Source of the DNA: Diphasiastrum complanatum
Taxonomy: Eukaryota; Streptophyta; Lycopodiopsida; Lycopodiales; Lycopodiaceae
Assembly (NCBI GenBank): GCA_029204225.1
Contig: CM055097.1
Location: 3,876,620-3,940,619 of the forward strand
Direction: 5' to 3'
DNA: 64,000 bases
This document shows, piece by piece, positions 1-64,000 of the stretch. Every line of letters starts with the position of its first letter. Position 1 is the first letter of the stretch. The notes beneath the pieces were generated by a model, which searched no databases, was not told the origin of the DNA, and saw only the letters and a list, made by a program, of their open reading frames with translations. A program made the translations under genes and the position numbers.

Positions 1-2298
1 GTTACCACAGAAATGAATTTAACAGCATTATGACAGTCTTCACAGACTCTAAGGTTTTTGACAACTTGGATGGGAGTTTGAGGAGGTGTGTTAATGATTC
101 CAAAGGTGACAGCCAGTTTTTCACTATGATGGCTAAGAAGGTGTTCCTTTTGTTCACCTTCTATATCGTGAAGTACTAACTGTGTATCAGGCACATATCC
201 TAACCGCTTCATCTTCCTAGTCAGGGTCTCAAGCTCAACAAATATATCCCTAAATCTAGGATGGGAACTCTTGCCTACAACGAAGTCATGAACTCTATTC
301 TTGACCACAATGGAGCTGCATCCTGGTTCCTTCTTCACACCCCTGTCAATCATTTTCTGTCTGACCCTGTATACATCATCCCATCTGCCAGTTGCAGCAT
401 ATATGTTTGATAACACCACATATGGAGCAGATTTACGAGCATCAATCTGAAAAAGGTGCTCTGCAACTCGTTTACCTCGCTCGACATCTCCATGCAATCT
501 GCATGCGCCAAGCAAGGTCATGTATACAAGAGAATCAGCTGGAAAGGGCATTTGTTTTAAAATATTCTCTGCTTCATCTAATTGGCCTAATCGTCCAAGC
601 AAGTCGACCATGCAACCATAATGCTCCAATGCAGGTGGAAGGCCATAATCTGCACTCATGGAAGAAAAAATTTTATGCCCCTCATCTAACAAACCTGCAT
701 GACTGCATGCCGAGAGAATGTTAACGAAAGTAATTTTACTGGGAAGCACATGGCTTTTCTGCATAGAACGAAAAAGTTGAAGTGCTTCTTCCCCATAGCC
801 ATGCTGGCCATAAGCTGCTATCATGGTATTCCAGCTGATCACATCTCGCTCAATCATGCTATCAAATACCTTGCGAGCATTTTCCACGCTTCCACATTTT
901 GCATACATACTAATAAGAGCATTTCCTATGGTAAGATCTGTTTGTAATTTACCAGCTTCAATGAGAGAATGGATGTGCTTGCCATATCGTAAGGCTGATA
1001 GATTGCCGTAGGCATCAAGAACATTCAGAAAAGTAACCTTGTCTGGTTTCATGTCCTTTTGCATTTGTTCAAAAAGATGAAGAACCTCTCTGTCATTCCC
1101 AGATTGCGCATAGACAGACAACATTGCATTCCAGGAAACCACATTCTTTTCTGGCATTCTATCAAAGACATATCGAGAATCCTCTAAACTTCCGCACTTG
1201 CCATACATATTCACAAGTGCAGTCCCCACAAAAACATCCTCTTCATAACCTGCTTTCGCAATGTGAGCATGTAATAGTGCACCCTCTGCTACATCATCAG
1301 GAGCTGAAAACGTACCAAGAATACCGATGAAGGTAATTTGGTTTGGAATTGTGCCTTCTAGCTGCATCTGCCCAAAGAGCTGCACGGCCTGCTTGCTATG
1401 CTCATGTTCGATGCACGCTGCAATCATAACATTCCAAACAATTACATCGCGTTCATGCATTTTGGTGAATATTCCCCAAACATCCTCAAGGCTTCCACAT
1501 CTACGATACATGTTCAGAAGCCCGCAAGCCACAACTATATCCGACTCCAAACCACTCTCCATAACCTGAGAGTGGATTAGCACACCTTCCTTTTTGGCTT
1601 CCTGATTGCAGCACGCATTAAGAGCAGTAACTAGGGTTACCTTATCCGGCCGCACACATGCATTCTGCATTTGCCTGAACAGATTCAAAGCTTCATTCCC
1701 ATACCCATGATGAGCATATGCTCCAATCATTGAGGTCCACGAATAAACGTTTGGATCACAGATGCTATCAAACACTGCTCGTGCATCTTGTAAACTCCCA
1801 CATTTTCCATACATATGGACAAGATGGTTGGCTAAGAATCTGTTCGACTCCAAACCCACCCTGATAATGTCTGCATGGACTGCCTTACCCTCAGCCACAT
1901 CCCTTCTGTCTGCACAACCCTGCAGGAGATCTGCATACTGGGCTGTAAGTGTGCCAAGGCTGAACCGACTGGGAGGATCCTTTATGTCTTTGCTTAGCTT
2001 CTTGTTGATCAGATATCGCCCATTAGCAATGCTGCAGATTCTAAATTCACCTACACTTCTGGGATTGTGATTTTGGAAACAACCCAATTGCGATCCTGCT
2101 TTGAATGGGCACAATCTATCAAAATCTACAAAGATTAAAGAGCCCTAAAAGAAATCCACTGCCTGTAGAAACCTACACTTGAGTGAGAGACAGAAGGATG
2201 ATCTTACCAGGTGTTAGAGCAAGAAACCGAGAAACAAGGTTCCTTTTTCGTAATTCCAGCTTCCCTCTGAGCATCCTCCATCTCACAGATCCGATCAT
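1..2298 (-). CDS. PPR protein of the PLS-DYW class, C-terminus cut by window edge
   Basis: Organelle-targeted pentatricopeptide protein; this class binds one RNA site and deaminates a C to U in plastids or mitochondria. The minus-strand frame is open from 2125 to base 1. It reads about nine PPR repeats (VFDRMPEKNVVSWNAML, ISMYAKCGSVENARKVFDSM and similar), then E/E+ motifs and most of a DYW deaminase domain. The zinc and catalytic signature is present: HSEKLA, then CEDC. The last ~25 residues, including the terminal DYW tripeptide, lie beyond base 1. For the start I propose a short first exon, 2298-2208 (ATG at 2298), spliced at a GTAAG donor over an 82-nt intron to 2125. This keeps frame and gives an Arg/Leu/Ser-rich, nearly acid-free leader starting MIGSVRWRMLRGK, as expected of a transit peptide. 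No other in-frame ATG occurs before 1814. PPR-DYW identity is very sure; the exon 1 model is inference. Confidence 0.93.
2126..2207 (-). other. Proposed intron 1 of the PPR-DYW gene
   Basis: The minus strand has a GTAAG donor just after ACACCTG (2208) and a TTTGTAG acceptor ending at 2126. Removing the 82 nt joins a basic leader exon to the PPR frame in phase 1. Acceptors nearer the donor lead into in-frame stops. A cDNA would be needed to confirm it. Confidence 0.5.
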
Positions 2299-2977
2299 CA
2301 GAATAAAACATCTGTCTTTCTCTTACTGATATCGTTCTCTTACTCATTTGTTTTCTGCATTAATAACGTTAGGGTCCAAGACATAACTTATTCATGGGGC
2401 CTGACCAATAAAATATACTAGTGGCCAACCTGAACATACTCCATTGTGATTGTAATTTCATTTTAATTTTATTTTTTCCAAATTTGCTATTAAAATGCCA
2501 CATGCACGAGAAGTTACAGTGTTACATGGTCGGGCATAGGTTGATTACACTAATATGTCGTAAAACGTGGAAATGAACGACAACGGAAGCTCGAAGCTTT
2601 GAGCGACGTCGGTCCGCCACTATTGAAAAACTCGAAAAAATCGGAAGGTGCCCTTAGACTGAAAGTATGTAAATCCTGAAGGTGCCTCTAGACGAAGGCA
2701 GAAAAAGGCGAAGGTGGTCCTAAAATGGATTCCAAGGCATTCTGGCCACTGTGTCGCATTTTTTGCGAAGGTGCGAAAAAGGCGAAGGTGCCTTAAAAAC
2801 AATTAAGACACAAAAAATCTCAAAGGTCAAAAATGCGAAGGTCCGAAACATGTAGTCGGCCTTCGATTTTCAAAATGTTCATTACTTAAACGATTTGTTA
2901 AGGCTGAGCACAAGAAATCTAACACTCCTCCTTAAATTGGATCCTGAAAAACCTTGATCTTCAAATTTAACATATTG
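2299..2977. repeat. PPR upstream region with degenerate GCGAAGGTGC repeats
   Basis: No gene is visible. Between about 2640 and 2850 the sequence gcgaaggtgc/ggaaggtgcc recurs about six times at irregular spacing (near 2645, 2679, 2712, 2767, 2780 and 2836). This looks like a decayed satellite or the edge of the neighbouring retroelement. 2299-2460 should hold the PPR promoter; no clear TATA box stands out. Confidence 0.4.
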
Positions 2978-4590
2978 TTAAATCTCAGATATTGCTCTTT
3001 TGATGTAGCCTTTGTGAATTAACCTGCTGCCATGTAATGCTACTTCCTTGCTATGCACTTTCTCTCTAAGGTAATGATAACTGATTTCGATATATTTGCT
3101 TCGAGAGTGAAATCCCGGATTGAGAGATAACGCTATTGTGCTTTGATTGTCACAATGGATTGTATCCTTCATCAGATTCATATTGTTACTGATTAAGAGT
3201 GTATCATCTACATAGAGAGTGATGATGATGAAGTAATCTAATATAGACTTGAAGTAGACATTCGAGTCTGCCGAGCTTGGAATAAAACCATTCCCTATCA
3301 TAAATGTGTTGATATGGGTGACTGTTTCAGCCCATAGAGCGCCTTGTGGATTTTGCATACAAGGTGTTGTTGCTTGTCGTTGAATTTGTATCCCTCTGGC
3401 TACGTCATATAGATTTCTTCTTCGATGGTTACATTGAGAAAAGCGGTCTGAACATCCATCTGGTGGACTTCAAGATCTGTTGCGGTTGCAAAGGAGAGGA
3501 GTAGGTAGATCGAAGCATGTTTGACAACTGGGCTAAAGGTTTCTGAATAATCCAGAACTGGAATCTGGGAAAAGCCTTTGGCGACTAGCCTGGCCTTGTA
3601 ACGATTAGCCTTCCTTCAGCATCATACTTCATCTTGAATATCCATTTCCATGGAATTGGGTTTCGGTCCTTTGGCAAATCAGTGGCTGTCCATGTTTGAT
3701 TCTCCATCAGAGAATCGAATTCAGTGTCCATCGCGTTATCCAGGTTGACTCATTGAAATTCTGACTCATTGTATGAGTCAGCGTCGATATTCTACAGTTG
3801 AATCCCTCGATCGAAATTTGGTTGTTCGATCCTTGGGTCGGATTTATCAACAGCTTTCCCCTTGTGGTCGATGAACTGGTCTTCCACAAAAATGACATCT
3901 CTACTGGTGAATGCCTTCTCAGTATCCATATTGTAGAGTTGTGTGCCTTGTGCTCTGGGGAATAGTCGATGAAAATCGTTTTTGTGCTCTGGGGAATAGC
4001 CGATGAAAATCGTTTCTGCTCTTATCATCCAGTTTCTTCTTAGATCTTCAAGGATCTGAACGAAAGCGATGCATTTAAACACTCGAATATTTTTGAGTGA
4101 TGGTTTTGATCTTGTCCACACCTCATAAGGTGTCTTGCCATTCAGGGCTTTGATGATGAATCGATTTTGCAAATAAGCAGTTGTAGTAACAGCTTCTGCC
4201 CAGAATTTCTTTGGAAGAGAGTCATGTGCCAGCATGCTCTTGGCACTTTTGATGAGTGTCCTATTCTTCCGTTCAGCTATACCATTGGACTGAGGTAAAA
4301 AGCTGGTTCTAAATTATTGATGTATTCCGCTGGCCTTGCAGAACTCCGTGAATTCTGTGGAGATATACTCTTCCCCTTCATCTGTGCATAGAGCCTTGAT
4401 CTTCCTCTGGGTCTAATTTTTTGCAGATGCCTTGAACTGCTTGAAGAACTTAAACGCTTCAGATTTGTTCTTTATAAAGTAGGTAGTAGTCCTTCGAGAG
4501 AAGTCGTCGATGAGGTTAGGAAATAGAGAGCTCCCCCTATGGAAGCAGTCTGCATCGGGCCACAAATATCATTGTGTAACATTCTTTTGT
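2978..4590 (-). mobile_element. Ty1/copia pol remnant (integrase, RT, RNase H), decayed
   Basis: Read on the minus strand from 4590 down. The integrase core has its first Asp in LIDDFSR, second in CTDEGEEY and the Glu in NGIAERKNR, then SLPKKFWAEAV and the integrase tail. RT follows with [40 protein letters not shown] and the YVDD catalytic motif. Two in-frame stops interrupt the integrase core, and frames shift in RT. Just after YVDDTLL the sequence jumps straight to the RNase H segment CDNQSTIALSLNPGFHSRSK, so about 300 codons of RT thumb and RNase H are deleted. A 39-nt segment is tandemly duplicated at about 3947-4017. Gag, protease and LTRs are missing. The order integrase before RT identifies copia. 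Non-functional. Confidence 0.9.
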
Positions 4591-6919
4591 TTTCTATTTA
4601 TTTATATCCCTTTCATTTATCTCTATGTTTAATTTCTATACAACCATCTTCTATCATATACAATTCCTTTTTTTTCCTCTTCCCTCCAATCTAAGTATTT
4701 GTTGTCACCTTTTTTCCCTGATTTTTTTTATGTCATTCTCATTTTCCTAATTTTTTCTATTTTCTCTTTTCTCATTCTATCTTCAGATTGCAACACCTAA
4801 CGATTCACATCACCACGAAGTTAAGCATTCACCAACACCAAGTAGTTGCTACATAGTTGCCAAGGGACTGTTACCAAATTTATATATGGGGCATATAATC
4901 AGATTCCCAAGTACATATGTGTCATTTGCCATGCAAACTAGAGACTTAGCTGAAATTTATACTCTTTTGTTTGCATGGCTCTGCCACGCGTGGCACATCC
5001 ACACAAAAAAATTGTGATTATCATGTGATCCCACCTCTCGAAAAAAGGAGATCTAGAATTCAAAAAATCTATGATTGTAACAATTGTGTCACACCTGCAA
5101 GAGCTAGAAGTTATGATTATAACAACTGCATATCACACCTAAATCAATTCCATTAGTGTTGGGCAAATTTAGAGGGGCCTGAACGTGAATTTGAATTTGA
5201 ATATGAATCTAAGTGTAGAACTAAAAGATCTAGAAGTTCGTTCTTCTGAATTTGAGCAACTACAGCTTACTAAAAATACAAGCATGCTAGTCCTCTTAAC
5301 AAAACACCAAAGAACATGGTAAGAGATCCATAAAAATGATTAAGTGAATGACCTTCTAGGATTTTGATATTCTAAAGATTCTGATATTCTGATATCGAAA
5401 TTGTATCAACTTGCAAAAATTTGAAAAAAAAAAAAGCACAATTACATTTGCCTTCCGAGGAAAATTTGTGGGTCACGTTCCGTACGCATTCTGAAACGGA
5501 ATGGGCAAGTATTTTTGTTACTATGACCTGTCGAGAAGTGTTTACCAATATTTGAGAAGTGTTTACCTGTTGAGAAGTGTTAACCAATATTTGAACTTTG
5601 AAGAATGGAAGCTCTTGTGTACAAAAAGTATAATAGATATGTTATAACAGGCATGGAAGGGCTGCTAATCGTTTAAAAGCTACCTAATTGTGCAAAACTG
5701 AACATCTTCAAGCAGAAAGGAAATCCAACAAGATATTCATATGCCATTATGTGCATTGAGGATGATGTTTTAAAGTCAATCTGTTCGAAGAAGGAAGGAC
5801 AATTCAGTAATCCAAAGTCTATGAACTATCGAGCGCAGCGAGATGAGCCTTCTTTCCTAATGCATGACTACGCCTATCAATAATTGAACAAACCTATAAT
5901 GACAGAAGTCACGTTCAATCTTTTAGCAACTAACTTTGAGATCATTAGTACTAAAGTGATTTTGTAGCCAAACAATTTTTGAGTGCGAAGTGATGTATAG
6001 AATATTGCAGCGTTGAAGTATTCAACAGATCAAACGAAAGAATAAGAGATTTATCAGTCACAAAAGACTACAGAGAAGCATACATTCTGACATGATACTG
6101 AATGCAATAGATTGATTCAGTAAGTAGCATGTACAAATCAAATGATGAGAGCACAAAGCAATAGCGGATGAAACCGTGTACTCTAAACTATCTCTGAGTA
6201 ATTGAAAACCATGTCTGATGTACTTTCGCTAGTAAGTAGTAAGCGCTAATAGCAATACTCTAATAGAGCTCTGGAAAGAAACTTTCTAGAGACTATAGAA
6301 GTCTTTAACGATTATCTATTTATACTAAATCAGTTTAAACATATATGGCAAGATAGCTAATTAGGTCGTAGATCGCAATTGGCAATTAGCCATAATGTGT
6401 TGTCATCCATCCAGTTATAACTTCCCAGAAACTTACTTGCAAAGTAGTTAGGGACAAGTCTTCAGCTTCATATCAGACGGACCATTAACTATCATCCTTC
6501 GGCATGTTAGACTTTTTCGACTTTCGTTGGAGTCATCCGATATGTTGGAGGTTGTCTGATATGTCAAAGCCACCTGTTGAGCGATTCTTGAATATTTCTA
6601 CAAACTGTGTAGAAACATGAATAAAACTGCAAAATCACATAATGAATGGATATAGATTAAAGATCGATTATTCAAATGAATCACTCCTGATAGTAGAATA
6701 ATCCAAAAAATCTCACCTTTCAAAAAGAATAACCAAATGGTTTTTGAAAAACAGAATTTGCCTTATGGCTATCTTGGACATAAACCAACCACAATCTGTT
6801 CAATGGAATTTTCTTTTGGCCAACACTAGGTAAGGCTGCCGCTTCAGGATGTGGCTCATGCATGCTGCATGATCGGATTTAAAGATCCCTTGAACAGCAG
6901 CAACACATTGACAAATCAA
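4591..6919. other. Gene-free AT-rich interval
   Basis: No credible coding region. 4590-4770 is a T/C-rich stretch at the break point of the copia remnant. A short direct-repeat cluster lies at 5528-5596. 5990-6640 has the look of an old LTR (AT-rich, no ORF), but I found no partner copy and no primer-binding site, so this is not claimed. Confidence 0.4.
5528..5596 (+). repeat. Short tandem repeat, three copies of gagaagtgttTacc
   Basis: GAGAAGTGTTTACC occurs at about 5530 and 5555 and, with one change, at about 5573. Two copies are followed by AATATTTG. Units are 18-25 nt apart. No function is apparent. Confidence 0.6.
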
Positions 6920-6939
6920 CTAACCATCAGGGAAGCTCC

Positions 6940-7835
6940 TTGATAGCTTTCACTTTACCAAGAGATTACCAAGACCCACACACGGAACAAAGAAGAATTG
7001 AGTTTTTGCAGGAAGAACAGAAAACTAACAGTCCGTTATCTGCTCTGATCCTCGACAAAGAGCAACCCCTACAGGGACTCGAAGTATTCTCTAAACTCCT
7101 GAAGGCTCAAATCACCATGCCCTTCCATAGCGCAATAAAGTCTTTCACTAGTCTCCAAAGTTATATCCATCACAATTTTCAGCTGCCTACTATCCCAGAT
7201 GAACAGCAAAAACCAGACGAGAACCTAGAGATTCCCTAGATTCCTATGAATCTGATGAACATCGGTGTTGCTAAGGGGACTAGCATCACCTTACCTATGA
7301 CCTATAAAGATTATCTAACAGTATCCACTATCCTTGATAGTGGATTAGGTGTAAACATAATGGCTTTATCACTAGAAAAGTCATGGGGATTCCATACCTT
7401 AGATCAACCACGTTACAAACTTCGCATGGCTGATCAGTGAGTCACAGACCCTGTCGCGGTCATTTATCGAATATCAATGTATGTATTGCAGGTGTCAAAT
7501 TTTTCATTGATTGCGTCATTCTTGATTTACCAGATGATGCAAATACATATAAGCTCCTTCTTGGCACACCTTGGCTATAGATGGCAGGCGTTGTCCAAGA
7601 TTGGAAGCATAGCAAAATTACCTTTGGCAATAACGACAAACGAGTCACTGTTGACTCAACTGACCATGTAAACTCAACTAAAGTTTATGATGATTGGTTA
7701 TCAACAACTTATGACGAATCAGATAGTGACTTGATCCAACCGAAAGGCCACTATACGAGATCAACAGACATAATAAATTGGGGTCAAGCACTGGTTACTG
7801 TGGACTGTGCTGATTTCAACAGATGTCGTATCTAA
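6940..7835 (+). pseudogene. Gypsy element 1 gag end and aspartic protease, disrupted
   Basis: Retropepsin-type processing protease of the element. The key motif is TILDSGLGVNIMAL near 7330, with the catalytic Asp in DSG, followed by SWGFHTLDQPRYKLRMADQ. Stops occur after NLEIP (7237) and MADQ (7438), and a frameshift follows. The second half, including GVVQDWKHSKITFGN, continues in another frame to 7835. The intact counterpart at 56205-56840 shows the original layout. Confidence 0.85.
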
Positions 7836-8337
7836 ACTGCTGCAGAGGATGTGTATAATCTACCATCTTCTACAAACATTGATACACTCATCATTCCGCT
7901 TATGATGATTGAACCTATTCCTATAGCTTGGTGCCCAGGAGAACCTAGCGTCTCTACAACCTATGTTTCGGAAGAAGGTATTCTTTCCGTAAATGATGTT
8001 GAAATGACGGATGAACATGTACTCCTTTATCTAGATGCCCAACATTATCCGCCAAAATCAATTCCATAAGAGATCAAGTCACCAGGGCCTTTGGCTCACG
8101 TCCAACTGACCTCCAATATACCCAACACAACAACTTATAGACCAAAACCAAAGATATATACATGGGACGTGTATCCGGATGAAGTCTGGGATACAATAAA
8201 TGATGACATGATAAGAGAGGGGGCAACACCGCCCCCTCCACAACCTCGAAAACCTCGATTACAAAAAACCAAAATTATTGATACAAAATTAACCGAGCGT
8301 CAAAAACAGATGCACGAGAAATTAACCTATCAAGCTA

Positions 8338-9329
8338 TTGTCTGCACAGACAAAAGACATACCCTCCGATCACGCTTCCACATCTGGTAGCACATCCACA
8401 CAAGTGATTCCCAAAGTTCTGGGCAACTTTGTGGAACCAGCTTTTGATCTACCAAGCAAGTTTAAGGACTTTACACTTGATGACATAGTCATTCAGCTGC
8501 CACAACCACAAAGGGAACCTACAAAAGTTTCCCAATCCTTTGAAGGCCCAGCCAGAACCATAGAGTTAAATCTCAAAGATCCTCCTAAGGATGTGGATCG
8601 CATTGTTCATGTCGGAGCCCACCTCACGCCAGGTCAACTTCTTGATCTAGAAACCTTACTTCACAAATACAGGGATGTATTTGCATGGAATTATACTGAA
8701 ATGAAAGAAGTCCTACCTGAAATAGCGGTCCATACTATTCCTTTAGAGGAGAACACTAAGTCTATTCCAACTAAGCCATACCGAGTTTATCGCGAGCGGA
8801 TCGATGAAGATATTAAGAAATTGCTGGATGTTGGCTTCATCTATGAAGTCCAACATACTGATTGGGTATCACCCATTGTGGTAGTTCCCAAGAAAAATGA
8901 CAAGCTTTATATCTGCACCGATCTTAAGAATCTTAACGCAGTTACAAAAAAAGACCATTTTTCCTTACCCTTAACTACACAAATCCTTGAGAAAATGGCA
9001 GGAGTTGAAGCTTTCAACTTCTTGGATGGGTTTAGTGGCTATTTTTTGGTACAATTGCTCTAGAAGATAGACACAAAACTGCGTTTGCAACAGAAAACGG
9101 CGTTTATGCTTATAATGTCATGCCTTTTGGCTTATGCAATGCCCCTTCAACGTTTCAAAGGGTCATGCAAGTGGCCTTCCAAGACTTGTTACATAGGATT
9201 GTCGAGATCTATCTTGATGACCTAGGTGTCCATTCCTCCACGAACAAGCACCTCGAAGAACTAGAAAAAATCTGCATTCGTTGTCGTAGGTTTGGAATCT
9301 CACTAAACCCTGAGAAATGTCAAATCTAG
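8338..9329 (+). pseudogene. Gypsy element 1 reverse transcriptase, disrupted
   Basis: Copies element RNA into DNA. Visible RT blocks in order: FAWNYTEMKEVLPEIAVH, KLLDVGFIYEVQ, WVSPIVVVPKKN, DLKNLNAVTKKDHF, FLDGFSGYF, then after a one-base frameshift near 9060 MPFGLCNAPSTFQRVMQ and the catalytic IYLDDLGVHS. The YLDD box is intact. A stop follows KCQI at 9327. The conserved RICVDL block reads YICTDL, with the usual Val changed to Thr. There is no true ATG at 8338; this is an internal segment of a polyprotein. Confidence 0.9.
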
Positions 9330-9401
9330 GTAACCCATGGGATTGTCCTGGGACATATCATTTCAAAGAATGGTATTTCCACATATTTTTCAAAGATCAA
9401 A

Positions 9402-9941
9402 GTGATAGTTGAGATGCCTTTACCTGTAACAGTAAAGGAAGTTTATATGTTCCTCGACCACACTAACTATAACTGCATCTTTATAATCGATTATGCCGAT
9501 AAGGCACAACTCATTTATTTAGTTGTGGTAGACCCTAGATGGACTGAGGAGCGCATCAAAGCTTTTGAGGAGTTAAAAACAGCGCTCACAACAGCCCCCA
9601 TACTTCGTTCCCCAGACTACACTAAGGAATTTTATGTGCATACCGACGCAAGTAAGTATGCCATAGGAGGTCTTCTTGCACAACCGGACAAATATGGAAA
9701 GGATTTTCCAATCCGTTTCTTGAGCAGGCAACTGGTGTTTGCTGAAGTAAGCTATACAACAACAAAGAGAGAAACATTGGCCATGGTCTACGTTGTACAA
9801 CAACTAAGACATTATTTATTAGGCCAGACCTTTTCCTTCTACGCAGACCATCAAGCCTTGTTATATATTGTTAATAAATCTTGTAAAACGGGACATATAG
9901 CTCGATGGCTATTAATACTCGAGGAATTCAATTTCGAGTAG
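9402..9941 (+). pseudogene. Gypsy element 1 connection and RNase H domain
   Basis: Continues the RT with the palm-to-RNase H connection (VKEVYMFLDHTNYN, usually FLGHTNYYR) and RNase H: FYVHTDASKYAIGGLLAQ with the first catalytic Asp, FLSRQLVFAEVSYTTTKRETLAMVYVVQQLRHYL with the Glu, and ADHQALLYI with the next Asp. It ends at a stop where the sister copy continues FCVVVWKGTQ. RNase H removes the RNA strand during reverse transcription. Confidence 0.88.
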
Positions 9942-10109
9942 TCATCAGGAAAGAACGGCCGATCATCTTTCTCAACTTCCTAATCCTGAAAAGGAAGATA
10001 CACCAGTAAACGACGATTTTCCTGATGCATGTCTGTTTTAGATTGATGCCACACCCTATGGGCTGAGGAAATCACTCAGTTCCTAAACACAGGCCGACTC
10101 AAAGAAGGC

Positions 10110-10799
10110 ATGAGTACGGTAGCAAAAAGAAAAATTTTGCTAAAAGCAACACCCTTTCAGCTCATAACAGGACAGTTATACAAAAGGGATGCTGACGATA
10201 TTATACTCAGGTGCGTTTATGAATCTGAGATATGTCCTATCATATCTCAGGCTCATGAAGACATTGGCGACGGTCACTTCTCGGCTGAAGCGACTACTAA
10301 AATCATCCTTCGAGTGGGCTTATGGTGGCCATCCCTGTTTAAGGATACCTTTGCTATCATTAAAACATGTGATGTCTACCAACGAGCCAAGAAAAATACA
10401 AAAGCCGACTTCACACCGTTGACACCCATTATAGAAGGCGAAGCCTTCCATAAGTGGGGTATCGACTTTGTTGGACCCATCAGTCCAGCAACAAAAAGTA
10501 CTCAAGCCCGTTATATCCTAATAGCAACCGATTATGCCACTAAATGGGTTGAGGCACGTGCAACAAAGGACACCACTGCGAAGACCGTAGCGTGTTTTCT
10601 TTATGAAAATATTATTATGCGCTTTGGCTGTCCAATTGAGCTTGTTGGTGACCGAGGCACTCACTTCTTAAATGAAGTGATCGAAAATCTCCTTCGCCAT
10701 TATCTTGTTGTTCATCGAAAAGTACTTCGTACTATCCTCAATGTAATGGCCAGGCAGAATCCACCAACAAGACGATTTGTAAGATTTGAACCAAGATAG
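10110..10799 (+). pseudogene. Gypsy element 1 integrase, frameshifted
   Basis: Inserts element DNA into the genome. The zinc-binding region (GHFSAEATTK ... CDVYQRAKKN) has lost one of its two Cys (CDVC in the sister copy). The catalytic core shows FHKWGIDFVGPIS with the first Asp and ELVGDRGTHF with the second. The third acidic residue (AESTNK in the sister copy) is lost by a frameshift near 10730. Remnants of the C-terminal region run to about 11010, including IWAYRTTPKKATGWVTPFH in another frame. Confidence 0.88.
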
Positions 10800-11010
10800 T
10801 AGAAACAACCTGATCAAAATTGGGAAACCAAACTATTCTCTGCTATCTGGGCGTACCGCACAACTCCCAAGAAGGCCACTGGATGGGTTACCCCATTCCA
10901 TCTCGTATATGATCAAGAGGCAGTGATGCTTGTTGAATTCTTGGTACCATCCTTGAGAGTCATGAAAGCCTTCTCCACGGATCTATGTGAGAAAGCTACC
11001 ATTGAACTTC

Positions 11011-12985
11011 GTGTCTTGTTCGTGTTGCGACAAAGTTGCAAGAGTTCACCATTTCTGACAACTGTCTAGCGAAATACCTATACCTGACGGTCGGCGAAAA
11101 TACCACCGCTTATCAAACAAAGCGGTGTGTATAACTTGCACTCCACGAGCACATCATAGGCAATAAATTGGTTTCAAGCCCATGTAAGATTTTTACTAAC
11201 TGTAAGCCGAATTCAATGGGGAAAGAGACATTAGCGAGATCCTAATGCGAATTAGTGATCAAAAGTTTTACAGAACCATAACCCTAGAAAGCTAGCGAAT
11301 CATTGCACCAAAATTGATAGCACCCCCTCCTTGCAACCGTATTTCTGAGAGCTTGGAAAACCCTCATCGGTTGGGGAGCACGGGCAATAGAGAAGGCCAT
11401 CAGGGTTGGAAGTAGCAAATCCTCTATTGCTCACGTAGGGCCAAACCGCCATTAGAGGTGGGACCCCTTGACCCTTTTAGGACATTTTGGCTGGACCAAC
11501 AAACAACCTCCTTAGAAGTTAGTATGAGGCCATTCCCCTTGGAATCGAGACAAACCAGAGGGATTATACTTCGAAGGAAACCTATCAAGACCAGATTATT
11601 CCTTTGGATTATACAGACTAGGATTCGGGAATGCAATCTTGCAAAGAAAGTAGTTTTGGGTGACAAGTATGGATCTACAAGCATACAAAGCCATGGACAT
11701 AAGATACAAGAGGTTGGATTAGATCTGCAAGGTTATGGGCTAGCCAATCATACAAACCTATAGACTAACGGGTTTAATGCAATTTTTCAGGATAGATGAG
11801 ACAAGACCAATGACAAAAGACCCCCAAAACACTCAATAGAAACAATCATCCCCGAGGGGACTAGGGCGAGAGTACTGACGATAACCCAGAGCGAGTTACG
11901 GACAGACCCACCTAGAAAAGAGTGGATGGAAGAGTGTGATCGGTAGGTAAGTCTTGGAAAGTCCACTAAGTCTGAGGAGCTGATAGCATTCGCATCTATT
12001 GTTAATCAACATGACCAAGCTGTACATCCTAACAAGGATAGTTAAGGCAACTTAGACTATGCAGAAGTACATGACATAGTATGGACAGCCCCTGTGGATT
12101 GTCCCCCTAAAACTAGATCCATAGGTTGTTGTGTAATGAAGCAAGAAAACGATAAGAATCATAAACCCCCACTTGATGCATTTGATCAGAAATCATTTGA
12201 TATCCAATGCTTATTCGAATATCAAGAAATGACAATAGATGACCACATGGTGGTAAACTTTGATAATTTTATCCTAAATAGTACTGGAACGCCATATGAT
12301 CCGTTTCTTTGGGACAAAGAACTACCCAACTACATCAGTAATGAAGAATCTGAGCATGAAAAAAACATGGTGCTAGGATATTTCCTTGAATCAAATGATG
12401 ACCTAGATCTTTTGGCCACCTATCATATACACGAACAGCCGAATATACCAAAGAGAAATAGGACAAGAAGCACTGAAGTGCAATACCCAGACAATAAGGT
12501 GGATGCTGGATAGATGTGGTAAGGTAATAGCAATATGCCCTTATCCCTGATTTCACATGGGGGAGTTGAGGGGTGGTAAGTTTGACTTTTTTTTATTTGG
12601 TTTTGTTATATATTTTTATTTATAAGTCAACGTTTGATCTTGGTTTAAAATATCACTAGAAAAACAGATAAAAATAAAAAAATAAAATCGTTTTAGTGTA
12701 TAAATATGGGAGTTATTGTTACTGCATGTGAGATCCACACACACTGAAAACTGTGATCTACATATATCACAGATGAGTCAAAATCCATTGCACCCACCAC
12801 CACTACACTCGCATCATGTAGGCATAGTGTGTTTGGACATTTGATTGCAAGAGATAACTAGTGAGAATCATCTCACAGTTTGTTGCAAGATCTTGCATAG
12901 GAGATGGTAACACACCATTATTGGATCCTACAGTGAGAGAGAAGCAACATTTTTTGTTCATCACTTTTATTTATCTCCACTTTAC
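11011..12985. other. Unassigned interval with one unrecognised ORF
   Basis: Lies between the broken integrase of gypsy element 1 and the copia gag at 12986. No known domain. A 139-codon ATG ORF at 12094-12513 is listed separately. 12600-12730 is very AT-rich with a TATAAATATGGG motif near 12699, which could be promoter-like DNA of the copia element downstream. Confidence 0.4.
12094..12513 (+). CDS. Unrecognised 139-aa ORF
   Basis: Reads an acidic, Asn/Asp-rich protein beginning MDCPPKTRSIGCCVMKQEND and containing MVVNFDNFILNSTGTPYDPF. I recognise no domain, signal peptide or membrane segment. It sits between two dead retroelements in the same orientation, so a fragment of a retroelement polyprotein is the most likely origin. 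I cannot assign it, and it may not be a gene. Confidence 0.25.
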   Translation: MDCPPKTRSIGCCVMKQENDKNHKPPLDAFDQKSFDIQCLFEYQEMTIDDHMVVNFDNFILNSTGTPYDPFLWDKELPNYISNEESEHEKNMVLGYFLESNDDLDLLATYHIHEQPNIPKRNRTRSTEVQYPDNKVDAG

Positions 12986-14052
12986 ATGACTTCAATGAGT
13001 TCATACTTGTTGCAACCAAGTGAGAGATTGTCTACTTCCAATTATTCAATATGGAAGTTGAGGATGGAGTCCATCTTGATACTCCAAGATGTGATGGACA
13101 TTGTACTTGGGTTGAGGAGGAGCCTCAAGTCCTTCAAGAAGTACAAAAATACAAGAAGAGAGCTAGGATGGCTCTCCACTACATTAAGATGAATGTCTCT
13201 AATGAGATATTGAGGGAGATTGGTGATTGTTCTACATCCAAGGAAGCGTGGGATTGTCTCAAGTCCATCTATGAGGCTAAGAACACCTCTAGGCTTCTCT
13301 CTCTTAGAAATTATATCTTCCAAAGTAGTCAAAAGAGTGATGAGAGTGCATCTAATTATGTTTTGAGAGTCAAGGATATTCATAGGGAGCTTGCATGTAT
13401 TGGTGACTCAATCAATCAAAGTGAGCTAGTACAAGTCATTCTCGATGGCTTTAGAGATGAATATGACAACCTTGTCCGATCCTATGCCATTAAGGAGGAG
13501 CTACCAAGTTTGGAGGCCCTTCAAAGTGTGCTTATTTCTGAAGAATCAAGACAAGAGTACAAACTCTTGAGGATGGACAAGCTATCACTCAATCATGATG
13601 ATGGCAAAGTTCTATTTGCCAAGCACAAAGAGAGGAGTAAGAAGCAACACCATCACTTCTCTAATGACAAAGCTAAAGACCAAGATGGAGAGGAGGAGGA
13701 TACCTCTCATGCTTCTACTTCAAATCTCAAGAAGAAGAAGATCAAGTGCTTTTATTGTGGCAAGAAAGGCCATTATGCCACCAATTGCTTCAAGAAGAAG
13801 AATCAACTCAATCAAGCCAAAATCACCAATGAGAAAGAAGACTATATTGCAAGTGATGGAGAAGGCTCTCTTATGGCATCAAGCTTCTCCTCTTCCACCT
13901 TGAACAAGGATGACTCATGGTATATTGATAGTGGAGCATCTTCACATATGTGTGGCTCCAAGCACGCTTTTTCATCTATTATGCCTTATGATTCAAAGAT
14001 CTCTTTCTCAAAAATGTTCTTTTTGTCCCAAAGCTTACAAAGAACATCTTAA
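12986..14052 (+). pseudogene. Copia gag (UBN2-type), zinc knuckle and protease start, one frameshift
   Basis: Starts at ATG 12986 with LSTSNYSIWKLRMESILI, typical of copia gag. A frameshift near 13090-13110 moves reading to the frame that stays open to 14050. That frame holds the gag core (TSKEAWDCLKSIYEAKNTSR, SELVQVILDGFRDEYDNLV), a CCHC zinc knuckle (CFYCGKKGHYATNC, CX2CX4HX4C, ~13748) and the aspartic protease active site WYIDSGASSHMCG (~13918). Apart from the frameshift the gag is well preserved; it forms the particle shell and packages element RNA. Confidence 0.9.
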
Positions 14053-15587
14053 GTGTTGGCCAACTTCTTGATAGTGGCTTTGATGTCAATTTCAATATTG
14101 ATAATTGTGTGATCAAGAAGGATGGTGAGATCCTTGCATATGGATCAAGATTTGAAGGCATCTACAAATTGGATCCAAGTGAGAGTGCAAACTCTCTTGA
14201 TGTTTGTTATATGTCCAATATTTCAAAGGAGGATGATCACACAAGATGCACATATCTTCTCTCTTCAAGTATTATGGTGTATGATTATTATTTATTATTC
14301 AAAGCAATTCTCATTGAAGATCAAAGCTTTGAGGAGTATTGGAGCTCTTGAAGGAATAGCACCATATGAAGTTTTATTCAAGATGAAGCCTAAGGTTGAT
14401 CAACTTAGTGAACTTGGTAGTGCTTGCTTTGCACATATTCCCTTGGAAACAAGGAGGAAGGATGATCCAAGCTCATGGATCATGATTGGATACTCATCCA
14501 TCAAGGAGGCCTTTAGGGACTTTACACTCTCTATTTAAAAAAGTGATTGTGAATAGAGATGTCATATTGCATGAAGATTCAATCTTGGAAGTAGCTGAGA
14601 TCAAGGCTTCTCAAGAAGCATCTCAAGTTATCTCTTTTGAAGGTATTCAAGTTATGATGGGGCCGAGGTGTGAGGAGGAGTCTATTCTTCATATGATTTC
14701 AAGAAGATCTTCAAGATGCAAGACCGAAGTCTTTATGGCTCACCTTACATGGCAAAGAGGGGCATCTTTCATGTTGTATCTACTACAACACATTCATATA
14801 TGCTTCTCTTCCTTTGCTTGATATGCTATCTTGCTTCATTGAATTTTTTGGATCTCAAAGTTCAAGAAAAGCTATACTAGTTTTGTATGATGCTTATGGT
14901 ATGGACATGTTTCTTGTCATTATTGACTTAGATATGTTTCCAATACTTTTTGAAAGCAAGATATTGTATTGTCAAAAGTATGCTCTTGGTTCTAGTAAGA
15001 ACAAGATTGAGCTTGGTACTCACTTTTTTGAAAATCATGTTTTCACATGTTTTGAGGCAGATTGTAAACTCCTCTTGAGATTAAGTGAAGCATCCAAAGT
15101 GTACGCTTACATCCTTGAGAGAGTAACTAGCCTAAAAAAGATCAAGATAGTCTTTGATATCAAGATTAGATCCATCATGGATATAGTTCATTGTATGTGG
15201 ACTAGTCAAGCTAGAAATCATAATCTTGATAATCATCATTGTTTCACATCTTATGATCTTGATCTCCATGATCCTTATGAGGCTTAGAAGCCTCAGATTT
15301 CTCTATTTATGGTGCATCCATCATGCAAGTGGAACTTTCAAAGCAAAGATCATCATCAAGCATGGAGGAAGCCCATGATCATAGTGGCATATTGGTGGAG
15401 CACTCTTCAAAGGCATTGGCAAGAGATATCTACCAAAGAGATCTTATCACTGATATGGTGAGGGTGCTGCTATGATGGATCCCTTGGCTGATCTTCACTT
15501 CTTATGCATACCAAAGGATCCACTCAAAAAGATTTACAAACTTCTCAAGTGATCTAGTACCTTTCCAAGCTATTTTTTGAGGAGGAG
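14053..15587 (+). pseudogene. Copia pol remnants after the protease
   Basis: Scattered pieces in several frames. NILSVGQLLDSGFDVNF (protease end, ~14050) and DGEILAYGSRFEGIYKLDPS (pre-integrase) are followed directly by GIAPYEVLFKMKPKVDQL and WIMIGYSSIKEAFR, integrase C-terminal sequence, so the DDE core is deleted. NRDVILHEDSILE follows. From 14820 to 15580 only weak traces remain and no RT motif is seen. Non-functional. Confidence 0.75.
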
Positions 15588-16320
15588 TGTGAGAAATTGG
15601 CAAAAATCTAACTTGGTATTTTTATGAAAGAATTAAATTAAAAATGTTAAATATAGGGGTCTTATGTTTTTTGAATCAAGCATTTAGGTGTAGGATGCTG
15701 ATAGGGTCAAATTTGGCATAGATGGCAAATTATCCATTTCCACTTGTAATGCCACTATTGAGCCAAAATAGAGTAGGAGGCCAAACTTGTGCCAATTAAA
15801 GTGTAGACAAGTGTAATGCTTTTGTTTGATGAAGTTTAAGAGGTCCAATAGGGTTTAGAGGTGGAACCATGAGTGGTCCAATAGAATTTGAGGTTTGTTT
15901 GCAAATGGTCCAATAGAATTTAGAGGTGCATGGATCAATGGTCCAATAGGATTAAGAGGTGGCAAAGTGTGGTCCAATCATAGTTAAGCATGGTGGTAGC
16001 TCGTGGATCTACTAGTATCATTGTAATTCTCATTTGGATCTAATTGATTTTGAGATTGAGTGGGTTTTGTGAGTAATTGGTTTTCTAGTTTTCTCTCTAT
16101 ACCCGAGAGCTCATGATGATTTTCTCTCTCAACCCGAGGAGAGCAGCTTGTTTTTACTTAGATTATTCTTAGAACACTTCCCACACGTATGAGTGAGAGT
16201 TGGAAGTGATTGAATGCATGTAGTAGTGTGTTTTTGCCATAGAATTAAAGATAGATCTTGAATCTCAATCTAGTTTTGATCTTGGTGCATCTACACACCT
16301 TAGGAGATCACAAGTACATG
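15588..16320 (+). repeat. 3' LTR of the copia element, distal end not found
   Basis: Begins TGTGAGAAATTGG immediately after the polypurine tract, in the same style as the LTR at 29262 (TGTGAAAGATT). An end complementary to the start (AATTTCTCACA) is not seen before 16350, so the LTR is probably cut. It contains an internal repeat at about 15841-15985. Confidence 0.6.
15841..15985 (+). repeat. Imperfect tandem repeat GGTCCAATAGRRTTTAGAGGTG
   Basis: Four or five degenerate copies of GTCCAATAG(G/A)(G/A)TTTAGAGGTG, about 35-45 nt apart, lie inside the putative 3' LTR. Tandem motifs in an LTR often belong to its promoter region. That role is inference. Confidence 0.65.
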
Positions 16321-16351
16321 TTGTGGACAGTCCACATGTGTGAAATCAACA

Positions 16352-16692
16352 AATGTGCATCTAGCTCGAACGTGGTTTGACTTCAATCAGCAACTCTCAA
16401 AATTCAATGGTGAAAAAATGAGCATAAATGATTGGATAGTGCCAAATGCTAATGTGATTCTCTTCACTCGAAACAAGTTTGAATGTGATTCTCTTCATTT
16501 GAACCAAGCTTTTTTAGCATTGATTAACTACAGCTCGAACCTAGGGCAAGTTGCTAACTCAAATGTAGTGCGTCATAAATTGTGCATGTAAACTTAGATA
16601 GGTTCTTGTAACACAAACTAGTAAGGATTCGTTGTGATGTTGGAATACACAAGTCACCGAAGTCAAACCACGTTCGAGCTAGAAGCACATTG
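16352..16692. mobile_element. Small element bounded by 34-bp terminal inverted repeats
   Basis: 16352-16385 and 16659-16692 are inverted copies matching at 32 of 34 positions, with a perfect 24-bp core (CTAGCTCGAACGTGGTTTGA plus CTTC). The ~340-bp body has no convincing gene and carries a tandem duplication of a ~30-nt unit (AATGTGATTCTCTTCA..., 16450-16510). This fits a MITE-like non-autonomous DNA transposon. I could not find a target-site duplication. A related GCTCGAACC motif and its inverse occur at 16531 and 16757, so the family may have longer composite ends. Confidence 0.6.
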
Positions 16693-19264
16693 TCTTTGCT
16701 ACGAATGTTGCCATGATAAACAAATGATATTCAAAAGAAGACATCACTACTTGAACCAGGTTCGAGCTGTTTGAAAAATCATAGATGGTAAGATCATTCC
16801 AAAGTATAAATCTTTTGAGTGAATCTAACTTAAACTATTCATCCTTTATACCACATCCTAACCAAATTGAGACGAGCTTTTTTCAATGCAAGTTAGTAGA
16901 AGTTTTCTAGTATAATGTATGTATCATGCTCACCATATCTAACTCAAGCCACTCTATCTTAGGACATCAACTTAAGCCCAATACAAGCAAGATTATATTT
17001 TATGCAACTTTAACTCATTGTAGAAAACCGTTTTAAACAAATGAAAATATGTCTCTATGCTAAACATTTCTAAAGTTGATTTAATGCTCAGTGTTTGGAT
17101 GATTTTTGCCTTGCTTTTACAAAAAAATTGGATACTTTCAATAGATTTTGGTGTCATTTTTTGCTTTCAATATGTGTAATGGAACAAACTGTGAGTGCAA
17201 TTGGAACGATAGACATATTGTGTTTTGAGATCAATTGCAACTAGCATACATAATATACACATTGATAATTTTGTTTATTTTTATTTTCTCAAATTAACAA
17301 GATGTGTGTTTTCACAGGGCATGAAGTCCCTATAACATTTTCAATATTGCAGATGATTGCAAGTGATGAAGTACGTTTGTATGTTGGTGGCCACATGGTT
17401 GGCCTTGCAAATATTACAAGCATGGATCCAAGGGCCAATTGTCATGTAGTGTCATAGGTGAAGGATGTGCATTTGTAAATGTCACAAGCGCATGTATTTC
17501 ACAAGCTAAATTGCCTTATCCCTCATGTGGAGTTTCATCCTTGGAAGAGGTGGTTGGTGGCTTCGCTAAGTGGAATATAAGTGAAATGCAAGCAATCAAT
17601 GGCCTTTCTCAACAAGATACCAATTACCTAGTTTTAACTATTTATTATTACAAATGGCCTAGCTCGAGAACATGCCAGTTGCCAGGTTTTGGACTTCAAT
17701 TATTCGCATCCCGCAAATTGGCCATCTAGACAACGTCCCAGTTGCCCAATTTTGGACAATGATGACCTATTTTCTTTGGATGACGAATGTGACCATCAAT
17801 ATGTATCAATATAGTCTACCAATACCAAAAGAAAATGCACGTATAGAGGTGCAAAGATTTTTCAAAAATAAAAAAACCAAAAATTACATCAACTTGCTCA
17901 TATGAAAATGTTTGTGCAGTTGGGCCATGATTGACTGTTGTCATCGTAGATGTTGTCAATTGGCAAGACGTGATGCAGTTTTAAAGACACGTACAAAATA
18001 TTGTGGTTAGCCATTTTCATATAGACTTAGTTTCATATGGCATGCCATGTCATTGTCTTCCAGAGCTAGCATCAACATTGGTTTGTTAAAAAGCATGGTA
18101 TAGAATCTATGAAATTTCAAGAACCACATTTCATTGATACAAATGAGCATGGCTTTCAAGTTGTGTGAAAGTTATACATGGGAATGAAGGCATCTCAAAG
18201 GAATCTAAACATGTCACTACAACAAAGGAGACAATGTGGCATGTGGTCAAAACAACCACTGATCAAATTTCCAACAAAAGTCGAACAACTTTTTAGAAAA
18301 GTTGAGAAAAAAAGTACATGACAAAAAGGATGTCTTGCAAGAAATAAATCAAAACTTAGGAGTGGCAAGCATTGAAGGAGTATCTTAAAGAATTCAAAGA
18401 GGTGCGTATTGCAAAAGACAATGGATTTTCAAATTGTGATTTTTGTACAACAATCTAAATGAAGTTGATGTCTACAAAGGTTCAAGTTGAAAGGGCGCAA
18501 TACAAGAAAGAGAGAGATGAGCACAACAAATTGCAAAGGCAATGTATGGTGAAAATAAACAAACTTAAGAAGATGTCTTCGTACTTTAGGCTATGGACTC
18601 AAACTATAGATAAGGAGAGTTGTATGTACAATGATGCGTATCACTTCAATGATAAGTTTAAATGAGTGGAAAATAGCAAACAATCCTCGGTGGATCAACT
18701 TTCCAACAGGTTTTTGCCCAAAAGATGAGAAAGAGAGCTATAATATGCATGCCAAGGGCGCATTTTTTTGTCCCAATGCATAACATTGATGCGCCTCAAT
18801 TGGAGACATATATGGCAGCCACAATTAGAAGATGAAGACCAATAGATTGATGATAGAATGCTTCGACAACGTCTTGCAAAGGTAAGTTGTAAAGGAAAAG
18901 AACATGCAAGGCGATTACCACAACTCATACGATGGCACTTGGTGCAAAGCAACCACGTGAGTCTTTTGAATTCAACAAGCCATTGTTCAACTTATCCAAG
19001 TCCAACAACAAGGTTTGGTAAATGTTATTTGGACATTTGCATGATAGCATTGACATGCTCATATTCTGTCACGTGTTTTTTAGATTCTAATGTGCATCTT
19101 CTTGTTTTGTAGTAGTTTTTTAACATATGTGGGGATATATTGAATATTGCTAATTGTATTGCCTCTAAAATGATGATAGGCGAGATAATTTCCATACTCT
19201 CACATTTACAATCAATTTGCACAAGGTCCAGGACTAGGAGATTACACAATTTGAGGGTTCATAA
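16693..19264. other. Gene-free AT-rich interval
   Basis: Only short ORFs without recognisable domains. The 68-codon ORF at 18459-18665 would form a Lys/Glu-rich helix but has no support. No RNA gene, LTR pair or polymerase motif was seen. Confidence 0.4.
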
Positions 19265-19790
19265 AGCTCGGTGGGTTGAGCTTATATAAGAATTAGATCA
19301 TGAGATCTAATATGTTAAATGCAGCTCTAACAGGGTTGCAGACACTCTTAGTCAGATTGGTGAATCAAATGAACTTTCATTCACCCAGATTTCTATAGAT
19401 CTATATTTTTTGTTAAAAAAAAGTGTGAAACAGATTCTTCTATTGGTCAAATATGGAAAATTCTTGAGACTAGAATGAATGAGAATGGAATAGAAATTAA
19501 TTCACATGGATCTCAGATCTCCAAGATAGATAAGAAGATTGTGGAACAGTTCACCATTTGAGTTCAATTACTATTTTGGAAGTTTGTGTACCAGGGGATG
19601 ATGAGTTAAAAAAGTGAATTCTTTATAAATGTCATGACGTACCCTGTGTAGCTCATCTAGGTATGCATATGACTTTAGACTTGGTTAGAAGAGAATTCTG
19701 TTGTCTGAAACTCAAGCCATATGTCAAGCCTTATGTGGTGAAGTGTGAGACATGTTGGTTCTTTAGCTTACGAACTTGACCTCAAGAGGC
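19265..19790 (+). pseudogene. Ty3/gypsy RNase H end and integrase zinc-finger scrap
   Basis: Translation with stops gives ARWVELI, YVKCSSNRVADTLSQIGE (the RNase H end motif usually ending ADALSR) and then an HHCC integrase finger: CHDVPCVAHLGMHMTLDLV followed by VVKCETCWFF. The two His and two Cys are in place. Heavily mutated; a different gypsy lineage from elements 1 and 2. Confidence 0.7.
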
Positions 19791-20044
19791 TTATATACAC
19801 TTGTAGGAACCACTCTACTCTTCATCTATTTTCTTGTTTCCAACTGCTAGAATCCTCTCCTCTCATGTATTTAGTGGGCTTGGGGGTGAAGCTTATTAGG
19901 GTTTGACTCTTCGTTTCCAGTTGGTTGGGTGGGTTGGCCCCCATAGTAGTCCTTTTGGCGCATGCAATAGGATCTAGAGGATCTTCACTTGGCAATCATT
20001 ACAACCAACATCTCAATTAGTCTGATCTTAGTACTTAAAAGCCT

Positions 20045-20160
20045 AAATGGGCTAAGTTACTGTAGAATTTCAATTATGAGATCCAATATGTAAAGGTGCT
20101 CCTAACCATGTGGTTAATGCTCTTAGTCGGATATGTGAAGTAGTCTAGACTCTTAAGTGT
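20045..20160 (+). pseudogene. Second gypsy RNase H end scrap
   Basis: Reads KWAKLL, NFNYEIQYVKGAPNHVVNALSRIC, paralogous to the RNase H end at 19265-19370. Two copies of the same short pol segment ~780 bp apart imply two insertions or a local duplication of one decayed element. Confidence 0.65.
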
Positions 20161-20939
20161 TATAAAGGCAGTATCTAGATAGCTTCTAGCCCATTCACAT
20201 GAACCTTGTGGGCTACTACTTAGCTAAGTGACTTAGAACAAACAAAAAAGTGGGACCGACTGTGCCCTTTCAATAGTAAGAAGAATTAGTTCGTGATAGC
20301 TCTTGTATGCTTGTTGAGTATAATTTTTTCCAACTTCATTTAAGGAGCTTAGAATCCTAAGTGTGCATTTTAAGAAGTGGTAAGATCACCTAAAGTGAAT
20401 ACATATCCCTTTGTAAATCTTGTGGTAAAAGTGGAGGTGTTTTTTCTTTTGAATCTATTTCACATTGAGCTAGTTTCAGTTTGTTTGGATACAGTAAGTC
20501 CAAAATTGTTGTAACTTTGTTAAAGAAGAAATAAGGCTCTGTTCAAGTCCCAAAGAAAATGGGAAAATAGATGTAGACAACTTTTGTAACATATCTTATA
20601 CTTTGTTAGCTTCAACTGAACGTTCCTAGTTAGTTAAGACATTGCACACCTTAGAATACGACATTGCTCATATTTCGGACTCCGACATACAAAACCAATA
20701 ACAATATTGTGATCAATTGCAATAATATATATATTGAAAGTGTCAAATTGTTGCTTTTGCAATCTCTCTAACTTACGATAGATGAACTAAAATTTATATT
20801 AAAAACCTAATCTACTTGTCGTCGTCTTGACGTCTGCTCTGCATGAAAACAAGCAAACAAGACACATTAGTATTTAATGCTACGGCTTCCATGATTGACT
20901 GTTTGATGGAATATAGTGATAGGCTAACATTTACCAATT

Positions 20940-21510
20940 TTTAACTTCGAAGCTAAGAAAGAAATCCATTTCTATGCTTCAAGATTCAATGGATATTTTG
21001 CTTGGGTTGGAAGATGAGCCAATTAACCGATGAGAAGCATCAAAGTACCCCAAAAAGTGCAAAATAACCTTGCATGCTATTAAATGAATGTTGCAAATCA
21101 ATTGGCAATGCTAAAAAAAGTAGATGCATGTATGTCGACCAAAGAGGCTTGGGAGACTCTACAAACCATTCAGGAGTCTAAGAACACCTCTAGGCTACTA
21201 ACATTGAAGAATCAAATTCCTCAATGCTTACGGGGTAAAAATGAAAGTGGTCCTCAATATGTTCTAAGAGTTGAGGATTCAAATAAAGAGCTTCCTTGTA
21301 TAGGAGATCCTATTAAGGATAATGCTTCTTGGTTTCCAAGGGGAGGCTGACCTTGGGACCAAGGAAACTTTGAATGCCAAGCCAACTACTAGAGCCAACC
21401 CCATTGGGGACTCTATTACGAATAATAGATTAGTTCAAGCGGTGTTGAATGAATTAGGAGAGGTGTTTTTTAATCTTGTTCAACGTGATGCCATAGTGGA
21501 AGCATAGCAT
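20940..21510 (+). pseudogene. Copia gag fragment with a ~100-bp insertion
   Basis: MNVANQLAMLKKVDACMSTKEAWETL, NTSRLLTLKNQIPQCL and YVLRVEDSNKELPCIGDPI match the copia gag at 13150-13420. The frame is then broken by ~100 extra bases flanked by an imperfect 21-nt duplication (GGAGATCCTATTAAGGATAAT / GGGGACTCTATTACGAATAAT, 21304-21425). Gag resumes as GDSITNNRLVQAVLNELGEVFFNLVQ. No pol follows. Dead. Confidence 0.8.
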
Positions 21511-21869
21511 ACTATGTTTAGATCAACTCCAAATTGTGTTGAGGACCAAGGAGAGTAGGAAGCTTCAAGTAAGATCTAGGCAACCCTTACTTAGTTTGGG
21601 GAGGGAACTCTCGGTTGATTCATCCTCATATCAAGGTAACCTCTTAGACTTGCCCAAAACCTATGACACCTCAATTTTATACCATGGCTTTTAAGTGTAC
21701 CAACTAAATAAATCCCCCCCCCTTTCCGGTTAGACTCGTGCCTACGTGGCAACACCAAGGGGTACTAGGCGTTTCTCTAGGCTCGACCGTTGAGCGTGTC
21801 CCAGGGCTGGGAAGGGAGAAGGGAAGAAAGGAAATATAGGAGGAGAGGAAAAGGAATTAACATCTGGCT

Positions 21870-21887
21870 ATGCCGGCAGCGGTATGA
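21870..21887 (+). promoter_or_regulatory. Five-codon upstream ORF in the RING gene leader
   Basis: An ATG at 21870, out of frame with the main start, reads MPAAV then TGA, 25 nt before the main ATG at 21913. If the mRNA starts upstream of it, such a uORF would lower translation. Transcript start not known. Confidence 0.35.
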
Positions 21888-21912
21888 TCGTAGCCTAAGG
21901 AAAGAAGCGGGC

Positions 21913-22692
21913 ATGCCAGCAGCAGCCGAGAGCAGACCAGTACGTGGGCAAAATGATCCAGAAGAGATTCCTGCTGGGGCAGCCACCCCTCCTGATGAGG
22001 AGGAGGATGGGAAGCAGCAAGTTGATAAAGATTCTCAGTTTCATGCTGCTGGAGATGGCTCAGCTTCTGAATGGAGTAATAGATCTGGGGATTTTGATTG
22101 TAACATCTGTTTAGAGCTTGCTCGAGATCCCGTTGTCACCCTATGTGGCCACCTTTTCTGCTGGCCATGTCTCTATAGATGGATCAATGTCCATTCTCTC
22201 GGCCAGGATTGCCCTGTGTGCAAATCCTGGGTTGAAGAGCACCATGTCATACCGCTTTATGGCCGGGGTAGGGTGGTTGCTAAGGATGAGAACCTCAAGG
22301 GCTTTCTTGAGATTCCTCGCAGGCCACAGGGGCGGCGGATGAGGGTACGTCATCGTATGGAACACTATGAGCACCGTGAGTTCATTGGCTCCAGGAGAGC
22401 AATTGTTCCTACGAGAGCCAGATTTGGACATATCATGCTTTCTGCTGGGATAGGTCTTTTCCCAGCTCTATTTGGCCTTCACTTGCATGAATTTCCTGAC
22501 ACTGCAGATACCCTTAGCGAAGATCCAGGATTTCATCTTGGGTTCCCGAATACTCTTAGCCATGTCCACCTGCCACTGCCTTTCAATCTCGTTGCTGCTT
22601 TACCAGCGATTGGCTACCATCACGAAATTATTGTCTCAAGGCTCTTTCTGTTTCTTGGCTGTTTTGCCATTATAGTGATTCTCCTCTTTTGA
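21913..22692 (+). CDS. RMA-like: RMA/RNF5-like membrane-anchored RING E3 ubiquitin ligase
   Basis: A 259-aa single-exon gene. The C3HC4 RING finger spans residues 63-103 (C63, C66, C78, H80, C83, C86, C100, C103; core CNICLELARDPVVTLCGHLF), followed by CPVCKSWVEEHHVIPLYGRG, the hallmark of the RMA family. The C-terminus ends in a ~20-residue hydrophobic segment (FLFLGCFAIIVILLF), a tail anchor. Family members sit in the ER membrane and ubiquitinate ER or secretory clients with a UBC partner. The ~60-residue acidic N-terminus is poorly conserved. I chose ATG 21913 as the first in-frame ATG; the frame is open further upstream but without ATG. Length agrees with Arabidopsis RMA1-3. It has all zinc ligands and no stops, and is the best-preserved host gene here. 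Lack of introns fits the family but does not exclude a retrocopy. Confidence 0.93.
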   Translation: MPAAAESRPVRGQNDPEEIPAGAATPPDEEEDGKQQVDKDSQFHAAGDGSASEWSNRSGDFDCNICLELARDPVVTLCGHLFCWPCLYRWINVHSLGQDCPVCKSWVEEHHVIPLYGRGRVVAKDENLKGFLEIPRRPQGRRMRVRHRMEHYEHREFIGSRRAIVPTRARFGHIMLSAGIGLFPALFGLHLHEFPDTADTLSEDPGFHLGFPNTLSHVHLPLPFNLVAALPAIGYHHEIIVSRLFLFLGCFAIIVILLF

Positions 22693-24060
22693 TTTTTTTA
22701 CAAATGCTTTTCTCTCTACCAATCCAAGTAAGCTGTGGAGTTGTTCAGTCCGTGATGATGATTGGCCCAAAAAACTCTATCACGCGACAATGGACTGCAA
22801 AGATGAAGTGCCATCGGAGCTGATATGGGATTAAGATCAGCATTAATAAGGCAGCATGTGGAGAAGCTTGAGAAACCTCAACTGCACCTAACAATAATAT
22901 TTTTATATTCTTGTTCCATGTTTTCATTCTCATCAGTAACCGTTATTTGCCAGCAGAGATCACAAAAGCAGCATTTCTCGTAACTTAAGTGTTGAAACAA
23001 CAAGTGTGTAAAATATTTCATAAAATTCTAATCAACTTTTCCATCATTTGATTCCAAGTTTTGCAACTCCTCTGATTTTAGATTTCTATAATTAGCATCA
23101 ATTGGGGTTCAAAGTAATATATCTAGACTAAATAGAATGTGATCAATAATAGTTTATAAGAACCCAAGGAGAGGGTTAGTTATGGTCTCCATTGTAGAAC
23201 ATCGCAACATCTCTTGTGGGCTAACAATTCCATCTTTTCAAAAGGTCATGGATTTACTAGACATAACACTGTAAACAATGAAAATACATCTTAACAGGTG
23301 GTATTGAATAATAAGCCAAATCAAAAGTTAATGCAAGGATAGTCAAGGTAGTATTGAATAATAAGCCAAATCAAAAGTTAATGCAAGGACAATCAAGCAG
23401 TATTGAGATCAGTCAGATTGAAGTCACATGGAACTATTCTAGAATTTGGCAGTGATTCCATTAGAATGATTTTGTTGCAGAAAAATAGGGAGGATAAATT
23501 GTACAAATTTATATTCGCATACCAACAATATCTTCTAAATTCTTTTGCGTTTTCCAAATCATTAAGGAATTTTTGAATATTCCACATACGAACAATATAA
23601 CATCAAAATGTATTTAGGTTTTAGAAGCATTGCCCTGGAAATAACAAGTGTTTCTTAATGCCAACACAACTTGGGTGGATGGCCAACTTACTCCACCATT
23701 CCAGAAACCAATTGCTTGGCCTTGCTTTCACAACATTTGTAGTGCGGGACATGCACTCATTCATGGATGGCATTTAGACACTCTAAAAAAAAAAACATAC
23801 ATGCTATCATGAATTCACTACTAACTTAAACACAAAATTCTCAGTTTCCTTCTCGCCATCACAAATTTCCTTCTGAATGACTTACACAATTTAGCTCTTT
23901 AAAGCTTTATTTTAAAGATCTCCATGATTGCTCGTTCTACTTGAAGTTGCTTGCTTAATGATAAATAAAGAGGTATGCAGCTTACAACCGTACATAGATA
24001 CAATGGTCTTCCGTATGCCTGCATCAAATACATACATGAACACAAAAACACCTAGTATTC
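22693..24060. other. Gene-free interval downstream of the RING gene
   Basis: 22693-22980 should contain the 3' UTR. Beyond it no ORF with a recognisable domain occurs. A tandem duplication of 50 bp lies at 23301-23400. Confidence 0.4.
23301..23400 (+). repeat. Tandem duplication, 50-bp period
   Basis: GTATTGAATAATAAGCCAAA and the following ~20 bases start at 23301 and again at 23351. The copies differ at only a few positions near their ends, so the duplication is recent. Confidence 0.85.
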
Positions 24061-24842
24061 TGTTGGAAGTAAATCTTGTTTGTGCGTGTTGGCTAGACTA
24101 CTCACAATGCGGTGTAGTATAGAGAGGATCGTCCACTTTTTAAGTTTCTACCAAGCTTCAAACAGAAATGCGGAAATAAGAATAATGATGAAAGCACTAA
24201 GGCTTACCCAACTAGTGCTCAGAACGGAATGAACTATCTAAAAATGACAAACAACATGACCTCACTAAAGCTTATCCAACTAGCAAGGTAGTTAACTAAA
24301 TCCTAAATAAACTCCCAACGGGAATGGAAATAATAGATTGCGGCTAACTAAGCAAATAGCAAATAAGAACATGCCACAATATAGAAACCGATGAAAAGGA
24401 GGCAAGAGGAGGCCTGAGCACCTTCCCTCAAGCTATGCACCTTTCCAAAGGGAACACAAGTGAAATAGCAAGATAATCTCAAGAGAGAGCAATTAGCATA
24501 ATCTCAAAAGTGTTATTTACATGGCAAATACCTCTCCTTTTATGGCAAGGAGGGTCTTCCATAAGTATCCACTAACACTTATGGAACTAACTTATTTCTA
24601 GCCATTCTAGAACTAACTTAGGATTTAGAACTTCAAAGTTTCTAACTTAGGAAAACTTAAGACAAATATTTCTAATCTTAAGTTTCCTAAGTCTAAGTTC
24701 TAAATCTAAGTTTAAGCTATTTTATTATTGTTTTAAGCTTCTACTCGTGGACTTACAAAACACATGCCATGGTGGAAGTTTATTGATAGATACTCATACA
24801 TGGGCTTGCAAAACTTTCTTTGTGTTAGCACAGTTGGTAACA
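24061..24842 (-). repeat. 3' LTR of the non-autonomous element
   Basis: 782 bp, bounded by TG...CA. Nearly the same as 26470-27322 but lacks a ~27-bp duplication (ACTAACTTATTTCTAGCCATTCTAGAAC region) and a ~40-bp insertion near the end found in the other copy. LTR differences are mostly transitions. Confidence 0.88.
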
Positions 24843-24854
24843 TTATCCCCCTCC

Positions 24855-26251
24855 TTATTGGATTGGTGGTCCCACACCAATCGAAGTTCGTCTTGGATTT
24901 TTTGAGCTTCTTGGAGGCGAGATTGTTGCTGTCGGGAATGGTAAATTTTGTTGTTGATGCCCTCCATCATTTGCCACCGTAATTTGTTCAGGAAGGGCAA
25001 GGTTTGTAGTAATGGAGCAAACCCTGTACAAAATTATGGTTTTCCATAGCTCCACCATATCAACGTGCAGGGCCAAAGTAAGGGTGGCGCGATAGTAAAG
25101 CCTTGCTACGTTGATGTGGTCTTCTTGTGTGCGTAGTGGTTTATTGATATCAATGGCTATTGGGGAAAGCCCTCGATCCCAAAAACCCTTCAGTTCTACC
25201 AAAAATGCTACCAGGCCGCAATTGTCCACAAAATATCTGACATTGCGATCCGGGTTGCCATGGTGCTTCTGGTAGAATGCATGGCAGTTGGTGACCATGT
25301 CTTCGACTAAATTGCCGGTATCGACGCCTGTGAGATTGGGCCAAAATAGCCGACTCTTGACCTTGGTGGTAGGAAATGGTTCTCGCCTCGCTACCGGATA
25401 ACAATAGGGACTTGTACGCATGCTTCGAGATACCGTGCCATGGAGGTCTTGCTTTGTAGGAAGAGCTGGTGGCACCAGAGGGGTTGTGGATCTAGGAGTT
25501 TGACTGCTTCTTTATGAGTTTTACACTTGCCCTTCTGCTTCTTTGTTGGTGGTGCAGGTGAGACAGACTCAGCTGATATTTGTGGGGTGGCACGCTTTTG
25601 GGTGCTCAGATAGATGTCTTCGAGCTCTTTGGTAGCAGCGGCCGCTCGATGCCCCAACTGTTTGGTGACCAACATGTGGAGGAGATATCCACATTTGGTG
25701 GTTGGTTTCCTGGATTTTAGGGCCCCACAGAGTTTGTTTGATACCTTCTCTGCCCTCTTGTAGTTTTGAGTGGGATCATCCATGATGAGCGTCAAGGAGA
25801 AAAGATTGCTCGGTGGGATGCGACCCATTTGATGGTATGAACCTTAATCATGGCAACACGGATCTCTGATGCTGCTCTGAGATGGGAATCGGTAAGGAGA
25901 CGAATAGTGATTCCGTCATTGGTTTGGGCAATGGTTTTGCCGTCCTCTGTCAGAAACTTGATGAAATATTTGGCATCATAACTCGTGCCCTTGGCATGGA
26001 TCGTCTCTCCCAGATTAGGAAATCCAATATTCTGGATATGCTTGGCAGAGATGTTGATGATGCTGAGAATGGCCACCCTTGGATGTAATTTTGAATGTGT
26101 GGAACTCATCCGAATATGTTGAGTAGGCAGCTCGGATCAGCAGGCTCTCGCTCTGCTGGTCACAGAAGTGTGTGAGATCAAAACCAAAGTTTTTTAGAAT
26201 ATCTTTGTCCAAGAGAAGTTGCTCAACATAATTCTTGATAAAGATCATCAT
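24855..26251 (-). pseudogene. Unknown element-encoded protein (gag position), three frameshifts
   Basis: Four overlapping minus-strand frames read in order (26251-26015, 26109-25792, 25828-25391, 25475-24855) and join into a ~440-residue protein. The first half (LLIRAAYSTYSDEFHTFKI; NISAKHIQNIGFPN; YFIKFLTEDGK; LTDSHLRAASEIR; KLCGALKSRKPTT) aligns without large gaps to the ORF at 61335-62231: shared NIS, GF, YF-K, DG, ND-L-A, LF---M-D, SN-L---LK---P. A Lys-rich segment (PTKKQKGKCKTHKEAVK) follows, then an unrecognised C-terminal half (FYQKHHGNPDRNVRYFVDNC). No zinc knuckle, protease or RT. It starts ~200 bp after the primer-binding site, where gag would be. Function unknown; a divergent capsid-like protein is one guess. 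Confidence 0.6.
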
Positions 26252-26454
26252 GGTCTGTTATGGCTACAGTCATATCAACGAATTCTGACACTTTTGTTGC
26301 TTCCCCTCAGCTTGATAAGTTGCTCTGCAGCTCGTGTAGGACCTGAAGATAAGACTCGTGTTGTGGTTGGAAGATAAAAAGCAAGCAAGTAAGCACACAA
26401 CACGGAGGCGAAAAAATCAAAGAAAAAGAAGCTAGTAGAAAAAGCGTAAAAAAG

Positions 26455-26469
26455 CGGCAACAATGCCAA
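26455..26469 (-). promoter_or_regulatory. Primer-binding site, decayed
   Basis: The minus strand reads TTGGCATTGTTGCCG directly after the LTR. Compared with TGGCGCCGTTGCC, the three differences are G-to-A or C-to-T, as expected from decay of methylated cytosines. The tRNA-Asp class is my recollection for this primer type. Confidence 0.6.
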
Positions 26470-27322
26470 TGTTGGAAGTAAATCTTGTTTGTGCGTGTTG
26501 GCTAGATCTACTCACAATGCGGTGTAGTATAGAGAGGATCGTCCACTTTTTAAGTTTCTCCCAAGCTTCAAACAGAAATGCGGAAATAAGAATAATGGTG
26601 AAAGCACTAAGGCTTACCCAACTAGTGCTTAGAACGGAATGAACTATCTAAAAATGACAAATAACAGGACCTCACTAAGGCTTACGCAACTAGCAAGGTA
26701 GTTAACTAAATCCTAAATTAACTCTTAACGGGAATGGAAATAATAGATTGCGGCTAACTAAGCAAATAGCATATGAGAATATGCCACAATATAGAAACTG
26801 ATGAAAAGGAGGCAAGAGGAGACCCGAGCACCTTCCCTCAAGCTATGTATCTTTCCAAAGGGAACACAAGTGAAATAGCAAGATAATCTCAAAAGAGAGC
26901 AATTAGCATAATCTCAAAAGTGTTATTTACATGGCAAAAACCTCTTCTTTTATGGCAAGGAGGGTCTTCCATAAGTATCCACTAACTTATGGGACTAACT
27001 TATTTCTAGCCATTCTAGAACTTATGGGACTAACTTATTTCTAGCCATTCTAGAACTTCTAACTTAGGATTTAGAACTTCAAAGTTTCTAACTTAGGAAA
27101 ACTTAAGACAAATATTTCTAATCTTAAGTTTCCTAAGTCTAAGTTTTAAATCTAAGTTTAAGCTACTTTATTATTATTTTAAGCTTCTACTCATGGACTT
27201 ACAAAACACATGCCATGGTGGAAGTTTATTGACAGATACTCATACGTGGGCTTACAAAACACATGCCACGGAGTTTTATTTCTTTCTTTTTATTTTTCTC
27301 TGTGTTAGCACAATTGCTAACA
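26470..27322 (-). repeat. 5' LTR of the non-autonomous element
   Basis: 853 bp, read on the minus strand from 27322 to 26470, ending CTTCCAACA next to the primer-binding site. Contains a local duplication at 26990-27060 absent from the other LTR. Confidence 0.88.
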
Positions 27323-29261
27323 TCTTCCACACAGAATATTCCTGAAAAGTTGATGAAGGAATTACTCAGCTCTATCTATATCTATTACTTGTTCTTACTT
27401 TGTCTTGGGCACTTTCATATTGGCACTTGTGAGATAGAAATTATTCCCTTGTTGACTCTTGGAGAGAAGTAGAGCATCTATATGCTAGTCTTTTACCATC
27501 CATCTCACAAGTTCTAATCACCAGAACATAATTGCGCAAGTGCATGCTACATCTTGATTAACCATCATATGATGTGAAGTTGGTGTAACTAGATATATCA
27601 CTTTGACTTCCTACTCCAATCAAACTGTATAGAGTTATTCACCACTAGGATAAGGTGATTGATAGTGACATCCTAGTGATAACTACCTCACAAGACTCCA
27701 CAACAACTAGGTGAATCAAGTTCAAGCATATATCAGGGGTCTGCAGGTCCCCAAGTTCAAGAGCATTTCATAGTTTCTATGGGTGAAGTTCATCGGGAGG
27801 ACACCTCAACATATAGAAAGCTCATACATATAGTGTTCACAATTGGCACATGCATAATGGAACATGCTTGACATAGAGTATTTGTTACAACAATTATCAA
27901 AAATCACATAAAAGTGAAATCTCCAAATTGCATCTTGCAAGTTCTGGATGATACCTCTCATCATAATTTTCAGTATTCATTATTTATACGAAGGAGTATC
28001 ACAATACTACTTGTTTATCCTCCCCTTACAAAGAGTGGTTGGGTATAGGTATGAAGGAAAGAATGGTGAAGCACAAAGGTGTTGTGGATTTGTATGTAAA
28101 GGGTTCGGTTAAATGATGGCTATGGATTAAGCAATAATTACCAAAATGCTAATCGTAGGATAATAAATGAAAATAAAAATAAAAAAGGTATGCGGTGAAC
28201 TGTAAAAATTGCTGCTCAGGTAGAAACAATGCTATGGTGCATGTCAACAATTTCCTCAAGAAAATATCTAAGAAAATAAAACAAGAAAAAAGTGTATGCA
28301 TCTGAGATTGTGATTGTAATCTTGTCGTATTTTGCACTAATCTACGAGAGTCGTCAATGGCACCAATGTTTGATTCAAAACTTGTAATACTGATTTCTCT
28401 CAATTGTCATCAACACTTGCTTAGAACTAGAATCTGCCATTTAAAAATCCTATGACTTCTATTCAAATTAACCGAAGATACTTGTTGCTCACAATAGATC
28501 CCTTTCCATCAACATTTCCACAAAGAATGAAACATGGCAAGAAGGAATTAACAATCTACTTCTTAAGCATTCAACATCATAACTCAAGCCTGTCACTTCG
28601 GTTAACTACAAATTAGATCTACTCATTTATTGTGCTTTTTACAAGATTACTACTCACAAACTGTAGATCTATAATCTCTTACTTACTCGATATAAAACTG
28701 TTGCCCACATTCACAATTCACGTCATTCAACATCAGAATGCTTCAAGGACCCAACACACGACTCGAGCAACAAAATAGTACATAGAAATGATAAGTACTC
28801 CAAGGATTCTCATTCCAATAACAATAACTTCTTATAAGACTCCATGCACAAGATGTTCGCTCCCTCGTCAATTCTGCTAGTCGCTAACACTGATCACCAG
28901 CACATCAAATCGACTATCCTCCCTTAGATTGCCCGATCCCGATCCCGCCCTCCTTCAACTCTTCTTCTCACTCGCCCTCAAGCTTTTTGGCAATCACTTT
29001 CAATAATTGTTGAACTCTTCACTTCCGGGTTACATCCAACGAACTTTAATGTAACTAACTAGTCTTTTCTCAACTCATGATCTTACACAACAAGATGCCA
29101 TGGTTGGGTTCATAATTACAAGTCTAGCTACTCCAATTTTTGAATTAACCGACCCCATAAAGTATGCCTTCAGCTGATTGTCATCTTGGTAGAAAATCTG
29201 CCAACACAAGCCAAAATCATCGTGAATTTGAAACTCTCCATCCTTGTCTGATGATCATGGT
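27323..29261. other. Gene-free interval
   Basis: Intergenic, AT-rich, with only short meaningless ORFs. 28850-29000 is C/T-rich. No LTR partner, RNA gene or domain seen. Confidence 0.4.
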
Positions 29262-29911
29262 TGTGAAAGATTCAACTAGTTTCATCACATTTTGCAATAT
29301 TTCCATATTTGGCATATTGAGGCCAGAACTTGTTTTAGACTTAGAGGTTGACTTTTCAAAGTTCATTAGTCTAAATTTCATTTGAATAAACACTTTTTGA
29401 AAGTGTGGGAAAGATAGAATGCGAGTTTGAGTAGATTCAATTTGAATAAGTTGGGTACATTGAATCTAGACCCAAAATTAGTAGGGTTAGCATTTTGATG
29501 GGAAAGCCAAGTGGCCAAACAGGGTTTGGACCTGCTATAAAAGGATGTAACTCGTGGAGAGAGTCATCTTCTCTCTTCTCTATCTCATTTCATGCTTATA
29601 CATGGTTCTCTTGGGTTCTACTATCCATTGGTGCACTATCTTGGTGATTGCTTGCAATTCTATGTGTAGAATGATCTATATTTGCTATTTTTGGATCCAC
29701 ACGTGTGAAATACAGTAGATTGCTGGTTTTGTACGGACAACAACAGTACATAATCTTTTTATTCAAGTTTGATCAAGTTCTATTAGTGTTTGCATCTCAA
29801 ATTGTGTGTAGATGCTGATTTTTCTACATTGGTGAAATTGCTAGTGTATTTCTCTTTCTAACCAAAGATCATTCAAGTAGATTGGATCTTAAGGATCTGA
29901 AATCTTTCACA
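29262..29911 (+). repeat. 5' LTR of the copia element
   Basis: 650 bp, TGTGAAAGATT...AATCTTTCACA with an 11-bp terminal inverted repeat. Carries a TATA motif CTATAAAAGG near 29535. Adjacent to the primer-binding site at 29912. Confidence 0.95.
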
Positions 29912-29923
29912 TGGTATCAGAGC
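29912..29923 (+). promoter_or_regulatory. Primer-binding site (initiator tRNA-Met type)
   Basis: TGGTATCAGAGC immediately follows the CA end of the LTR. This is the standard plant copia site, complementary to the 3' end of initiator methionine tRNA. Confidence 0.93.
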
Positions 29924-30512
29924 TTGTGTTTCAGGTTATGAAGGAGAAAATCATATCTATCAATGATTTTGTGAAGATATCAAGTCTTAAGCATGCTAGA
30001 GAGGATTCTACACCAAAATCGAATTTTTTTGCTTTTGTAGATTGGATCTTTTGTAGATCAAAACACTAAATAGGTCAATATACTTGTTCAATTCTGATTT
30101 TTGAATTCACATACTGGATTTGGCCGATTTTTGGATCATTGGTTCAGCCTAAGTGGTGGCTTATAGATTGCATATCAAATTTTAAGCATTTGCATGTAGA
30201 TTTGGAATAGTCAATTTTTTGTGATTTTGTCAAAACCCTAATTTTAATTGGATCTCTAGATAGTGAGGTTGCTGGACTTCATTTGAGTGTGTTTCAATCT
30301 TAGGAAGTAGCAAAAGTCATTAGATTGAGGATAGATCATAGGTTGATCAAGATTCCATGATTCTATGTGTTGATTTGCTTGGATAAGTGCTAGAAGAGAA
30401 TTTGTGAGATAGTTTCAAATCTTGGTGATTTCTTTTGAAAGCATTTGTTGTTGTTCAAAGGAGTGCTTTGTGCATTGAAGCAGGTTGAAAGAGAAGATCA
30501 GGTCATTGCTAC

Positions 30513-30761
30513 ATGGCAACCTCAATTGGAGTCATGTTGAAAGCCAATGATAGGCTTATCTCAAGTAACTATTCATTGTGGAAAGTGAGGATGGAGTCAC
30601 TTCTTGAGATGAATGATGTTTTGGATATCGTTGTAGGCTTGGAGGAGAGACCAACAACACAACAAGATCAATTGAGGTATGACAAGAGGGCCAAGAAGGC
30701 TCTACACATGATAAAGATGAATGTTACCAATGAACTTCTGGAGATTGGTGGAGTTGCCTAA
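30513..30761 (+). pseudogene. Copia gag, first ~75 codons only
   Basis: ATG 30513 opens gag: ANDRLISSNYSLWKVRMESLLEM, DVLDIVVGLEE and ALHMIKMNVTNELLEIGG. At about 30735-30750 (GGAGATTGGTGGAG) the frame runs into RT sequence and stops at 30761. No zinc knuckle. The same family as the gag at 12986. Confidence 0.9.
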
Positions 30762-32208
30762 GGACAAGAAAGCTATTGGATGCAAATGGATCTTCAAGGT
30801 GAAGACAAACCAAGATGGATCTATCAACAAGTACAAGGCAAGGTTAGTGGCAAAAGGATATGCTCAACAACAAGAATTTGACTATGATGAGACCTTTGCA
30901 CCCGTGGCAAAGATGGTAAGCATTCGAGTCATCATTTCACTTGCTACACTTTATGGATGGGATCTATGGCAAATGGACATTTCAAATGCATTCTTGAATG
31001 GTGATCTTGAGGAGGAAGTATACATGGAGCAACTTGAGAGCTACATTTCATCAACCAAGCCAAATCATGTGTGTCTTCTACAAAAGAGTTTGTATGGCCT
31101 TAAGCAAGCACCAAGGAGTTAGTATGCTAAGCTTAACACTTTTTTACTCTCTCAAGGCTTTGTTATGAGTAAGTATGATCATTCACTTTATTATAGGTTT
31201 GCTGGAAATGATGTTACCATCTTGCTAATCTATGTGGATGATATCATCTTGAGTGGTGGAGACAATCAAGATGTGGAGGATATCAAGAATGCTTTTAAGA
31301 AGGAGTTTGAGGTGCATGATGTTGGTAATTTGCATTACATTTTAGGAATAGAAGTCATTAGATCTTCTCAATCTACTTTCATTTGTCAAGAGAAGTATGC
31401 TAATTCTATTCTAGAAAGATTTCAAATGGTAGATGCAAAAGCTATTGATACCCCTATGGAGTCTCGTGTGAAGCTAACTATAAGAGGTAATGAAATATCC
31501 TTCGAGGACATTACTCTCTATAGAAAGCTAGTTGGTTCACTCATCTATCTAACCATTACTAGACCTGATCTAAGCTATTGTGTTGGAAGATTGAGTCAAT
31601 TCATGCAAGATCCTAGTGAGGAGCATTGGAAGCTAGGAAAGAAAGTTTTGAGGTACATCATTGGAACTCGAGATTTTGGCATATTGTATGAGGGATCATC
31701 ACCTAATCTTTTTGGATTTTTAGATTCGGACTATGTTGGAGATGTAATGGATAGGAAATTCATTAGTGCTTATTGTATTTTCATAGGTGATGGAGCTATA
31801 TCATGGATGTCAAAGAAACAAGCCACTATCTCATTGTCATCTAGTGAGGCCGAGTACAAAGCTCTTACACATTGCACAAAGGAGATGGTATGGATCAAAA
31901 GGATGATCAAGGATCTTCACTTGTTGGATTTTTCAGAGAGCCCAATCATCTTTTGTGACAATCAATCAGCCCAAATAATGGTATCCAATCCTATCTTTCA
32001 TGCTAGGAGCAAGCATATTGAGATACAATATCATTTTGTGAGGGAGCGAGTCATTGCAAAGGAGGTGGAGCTTCAACATCTGTCTTGAAGGGAATGTGTA
32101 GCTGATATCTTCACCAAAGCATTGGGAAAAGACTTATTCATGAAGCATAGGACTTCACTTGGAGTATTATCAAAGTCTATGCTAAAACTAGTTGAAGAGG
32201 GAGTGTGA
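30721..32208 (+). pseudogene. Copia reverse transcriptase and RNase H, two premature stops
   Basis: Complete copia RT-RNase [77 protein letters not shown] (YVDD catalytic box), LHYILGIEV, LVGSLIYLTITRPDLSYCVG, SWMSKKQATISLSSSEAEYKAL, FCDNQSAQIMVSNPIFHARSKHIE, then ADIFTKALGKDLF before the polypurine tract. TAG interrupts after QAPRS (31120), where Trp-Tyr is expected, and TGA interrupts after QLS (32086). Otherwise the frame is open for ~480 codons, which is good preservation for a dead copy. Confidence 0.93.
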
Positions 32209-32853
32209 AAGATTCAACTAGGTTCATCACATTTTGCAATATTTCCATATTTGGCATATTGAGGCCAAAACTTGTTTTAGACTTAGAGGTTGACTTTTCA
32301 AAGTTCATTAGTCTAAATTTCATTTGAATAAACACTTTTTGAAAGTGTGGGAAAGATAGAATGCGAGTTTGAGTAGATTCAATTTGAATAAGTTGGGTAC
32401 ATTGAATCTAGACCCAAAATTAGTAGGGTTAGCATTTTGGTGGGAAAGCCAAGTGGCCAAATAGGGTTTGGACCTATTATAAAAGGATGTAACTCATGGA
32501 GAGAGTCATCTTCTCTCTTCTCTATCTCATTTCATGCTTATACATGGTTCTCTTGGGTTCTACTATCCATTGGTGCACTATCTTGGTGATTGCTTGCAAT
32601 TCTATGTGTAGAATGATCAATATTTGTTATTTTTGGATCCACACGTGTGAAATATAGTAGATTGCTGGTTTCGTACAGAAAGCAACAGTACATAATCATT
32701 TCATTCAAGTTTGATCAAGTTCTATTAGTGTTTGCATCTCAAATTGTGTGTAGATGCTGATTTTTCTACATTGGTGAAATTGGTAGTGTATTTCTCTTTC
32801 TAACCAAAGATCATTCAAGTAGATTGGATCTTAAGGATCTGAAATCTTTCACA
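32204..32853 (+). repeat. 3' LTR of the copia element
   Basis: 650 bp, the same ends as the 5' LTR and about 17 single-base differences, no indels seen by eye. Followed by ATGGC, near-match of the ATGGT before the 5' LTR. Confidence 0.95.
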
Positions 32854-34189
32854 ATGGCCACCAAGGTTATGATACCAAGATGACAATATGATACAAATCC
32901 ATCGACTCAATCACCAAAATACACCATCAAGTACTTCAAGACAAGACACAACAGAATTGCTCTCCAACAACTATATATTCACATTATATTCACAAGTACA
33001 AAGAAAAACAACTTAAGTGCTCAATATGGGCTCGTAAAAGAATCGACCCGATAATTTTAGAACTAGGCAAAACATGTCACCGTCAAACTTAGTAAGTAGC
33101 CGTAAAGAAAACACATGTCGATTATTGCTAATTTAACTGGGATGTACTCTAACCCCCCTCCCCCCATTTTTTTTTCAATTTTTTTTTTTCAAAATGGGGG
33201 CCCAAAGAATTATTGGTCCCCTTTTTCTCTCTTCTAATTAATAAAAATGGCTTTTGAGAGCCTTGAAAAAATAGGAAATATTTTCATTTATAATTTGAAT
33301 TTGAGCTTGGTCATATCATTATTAATGTGGGTTGAGGAAGTATAGTTAGAGGAGAGTTACGAGGTGGGTTAGAATTTGGAGATATTATTTACACCATTGG
33401 ATGTGCCATGTCATATGGACCATTCCATCTCAATTGTCACTCTCTTGTTGGTACACATGTCGTCATTAACACTAATCATAATTAGGGAAGAGGCCCTTTT
33501 TAAGTCCAAAAAGGGCCCTAATGGAAGGTTCTTTTGGCGAACAATGATATTTTTGCAAGTTGGCGATGGTTAAAATGAACTTTTTCAACAATTCTAATGG
33601 AACTAACTTTCGCCAAACTCAAAAGTAATGGATCACTAAATTTGGAAATCTCAAACAATTCGATGAAGGTTCAGGTGAAGGTTGAAGATTGATACTATTA
33701 TTTTTACAAACAATGTAATATTTTTGACAAACATAGCTCAATATAACCAATAATCTTAACATTCACCCAACTTACTGATTACCAAAAATAACAAGATGAA
33801 CTGACTGTGACACTGGCGAAGGTTTCTCTTAGAGAACTGATATTCTTGCAAAAAGGTGTGAAACTTTTTACAAAAGGCTACCAACAAGTAGTGGAATAGT
33901 CACTTTAGCCTTCTATTTTTAGAATTACCTTTGTCGATCTGGCTTTAAGTAGATTTGGGTCAGATCTATATACAATATGTTGGAAATGGTGAACTCATGC
34001 AACCATTCCCTGGCGCTCCATGAAGACGAAACGAAGGACGAAAGAAAAGTGTTCGTCCTTGTAACGAAAAGACACTTTGGACAGAGAGCACGAACCAAAG
34101 GAAAACAATTCGATCTGACAGGTGGCAGCTCGACGAGCGTGGAGTCTTGGACTATCACGCTCAGCCGCCAAGGGCCACGTCAACAGGGA
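32854..34189. other. Gene-free interval
   Basis: Includes a T/C/A homopolymer-rich patch at 33150-33200. No domain-bearing ORF. The ends of short ORFs at 33925-34192 overlap on both strands and look random. Confidence 0.4.
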
Positions 34190-34604
34190 TAATTTTTAAA
34201 CTATTACTTAGTGACCCCCAAATAGATGATAAAAAGAGAATAAACAAAAACTATTCATAGATATACAGAAGTGAGATACAGAAGAGAACATAGGTGTATT
34301 CAAGCACTATAAGCTATGCATGAAAGTCTGCCAATGAGCAAAACATAGCTGATTTGTGAGAGGACTGACAGGCCGCCAACGGACACTGATCAACTCACTC
34401 ATAACAGTAATACAAAGTACAATTGCTCTCTTCTCTCGATCTTTTATCATTTGTGTCGTTTGTTTGATAGAATGATTTTGTGTCTATGGTTGCTTAGGAT
34501 CCTGCATTAATTTCGTAAGCTAGCCTAAGTAGGTAGCAAAACTCAAGTGTAGACAAGATCAGGAGCTCTTCTTGGTGAGATGAAAATAATCATGAACATC
34601 TACA
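34190..34604 (+). repeat. 5' LTR of the gag-only copia element
   Basis: About 415 bp; the exact start is uncertain because the leading TG seen in the other LTR (TGTCTTTTAAAC) is altered here (TAATTTTTAAAC). Ends CTACA directly before the primer-binding site. Confidence 0.82.
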
Positions 34605-34616
34605 TGGTATCAGAAC
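34605..34616 (+). promoter_or_regulatory. Primer-binding site TGGTATCAGAAC
   Basis: One base from the consensus TGGTATCAGAGC, directly abutting the LTR end, followed by the gag ATG at 34641. Confidence 0.9.
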
Positions 34617-34640
34617 AATGATTTCCTAAGACAACACAAT

Positions 34641-35690
34641 ATGGCTACAACGATCCAAACGAGAATAGCAATCAATCTTGATGGAGCAAACTACCGAATA
34701 TGGAAGTTTAAAATCAAAATGCTTCTGAAGGGTGAGAGCATCAAGTCAGTGACCGATCTCACAGAAGAACAGCCTTTAGAGAGAGACTCGAGAAGAGCTG
34801 AGTGGATCAGAAAAGATGAGCATGCAATGGCAATCATCGTTTCATCCATCAGTAGCCTCCTCAATAGGACGACCATCCCACTAGACCAAAAACTGAACCT
34901 GCCAATGGCGACGATTGAAGATTGAAGATTGAATATTGTATGAGCAGCTATAAAGCATGGGAAAGACTAAAACAGAACTACGAAGTAAAGACTGTCACTT
35001 CGGTGATGCACCTCCATAATCAGTTGCAAGCCATGCGATGGAATGACAATCAGTTAGATCAGCATGTCGAGAAGATTAGAACAATCTTCGCTCAACTTGT
35101 TGTATCTGGACAGGAGCACCAGGTCTCAACAACGCAACAACTGATGCACTTTTTGAAATCATTGTCGACGTCCTTTCAGGAATGCTCATTCTGAGCTTAC
35201 CAGACATGAGATTCGAGCGAGCTGTCAATCTTGTCGCTGATGAGAGACAAAGGAGAAGGAAGCAGTGATCAGGAGAAGGCCCGTTTCACAAAGGGAAGGA
35301 AGAAGAACAAAAACAAGCCCAGCTTCGACAAAATGAATCCAAAGTCTTCGAGTAGAGGCAACGACAACCAACAAACCTCCTCCTGTGATCACTGTGACAA
35401 GTCGGGACACACAGCCAACAAATACTGGTTTAACCTGACAATACCTTACATGCACTACAATAAGAAGGGTCACTCTACATACGATTGCAGATTCAACCTG
35501 AAAAGAAAAAACAAGGCTGAGAAAGCAAATGTTGCAGAGTCATCAAGGGATGCTGACAAAAGCGATGAAGCCTTCACAATATTCAATGAGGCTTCAACAA
35601 GCTACACAAAGCGAGACTATGACATAGTCATCGAATCAGGAGCAACCTCTACATTACCTGCATCAAGAAAATATTGATCAACTACAGAGA
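34641..35690 (+). pseudogene. Copia gag and protease start, multiply broken
   Basis: Starts at ATG 34641: INLDGANYRIWKFKIKMLL, the gag entry motif, then SSYKAWERLKQNYE, VMHLHNQLQAMRW and TTQQLMHFLKSL across at least two stops or frameshifts (34923, 35192). A decayed zinc knuckle CDHCDKSGHTANKYWF has lost its last Cys; a second, MHYNKKGHSTYDC, has lost its first two. The protease motif reads VIESGATSTLP, with the catalytic Asp changed to Glu. Dead. Confidence 0.87.
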
Positions 35691-35762
35691 ACTCGACAAC
35701 AACAAAGCATTGGTGAATATATCCAGACCAAACACCGACTTATGTGAAGCCAGCCAAAAGGG

Positions 35763-36135
35763 TGTCTTTTAAACTGCTACTTAGTGACCTTATAGTGTTC
35801 CCAGATATATGATAAAAAGAGAATGAACAAAAACTATGTATGAAAGTCTGCCAACGAGCAGAACATAGCTGATTCGTGAGAGGAGTGACAGGCTGCCAAC
35901 GAGCGAGACACTTCTCACTCATAACGGAAATACAAATTACAATTGTTCTCTTCACTTAATCTTTTATCATTCATATCGTTTGTTTGATAGAATGATTTTG
36001 TGTTTGTGGTCGGTAGTCGTTTGCTTAGGATCTTGCATTAATTCCATAAGCTTGCCTAAGTAGGTAACAAAAGTCAGGTGTAGACAAGATCAAGAGATGT
36101 GCCTGGCGAAATGAAAATAATCGCGAACATCTACA
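35763..36135 (+). repeat. 3' LTR of the gag-only copia element
   Basis: 373 bp, starting TGTCTTTTAAACTGC after the purine tract AAAAGGG and ending GAACATCTACA. The copy at 34190 is ~40 bp longer because of an insertion near its start. Confidence 0.87.
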
Positions 36136-36605
36136 CAATAGACCATTTTTTTGATTTTAGGTGTTTTTTTCTTTTTTTGGGAAGTTTTTCTTCAATTTCC
36201 AGAAAATGGTTCGGAAGTAACCTTCGCCCTTCAATTTGTAGCTTCACTGCATCAAGGCGGTCCTGCCTGCAAGTGGGCGAAGGTTGGTTGTCACAGAAAC
36301 AAAAAGGTTAAGTGTCCTGATGAAGATTTTGCCCCTTTTGTCACCCAAATTGTAGAAAATGAATGATTGTTTTGGCTTCTCTAATTTATTCATATTTAAA
36401 TGGGTCTTAGGAATGGTGATCTATTTGGCTTTCCTTTCTCGACAATCAAAACAAATTTCAAACAAAAAATCCACACAAACCAAGCAAAATTCTCTCCAAA
36501 ATTAACCCTAAAATGCAATTTTAACACTATTATGCCAAGACAAGATGCCTAAATACAAGCTAACATCCATCCATGGATCAGAAACATGCTGAAAATGAAA
36601 AAATT
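36136..36605. other. Unassigned sequence inside a possible minus-strand gypsy fragment
   Basis: No domain. If the primer-binding site at 36606 is real, this would be leader DNA of a truncated minus-strand element, interrupted on the left by the copia LTR. Confidence 0.35.
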
Positions 36606-36627
36606 GGCGTAACTCCCTGGCAACGGC
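36606..36627 (-). promoter_or_regulatory. Isolated gypsy-type primer-binding site
   Basis: The minus strand reads TTTTGGCGCCGTTGCCAGGG just after ...GATATCCGCTACA, a canonical LTR end. TGGCGCCGTTGCC is the Athila/Tat-type site. It implies a minus-strand element whose 5' LTR lies to the right (36630 to perhaps 38000). The internal coding part is missing. Confidence 0.75.
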
Positions 36628-36831
36628 GCCAAAATTGTAGCGGATATCTCCTATCCAATTTAATACTAGATCCAAGCACATACAAGAATCAAAGGATGAA
36701 GAAGATCTTAACTTGTCACGTGAGATTCAATACCATGAGAGTGATAGCATAGTTCAGGTTCAAGCACATGCTTATGATTCCACAATTAACACTACGATCC
36801 ATTAACACTTATCCAACCAAAGGTCAAGCTT

Positions 36832-36833
<2 letters not shown>

Positions 36834-36922
<89 letters not shown>
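36834..36922 (+). repeat. (CT)n(CA)n compound microsatellite
   Basis: About 30 CT/TC dinucleotides followed directly by about 14 CA repeats. Confidence 0.98.
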
Positions 36923-36925
<3 letters not shown>

Positions 36926-39900
36926 AAAAAGTATATCAAAGATCAATCCCAACAATTATCCAATACAATAAACATAAAGATCCAAATAAAACATGAGAGA
37001 TGGAGCAAGAAAGAAGAGCAAGGACATCCGATTTCAATTCGATTGTTGGGATGGATTTTTCATCGAGGGATTGGTCCTGTCGGAAGATCCCCAGCGGGGG
37101 AAGGCCCGACACTGCCCTTACGCGAGTGACTAGGGCAACGACGTTTCCAATCCCGGGGCCCGTCCTAGTCACCCCGTACTCCCGGGTCAATGAGAGTTTT
37201 CCAGGATCTTAGAGGTATAAATGGGAGATGACATGGCTACTCAGTTAAGTGCTCGACTTGACTTCTCATATTCTTGGTCTATAAAGCAATGGTAGATACT
37301 GTGTGCTTGGGTAGGATCTAACAGGACCTCGAGAGACTCTAGATCAAAAACAGTTTAGTCCTAATAGGATCCCAACCTTATGGGATGCTAATAAGACTCT
37401 AACAGATTCTAAAAGGGAGTCATGGGAGGTCCACCCTAGAGCCCAACCTACAAATTCAATCTACTATCAGTGACAAGCCAATTGTTATCTTGCAACATAC
37501 TTTGCGAGTTTGGCTCCCGTGCCTATGTGCATCATTGCATGGTTAACTTCTTCAGTGCTCTTGAAATGGGATCTCTTTTGTATCTGATTCTATATGGTCG
37601 AAAAAGCTTCTTGAGAGCTCGAAGCATGTTTGATCGACTTGAAACACGGTTTTGATATTAGAATTGGTAGACGGGTCATATGTTAACAGCTTCAAAGTGA
37701 AAATGAAGAATATTCTCCTTACCCAAGGTATGTTCAAGGGGGACATGCTCTACAACTAGCTCCTTTGAAGTCTCTACCCATTCAAGTCATGACGCTCGAA
37801 GATTTCTACTCGACTTGTGTTTTGGGGGCCTATTCAACTGATGAAGTGCTAGCCATGCAGGTAAGTCGAATCAGACTTCTCTCAACTTGAAATATGAATT
37901 TGCCTTTTCTATCTATGGTCGTTTTGTGTGCAAGACAACATTTCCCATTCAATTTCACCTAACCAATTTTGGATCTATGTGACATTCTCCCTTGGTAATG
38001 TTTGTTGACTGTCCCACTTGCTAATCAACATCCCATCGCGATAGACCTTAAGTCGATAAAGCTTCCTTCCATCCTCTATAGGTTCTTCTCATATTTGGTT
38101 TCGTTTGCAACCATCTCTAGGCAACTTAATTTCACTGGCATGGTCCCTCTTGTATTGATTAATTGACTTATCATCCCTATGATGTTCTTAGCTTCCGGTC
38201 GATATTCTTGATTAACAGCTACCTCAGAGGTCCATGATTGTATACTTGGAGTCGATATCACTTAGGCTCCCTTTGGGGTAATTCCATAGAACCACATTAC
38301 ATTGACAAACAACCCATATCATGTCCCTCCTTTATGTAGAAACATTGTGGTTTGGGCCCAATGTAATGCCTTCTGGCCCTAGTGTCAAGGGTAGGTCCAT
38401 AAAAGTGTGTGGTTTCCATCAATCAGTCATAAGCAAAGGGCTCGAGTGATATCTGCCAGACTCAACTTATGGTGCTCGATATAGGAGTTCAGTTCAGTTC
38501 CGGTATTTATCAAGTCTCTCAATAAGTTACATCAATTCATAGATGGTTTTTAGCAAATACAAAATGGATTCAGTTGAAAGTGTATGCTTGGCTATTTTTC
38601 TCACTGTGCTCAGGGGATCGACGCAGCTTGGCTGCTAGGTGGCCGAGTGCTCGCCTCCCAAGGCCCGTGTGTTTCAACGAGTGGCCTAGGCAGGTGCTCT
38701 AGGTGATGCAGTGACAGAGCAACAAATATTTTCTCCTAACTCGGGAGGTGTGTTTCACCCTCACCGAGTATAAAAGCCACCTCTATGTTTCAAGAGGGTC
38801 GACATTGTTTTTACACTTACAACCAAGAAATTTGCGTATACACACTTACGATCAGTATCCAAGCGTTTTCAATAATTTTAACTTCCAAGCAATCCCTTCT
38901 TGTGATTTATAAAACAGGCACCTTGATGAAACTCAATAGACACCTCATAGAATTTTTCAAACCACAATCGATATATGGGCTCTCTATTACCTCAATATCA
39001 TAATAGTATTTTTCAAAAGGTAATATAACAGTAATCTAGAGTCATTCTAGTCAAGTCACAAACGATTATCCAAACAGTCATTTACCTTTTCCCAATCGTT
39101 CAACTAAACAGACACTTTCCACCTACGAAAAACAAACCGTTTTATTGGGTAAGCTTGACATCACGCGTATCATTTACTCAAAGGAAACGATAAATTAAGT
39201 TAGAAAGTATACCTCAATGACCTTGGGGGATGGTGAATCTAGTGAAAGTCTTGCTCTAGTCTTCACAAGCCAGGATTTTGTGCATTGAGGCCTTCCTTAA
39301 AGCTAGGTCCTTGTTGAAAATTGGATCACATTGTATAAAGAGGGAAAAGGACACCTACCCCCCCCCCCCCCCCCCTTCTTCATTCTTCTTCTTTTGCTTC
39401 TGCTACTGTTCGCGATCTGCTCCTTCGCTGCTGCTCGCTGATCGAACTCCTACCTCAGTCTCTGTCTGCTGCTTGCACATCGTGCTCCTTTCTCATTCGT
39501 TGGCCGCACTTTCTACCTCTGTTGTCTAGCTCGTTGATGGCTCTTGCTCGCTGCCTTCTCTGCTAGCTGAGTTTGGAGTGCTTTGATACAAGCACTGGTT
39601 GCGAGTTCAGATTTTATGTTTGTTGCGGCCCTGGGGTGTCTACTGATTCATAGGTGAAGAGTTAGCTACTCACTGGCCGCGATGGTGAACTCAGGTGTGC
39701 CGATCTAGGCAGGGTGGAGGTAACTGCTCGCTGGCAGACTACTTGAAGTGTGGATCCACTGTGTAGCACAAATTTTAGATAGTTTGGATATGTTCTGAAT
39801 CAGCAAAGCAGAGTATTCATATTTCAGCCGTTCATCCCTTTGTAAATGATTTCAGAGTGAAAACAAATGCATCATTGTTCTTGATTCTTGCTCTAGCAGA

Positions 39901-40857
39901 CAGGCGATTTGGTAGTCGACCTATATGGCCGATTCTAGTGTAAGGACAATGTCCTCTCACCTTTCGGATTCCCTTCTACGAGTAGAGAGCGGCCTCGTAG
40001 ATATTGCATACAGGCTATGTTTAGAGTAACGGCCCCCTCCCCACAGTGTCATGCCCTCACAAAGTGTTACATTGTCCTCAAAAAGGTGAAAATTGGCTTT
40101 TTAGAACATAACATCCACACGACAATGGCTTTCACAAGGTGCTGGTCTCTGCACACATTAATGCTTCTCACGAGCTCACAACAACAATGGCCTCAACAGA
40201 ATGGCTTTTCACAGTGTCAGCTACACCTCACAAACTAACTTAAGTAAGGTGGGATAGCATAAGATATGGATACTTGAATGAAGCTTTGAACACTAAGAAG
40301 TCTCCCTCATAGACAATGCAGAATTACCAGCATACAGACCTTTGAAAAACTCTTCATACTAATCACTCCTTCTCACAGGACTCAAAGACATGGATTCCAC
40401 AGGTGGGAAAAACTTTTGAATTTCATGACACAGAATTGAAGTACTAAAGGGGACACTCAGAATCAAAACCCAAAGAGTTGCTGGCATCCATGATCTTACC
40501 AAAACACATTGGCTCAATGAAGATACCTTACTAAATCACTCTCATTCAATGCAAAGCTTCTCTAACCAACACCTCCCACGCAAGGATCGATATATTCTTC
40601 ACAAAGGGGCTCCATCACAAGATGCTAACATCTGAAGAATAATACTAAGATCCACACATTCACTTGCGGGGCCAGTGAGCCTCCTATTGATGTCCACTCC
40701 TCAATGTGGTTTAATTTGGGTCATCATTGTTGTTTGAACTGGAAATGGTCGTGAATATGACAATACGTATGTGTTGGTATTGACGTTGTAGCTATGAGGC
40801 AATATACATAAAAGTTTTGGCATTAGTTTCATAGTACTCTATTTTTTTAAGCCCATG

Positions 40858-40899
<42 letters not shown>
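40858..40899 (+). repeat. (AG)n microsatellite
   Basis: About 20 AG repeats, just upstream of the gene copy at 40985. Confidence 0.97.
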
Positions 40900-40902
<3 letters not shown>

Positions 40903-40984
40903 TGACATTTTTTTCTTACTAATTTTTAAGACTCCCATTGATTGTCTACATTATTTATCCCTCTTATTTCGTTGCACCCATTAT

Positions 40985-42405
40985 GTTAGATACTGGATCC
41001 CCTAGTCAGAGGTTAGGCCATAGTCGCGGGTCATCCCGCCTTTCCTCTATGAGCCCTAAGTGAGCTTTTTAGTTACCTTGACCAGTTGTCTTCCTCGCAT
41101 TAGGATAGGGTCTTACAGCGCTTGAGGGCTCGACGCGAGGCTCGTAGCTCCTCCCGATTGGTTGAGTACACATCATCGACCGAGGAGATTCAGTCCACTC
41201 CTTGTGTAGACCAGTCACATGTTTCCCTATATAGAAGCTCTTGGAAAGGCAAGATAATGGATTTTAAAGTATCACTTGCCGGTCAATCTATCACGGAAGT
41301 TTTAGTTCAGCATGCTTATCTTCACAATGAGCTCAACATTCATGATTTGAATCCAAATGATAGAAGAAAATGCAATTGTAAGTTTTCAGATTTAATTTCT
41401 TTTAAGGTTAGCATTTTCTTTAAATTATATTTTTCTTGTGATATTTTTGTTGGTTTTGCAGATTTGTATCCATCAAATTTCATTGAATGGCAAACAGTTC
41501 AATCGATTGCAGGAATAATCGATGTCATACATTCAGATATCGGTATTTTACAATATAAAGGTCGTTCTCCAAAATCACTTTTAGAGTCAGGAGTTTTCTT
41601 TTATGATCACATCTATTTTTCTGATAAAAATGGTCTAGTAGGTAGATTAGAGCCATATCCTCTACCAAATTTTTCGAGTAAGGAATGGATTTCTCCTGAT
41701 GCAGCAATTTCAAAAAGTTTTTGATCTAGGCTATATATTGATATTCAAAGTATATTAAAATGTAGCACTGGATCAAAGAATAATAGATTAAGTTGGTATC
41801 TACCTTTTAATATTTTTGTTGATTTTTTTTCCAAATGCAATGTTCGGAGAACGAAAACAATGTTTATTTGTAAGGACTTGACTACTAAAATAATCGCCGA
41901 GTTGTTGGATGATGGTTGGGATACAAAACAAAATCAGCAAGTTGAGTGCAAAGTATGTTACTCATCCATGACATTTAGATATCACATCGAAAAACAAATG
42001 CTCACTTTGCTGCTGTATTATAGAAGATGGATTAAATCCAAAAATGTTTGGAAGCCACTTGATTAAGATTTTGTTATAAACCCTCAAGCGCAACTTCAGA
42101 TAACAATGAAAAGAAATGACAACATTTTTGCAATGGTTGAGGTTGAGGAAGATTGGTGTCTCAATGACATTCGATCAGAACTAGACATGCTGCAATTCGA
42201 TCTACCTCAGTACTATCAATTTCGATTGAATGGTGTAAAGGTACGTTATGCCATGTAAAAATATTTCTTTTTTTCTATTTCTAAGTGAATCAGTTTCATA
42301 AAATATATTAACTGAAACAATTTCTCTTGTGCAGGTAAGAGTAAGGCAGAAAGGGCATATAAAATGCAAAGATATTGGAACATCCATCGAAATTGAAGAT
42401 CCATA
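40985..42405 (+). pseudogene. Unknown intron-containing gene, copy 1, two in-frame stops
   Basis: The 5' part (40985-41240) matches 50905-51120 (GHSRGSSRLSSMS; ARREARSSS; STEEIQS), with a frameshift before 41120. Coding then runs 41122-41377, an 84-nt intron (GTAAGTTTTC...TTTTGCAG, 41378-41461), 41462-42240 in the same frame, a 94-nt intron (GTACGTTATG...TTGTGCAG) and a last exon 42335-42405. Single stops interrupt at 41722 (TGA) and 42064 (TAA), each followed by long open frame. The C-terminus (VEVEEDWCLNDIRSELDMLQ, FRLNGVKVRVRQKGHIKCKD) looks like a compact beta-grasp-type fold, which is only an impression. I recognise no family. Orderly introns with consistent phases say this was once a true gene; it lies convergent to the protease-like gene at 43092. 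Confidence 0.55.
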
Positions 42406-42429
42406 GATTATGAGCTATGGAATTTTGTA

Positions 42430-42656
42430 TTATATGTAATACAATTTTTTGTATACATCATCTTTGAAAATATATGAACCACTTTTTCTATAAGGCTCTT
42501 TCATTTCTATGATCTTTGTTTTCATGGTGCAAAACACAATGTAATTGCAATTGGATAATATGAGTTCTCGATAACAAGATTCATTGTCTCCTATAGGAAA
42601 TGCATTATCTCCATTGGGGAGATCTTCAGTCACTTGAATTCCAGTAACCACTACAA
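42430..42656 (-). pseudogene. Partial duplicate of the last exon of the protease-like gene
   Basis: The minus strand near 42650-42560 (CCCAATGGAGATAATGCATT) matches exon 4 of the neighbouring gene at about 43240 (CCCAATGGAGATAATGCACT) with drift beyond. Likewise 42934-42975 resembles the last exon of copy 1 (GAAATTGAAGAT). The pair of convergent gene ends therefore seems to have been duplicated in tandem. Confidence 0.55.
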
Positions 42657-42710
42657 TCAGATATCGAATCGATGCTTGCCCTTGTTGAAGTCTCGTATAT
42701 ATCGGTTGTA

Positions 42711-42930
42711 TTTTTTGTCTTCATTGCCTTGGTCTGTATTGTCCTTGTCTTGGCATATTTGGATATATTCAGATGATGATCTGATCAAAGCTTTGCTGCA
42801 ACAAATCTAAATGAACTAATGTCGCATGTTTGGATTGGTTGTGACAAAGGTTCGATCAGATCATCATTCTGAACTTATCCAAAAAAAACCATGGTAAAGA
42901 CAAGGCAGACCAAGGCTATGAAAAACAAAC
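42711..42930. repeat. 220-bp near-perfect foldback (inverted repeat)
   Basis: Arms of about 100 nt: 42711-42812 pairs with 42830-42930. Matching blocks are GCCTTGGTCTG / CAGACCAAGGC, TTGTCTT / AAGACAA, GATGATCTGATC / GATCAGATCATC, TTTG / CAAA and CAACAAATCTAAA / TTTGGATTGGTTG. The loop is ~17 nt. It lies between two convergent genes. It could be a palindromic MITE or, if transcribed, a long hairpin RNA precursor. Confidence 0.82.
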
Positions 42931-43091
42931 ATGTCGGAATACCGTAGAAATTGAAGATGAATGAATCATAACCTCATTTGATAAGAGAAAAAAAAAACAA
43001 GTAAGAACAACCATAGAAAAACTATAAATATATTTCTATTAAAATTTTCTGTACATGTGTCTCATCCACATCAAGTGAGACGAATATTTGA

Positions 43092-44117
43092 TCAGTATCG
43101 ACTATCTATGATCTCTAAATCCATTTCTCCAGTTGGAAGTAGCTTGGGTGGAGAACACTCGGCCACTGCAACTGGACATGAATTTTTGATCACAAGCTTT
43201 ATGGTCTCCTTCCTGAAGTGCATTATCTCCATTGGGAAGACCTTCGGGCATTTAAACTGAAAAAAAGAACATAAACACAGTTAAATGTAATTAATCAAAG
43301 ATCAATTAATAGAAATTTGAATATAAAAAAAACAAAAACATAGGTAAAAGCTATTAATCGAAGATTACCTCTTCCAGATTTGGAAGTCCATCTTGTAGTG
43401 CAAGCCAATTAAAAAAGTGTTTGGCATTGCATACAGTATACCAACCACAACTAACAGAATCAACTTGCTGGGAGGGTTGCAGAATCCAAATTTTAATATT
43501 ATGAGATATCGGATCAACGCGCAGGATGTTATAATTAAATCGACAACGGACACAAGCGCGCGTCGAATTGATATCCAAAAAATATTGTTTTAATATTGGA
43601 TCAACGTGCACGTTATGAAAAGAAACCAAACAATAACTACAAGGGCGCATCAAACCGATATTGATAAATTTTTACCTCTGCATCAACAATTTTTAGTTTC
43701 GTATATGCTTTTGTATTTGGTATTGGAAAGGGCCAATATTTTCTGGATATGGCTCTTGGCAATTGTGTGTGTGTGTGTGTAATAGAGTTCATCTTTAAAC
43801 AAACTGGATTACGCACACCCTCATCATTGACGTATAAGGACAACACATATAAGATCCAATAATCACTGCAATCAGAAAACAATAAATTTATGAGAATCAA
43901 TGTGAAAACAAAATTCATATGAAAAATTCACATAATAAAATTTGAAAAAAGACACTTACTTTGTTATGTATGACAGCACGAGAATTGGAGTCCCCAGTCT
44001 GACGTGTTGGAGCATATCATCGTGCAGACTTTTGAAATCAGGGAAATGAAATGCAGCCATGAATTGAAGGGGAAACAATGCTACATCTATAAACAATGGG
44101 GTCTGGAAAAACTCCAT
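43092..44117 (-). CDS. Four-exon gene resembling a Ulp1/adenain-type cysteine protease
   Basis: The minus-strand exons 44117-43960, 43865-43676, 43467-43369 and 43256-43092 join with GT-AG introns (94, 208, 112 nt) in consistent phase, with no stops, into ~203 aa starting MEFFQTPLF. Exon 2 has YWILYVLSLYVNDE (family: HW with hydrophobic strand) and CLKMNSI (family: DS). Exon 3 opens QVDSVSCGWYTVC, a good match to the Q-x5-C-G active-site loop of C48/adenain-like proteases. The catalytic His position reads Tyr (NDYW) and the Asp position Asn, so activity is doubtful. A coherent frame over four exons suggests selection until recently. It lies 35 bp downstream of the histone-like ORF on the same strand. 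The family call rests on motifs only. Confidence 0.5.
43505..43575. repeat. 71-nt inverted-repeat unit A
   Basis: Left arm GATATCGGATCAACGCGC, 35-nt spacer, right arm GCGCGTCGAATTGATATC. In intron 2 of the protease-like gene. Confidence 0.85.
43592..43662. repeat. 71-nt inverted-repeat unit B
   Basis: Left arm AATATTGGATCAACGTGC, spacer, right arm GCGCATCAAACCGATATT. 16 nt from unit A in the same intron. Confidence 0.85.
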
Positions 44118-44152
44118 CTAGTACTAAATGGCCCCACCTCCTACATTGTCAC

Positions 44153-45168
44153 CTAAACTAATTCACCTGTATCTAAACTAGAAAGGGGAAGACCAGCATT
44201 GGTCTTCGGCATCCTAAAACTGTATCGAGGAACTAAAGCTTTAAGATACGTGTTTAACAATTGGTCATACTGTACATATTGAGGAGTATTTACAAAGGCA
44301 AGTGTAGGGGGTGACGGAAGTAATACAGATAAACCAGAAAAAGAATTGTCATTCAAAATTGATTCTACATTTACATTAACAAAATCATCTAAATCATTTC
44401 CTAGAACAGGTGGAGGGGAACCAATATTTATGGGGGTAGGAGGAGGAGATTTAGGAGGAGATTTATTAGGAGAGAAAGATTTAGTAGGAGAAGGTAAAGA
44501 TTGAGTTCTGGGAGAAGGAGAAGGAGACTTAGGAGGAGAATTGGGAGGAGAATGCCTCGAAGAAAGAATCTCATCTAGAGGAAATGTCTTGGAAAAATCC
44601 CTCGCTTTATTTGGAGGGTCAAGAGACCTCCTCTTCTTTGAAACACTCCTGTTCTGTATACGAATAACAAGCCGGGATGCTTGAGATTGCTTTTGTTTTC
44701 TCCTCTCTGAATCTTGTTTTGGAGGAGAGGAGTGAGTGGGTCTAAAGTATTCTACAAATTTGTCATATGTGTCCCAAAGCCTGAACACAATGTTGAAATC
44801 CTTGGGCATGATGGTCACCCTCTTGGCATGGATAGCTGCAACAATAGTATTTGAAAAAAAAATTTCACCTGAAAATCCTCATATGCAGTGTGCAGCGCCT
44901 CAATTGTTGTTACCGTCCATCTCACATCTGTAGATAAACTTCTTGTAACCTGTCTGATGGATCTCTGTATGTGAGCTTTCGGAATCAGAAGATTATTTGT
45001 CTTTTGTAGCTTCCGAATATCCTTTAGCCAGGGTGGGTCTCTTCTTCTACTCCTTGGCCTAGGAGGAGGTGGTGGTGGACGAGGTGGTGGTGGTGGATTT
45101 TCCTGACCCGCTCCTGAGATTGGTATTCCACTAGGGTGGCCTTGTGTTGTTTGTTTGGTCCACGCCAT
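44153..45168 (-). pseudogene. CENP-A/CenH3-like histone-fold protein with Pro/Ser-rich tail
   Basis: ATG 45168 opens MAWTKQTTQGHPSG, an H3-like N-terminus (MARTKQT in H3), then a Pro-rich stretch. The histone fold follows: IRKLQKTNNLLIPKAHIQR (alpha-N/alpha-1) and SLSTDVRWTVTTIEALHTAYEDF (alpha-2), and after a frame change AIHAKRVTIMPKDFNIVFRL (alpha-3). NLLIP and RWT are CenH3-like rather than canonical H3. The frame changes at a nine-T run (44851-44859 on plus) exactly where loop length would be canonical with two fewer bases. Alternatively a 33-nt GTGAAA...TTGCAG segment could be spliced, but that does not restore frame. The second frame (44818-44153) continues past the fold with ~180 basic, SPP/KSPP-rich residues, unlike any CenH3, and ends at 44153. 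Function inferred at most as nucleosome or DNA binding. Confidence 0.75.
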
Positions 45169-45204
45169 TAATGTCCACGAAGAAGGAGAACCCAAGATAA
45201 GAAG

Positions 45205-45231
45205 TCAGGTCGAGTGCGTCGAACCGATACT
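45205..45231 (-). repeat. Orphan right arm of the 71-nt unit family
   Basis: GTGCGTCGAACCGATACT (45214-45231) matches the right-arm consensus, but the expected left arm 53 nt upstream, overlapping the histone-like start codon, is not recognisable. Confidence 0.5.
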
Positions 45232-45254
45232 TGAGCCCAACCAAACCGATAGCT

Positions 45255-45325
45255 GGTAGCAGATGGGCGCGCATGAGTAATAGCGGATGGAAGGAAGTTT
45301 GTTTCGAGTGCGCTGAATCGCTATG
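45255..45325. repeat. 71-nt inverted-repeat unit C, degenerate left arm
   Basis: Right arm GTGCGCTGAATCGCTATG; left arm GGTAGCAGATGGGCGCGC matches unit D's arm at 12 of 18. In the leader of the histone-like gene. Confidence 0.65.
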
Positions 45326-45382
45326 CATGGATGTAGAGAACTGTAAGAACATTAAGCAAAAAAATTTCAGCATCGTCCATCA

Positions 45383-45393
45383 GTATATATAGG
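45383..45393 (-). promoter_or_regulatory. TATA box of the histone-like gene
   Basis: The minus strand reads CCCTATATATACTG about 215 nt upstream of ATG 45168. Unit C of the hairpin family lies in the implied leader. Confidence 0.6.
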
Positions 45394-45701
45394 GAAAATT
45401 CGAAATGATTGCAAACGTGGTGGGTTGGATGTACGAGGTTCGAATTACGATGATGATTACTCCGAGTCTTGTCAATCAAATCAAACTAAATATCCATCTA
45501 TCATCAAAATGATTAGTCGATATTGAATAAACCAAAATTAATTTCAACTAAAGTATGGTCACATCTACAATTAAAGCTACAAAAGTATGGTCACATCTAC
45601 AATTTATTTTTGAAATTGACAAGGTTAAACTATAAATATCTGACCTTTGTTATATCCAGTCATTATAATTTCGAAAAATTCGAACGGCCATTATTTCACT
45701 C

Positions 45702-45772
45702 AATAGCCAATCGACGCGCATATATTGCATGTGAAAACCAAAGAAGTTATTCTCGCGTGCTGAACCGATATT
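45702..45772. repeat. 71-nt inverted-repeat unit D
   Basis: Left arm AATAGCCAATCGACGCGC, right arm GCGTGCTGAACCGATATT, in the spacer between the divergent promoters. Confidence 0.85.
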
Positions 45773-45915
45773 GGAAAATAATATGAATGATCAAAGCTTG
45801 ACTCGATAGATTCTCCTTAGCTTTGGACAATATGAAGAGTCTACCGAATCAAGGTTTGATCATACATAATGGAGTCCAATAGTTTCCAAAATTTCAAAAA
45901 AAAATTTGTTCTTGC

Positions 45916-45986
45916 AATAGCAATTCGACGCACGCAGTCCAAATGAAGAATAACCATCTTTTGCCAGGCGCGCTGATCCGATACCT
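45916..45986. repeat. 71-nt inverted-repeat unit E
   Basis: Left arm AATAGCAATTCGACGCAC, right arm CGCGCTGATCCGATACCT, in the spacer between the divergent promoters. Confidence 0.8.
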
Positions 45987-46193
45987 GATACCCAAAAAAA
46001 CTATATTGGAGCATCTTATGAACGGCTAATGAAAATGTTCTGAATGAACATTATCTCAAAAGAAAAAATGTCATCTTTACTCTGCTTAAATAGGACGAGA
46101 GATTGTAATATTTCTTCTCGTACATGTTTTTCAATGATGTCCATTTATCATTTGTTTATTATTTATTTAATGATTATTCAAGGAGGCTATTGA

Positions 46194-46305
46194 TTGAATA
46201 TTTAATGTATTCGGACGCATGTACAGATTCTAGAGTCAGGGCTAATTATGACTCTTTGAATCTAGTGATAGATTAGTTAATGTATTCCGGCGTAAGTACA
46301 AATTT
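46194..46305 (+). repeat. Direct repeat pair flanking a small inverted repeat
   Basis: TTAATGTATTCGGACGCATG (near 46200) recurs as TTAATGTATTCCGGCGTAAG about 75 nt on. Between them AGATTCTAGAGTCA pairs with TGACTCTTTGAATCT. Lies 75-180 bp upstream of the TATA box at 46378, so it may be promoter architecture. Confidence 0.6.
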
Positions 46306-46377
46306 GCCTCACTCTGATTGGTGGGTGTTTCTCAATTCGTTATTTGACAAATGTATGACTATGATCAACAAGAATTG

Positions 46378-46396
46378 GCTATAAATATGGGCACCA
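46378..46396 (+). promoter_or_regulatory. TATA box of the gene at 46665
   Basis: GGCTATAAATATGGGCACC, a strong plant TATA context, about 285 nt before the ATG. The implied leader contains units F and G. Confidence 0.7.
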
Positions 46397-46466
46397 CTTG
46401 CCCTATTTTGATTCCTTGATCTTTTATTTTGGACTCACTAGTCTTTTTGTTTTCTTTCTATCTCGC

Positions 46467-46537
46467 GATATCGAATCGACGCATGTCTTTCCAAACAGTG
46501 CATGGTCAGATTCATTCAGATGCGCTGAATCGATATC
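46467..46537. repeat. 71-nt inverted-repeat unit F
   Basis: Left arm GATATCGAATCGACGCAT, right arm ATGCGCTGAATCGATATC. In the leader of the gene at 46665. Confidence 0.88.
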
Positions 46538-46584
46538 AACCACTTCTGACGTGTGCTCGCGGCAAATTTCAATCTCATCCTAAC

Positions 46585-46655
46585 AATATTGGATCAACGT
46601 GCGTACTCTTGTTCATTCCTATACCAATATCATTCTGTCGCATTGAACCGATATC
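46585..46655. repeat. 71-nt inverted-repeat unit G
   Basis: Left arm AATATTGGATCAACGTGC (identical to unit B's left arm), right arm TCGCATTGAACCGATATC. Ends 9 nt before the ATG at 46665. Confidence 0.88.
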
Positions 46656-46664
46656 AGGTTCAAT

Positions 46665-47261
46665 ATGGCTAGCTCTTCCATGTCCTCAGATAACAAACTT
46701 CTGGATTTTTTTAATGCCAGTGACATTTCATCTGAGAAATTAGTGTATTTTGCTAGTATTTTTTTTGCTCCCTTCGATATCGGTAAGCTAGTTTATGAGA
46801 ATCATTATGATTTAATTTCTCTTTTTGATAATTTTTCTCAGACTATTAGTACTCCTATTCAGAAAATAGATAGTTTTTGTTTCGTTCATTTTCAGGACCT
46901 TGTGCATTCCCAACCATCCTCTAAGCATAAACACCTGCATGATCATTTCAAAAAATATATATATCGTGATATCCACAAAAGAATATGTCGCCTTCTTATC
47001 AAAGGAATGACATTTGTCTTTTACATATCTACTGAAATTCCAGATAATGAGTCTGTTGAATCTTCAACTATTCCATTGATCGAGGCATCTGCACCTGCTC
47101 CAGTTGATGTAGATGATGCAGATACTGATACAGGGGTTGAAGCTGAAGCATCTATGGCTTTAGATTATCAAAAAACTCTCCTTTGTTCTATAATCCTCTC
47201 TGATTCTCGTCCATCTGCATCTCCTGTTAATCAATTAACTCTACTCGATGTTTCCTTATAG
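46665..47261 (+). CDS. Unrecognised 198-aa protein of the island
   Basis: ATG 46665 sits in a good context (caatATGGct) behind a strong TATA box. The protein starts MASSSMSSDNKLLDFFNASD, has a Phe/Ile-rich first half (LVYFASIFFAPFDIGKLVYE, HFKKYIYRDIHKRICRLL) and a strongly acidic second half (PAPVDVDDADTDTGVEAEAS). No domain, signal peptide or clear membrane span. Transcribed away from the histone-like gene with a ~1-kb shared promoter region. After the stop the frame stays open with further plausible sequence to ~47370 (NNESYISFNDIKDVLNLRED), so the stop may be a mutation. Function unknown. Confidence 0.5.
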   Translation: MASSSMSSDNKLLDFFNASDISSEKLVYFASIFFAPFDIGKLVYENHYDLISLFDNFSQTISTPIQKIDSFCFVHFQDLVHSQPSSKHKHLHDHFKKYIYRDIHKRICRLLIKGMTFVFYISTEIPDNESVESSTIPLIEASAPAPVDVDDADTDTGVEAEASMALDYQKTLLCSIILSDSRPSASPVNQLTLLDVSL

Positions 47262-48093
47262 TTTATAAATAACGAAAGTTATATTTCATTTAATGATATA
47301 AAAGATGTTTTGAATTTGAGAGAGGATAAAATCCTCTCATTTTTGCTCAAAATTTATCTGAATTTCTAACATTGTTGATTACTCAGAATGCCTTTCGAAA
47401 TATCGTAATACTTGGTGAGTTTTTAGCTTGATATCTAAATTGTGCTCTTCTATAAAACCACTGAAAAAGTTGAACTAAATATTTATTTCTTAAATTGTGT
47501 CCTCCATGATTTGTTGCTCTATGAAATGATCCCCTTGCTTGCCAATAAGATTTTTTCATGCCTTGTGATGACCAGATACTTAAGCTCCCATATTTCTTTG
47601 CAAAATAAGTTGCATGATGAAGAAAGATGTGCTGCGAACAATAGTTTTAATTAGTTACATCAGTAGAAAAAAATATAAACATGAATGAGATAAATACCAA
47701 ATAATGATATAGATTAGCACCATGCAAAATCACCATTGTCTATTCCCCAACAATCATGTACAGATTTTACAAATGTGGTGCAATGATTTTGCAAAGTTCT
47801 CATATCTTCTGATGATAGGTTTTCTTTCCTGATAACACCTATAAGTTTGTCTAAGTTGGTCCACTTGTCCCTTTTCCACTCGATTACTTCCTTCTAGTGT
47901 TTGTGTGGCTTGAATAATTTCTCTCTAAATTTCGTATATGACACTTGATTCTTTGCATGTGTGATTGGATAAAAATCTTCTTGCTTTAGCACCTCCAATT
48001 GATGGCTTATTAGAACGTTTTCTTTTTTCTCTGAGAGTCTATCACTTTTTTCAATCGTGACATTCCCTTTATGTAGTCCTGCATTTGACAGAA
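47262..48093. other. Gene-free interval
   Basis: AT-rich sequence between the unknown gene and the gypsy remnant. Short ORFs on both strands have no recognisable features. Confidence 0.4.
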
Positions 48094-50290
48094 CTATTTC
48101 CAACCTCCTAATTGCTGCTTTAGGATGCGTTGTTCATTCGTCCATTTGGAAACTACAACTACTTTGTAGATTAAGTGTGCTTTGTTAGCAAAATAAAAAA
48201 TAAAGCACCGATAGTAGTTGGTGTGGCCAAGGAAAGAGTAAACTTCGCGTATCGTACGCGGTTCTGGTAGATTTTGAATGATAAGGATCTTTTCGAGGTC
48301 AGTGGCAATGTCATTTCGGAAAATACTATGTCCTAACACAATACCATGTGTTACCCAAATCTGGCATTTTTCAAGATTAAGGGAGATGCCGAAGCATTGA
48401 CATTGGATAAAAAAAATTTCGACCACAGACAGATGGCGTGTTTCTTCTGAATGTGCACCTAAATCGTCCAAGCAAACCTCTAGGGTATCGCTCATCTACT
48501 GAGAAAAGGCAGCTTGCATAACATGTTGGAAGGTGCTAGGGACATTGCAGAGCCCAAAAGGCATGACTTTCCAGCAGAAGGTTCTCCATTCTGTGGCAAA
48601 AGTGGTTTTATGTTGATCTTCTTCAGCAATTTGGATCATATTGTATCCACTAAAGCCATCTAAGGAGTAAGCCTCATCTCCTGCTAGATTTTCTAAGATG
48701 GATTCTTCGAAAGGTAATGGAAAATGATCACGTTCAGTGATGGCGTTAAGTTTCTTAAAGTCGACACAGATTCGGAGTTTTCCATGGAACGATGACAATT
48801 GGGGAGACCCACTCAATATGTTCGATTTCATAGATAAATCTCGCATCTAAGAGGCGTTGTAATTCTTCTTTGATCTTGGCCTTATAGATTGGATTGCATC
48901 TGTATGGACGACTAGTAGTTGTGGCCTCGCACCCGGTTTAAGCGGAATACGATGCACAACTACCTGGAGTGAGACGCCTTTCATGTCTTTATAGGTCCAC
49001 GCAAAGAAATGTTTATATTTTCACAGGAGCTTTTCAAACTGTCTGCGTTGTTTGCGATTGAGATGAGCCCTGACATGAACAATATATTCGTTGGTTTCAT
49101 TTGGCTCACTCAAAGAAAGGGTGATAGTTCGCGCAGGGCATAGGACGAATTACCATTTGGCTCACGTTGAGCTTGGGGTAGTTGGATTGTGACATCCTCA
49201 ATCATATAGTCCTTAAAGTATGCGAGTACATCATGGGCTGGAGATTCTAGGGGGGCCTTATCTTTCACCTGCCGGGATGGTGATTGGGAACATTCGGTGG
49301 TTGGCGTAGGGACAGAGGCACTCGCAGGAACTTCTCTAACAGTTGTGAAGTCACCAGGTGGCTGAATTTGAAGTGGTTTCTTCATCTTTTCTTTCATAGC
49401 ATGGCCACGTGGAGGCTTCAGCTATGGGGAGGTGTGTGGATGAGGAACGGGTGGTACGTCATGGAGGATCTCGTCATCAATTTGAAATATGGTCTCCTCC
49501 TCACAGAGATCCCATGGATAGTTTGGGCGTTTGACACGGTAGAATTTTGTATCAGGCTTTTCAACTGTTACCTTGGAAACTGATTCTACCTTGGAAGCAT
49601 GTTGCGGATAGGCCTAAGTGGAAGTGCCTCCATATAATTGAGGATCTGAATATCAAAAATGTCCAAATCTTCTGGGCAATTCTGAATTCGTCAAACATTC
49701 TCGTCATCTACGAATAAATCCTCTGATTCATTAGTAGGTAGCCATGCAACATTTAGTAACTCATCATTGTGTGAAAGAATATTAATAAGATTGATATTGA
49801 TGATAGGTGTATCAAGATCAGGTAATTGATCAGGATCGATCTGGAGTGGAGAAGTACAATCATCCTGATGTTGAGCATAATAATCGGCATTCACACAATC
49901 AATGGTAGCTAAATTGTGACTCTAGTTTATGATATCAGTAGATTTAACAACAATGACCTTTTTCGTGGCTGGACTGGTATGGTCAAACACTGAGTTGGTG
50001 GTCGAGGACCCTTCATCATGAATGCATGCAGGTTTGAGTTTGCCCGTTGAATCAATGGTGACAGAACTGTCACGATTTCCAAAAGTGGCTCGGCCTTTGC
50101 TCCAGTCATGAACGAATCTTGCATTGGTGAGCCATGGACGACCAAGTAATGCTCTCTTTATATAATCGAAATTTGGAATGTTTGTGCAGCGATCCATCGT
50201 GGGGCGTTCTCCCACACATGACGAATACATGTATGCGTATTCCCACGGTACGCCAGCAGTACTTGAGTTATTGGAGAGGCAGGGCATGCA
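48094..50290 (-). mobile_element. Ty3/gypsy remnant, minus strand (protease to RT)
   Basis: Read from 50290 down: protease C-terminal region (LLGRPWLTNARFVHDWSKGR, 50287-49922), an acidic linker (49894-49691), the pre-RT region (DVTIQLPQAQREP, 49397-49110), RT start (FFAWTYKDMKGVSLQVVVH, ~48990), RT core (KLRICVDFKKLNAITERDHF, MPFGLCNVPSTFQHVMQ, 48846-48496) and LEVCLDDLGAHS with the connection (FLGHTNYYRCF) to 48094. The catalytic box reads CLDD instead of YLDD. RNase H, integrase and LTRs are absent. Related to, but clearly a different subfamily from, gypsy elements 1 and 2. It appears inserted in the 41-51 kb island. Confidence 0.88.
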
Positions 50291-50861
50291 TATAAACTGG
50301 GATGTTGTTCCTCTGGTACAACATGAAATCCATTTTATGTTTTTTGAATTTGCTATTCTCTCTCACTCCCATACGATTGTTCGGAAGACTTATTCATGTG
50401 TCTTGCATGTGCAAAAAAAACAAGGTCCACATGACGGAGATGATCAGGAGGAATTAGATAGGTCTAGCTAGTGTTTTGGGCTCTATAGCTAGTCTTTCCA
50501 TGTTTACAGACGCTTGTGTACATGTTTTTACATATATCATTTTTATTCGTACATTTGTCAGCCATCTTTCGATGTAGCTAGTTTTTTTATGTAATCTTGA
50601 ACCTTGACTAGTCATGTAATTGAAATGTATTTGGCCCTAAAACCATGTAGAAATGTTTAATTTATTGATTATAAAGTGTAATTATTGTGGTTAACGTGTG
50701 ATTATTGTGGTTTATAGTAATATATTCAACTATGGTTGAATGCAAAGAATCATCTTTTTTTGTTCTACCCTAGACCCTTAACTCATTTATTTGAATTTAT
50801 TTCTTGCACTAATTAACTCTATATGGTTGTATGTTCTAAAAATATATCTTATTGCTTGCAG
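50291..50861. other. Possible upstream exon and intron of unknown gene copy 2
   Basis: A ~190-nt open stretch reads HINWDVVPLVQHEIHFMFFE to the TAG near 50470. The rest is AT-rich and ends in a strong splice acceptor (TTGCTTGCAG, 50861). No domain recognised. Confidence 0.3.
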
Positions 50862-51340
50862 AGATTATTCCAAATCGTGTCCCCAATGTCTCATGACACA
50901 TCTCCAAGTCACGGATCTGGCCGTAGTTGCGGGTCATCCCGTTTTTCATCCATGAGTGATGATGAGGTCCTCAGTTATATGGATGAGATGTCTCCCTCGC
51001 ATGCAGGCAGGATTATGGAGAGACTACGGGCTCGTTGGGATGCACAGAGTTCAGGTAGGTTGTCCACATCATCTTGTTCTGAGGAGATCCAGTCCCCACA
51101 ACCCTCCGACCGAGGTGTTCCCCCCTTCCACGAGCGTCTATCCAGCGGGAGTCCCTCCCCCACACACTCTAATGCTAGTGCCTCTTCCCGACATTTCGGC
51201 TGAGAAAAGAGCGATCGTAGGAGGAGTCGCCTCAACGGCAGCTCCTGTTGTGGCGGTGATGCCGATGATGTCGTGCTTCATGCGGCCTCTAGTCCAGCTG
51301 TTAGCAGATTCCAGGGAATCCCCAGATGCCGAGCCAAGCT
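50862..51340 (+). pseudogene. Unknown gene, copy 2, 5' part
   Basis: From the splice acceptor at 50861 the frame reads RLFQIVSPMSHDTSPSHGSG, GSSRFSSMSDDEVLSYMDEM, MERLRARWDAQSSGRLSTSS, CSEEIQSPQPSD, Ser-rich throughout, and stops at 51203. An overlapping frame continues to 51340. Matches the 5' part of copy 1 (40985-41240), where the same region carries stops. The downstream exons of copy 1 are not present here. The two copies are direct repeats at the two ends of the island. Confidence 0.5.
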
Positions 51341-51344
51341 GAAG

Positions 51345-53336
51345 ACATAGATTATCTCTCACCCATGACCGAGGAGGTCTTGGAAGGAGAAGAGCAGAAG
51401 AAGCTGAGAGCCGAGCATGAGAGCCGAGAAATTACTAGCTAGGATGACAGTGAATTATCTATGTGAGCCTACATGGTGTATCCCAGAGAAAGAACGACCA
51501 TGTAGAAGCTAGTAATATTTCCTAGGCATTGTAAATAAGCGTAGACCCCCTTTTTAATTTAGAGTGAGCCACCTTTTGATGGTGACCTCTAGTGGAAGGG
51601 CAAATTTCACTTGTATTTTTCAAATTAGTGGAATTGCCACTTGGGCTCCTGTTGTAAAGCTGACTCAGGTGCACCCAACGTGCCCTGTAAGACTCTAAGG
51701 GGTGACACTCCCTAAGGTCCCAGAGCAAGTTAGAACGTCAAGGACTGAGCCTCCGACCTGTGGTGAGCCAGTCAAGTAGTCACAAGTCATGAGCTAGCTC
51801 TGGAGCTCGAGTCATGGCCTAGTCAAGAAGCAAGTTGATTTTGCCACCGGAACGGCTCCCGGGACCCATGTCCGGGAGCCAGACTGATTCTGCCAGGCTT
51901 GCCAGGCTTAATCAGCAAAATAAAAACTAAGTCCCAAAAAGCGTGCTTTACCAGAAAGCACTATGTTTCAGAACAGAGGGGGTGTGCCGAATCACAACAG
52001 AACTATAGGGGGAGTTCAGCAGACAGAAAACTTGGGCAGCTCAACCAGCGCCAAGAATCCAGTCGCCAGGTCTCAGCTCTCTCTACCAGCACGAGCCAGG
52101 CACAATGCCCAGCACGTGTTGGTGGCCCCGAGACCGGTCAGTCTATGTATGAATGTAACCTCTTCCAAATCTAATAAAGTTGATCCTTGGGGATGATTAC
52201 CATTTCAGTTTCGCCTCCGGGACTGGTCCAAGTGGAAGGACCCTTACTACAACCTTTTTGCGTCGCTGGCGCCTAAGGGTCCCTGTCATCGACATGGGGC
52301 TTGCCGCTATGCCAATTGGTCAGTTTGGCGACCACTATGCCTTGGGTTTCATGTGTGGCTTGTCTTTGCCTTTGGTTACCTTTTGGGGACGGATTCTGAG
52401 TTGGCTTTCGGGTTGGTTGGGATTCCAGTTTTCTTAAGTTTGAATGGTTAAGCTTGTTACGTTTCTGAGTTGGCTTTTACGTAAGTGCATGATGGATGAA
52501 TGTTAGACTTAAGCGCGTGTTGGGGAAACCGCTCAAGTTCCAGCGCCCTTTGAGGCGCCGGCGCAACAGCTCCACATGGGCAGCCTTCTTGCTTATTTAA
52601 GGGGCCCCCTCTCTTGTGAGGGAGCTTTGATTGTATTGTCAAGTGCTCTTGAGTGAATAAAGAAGATCTTCCACAAGTTCTTGATTATTGTAAAGCTCCT
52701 TTTCATGGCAATCTTCTTGAGTGAATTTTCTATGAGCATGTTCTAATTTCCTTTTGTGTTTGTGGATTAATTAGATTTTTTGCTTTCTCTCTTGCTTGTG
52801 GAATGTAGATGTGGATTAACTTTCTTGTTTTTTGATTTTGTAGTTTAGCATGTAGGTAAACTATAGAGGCTGAGATTGTGGATCTGAGTTGCATACCTTC
52901 TAACAATCCTATCCTTGATTATTCTTGGGCATTTTAAACATCAAGAAATGGGTGTTTCTTGATTCTTGCGGCTGCTAGAGTGTTGTTAGGAATCTAGTTT
53001 TCTTGTTTCTTGTTCTTGCTTAGTAGCCTAATCTTGTCATTGTTTTGTTCCCTGATTCTGGTAGATAGATTTTAGATTTGCTCCCTGATTTAGAACGTTG
53101 ATCTATACTGACCTAGGACTGCATGGCTTGTAAATGCATATAGTTGAGTAACGTATATGTCTCTCCCCACTGACAGGCTGGGAATACACATTGTAATCTC
53201 AGAAACGCTTATGCTTGGAAGCCGTTCTAACAAGAAGACCAAACCGTAAATAACTGTAACCAACGGAAGTAGCAAACATAAGAAGAATGAACGAAAAAAA
53301 AATCATGTTCACAGATTCAATGAGAATCTGTGAATA
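51345..53336 (+). repeat. Probable 5' LTR and flank of gypsy element 2
   Basis: No gene. The right part carries LTR hallmarks: CTTATTTAAGGGGCCCC (TATA-like, ~52590), AATAAAG (polyadenylation signal, ~52657) and then ~680 bp to a primer-binding site at 53337. The left end could not be fixed and no second copy lies in the window. A perfect 9-bp inverted repeat (GGCTCCCGG...CCGGGAGCC) sits at 51854-51880, and another (CACAGATTC...GAATCTGTG) at 53310-53332, just before the primer site. Confidence 0.55.
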
Positions 53337-53350
53337 TTTGGCGCCATTCC
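53337..53350 (+). promoter_or_regulatory. Primer-binding site of gypsy element 2
   Basis: TTTGGCGCCATTCC, the TGGCGCC class used by Athila/Tat-like gypsy elements, ~1 kb before gag. Confidence 0.75.
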
Positions 53351-53619
53351 ACAACTACACAGACATTGATCAAAGCCAAACCTTTTCGATCTGTGTTGCT
53401 GACTCACAACTCTGAAGTCTCACACGCACATCATTATCGAGCTCGTCACTTTCATCTCGACCGACACACAGCTCCATTTTCGACCGACGCTTCACGCTCC
53501 TCCCCTAGCCGAGTTCCATGACTCAAGTTTGGACCGGACGAGACCTTGTTTCATTCACTTATTGAAACTACGCACTCTCTCGACCGAACCACTACTCGCA
53601 ATATCATGTCAAGTCCTGA

Positions 53620-54290
53620 GTTGCTCAATTCTCAACTGGAGCCCATCGTTCAATTCTCAACCGAAGCCAATTTATCAAATCTCAACCGGAGTGATCTATC
53701 AAATCTCAACCGACACACTCTGTTAATTCTCAACCGGAGCCCATCACTCAATTCTCAACCGCAGCCAGCTGCACCACTGTAAACCGTAGCAACTGCAACG
53801 AGTCTCCAGCTATCGTATTCAACCGCATTCAACTGCACCCCAACTACATTCGCCCTTGAACCGCAAACAGGTCGCATTCCAACCGCATTCAACCGCACCT
53901 TTACTACATTCGCCCTTGAATCGCAAACAGCTCGCATTCAACCGCATTCAACTGCACCCCAACTACATTCGCCCTTGAACCGCAAACAGGTCGCATTTCA
54001 ACCGCACCCCAACTGCATTTGCCCTTGAATCGCAACAGACCGCATTCAACCACACCCCAACTGCATTCGCCCTTCCGCAAACAGGTCGCATCTCAACCGC
54101 ATTCAACTGCACCTTGACTGCATTGACCCTTGAATCGTAGTGCCCGCATTCAACCGCAAACAGACCGCATTCCAACTGCCTCCACTGTTGAATCGTAGCG
54201 CCCGCATTCAAAGCAAATAGATTGCATTCCAACCGCATCCACTGTTGAACTGTAGCAACCACATTTCGACCTAACACCGCATTCCGAACA
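53620..54290 (+). repeat. Tandem repeats in the leader of gypsy element 2
   Basis: First, ~24-33-nt units TCTCAACCGGAGCCCATC... (53620-53760), then ~60-75-nt units built on CATTCAACCGCA, CCCCAACTACATTCGCCC and TTGAACCGCAAACAGGTCGC (53800-54260). The core word CTCAACCG also founds the array at 61053-61318. Confidence 0.85.
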
Positions 54291-54366
54291 AAGAATCCAA
54301 AGAGTCAGGTTACCAAAGAGTCCAAGAGGCCTATTTCCTTAATCCTAAGGTACTCTAGAGTTGTTA

Positions 54367-55490
54367 TGGATCGTCCTTACGATCTGAATTCCATAGAGGA
54401 CTATCCACCAGAGATGGTCTCCCCATCCACCGAACAGGCTCAATTTAATAGATATTCTAGGATGAAATCCCAAGTCCAAGAGCCATCCACCAACCCATTT
54501 GACAGATGGGAACCCATGCGTGAAGCTCCATACGATCGACCACATTTTCATGCTATAGAATCTTCACATGCCTGAGCTCACTTAAACGGAGCTTTTGCAA
54601 ATAGTGTTTCGCATACTGAAAAATGTACTCCAAATCTAGATTTACCTAAGTACGACGGTAACACTGATCCTCAAAGATTTCTTCAAGTCTTTGAGAATGC
54701 ATGTGATGTCTATGGTTAGACATCACCAGACGCCATGGTACAACTCTTCTCGATGACCATGATCGATCGAGCACGAGAATGGTTTCTTAACCTTGATTGT
54801 GAAGATAAATGAGACTTGTCACTCTTGAAGGAGGCATTTATTAAATGCTTCAAGCCATTTCGCTTGATCGAAAGTGCTTTTGTCAAGTTAAGTAACATCA
54901 AAATGACAAAAGATGAGAAAGTACGTGACTATATTGAACGATTTAAAAGATTAAAAAGTCAGGTACAAGAGCAACCCACTGAGTCTATGCTCATAATTTG
55001 GTCCTCATTGGACTCCCACAATGGATACGACGTGAACTTTGTTCCAATGATGAATACACTTTGTTCCAATTGAAACAAGCCATGTCTGATGCCATTCGGG
55101 AAGAAGACGAGAGATCAGATGTCAATGAGCCACGTGAACGGAGAGCACATCGTGTTGTCCAAGAAGCTCGACCAAACGAGGAAACACGAGAAAAGTTTTG
55201 AAAAACACAGATGGAGTTGCTTAACCAGCAACACCAACAACATATGGAGAAATTCACGAAAGAGTTTCAAAACACTCTTAAGTCTATCCAGAGTTCGATG
55301 CCAGGTCAGTTACCCACTGGCCAAAACCACCATAGATGAGAGAACACATGGTGCCCTCATTGTCGAGGTGCACACACTGGCAATGAGTGCCCTTCATACC
55401 AACCGGTCCCAGATACTTCATTGATCAAATGTGACATCTGCGACTTTATGGGACATACATCACTTTATTGCTATTATAACCCAAGGAATC
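54367..55490 (+). pseudogene. Gypsy element 2 gag and first zinc knuckles
   Basis: ATG 54367 starts MDRPYDLNSIEDYPPEMVSP. The retrotransposon gag domain is clear: LDLPKYDGNTDPQRFLQVFE, FSMTMIDRAREWFLNLDC, SLLKEAFIKCFKPFRLIESA, LSNIKMTKDEKVRDYIERFK. Stops at 54577, 54717 and 54810 and a frameshift near 55000 break it. Two CX2CX4HX4C knuckles follow at about 55350 (CPHCRGAHTGNEC) and 55430 (CDICDFMGHTSLYC). Gag builds the particle and binds element RNA. Confidence 0.88.
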
Positions 55491-55868
55491 AGCCTCACAA
55501 CTAGTCAGGGGGACATTATCAACCTCCCAGACACCAGTCTGTTTCACATAATCAAAATCAGAACTATCCATCATGAAACAACCAAGTCCATATACAAGAG
55601 TTTCCCAGACAATCTAGACATGAACCTCAACCACAGCTGGCACTCTTAGGACCACCTCCAAGGGTACAATCTGATCTAGGAGCACAACAACATAGACACC
55701 CTCGAGAATCTGCACAGACACATCTTATAGAAAACTCCTACGATCACTCATATCATCATGATACAACACTTCCATCTATTAGTTCTCAACAATATCCAGC
55801 CCATGCTCGTGCAAACGGGATGAATATTCCACACCATCCAAGATGGTTATGCTATTGCCACAGGCCCA

Positions 55869-56840
55869 ATGAGCAACCGTTGTTTTATTTGTGGCAAAAC
55901 TGGCCACTTCATGGTTGACTGTAAAGTTAAGAACCAATACCATGCGGAGTGCCTAGACTGTGTTTGCAAACACAGTTTCAAAGACTGCCCTAATCAACCT
56001 AACAAGATCCTTCCAGCACGTCATATATCATTCGAACCTGTTAGAGTTTTAACTAGAGCACAACGCCGACAACAAGAACAGCAGCAAAACAATGCAAAAT
56101 CAGCTGACCCGAATAGAAGCCACTTGACAGCTTCCACATTACCCAAAGACTACCCAGACCCAAACGTGGAACAAAGGCAATACAATGAATTTTGAGAGGA
56201 GTTTTTGCGAGAGGAAGGACATACAAAAAGTCTGTTATCCACTCAAATCCCTGACAAAGAGCAATCTCTACAGGGACTTGAAGTATTTGCTAACCTCCTG
56301 CAAGCTCAACTCACTATGCCATTCCATAGTGCGCTAAAATCTTTCACCGGGCTTCAACGATATATCCATCGTAGTTTTCAGCTGCCTACTATTACTGATG
56401 AACAGCGGAAAACAAAAGAGATTCCTGAAGTTTTCCAGATTCCTATGAATCTGCTGAATATAGGTGTTGCTAAAGGGACTCGCATCACCTTGCCTTTGTC
56501 CTATAAAGACTATCCCGCAAAATCTGCTATCCTTGATAGCGGATCAGGCGTAAATATAATGGCTTTGTCCTTGGCAAAGTCATGGGGCTTCCATACCCTC
56601 GATCAACCACGATACAAACTTTGCATGGCTGATCAACGAGTTATCGACCCTGTTGGTCATTTATCAAATGTTAAGGTTCGAATAGCAGGTGTCAAATTTG
56701 TGATCGGTTGTGTCATCTTAGACTTACCAGAAGATGCCAATACTTATAAACTCCTTCTTGGTACACCCTGGCTCCAGATGGCAGGTGTTGTCCAAGATTG
56801 GAAGCATAGAAAAATCACCTTTGGCAATCACGACAAATGA
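55869..56840 (+). pseudogene. Gypsy element 2 third zinc knuckle and aspartic protease
   Basis: CFICGKTGHFMVDC (CX2CX4HX4C, ~55884) and a Cys-rich tail CLDCVCKHSFKDC are followed by the protease region. One TGA at 56193-56195 separates the two open segments. The protease has AILDSGSGVNIMALSLAKSW (catalytic Asp), VGHLSNVKVRIAGVKFVIGC and LLLGTPWLQMAGVVQDW. It ends at 56838 where the next segment continues in the same direction. It processes the polyprotein. Confidence 0.88.
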
Positions 56841-57604
56841 GTCACTGTTGACTCAACTGGCCATGTCAAGTCTGCTAAAGTTTATGATGATTGGTCATCA
56901 GCAACATATGATGAATCAGATAGTGTCTCCATCCAACCCAAAAGCCACTATACGAGTTCAACGAACATAATCAATTGGGGGCATGCACTAGTCACTGTGG
57001 ACTGTGCTGATTCCAATCGATGTCTTATCGAAACCGCTACAGAAGTTGTGGATATTGTCCCATCTTCTACAGACATTAATACACCCATCATCCCACTTAT
57101 GATGATTGACCCGATTCCTATAGCGCGGTGCCCAGGAGAACCTAGCGTCTCACCGCCCATGTTTCCGAAGAAGGTATTCTTTCCATGGATGATGTCGAAA
57201 TGACAGATGAACATGTCCTCCTTTATTTAGATGCCCAACGTTATCCGCCAAAAGCAATTCCTTAGGAGATCAAGTCACCAGGGCCGTTGGCTCATGTCCA
57301 ACTAACATCCAAAGTACCCAACACACAAGCGTATAGGGCCAAACCCAAAGTATACACATGGGATGTGTATCCAGAGGAAGTTTGGCATACAATTGATGAC
57401 AATATGATAAGTGAGGCAACAACACCGCCCACTCAAAAACCTCAATAGCCTCGGTTACAAAAAAATAAAATTATCGATACAAAATTAACCGAGCATCAAA
57501 AATAGATGCGTGAGAAGCTTAAGCAACCAATTAAGCCCTTGTCTAAAGACACGGAAACCAAACCATCAGACCAAGCTTCCACGTCCGGTAGTGATTCAAC
57601 ATAG

Positions 57605-58558
57605 ATGATTCCCAAAGTTCCAGAAAACTTTGTGGAACCACCTTTCGATCTTCCACGAAAATTTAAAGATTTCACACTGGATGACGTTGTTATCCAGTTA
57701 CCACAGCCACACCGGGAACCTACAACAAGTTCCAACTCTTTTGAAGGACCAGCTAAAACGATGTCGTTAAACCTTAAAGATCTTGACAAGGAGATGGATC
57801 GACTAGTTCATGTTGGTGCACACCTTTCGTCCGAACAACTTTCTGATCTGGAAACTTTACTTCAAAAATGCAGGGATGTATTTGCATGGAACTATACAGA
57901 AATGAAAGGAATTCCGCCTGAAGTAGTGGTTCATACGATTCCTTTGGAAGACAATGCTAAGCCTATTCGGACTAAACCTTACAGAAGTAACCGTGAGAGA
58001 ATCGATGAAGACATTAAGAAATTGTTGGATGCTGGATTCATATATGAAGTCCAACATATTGATTGGGTATCACCCATTGTGGTTGTACCCAAGAAAAACG
58101 GCAAACTTCGTATCTATGTCGATCTCATGAACCTTAATGCAGTTACGAAGAAAGACCATTTTCCTTTGCCTTTAACGACCCAAATCTTAGAGGAAATGGT
58201 AGAAGCTAAAGCTTTCAGCTTCTTGGATGGATTCAGCGGTTATTTCCTTGTTCAAATAGCCCTTGAAGATAAACATAAAACGGCCTTTGCCACAAAGAAC
58301 GGGGTTTATGCTTATAATGTCATGTCTTTTGGTTTATTTAACGCCCCTTCAACGTTTCAGAGGGTCATGCAACTGGCCTTCCAAGACCTGTTACATCGGA
58401 TTGTCGAGATTTATCTCGACGATCTGGGTGTACATTCCTCAGCCGCTACGCACCTTGACGCACTAGAGAAAATCTTCATTCGATGCCGTAGATTTGGAAT
58501 CTCGCTAAACCTTGATAAATGTCAGATATGGATAACCCATGGGGTTGTACTCAGGTGA
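57605..58558 (+). pseudogene. Gypsy element 2 reverse transcriptase
   Basis: 317 open codons: FAWNYTEMKGIPPEVVVHTI, IDEDIKKLLDAGFIYEVQH, WVSPIVVVPKKNGKLRIYVD, LNAVTKKDHFPLPLTTQILE, FLDGFSGYFLVQIALEDKHK, FGLFNAPSTFQRVMQLAFQD and the catalytic IVEIYLDDLGVHSS. All RT blocks are present without interruption, so the RT core could be functional. A frameshift at the end (VVLR) passes into the connection domain. The segment has no own ATG; it is part of the pol polyprotein. Confidence 0.92.
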
Positions 58559-59362
58559 TGGTATTTCTATCGACCCGTCAAAAATCAAGGTTATATTTGA
58601 AATGCCCTTACCTACAACAGTGAAGGAAGTTTACATCTTCCTCGATCGTACAAATTATTATCGCATCTTCATAATCGACTATGCCGGCAAGGCACGCCTC
58701 ATGTATTTAGTTGTGGTAGATCCTCGATGGACCAAAGAATGCATTAAAGCCTTTGAGGAGTTGAAAACAACCCTTACCACGGCACCCATACTCCGCTCAC
58801 TAGATTATACGAAAGAGTTTCATGTGCATACTGACGCAAGTAAGTATGCCATTGGAGGTCTTCTTGCACACCAGACGAGTATGGCAAGGATTTCCCAATA
58901 CGTTTCTTGAGCAGACAGCTAGTGCCTGCTGAAGTCAACTATACAACCACCGAATGAGAAGCATTGGCGATGGTCTATGTTGTACAACAACTAAGACATT
59001 ATTTACTAGGCCAGACCTTTGCATTCTACACCGAAAATCAAGCCCTATTATATATTGTTAATAGATCCTATAAAACGGGACGTATAGCTCGATGGTTGTT
59101 GATACTAGAGGAATTTGATTTCTGCGTAGTCGTTTGGAAAGGGACCCAACATTTCATGGCAGATAATCTTTCCCGACTATCTAATGCTGAAAAGGCAACT
59201 GCACCAGTCAACGATGATCTTCCTGATGCATGTTCTTTTCAGATTGATGCTACACCCTTATGGGCTGAGGAGATCACTCAGTTCCTAACAACAGGTAGAA
59301 GGCCTGAGTACGGTGGCAAAAATTTTTTTTTTTGCTTAAAGCAGTGCCCTTTTAGCTCATAG
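58539..59362 (+). pseudogene. Gypsy element 2 connection and RNase H
   Basis: Connection: VKEVYIFLDRTNYYRIFIID. RNase H: EFHVHTDASKYAIGGLLAHQ (Asp), then after a frameshift at ~58880 FLSRQLVPAEVNYTTTE (Glu, read across a TGA at 58956), YTENQALLYIVNRSYKTGRI and FCVVVWKGTQHFMADNLSRL, with the ADNLSRL end motif. Degrades the RNA strand of the hybrid. Confidence 0.88.
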
Positions 59363-59514
59363 CCGGACAACTTTATAAACAGAATGTTGACGGTATTATC
59401 CGATGATGCGCTTATGAATCTGAGATACGACCTATCATATCTCAGGCTCATGAGGGTATTGGCGGTGGCCACTTCTCTGCTGAGGCCACAACTAAGATTA
59501 TCCTTCGAGCAGGA

Positions 59515-60303
59515 TTGTGGTGGCCATCCTTATTTAAGGACACATTTGCTGTCATTAAAACATGTGATGTCTGTCAACCCGCCAAGAAAAATACAAAAGC
59601 AAACTTCACACCTTTAACTCCCATTATAGAAGGCAAAGCCTTCCATAAGTGGGGAATTGACTTTGTTGGACCGATCAGTCCAGCAGCGAAACATACCCAA
59701 GCCCGTTACATCCTAATAGCCACAAATTACGCCAGTAAGTGGGTTGAGGCTCGGGCAACAAAGGATGCCAACGCAAAAATTGTCGCTCGTTTTCTTTACG
59801 AAAACATTATTACATGTTTTGGCTATCCTATAGAGCTAGTTAGTGATCGCGGCAAACATTTTTTAAATGTTGTCATTTATAATTTACTATGCCATTACCT
59901 TGTCATTCACCGAAAGAGTACACCGTACTATCCTAGGTGTCATGGCCAGGCCGAATCCACTAACAAGACGATATGTAAAATTTTGACAAAGGTAGTTGAA
60001 ACCAGTCGTTCTGATTGGGAAACAAAACTTTTTTTAGCTATCTGGGCTTACCGCACCACCCCGAAGAAAGCCACTAGGTGGGTTACCCCTTTCCACTTAG
60101 TGTATGGTCAAGAGGCGGTAATGCCTATAGAATTCTTAGTACCTTCGCTAAGAGTCATGGAAGCTTTTTCTACAGATCTCTGTGAAAAAGCTACAATTGA
60201 GCAACAAGTCAAAACCAAGCTATTTACATTAGCCCAGTTATGCAAGACAAGACTTATATCTTACCATGCACAACTGGTTAACAAACGACACCAAAAGGCC
60301 TAG
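59515..60303 (+). pseudogene. Gypsy element 2 integrase
   Basis: Zinc-finger His residues lie upstream in another frame (GGHFSAEATT, ~59465); CDVCQPAKKN gives both Cys. The core has FHKWGIDFVGPISP (Asp), LVSDRGKHFLN (Asp) and HGQAESTNKTICKILTK (Glu), the complete DDE triad, then ETKLFLAIWAYRTTPKKATR, TPFHLVYGQEAVMPIEF and the C-terminal region to the TAG at 60301. Remnants of the GPY/F-like end (GDQVLFY) follow to ~60540. The best-preserved domain of the element. Confidence 0.92.
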
Positions 60304-61052
60304 CATGACTGTCACTTACACAATAAAGATCTACACTTAGGTGACCAGGTGCTTTTTTATACATCAAAGAACACCCCGACAAATTGAAATTTTGAAGTGA
60401 GGGACCATATGTTACTAATAAAATCTTTCCTAATTGGTGCAGTCCAGCTGCAAACACTTGACATAATACTCCTAGACACTGTCGTCAACGGTGGTTGTTT
60501 ATGGCGGTATTACGAAGAGTTGTTTTTTGTTGACCCAATTTAACACCTTCCTGTGCACGATCCTGGCGCTCTTATGTTAGATGCTTCTACTATCGTTTCC
60601 ACTCCATCTCCACTACGTATCCACATCATCATTTGATTACCATTCAGAGCGCCACCATCAAACATTTCCAAACCTAACATCGCCAGGAGAAGACACAACA
60701 TTTGAAACTTTTTTGCATGCTAAGGGGTAGTGTCACGCAAGCATTCATCATGCTCCCGTTACACTATTGGAAATAACATCATCACCATAAACACTTGTTT
60801 TCTCATTCCAATTGATTCACCACCTCCATACATCCATTTCCATAGATATCTACCTTCCCCACATCTCCGTCCTTGCACAAACACCTCCATATCTTCCGCT
60901 TACACAACCTTTATCTTCCATTTTCCCCAACCTAATTCCTTCTCAATCCTTTCCTTCTGCGACATACCTCGCTCCACACATATTTTTCAATCACTTCTCC
61001 ACCGACGCTTTCACCTACCTTCTCACCAAAGCCATTCCCTTCCATCTCAACC

Positions 61053-61318
61053 GACACCTCTGTTAAACTCTCAACCGACGCCTCCATTCAACTCTCAACC
61101 GACACCTCCGTTCAACTCTCAACCAACGCCTCCATTTAAATCTCAACCGATGCCTCCGTTCAACTCTCAACCGAAGCCTCCGTTCAACTCTCAACCGAAG
61201 CCTCCGTTCAACTCTCAACTAACGCCTCCGCTCAACTCTCAACCGACGCCTCTGTTCAAATCTCAACCGACACCCTGTTTCAAATCTCAACCGATACCCT
61301 TTTTCCAAAACCCTGTTT
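61053..61318 (+). repeat. 24-nt tandem repeat CTCAACCGACGCCTCCRTTCAA
   Basis: About ten to eleven copies of a 24-nt unit. In frame it would encode repeats of NSQPTPPF inside a longer open frame (60730-61398). Unit length is constant and always a multiple of three, but the surrounding open frame looks non-genic (low-complexity P/S/H). The core word is shared with the leader of gypsy element 2. Confidence 0.92.
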
Positions 61319-61334
61319 TTCTAGTTTTTTCATC

Positions 61335-62231
61335 ATGTCTACCAACCCCGGTTCCAATTCTGACGACCCTGATGCTAATAAGCTCGACATCCAATTGAGC
61401 AAATTGGATAATACTGAGATGCAAAACTGGTACCAACAGACAGAGTCATTCTTCAAGACAATTGAGTTCCAGATGCCTGTCCTGACGGGGTATCAAAGCC
61501 CGTACCTGGTACATATGGCGTATGCCAATTATAATGCTACGACAAGGTCGTGCCAACTCATAGTTCCCCTAGACAGGAACTATGTTTATAACATATCCTT
61601 TGTGGCGGCCGACTTGCAACCCTTTGGGTTCTCTCGCAGACCAAATGCTGTCACAAGGACGCTCCAGAAGATTGAGCAGACAACCTATTTCAAATACATA
61701 GATCCCTCCGTGGACAAATAGAAGAATAAGGACGGGTACCACGTGGAGGCAATCAATGATCAGCAGCTGCAAGCGACATGTGCATACTTCACCAAGTGCA
61801 CACAACGACCACGAACCAAGCTGCAGAGGGTACCCATGTCCCTATTCCACATGATGGCAGATTCACGACTGCATACCCAAAATCTTTATGATTGGGCACA
61901 TTTTGCTTCGAACTGCCTTCATGAGTGTCTTAAGAACAAGCAGCCACTAACCATCCTCATGTATCTCATGACAGATATCACACTCCAACAAGTACAGAAC
62001 GGGCCAAGACTCCAACAACACCTACAACTTGCGGACAAGGCATGGGACATCCCAATCGAGTCAAAACAGTCCAAGCGTTCACGCTCATGGGCTACTTCAC
62101 CATCGGGACTCCAACCCAAAAGAGTCAACATCAGTATTCTTCCACTGGTACACAAGCACCAAAGCCCACAACCAGATCCCCAAGCAACTGCACCCTCGGA
62201 AGCTGCAGAGGCTGATACCTCCAAGGCCTAG
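61335..62231 (+). pseudogene. Accessory ORF related to the 24-26 kb element protein, one in-frame TAG
   Basis: ATG 61335 opens MSTNPGSNSDDPDANKLDIQ and the frame runs to 62231, with one TAG at 61719 after DPSVDK; 299 codons in all. Segments VHMAYANYNATTRSCQLI, NISFVAADLQPFGF, TTYFKYID, NDQQLQATCAY, MSLFHMMADSR and SNCLHECLKNKQPL align in order with the minus-strand ORF at 24855-26251. The C-terminus is basic, then Gln/Pro/Ala-rich (SKRSRSWATSP), and may continue in another frame to 62439. It follows gypsy element 2 in the same orientation behind a leader-like repeat array. It is either a 3' accessory ORF of that element or the gag-position ORF of an adjacent one. Function unknown. Confidence 0.6.
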
Positions 62232-62717
62232 TTGCCAGATACAAGGCAATAACGAATACACAGGAAGCTTCAGGCCAGGAGGAAATCACCAGATGGAACA
62301 TCATCAGACGTTTCAGCTTCAGATGATGGAAGCTCAACCTCAGCCTCACAACAACACCCATCACCCTCACACACCATCGACGGGGGTGATGGAGCAGCTA
62401 TGTCTACAGCAGCACCAGACACGACCACATCGCAATTAGTGGATCAACCGGACAAGGTCACCACCCCACCCACATTGATTACCATGCCAACGCCACCAAC
62501 ATCCCCAAACGCACCATTTTTTTGGGGGGCAGGAGTGGGGAGTTCCAGTCCCTAGGACACGGAAGCAGCCCAGTAGCCACAAGGTCAACAACTACAGGCC
62601 CAGCAAGTCCACACCTTGGACACTTCGCAATATTTTGATGTTGCGGACCTGATGGAAATAAGTGATGATGAACCAGAGAGGTAGATCAATCAGGAAGAAG
62701 TCTGACCCCTCCAATAA

Positions 62718-62764
62718 CCACCACCACCACCACCACCACCACAACAACAACAACCACCACCATT
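62718..62764 (+). repeat. (CAC)n/(CAA)n trinucleotide repeat
   Basis: About eight CAC/ACC units, four CAA units and again CAC units in a row. Confidence 0.95.
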
Positions 62765-63598
62765 GCTACTAACATAATGGTCTCATAAATTGTGGAATTA
62801 GCATATTCCACACCACCACTGCCATGACAATGGTGGCCTCCCACACATCCAAGGGTTGGAAGATTTGGCACCATCTTGGAGAGATGGTAGTACCAACCGC
62901 TATCACATTGGCTGGTTGCTGCACCATGGCTTCTCATTCATGGTGCAAATTACACTCATCCTAAAATGTATTGCATCCTCAAGGCCACCTTCATCAAAGG
63001 GTGGTGGATGGTTAAGAGGTGTGTTTGGAGCTCCTCAAGCCGAAGGGCATACCATTCTTTCCAAATGAAGAGTCACTTTGCTATGAGATTCAACTTGATA
63101 TGCTAACCCAATAGATTGAAAAATGTGAAGATGTATAAACATCCTTTGGATAATCTAAAAAAGGTGACATCTATATGGCTATTTGATGTCGGTGCAAGCC
63201 ATTAGATGGCCTTTTCATAGCTCATTGTTTTGATTTAGAAGGGATGTAAGTAAATGAAATACAAGTTGGGGGAGGAGGAGAGTGGGGTATGCATAATTTT
63301 CTAGTTCGCTTGACTAAGCCTGCCACAAATTGCCACATAGATTTCATTAGCATATCAACTAATAACCTCTCAAAGTGTCTTTCTTGGCACTACAACAAAT
63401 TTTTTGCAAATATTTGGCTTTCACATGCTCTTTTCACCTTTCATTCTTGAAACAAGCACAAGCTTTAAGAATGGCCTTCAAATAAAATTTTGCACCAATT
63501 TTTTTTAAAAGGCAAGGAGGCCTTCTAATTACATAATAGCTTGCAAATACCAAGCTTGCAATGTGCATTGGTGTTGCAATTTGAAAATTAATTTTATG

Positions 63599-63739
63599 TC
63601 CAAAATGCGGGACTTTCTCACAAAGACCTCTCATAGAGACATAAATATATGCGCTAATCTTTGTGAAGTTTGTTCATAGAGATTATCACAGATTTTTATC
63701 TCTCCCTAAGAGGTCTTTGTGAAAGACCCGCGTTTTGGA
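63599..63739. repeat. 141-bp foldback
   Basis: TCCAAAATGCGGGACTTTCT (63599) pairs with the complement of AAAGACCCGCGTTTTGGA (ending 63739). CACAAAGACCTCT pairs with AGAGGTCTTTGTG, and pairing continues inward (GAGACATAAATAT / ATTTTTATCTCT; GCTAATCTTTGTGAA / TTCATAGAGATTATC) almost to the centre. Arms ~65 nt. Either a palindromic MITE or a small-RNA hairpin precursor. Confidence 0.85.
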
Positions 63740-64000
63740 CTCAAAAGGAGAGATGAATCACACCAACAACATGTAGCTACTAACTTCAAGATTAAGCATA
63801 GTGTATGTCCCTAGCTTGGGCACATTGGACATTCTTACGTGCTATCTGTAGCATTTCTCGCATATCGTGCAGGAAATGCTACTTTCCAATGGCAACACCA
63901 CATAGTTTTGGCTCTAATACCACAAATGTCATCTTGAAGTTATGTGACTTTCTATGCTACATCAAATGCCAAAACTTTTTGCAATTTTCAATCTTGGGAC

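Follow-up and report, generated by a model that had tools for sequence, protein, structure and literature searches.

Introduction

VANDAL elements of Arabidopsis, which are Mutator-like, have VANC anti-silencing proteins, which bind motifs and lead to the loss of DNA methylation. The elements carry short, family-specific motifs repeated in their non-coding regions, and the motifs associated with VANC are described as 8-9 bases long and arranged in tandem repeats (PMC5735166, PMC10398659). Some VANC genes bear a Ulp1 domain (PMC13317346). The CACTA elements En/Spm and Tgm have an element-specific motif with GC-rich and AT-rich parts, bound by an element protein of the TNPA type that is also able to block transcription (PMC2613891). 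In the SIRC (short interrupted repeat cassettes) of Arabidopsis, short repeats are broken up by diverse sequence, and a mobile-element origin is proposed (PMC10342631).

The locus described here, in the lycopod Diphasiastrum complanatum, resembles VANDAL in being a high-copy plant DNA element with repeated non-coding motifs (in a promoter spacer, leaders and an intron-like stretch), and it resembles CACTA in that its repeated motif is specific to the element and combines GC-rich with AT-rich sequence. With SIRC it shares short repeats with diverse interrupting sequence. Its motifs differ from those reported for VANC in being 18-bp arms set as inverted pairs at 35 bp, from the direct repeats reported for SIRC in being inverted pairs with near-fixed spacing, and from CACTA subterminal repeats in lying internally in long copies (promoter spacer, leaders, intron). 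None of the literature titles listed pointed to a plant transposon that carries a histone gene or paired sites of this kind.

Results

Inverted arm pairs in the window

The DNA analysed, here called the window, is a 64-kb stretch of contig CM055097.1, for which a sequence-only reading had proposed seven units of inverted 18-nt arms, each exactly 71 nt long. Inverted 18-bp arm pairs were confirmed at all seven places, and six of the seven span 71 nt. The length claim failed for the unit at 45916, which is 70 nt long (45916-45985) with a spacer of 34; when it was forced to 71 nt, its arms agreed at just 2 of 18 positions, and the 34-nt spacer is present in all eight copies assigned to this position, the window copy included. 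In another genomic locus, L018, an unassigned unit near a place of the 45916 type has a spacer of 35. Two arms absent from the earlier reading were also observed, the first at 45214-45231 (minus strand, score 24) and the second, which is weak, at 42660. The features are as follows, with units numbered by their position in the full set.

41228..48123, transposon copy; both ends truncated and terminal repeats missing (blastn to L009-L018 and L020 gave blocks with 79-94% identity)
41257..42406, plus strand, left gene; two in-frame stops in the window copy, last exon placed by eye
42660..42677, plus strand, weak single arm with a score of 16.4; adjacent to a duplicated part of the minus-strand gene
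43092..43671, minus strand, downstream part of the histone-like gene, with a Gln...Ser-Cys-Gly motif; exons placed by eye
43505..43575, unit 1; arms 43505-43522 (plus) and 43558-43575 (minus), spacer 35; in an intron-like stretch of the histone-like gene (minus strand)
43592..43662, unit 2; arms 43592-43609 (plus) and 43645-43662 (minus), spacer 35
44156..45168, minus strand, histone-like gene, H3 fold followed by a Pro/Ser-rich region; frame broken at a T run in the window copy
45214..45231, minus strand, lone arm, remnant of unit 3, PWM score 24; shortly before the minus-strand gene's ATG (45168)
45255..45325, unit 4, spacer 35; leader of the minus-strand gene
45384..45391, minus strand, TATA-like box of the histone-like gene
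45702..45772, unit 5, spacer 35; divergent promoter spacer
45916..45985, unit 6, spacer 34; divergent promoter spacer, arm types interchanged compared with the other units
46380..46387, plus strand, TATA-like box of the plus-strand gene
46467..46537, unit 7, spacer 35; leader of the plus-strand gene
46585..46655, unit 8, spacer 35; its end is 9 nt upstream of the ATG at 46665
46665..47261, plus strand, divergent gene; early stop in the window copy
47386..48123, minus strand, right gene remnant; longer coding capacity in L010 and L012

The placement proposed earlier holds broadly: two units are in an intron-like stretch (judged by eye), two lie in the divergent spacer, between the TATA-like boxes of the two divergent genes, and the others are in leaders. 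An additional plus-strand TATA-like box stands at 45631, given which units 5 and 6 may be transcribed.

The arm consensus is RATATCGRWTCRRCGCRC. With a leave-unit-out matrix, 13 of the 14 arms scored above all other positions in the 64-kb window, both strands included, and one site scored higher than the fourteenth. When all arms were in the matrix they scored 21-29, against maxima of 8.5-17.5 in 20 Markov shuffles, so the arms match far beyond the chance level that the earlier reading had proposed as a check. Information per column was 0.74-1.95 bits in columns 1-18 and at most 0.58 outside.

The units belong to a high-copy DNA transposon family

The units are part of a high-copy DNA transposon family with terminal inverted repeats. 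The repeat is imperfect, 35 bp long (CATTAGGGG...GGGCCCTTT), and its left and right ends have 958 and 966 matches in the genome, with 0 in the controls. Inverted ends that match at the two termini, a large number of copies and short derivatives were all found, as expected of a DNA transposon. Long elements are 8-12 kb in length and carry up to eight units at fixed places, the full set being eight, at homologous positions in the long copies; unit 3, a lone arm in the window, is complete with both arms in L011, L012, L013, L014, L015, L016 and L020. Short elements of the family are L027, L030 and L053/L061. Like MITEs, L027 and L030 (about 1.5 kb) match long copies only near the ends (blastn, three long loci).

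The outermost units of L012 lie 2.7 and 2.4 kb inside the element ends, but L030 and L053, which are short, have their first unit 0.4-0.5 kb in from the left. A less biased set of 30 loci (L031-L060) was taken from left ends, with 1.5 kb of element visible in each. Units were present in four (L051, L053, L054 and L058, of which L054 and L058 have common flanks), L034 had one arm and L031 an arm outside the element, while 25 of the 30 had no arm inside the element in this first 1.5 kb. The arm-free loci say little, because the first unit of L012 is 2.7 kb in. One of them, L035 (C1:37350780-37353349, 2.6 kb, no arm in the first 1.5 kb), could be a short element without units.

Mutator-like elements, VANDAL included, make a target-site duplication of about 9 bp. 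Among the nine elements with both ends, inspection by eye found neither such a duplication nor any of at least 2 bases. CACTA elements end in CACTA...TAGTG with a 3-bp duplication, whereas the ends here read CATTAG (CATTAGGGG) and none of the nine is duplicated. In Pfam scans of partial copies, neither a Mutator transposase domain, as in VANDAL, nor a CACTA-type tnp2 domain was found.

Genes of the element

Pfam Histone matched the two pieces of the window gene at 4.7e-11 and 0.00099, of which the latter does not reach the family cut-off. In the L015 copy the frame is open through the histone fold and the match reaches 9.1e-22, and in L012 an open frame runs from the Pro-rich region towards the downstream part. 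The Gln...Ser-Cys-Gly motif of that part, seen by eye, we take to be C48-like, a likeness to those VANC genes that bear a Ulp1 domain. Identity as a Ulp1/C48 peptidase was nevertheless rejected, since Pfam gave no such match in the downstream part and a PDB search returned just three chains at E about 0.1. The product of the divergent plus-strand gene had no relatives at E 0.001. Two single-sequence structure models (pLDDT 39 and 33) were useless.

A six-frame Pfam scan of 39.9-48.3 kb of the window and of L013 detected no element DNA-binding or transposase domain except the histone fold, and no Pfam transposase was found in exons of L010, L011, L012, L015 and L020; these scans covered partial copies, and a diverged transposase could escape them. 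Weak matches under the cut-off appeared in other frames, e.g., RAP, Microcin and BLYB. A reverse-transcriptase match in L013 was discarded, as it lies within the first 630 bases, outside the element-aligning part. For viral origin, the pair pattern, three window protein pieces and the metagenome H3-like sequence P0073 gave no IMG/VR relatives in scans that reach close relatives only.

Genome-wide distribution and spacing of the arms

The arm pattern, allowing at most 2 mismatches, had 12,610 matches in the 1.74-Gb genome, compared with 375 for the reversed control. These numbers bear on the idea that the arms are sites of a host DNA-binding factor recruited by the transposon for expression or insulation. 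The location of units in leaders and the promoter spacer would suit such a factor, as would the histone fold being the one element DNA-binding domain recognised. However, all window arms scoring above 16 are inside the element, the genomic arms are of about the order expected from 960 elements with at most 16 arms each, and 18 bp would be a long site for one host factor. We consider recruitment of a host factor unlikely.

The pair pattern (20-50 bp between arms) had 538 strand-counted matches genome-wide and 0 in the control. Among the matches listed (69 distinct places, counted by hand), the spacer was 35 in 59, 34 in 4, 36 in 4, 42 in 1 and 29 in 1. In twelve loci (L009-L020) picked from the genomic arm matches listed, the gap between convergent arms was 34-36 bp in 71 of 74 pairs (35 in 59, 34 in 11, and 33, 36, 19 and 165 once each), so unit length does not vary widely elsewhere, which the sequence-only reading had named as grounds for refutation. 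Six short-type loci gave 35 in 14 and 36 in 4, with 34, 25 and an overlap once each. The short elements L027, L030 and L053 have the same spacing around centres unlike those of the eight positions, and so does a relative, L029 (spacers 35, 35 and 36; identity about 70% over 1.6 kb). Loci L027-L030 were selected among matches to the pair pattern for having spacers that correspond to none of the eight positions.

The 35-bp spacing is partly inheritance, because the copies are related. It could even be proposed that spacing and arms were merely inherited from an ancient duplication and have no present function, and the one common layout of the copies, the decay of the window copy and a modest indel contrast (12.8 per kb in units and 18.5 in flanks, somewhat rarer, at four of the eight positions) are in line with this. 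On the other side, arms differ between copies at 0.115 of compared sites outside CpG context and spacers at 0.200 (70 of 75 assigned units compared, five with another spacer length dropped), information falls sharply at the arm ends, and the 34-36 spacing recurs with unrelated centres. Inheritance without function is very improbable. The arm constraint is uneven across units: in units 1, 2 and 5 the raw arm divergence is hardly below the spacer divergence, and in the right arm of unit 1 it exceeds it.

RNA folding and the centres of the units

RNA hairpins in leaders, one of the roles suggested earlier, and in introns found little favour. The units at 43505, 46467 and 46585 fold better than shuffles, but the other four do not stand out (z-scores of all units in order: -3.67, 0.37, -1.29, 0.40, -0.22, -2.32, -2.10). 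Arms match each other within a unit no better than between units (11.86 vs 11.88 of 18), also when G-U pairs are included (13.86 vs 13.95; permutation fractions 0.56 and 0.68), and compensatory changes are lacking. Relative to the TATA-like boxes at 45391 and 46380, two of the units are upstream, but relative to the one at 45631 they are downstream. No known RNA family was found in the window at gathering thresholds. With no arm covariation and just three of the seven units folding well, the constraint appears to act on DNA, and we rejected the hairpins as a highly unlikely function.

The centres differ between units inside the window, as claimed, with a marginal excess of similarity (mean local score 6.95 vs 6.41 shuffled, 95th percentile 6.81). 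The claim of complete difference does not extend to the genome: every centre is common to the same position of other copies, and the centre of another position was seen in no copy among those compared. Such sharing of spacers across copies, which the earlier reading had named as a check, speaks against recombination sites with exchangeable centres, as centres are tied to their position in the copies compared. As MITEs the units were rejected too, since no target-site duplication flanks any of the seven and the interior is not shared between positions; unlike MITEs, the 71-nt units are not themselves mobile. Being position-specific yet shared between copies, they are neither independent MITEs nor exchangeable-centre cassettes, and that each unit is an independent miniature transposon or such a recombination site is scarcely credible, despite the constant-length inverted arms around differing centres.

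Discussion

Near-fixed spacing, arm constraint and the lack of RNA pairing favour the suggestion, also made in the sequence-only reading, of paired sites at fixed spacing for an element-encoded protein. We propose that each unit is probably a pair of 18-bp putative sites for such a protein, working in a VANC- or TNPA-like manner. The two sites would face each other with 35 bp between them, which places the arm centres 53 bp, or about five helical turns, from each other and on the same side of the double helix. The units form a constant set in the transposon, in its divergent promoter spacer, two leaders and an intron, and a putative element-made protein may bind both arms as one assembly and so mark the element's own non-coding DNA. 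Such marking could keep the element transcribed, as VANC does, or could prepare transposition and control the promoters in the way of TNPA.

A wider reading, which we put forward tentatively and hold as a whole to be possible rather than probable, is that the host is an undescribed plant DNA element with terminal inverted repeats but no duplication, no Pfam-recognised transposase, and a gene combining a CENH3-like/H3-like fold, a Pro/Ser-rich region and a C48-like part, in which the paired sites are assembly points for an element-made complex. This complex, perhaps with the element's own histone, might build a special chromatin on the element that would serve escape from silencing or transposition.

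Few plant transposon families are known to have site-specific anti-silencing proteins of their own. The rigid code of 18 bp, 35 bp and 18 bp, present up to eight times, offers a ready-made test of spacing and helical phase in recognition, and the family also tests which cis-sequences short derivatives must keep. If true, a transposon gene with an H3-like fold, together with duplication-free ends, would be a separate surprise and could lead to an unassigned transposition mechanism.

Paired Arms in the Window

The seven units that the sequence-only reading had described, each with two inverted 18-bp arms around a central spacer, were all present in the window sequence. Six were exactly 71 nt long as claimed, and the unit at 45916 was 70 nt.

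43505, unit 1
43592, unit 2
45214-45231, lone arm (unit 3)
45255, unit 4
45702, unit 5
45916, unit 6
46467, unit 7
46585, unit 8

The concern that such arms might arise by chance was not borne out. With all arms in the position matrix, they scored 21-29, against maxima of 8.5-17.5 in 20 Markov shuffles. When the tested unit was omitted from the matrix and rival positions were counted across the 64-kb window, no other position scored as well as 13 of the 14 arms, and the remaining arm was outscored once. Analysis of fifteen arms (the fourteen plus 45214-45231) gave 0.74-1.95 bits in all 18 arm columns and at most 0.58 bits in flanking columns. The CpG observed/expected ratio was 2.25 in the arms and 0.53 in the window, and departures from the reference arm were mostly transitions (47 vs 8, column 9 excluded). 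Column 9 was A in 6/7 left arms and T in 6/7 right arms, an asymmetry by which the units are directional; the two letters were exchanged in unit 6, as in the listed genomic copies of that position.

Other features were also observed. A foldback with 51-nt arms (45769-45881; RNA fold z-score −7.0) adjoins unit 5 and resembles a MITE-like palindrome of about 205 bp (42720-42922, 73% self-complementary) around TGATCAAAGCTT. A retroelement region occurs twice (6892-11005 and 56076-60200, 80% identity), with related reversed fragments at 48.1-50.4 kb, where the window transposon copy stops. A piece of a RING-finger protein gene lies at 21790-22692.

Distribution of the Arms and the Transposon That Carries Them

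The whole-genome pair search proposed by the sequence-only reading was carried out on 1.7447 Gb of D. complanatum sequence, in which the window is C6:3876620-3940619. The arm pattern (≤2 mismatches) gave 12,610 matches and its reversed control 375, while the pair pattern (convergent arms, 20-50 bp between) gave 271 and 267 strand-counted matches and its control 0 and 0. Among the matches listed, counted by hand as 69 distinct places, the spacer was 35 in 59, 34 in 4, 36 in 4, 42 in 1 and 29 in 1.

Twelve 9.9-kb loci (L009-L020) were retrieved for copy comparison. Eleven of them and the window aligned over kilobases, mostly at 80-94% identity in the blocks listed; L018 was less similar (71-90% in the blocks listed), and L019 aligned in short stretches only. 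Unit layout was constant, with up to eight units per copy and all eight positions in L011, L012 and L020. In the window copy (41228-48123), both ends and one arm of unit 3 are missing. Shared ends were identified: the left one is CATTAGGGGATATTAGAACTCAAAATGGGCCCTTT, and the right one reads CATTAGGGGAAATATGGGCTCAAAATGGGCCCTTT when reverse-complemented. There were 958 left and 966 right genomic matches (≤2 mismatches; controls none), and the long elements defined by paired ends measured about 8.3-11.9 kb. Inspection by eye of nine elements with both ends (L010, L012, L027, L030, C2:22499800 with L061, C1:37350780-37353349, C2:66524905-66536223, C3:74360848-74372714 and C4:36332639-36341669) revealed no target-site duplication of at least 2 bases and no evident target consensus; a single T was common to both flanks in two. 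Terminal inverted repeats without target-site duplication are uncommon for a DNA transposon.

Centres and Constraint

Each of the eight positions keeps its own centre across copies, with some divergence, and that centre is unlike those of the other seven. The claim of wholly different centres thus holds between positions, but copies share the centre of a given position. In 70 of the 75 assigned units (five with another spacer length were dropped), copy differences affected 0.115 of arm sites vs 0.200 of spacer sites outside CpG context, and 0.221 vs 0.289 within it. Raw divergence was uneven: in units 1, 2 and 5 the arms were hardly better preserved than spacers, and in unit 1 the right arm was less well preserved. 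Indel runs per kb showed a modest contrast (12.8 in units vs 18.5 in flanks; four positions).

Some of the 69 listed places had centres matching none of the eight positions, and four such loci were retrieved. L027 (1544 bp; spacers 35 and 34) and L030 (1514 bp; spacers 36 and 34) are short elements whose blastn matches (1e-4) to L012, L015 and L020 lie close to the ends alone; additional single arms and a pair spaced at 25 also occur. L028 and L030 are related, and L029 is a relative at about 70% identity over 1.6 kb (spacers 35, 35, 36). A left-end search added L053, part of a 2484-bp element (spacers 36, 35, 35, 35, 35). Since these short or diverged bearers have their own centres at like spacing, arms and spacing recur without the centres. 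Unit length did not vary freely elsewhere: convergent gaps in six short-type loci were 35 in 14 and 36 in 4, the exceptions being 34 and 25 in one each and one overlap. One of the six, L054, carries the unit 1 centre and so may be a long copy. Neighbouring divergent arms, too, have gaps that cluster (about 15-16, 22-24 and 46-48 bp) in both L009-L020 and the short-type loci, partly by inheritance and perhaps by a second spacing rule.

Genes of the Element

A minus-strand histone fold was the sole Pfam domain above cut-off in the element (E 4.7e-11 in the window; 9.1e-22 in L015, a copy whose frame is open through the fold).

Window 44156-45168, minus strand, histone-fold gene with long Pro/Ser-rich extension
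L015 4611-5192, plus strand, the same gene

The best named plant match was Syzygium CENH3 (39/84 positions, score 194), compared with 36/83 positions and a score of 172 for rice H3; the predicted protein is therefore rather H3-like with CENH3-like features, not clearly either one. A 105-aa metagenome protein, P0073, has the same WLxDIRKLQK start and the same WD after the fold. In L012, the open frame continues from the Pro/Ser-rich region toward a part with a C48-like motif, which was read by eye and is not confirmed by Pfam. A direct duplication (42546-42638 / 43167-43256, 75%) covers the apparent last exon of this gene and adjoins a weak arm at 42660. The plus-strand gene had no relatives at E 0.001, and no transposase was recognised in the element sequence scanned, all long copies scanned being incomplete.

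Proposed Paired Sites for a Protein

Among the roles proposed for the units, paired sites at fixed spacing for an element-encoded protein is favoured. Protein sites are predicted because the arms are sharp and constrained, RNA covariation is absent, and the near-fixed 35-bp spacing recurs with unrelated centres. Arm centres are 53 bp apart, or five helical turns of 10.6 bp each, and the two arms of a unit would be bound on one face of the DNA. Confinement of the arms to one transposon family points to a binder encoded by the element, although a host factor may bind them instead.

Another proposed role, RNA hairpins in leaders, was rejected, as arms fitted their partners no better than arms of other units (11.86 vs 11.88 identical positions; 13.86 vs 13.95 with G-U allowed), with 56% and 68% of permutations, respectively, doing at least as well. 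RNA fold z-scores of the seven units were −3.67, 0.37, −1.29, 0.40, −0.22, −2.32 and −2.10. Units 5 and 6 sit between the TATA-like boxes of the divergent genes, and may be transcribed, since an additional plus-strand box precedes both.

45391, minus strand, TATA-like box of divergent gene
45631, plus strand, additional TATA-like box
46380, plus strand, TATA-like box of divergent gene

Binding at the putative paired protein sites may serve anti-silencing, promoter control or transposition, and two plant systems offer a likeness. Short motifs in the non-coding parts of VANDAL elements are sites for VANC proteins (PMC5735166, PMC10398659), and the subterminal motifs of CACTA elements are sites for TNPA, which blocks transcription as well (PMC2613891). 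The present element would work in a similar way, but it lacks some tested features of VANDAL and some of CACTA, and was therefore assigned to neither.
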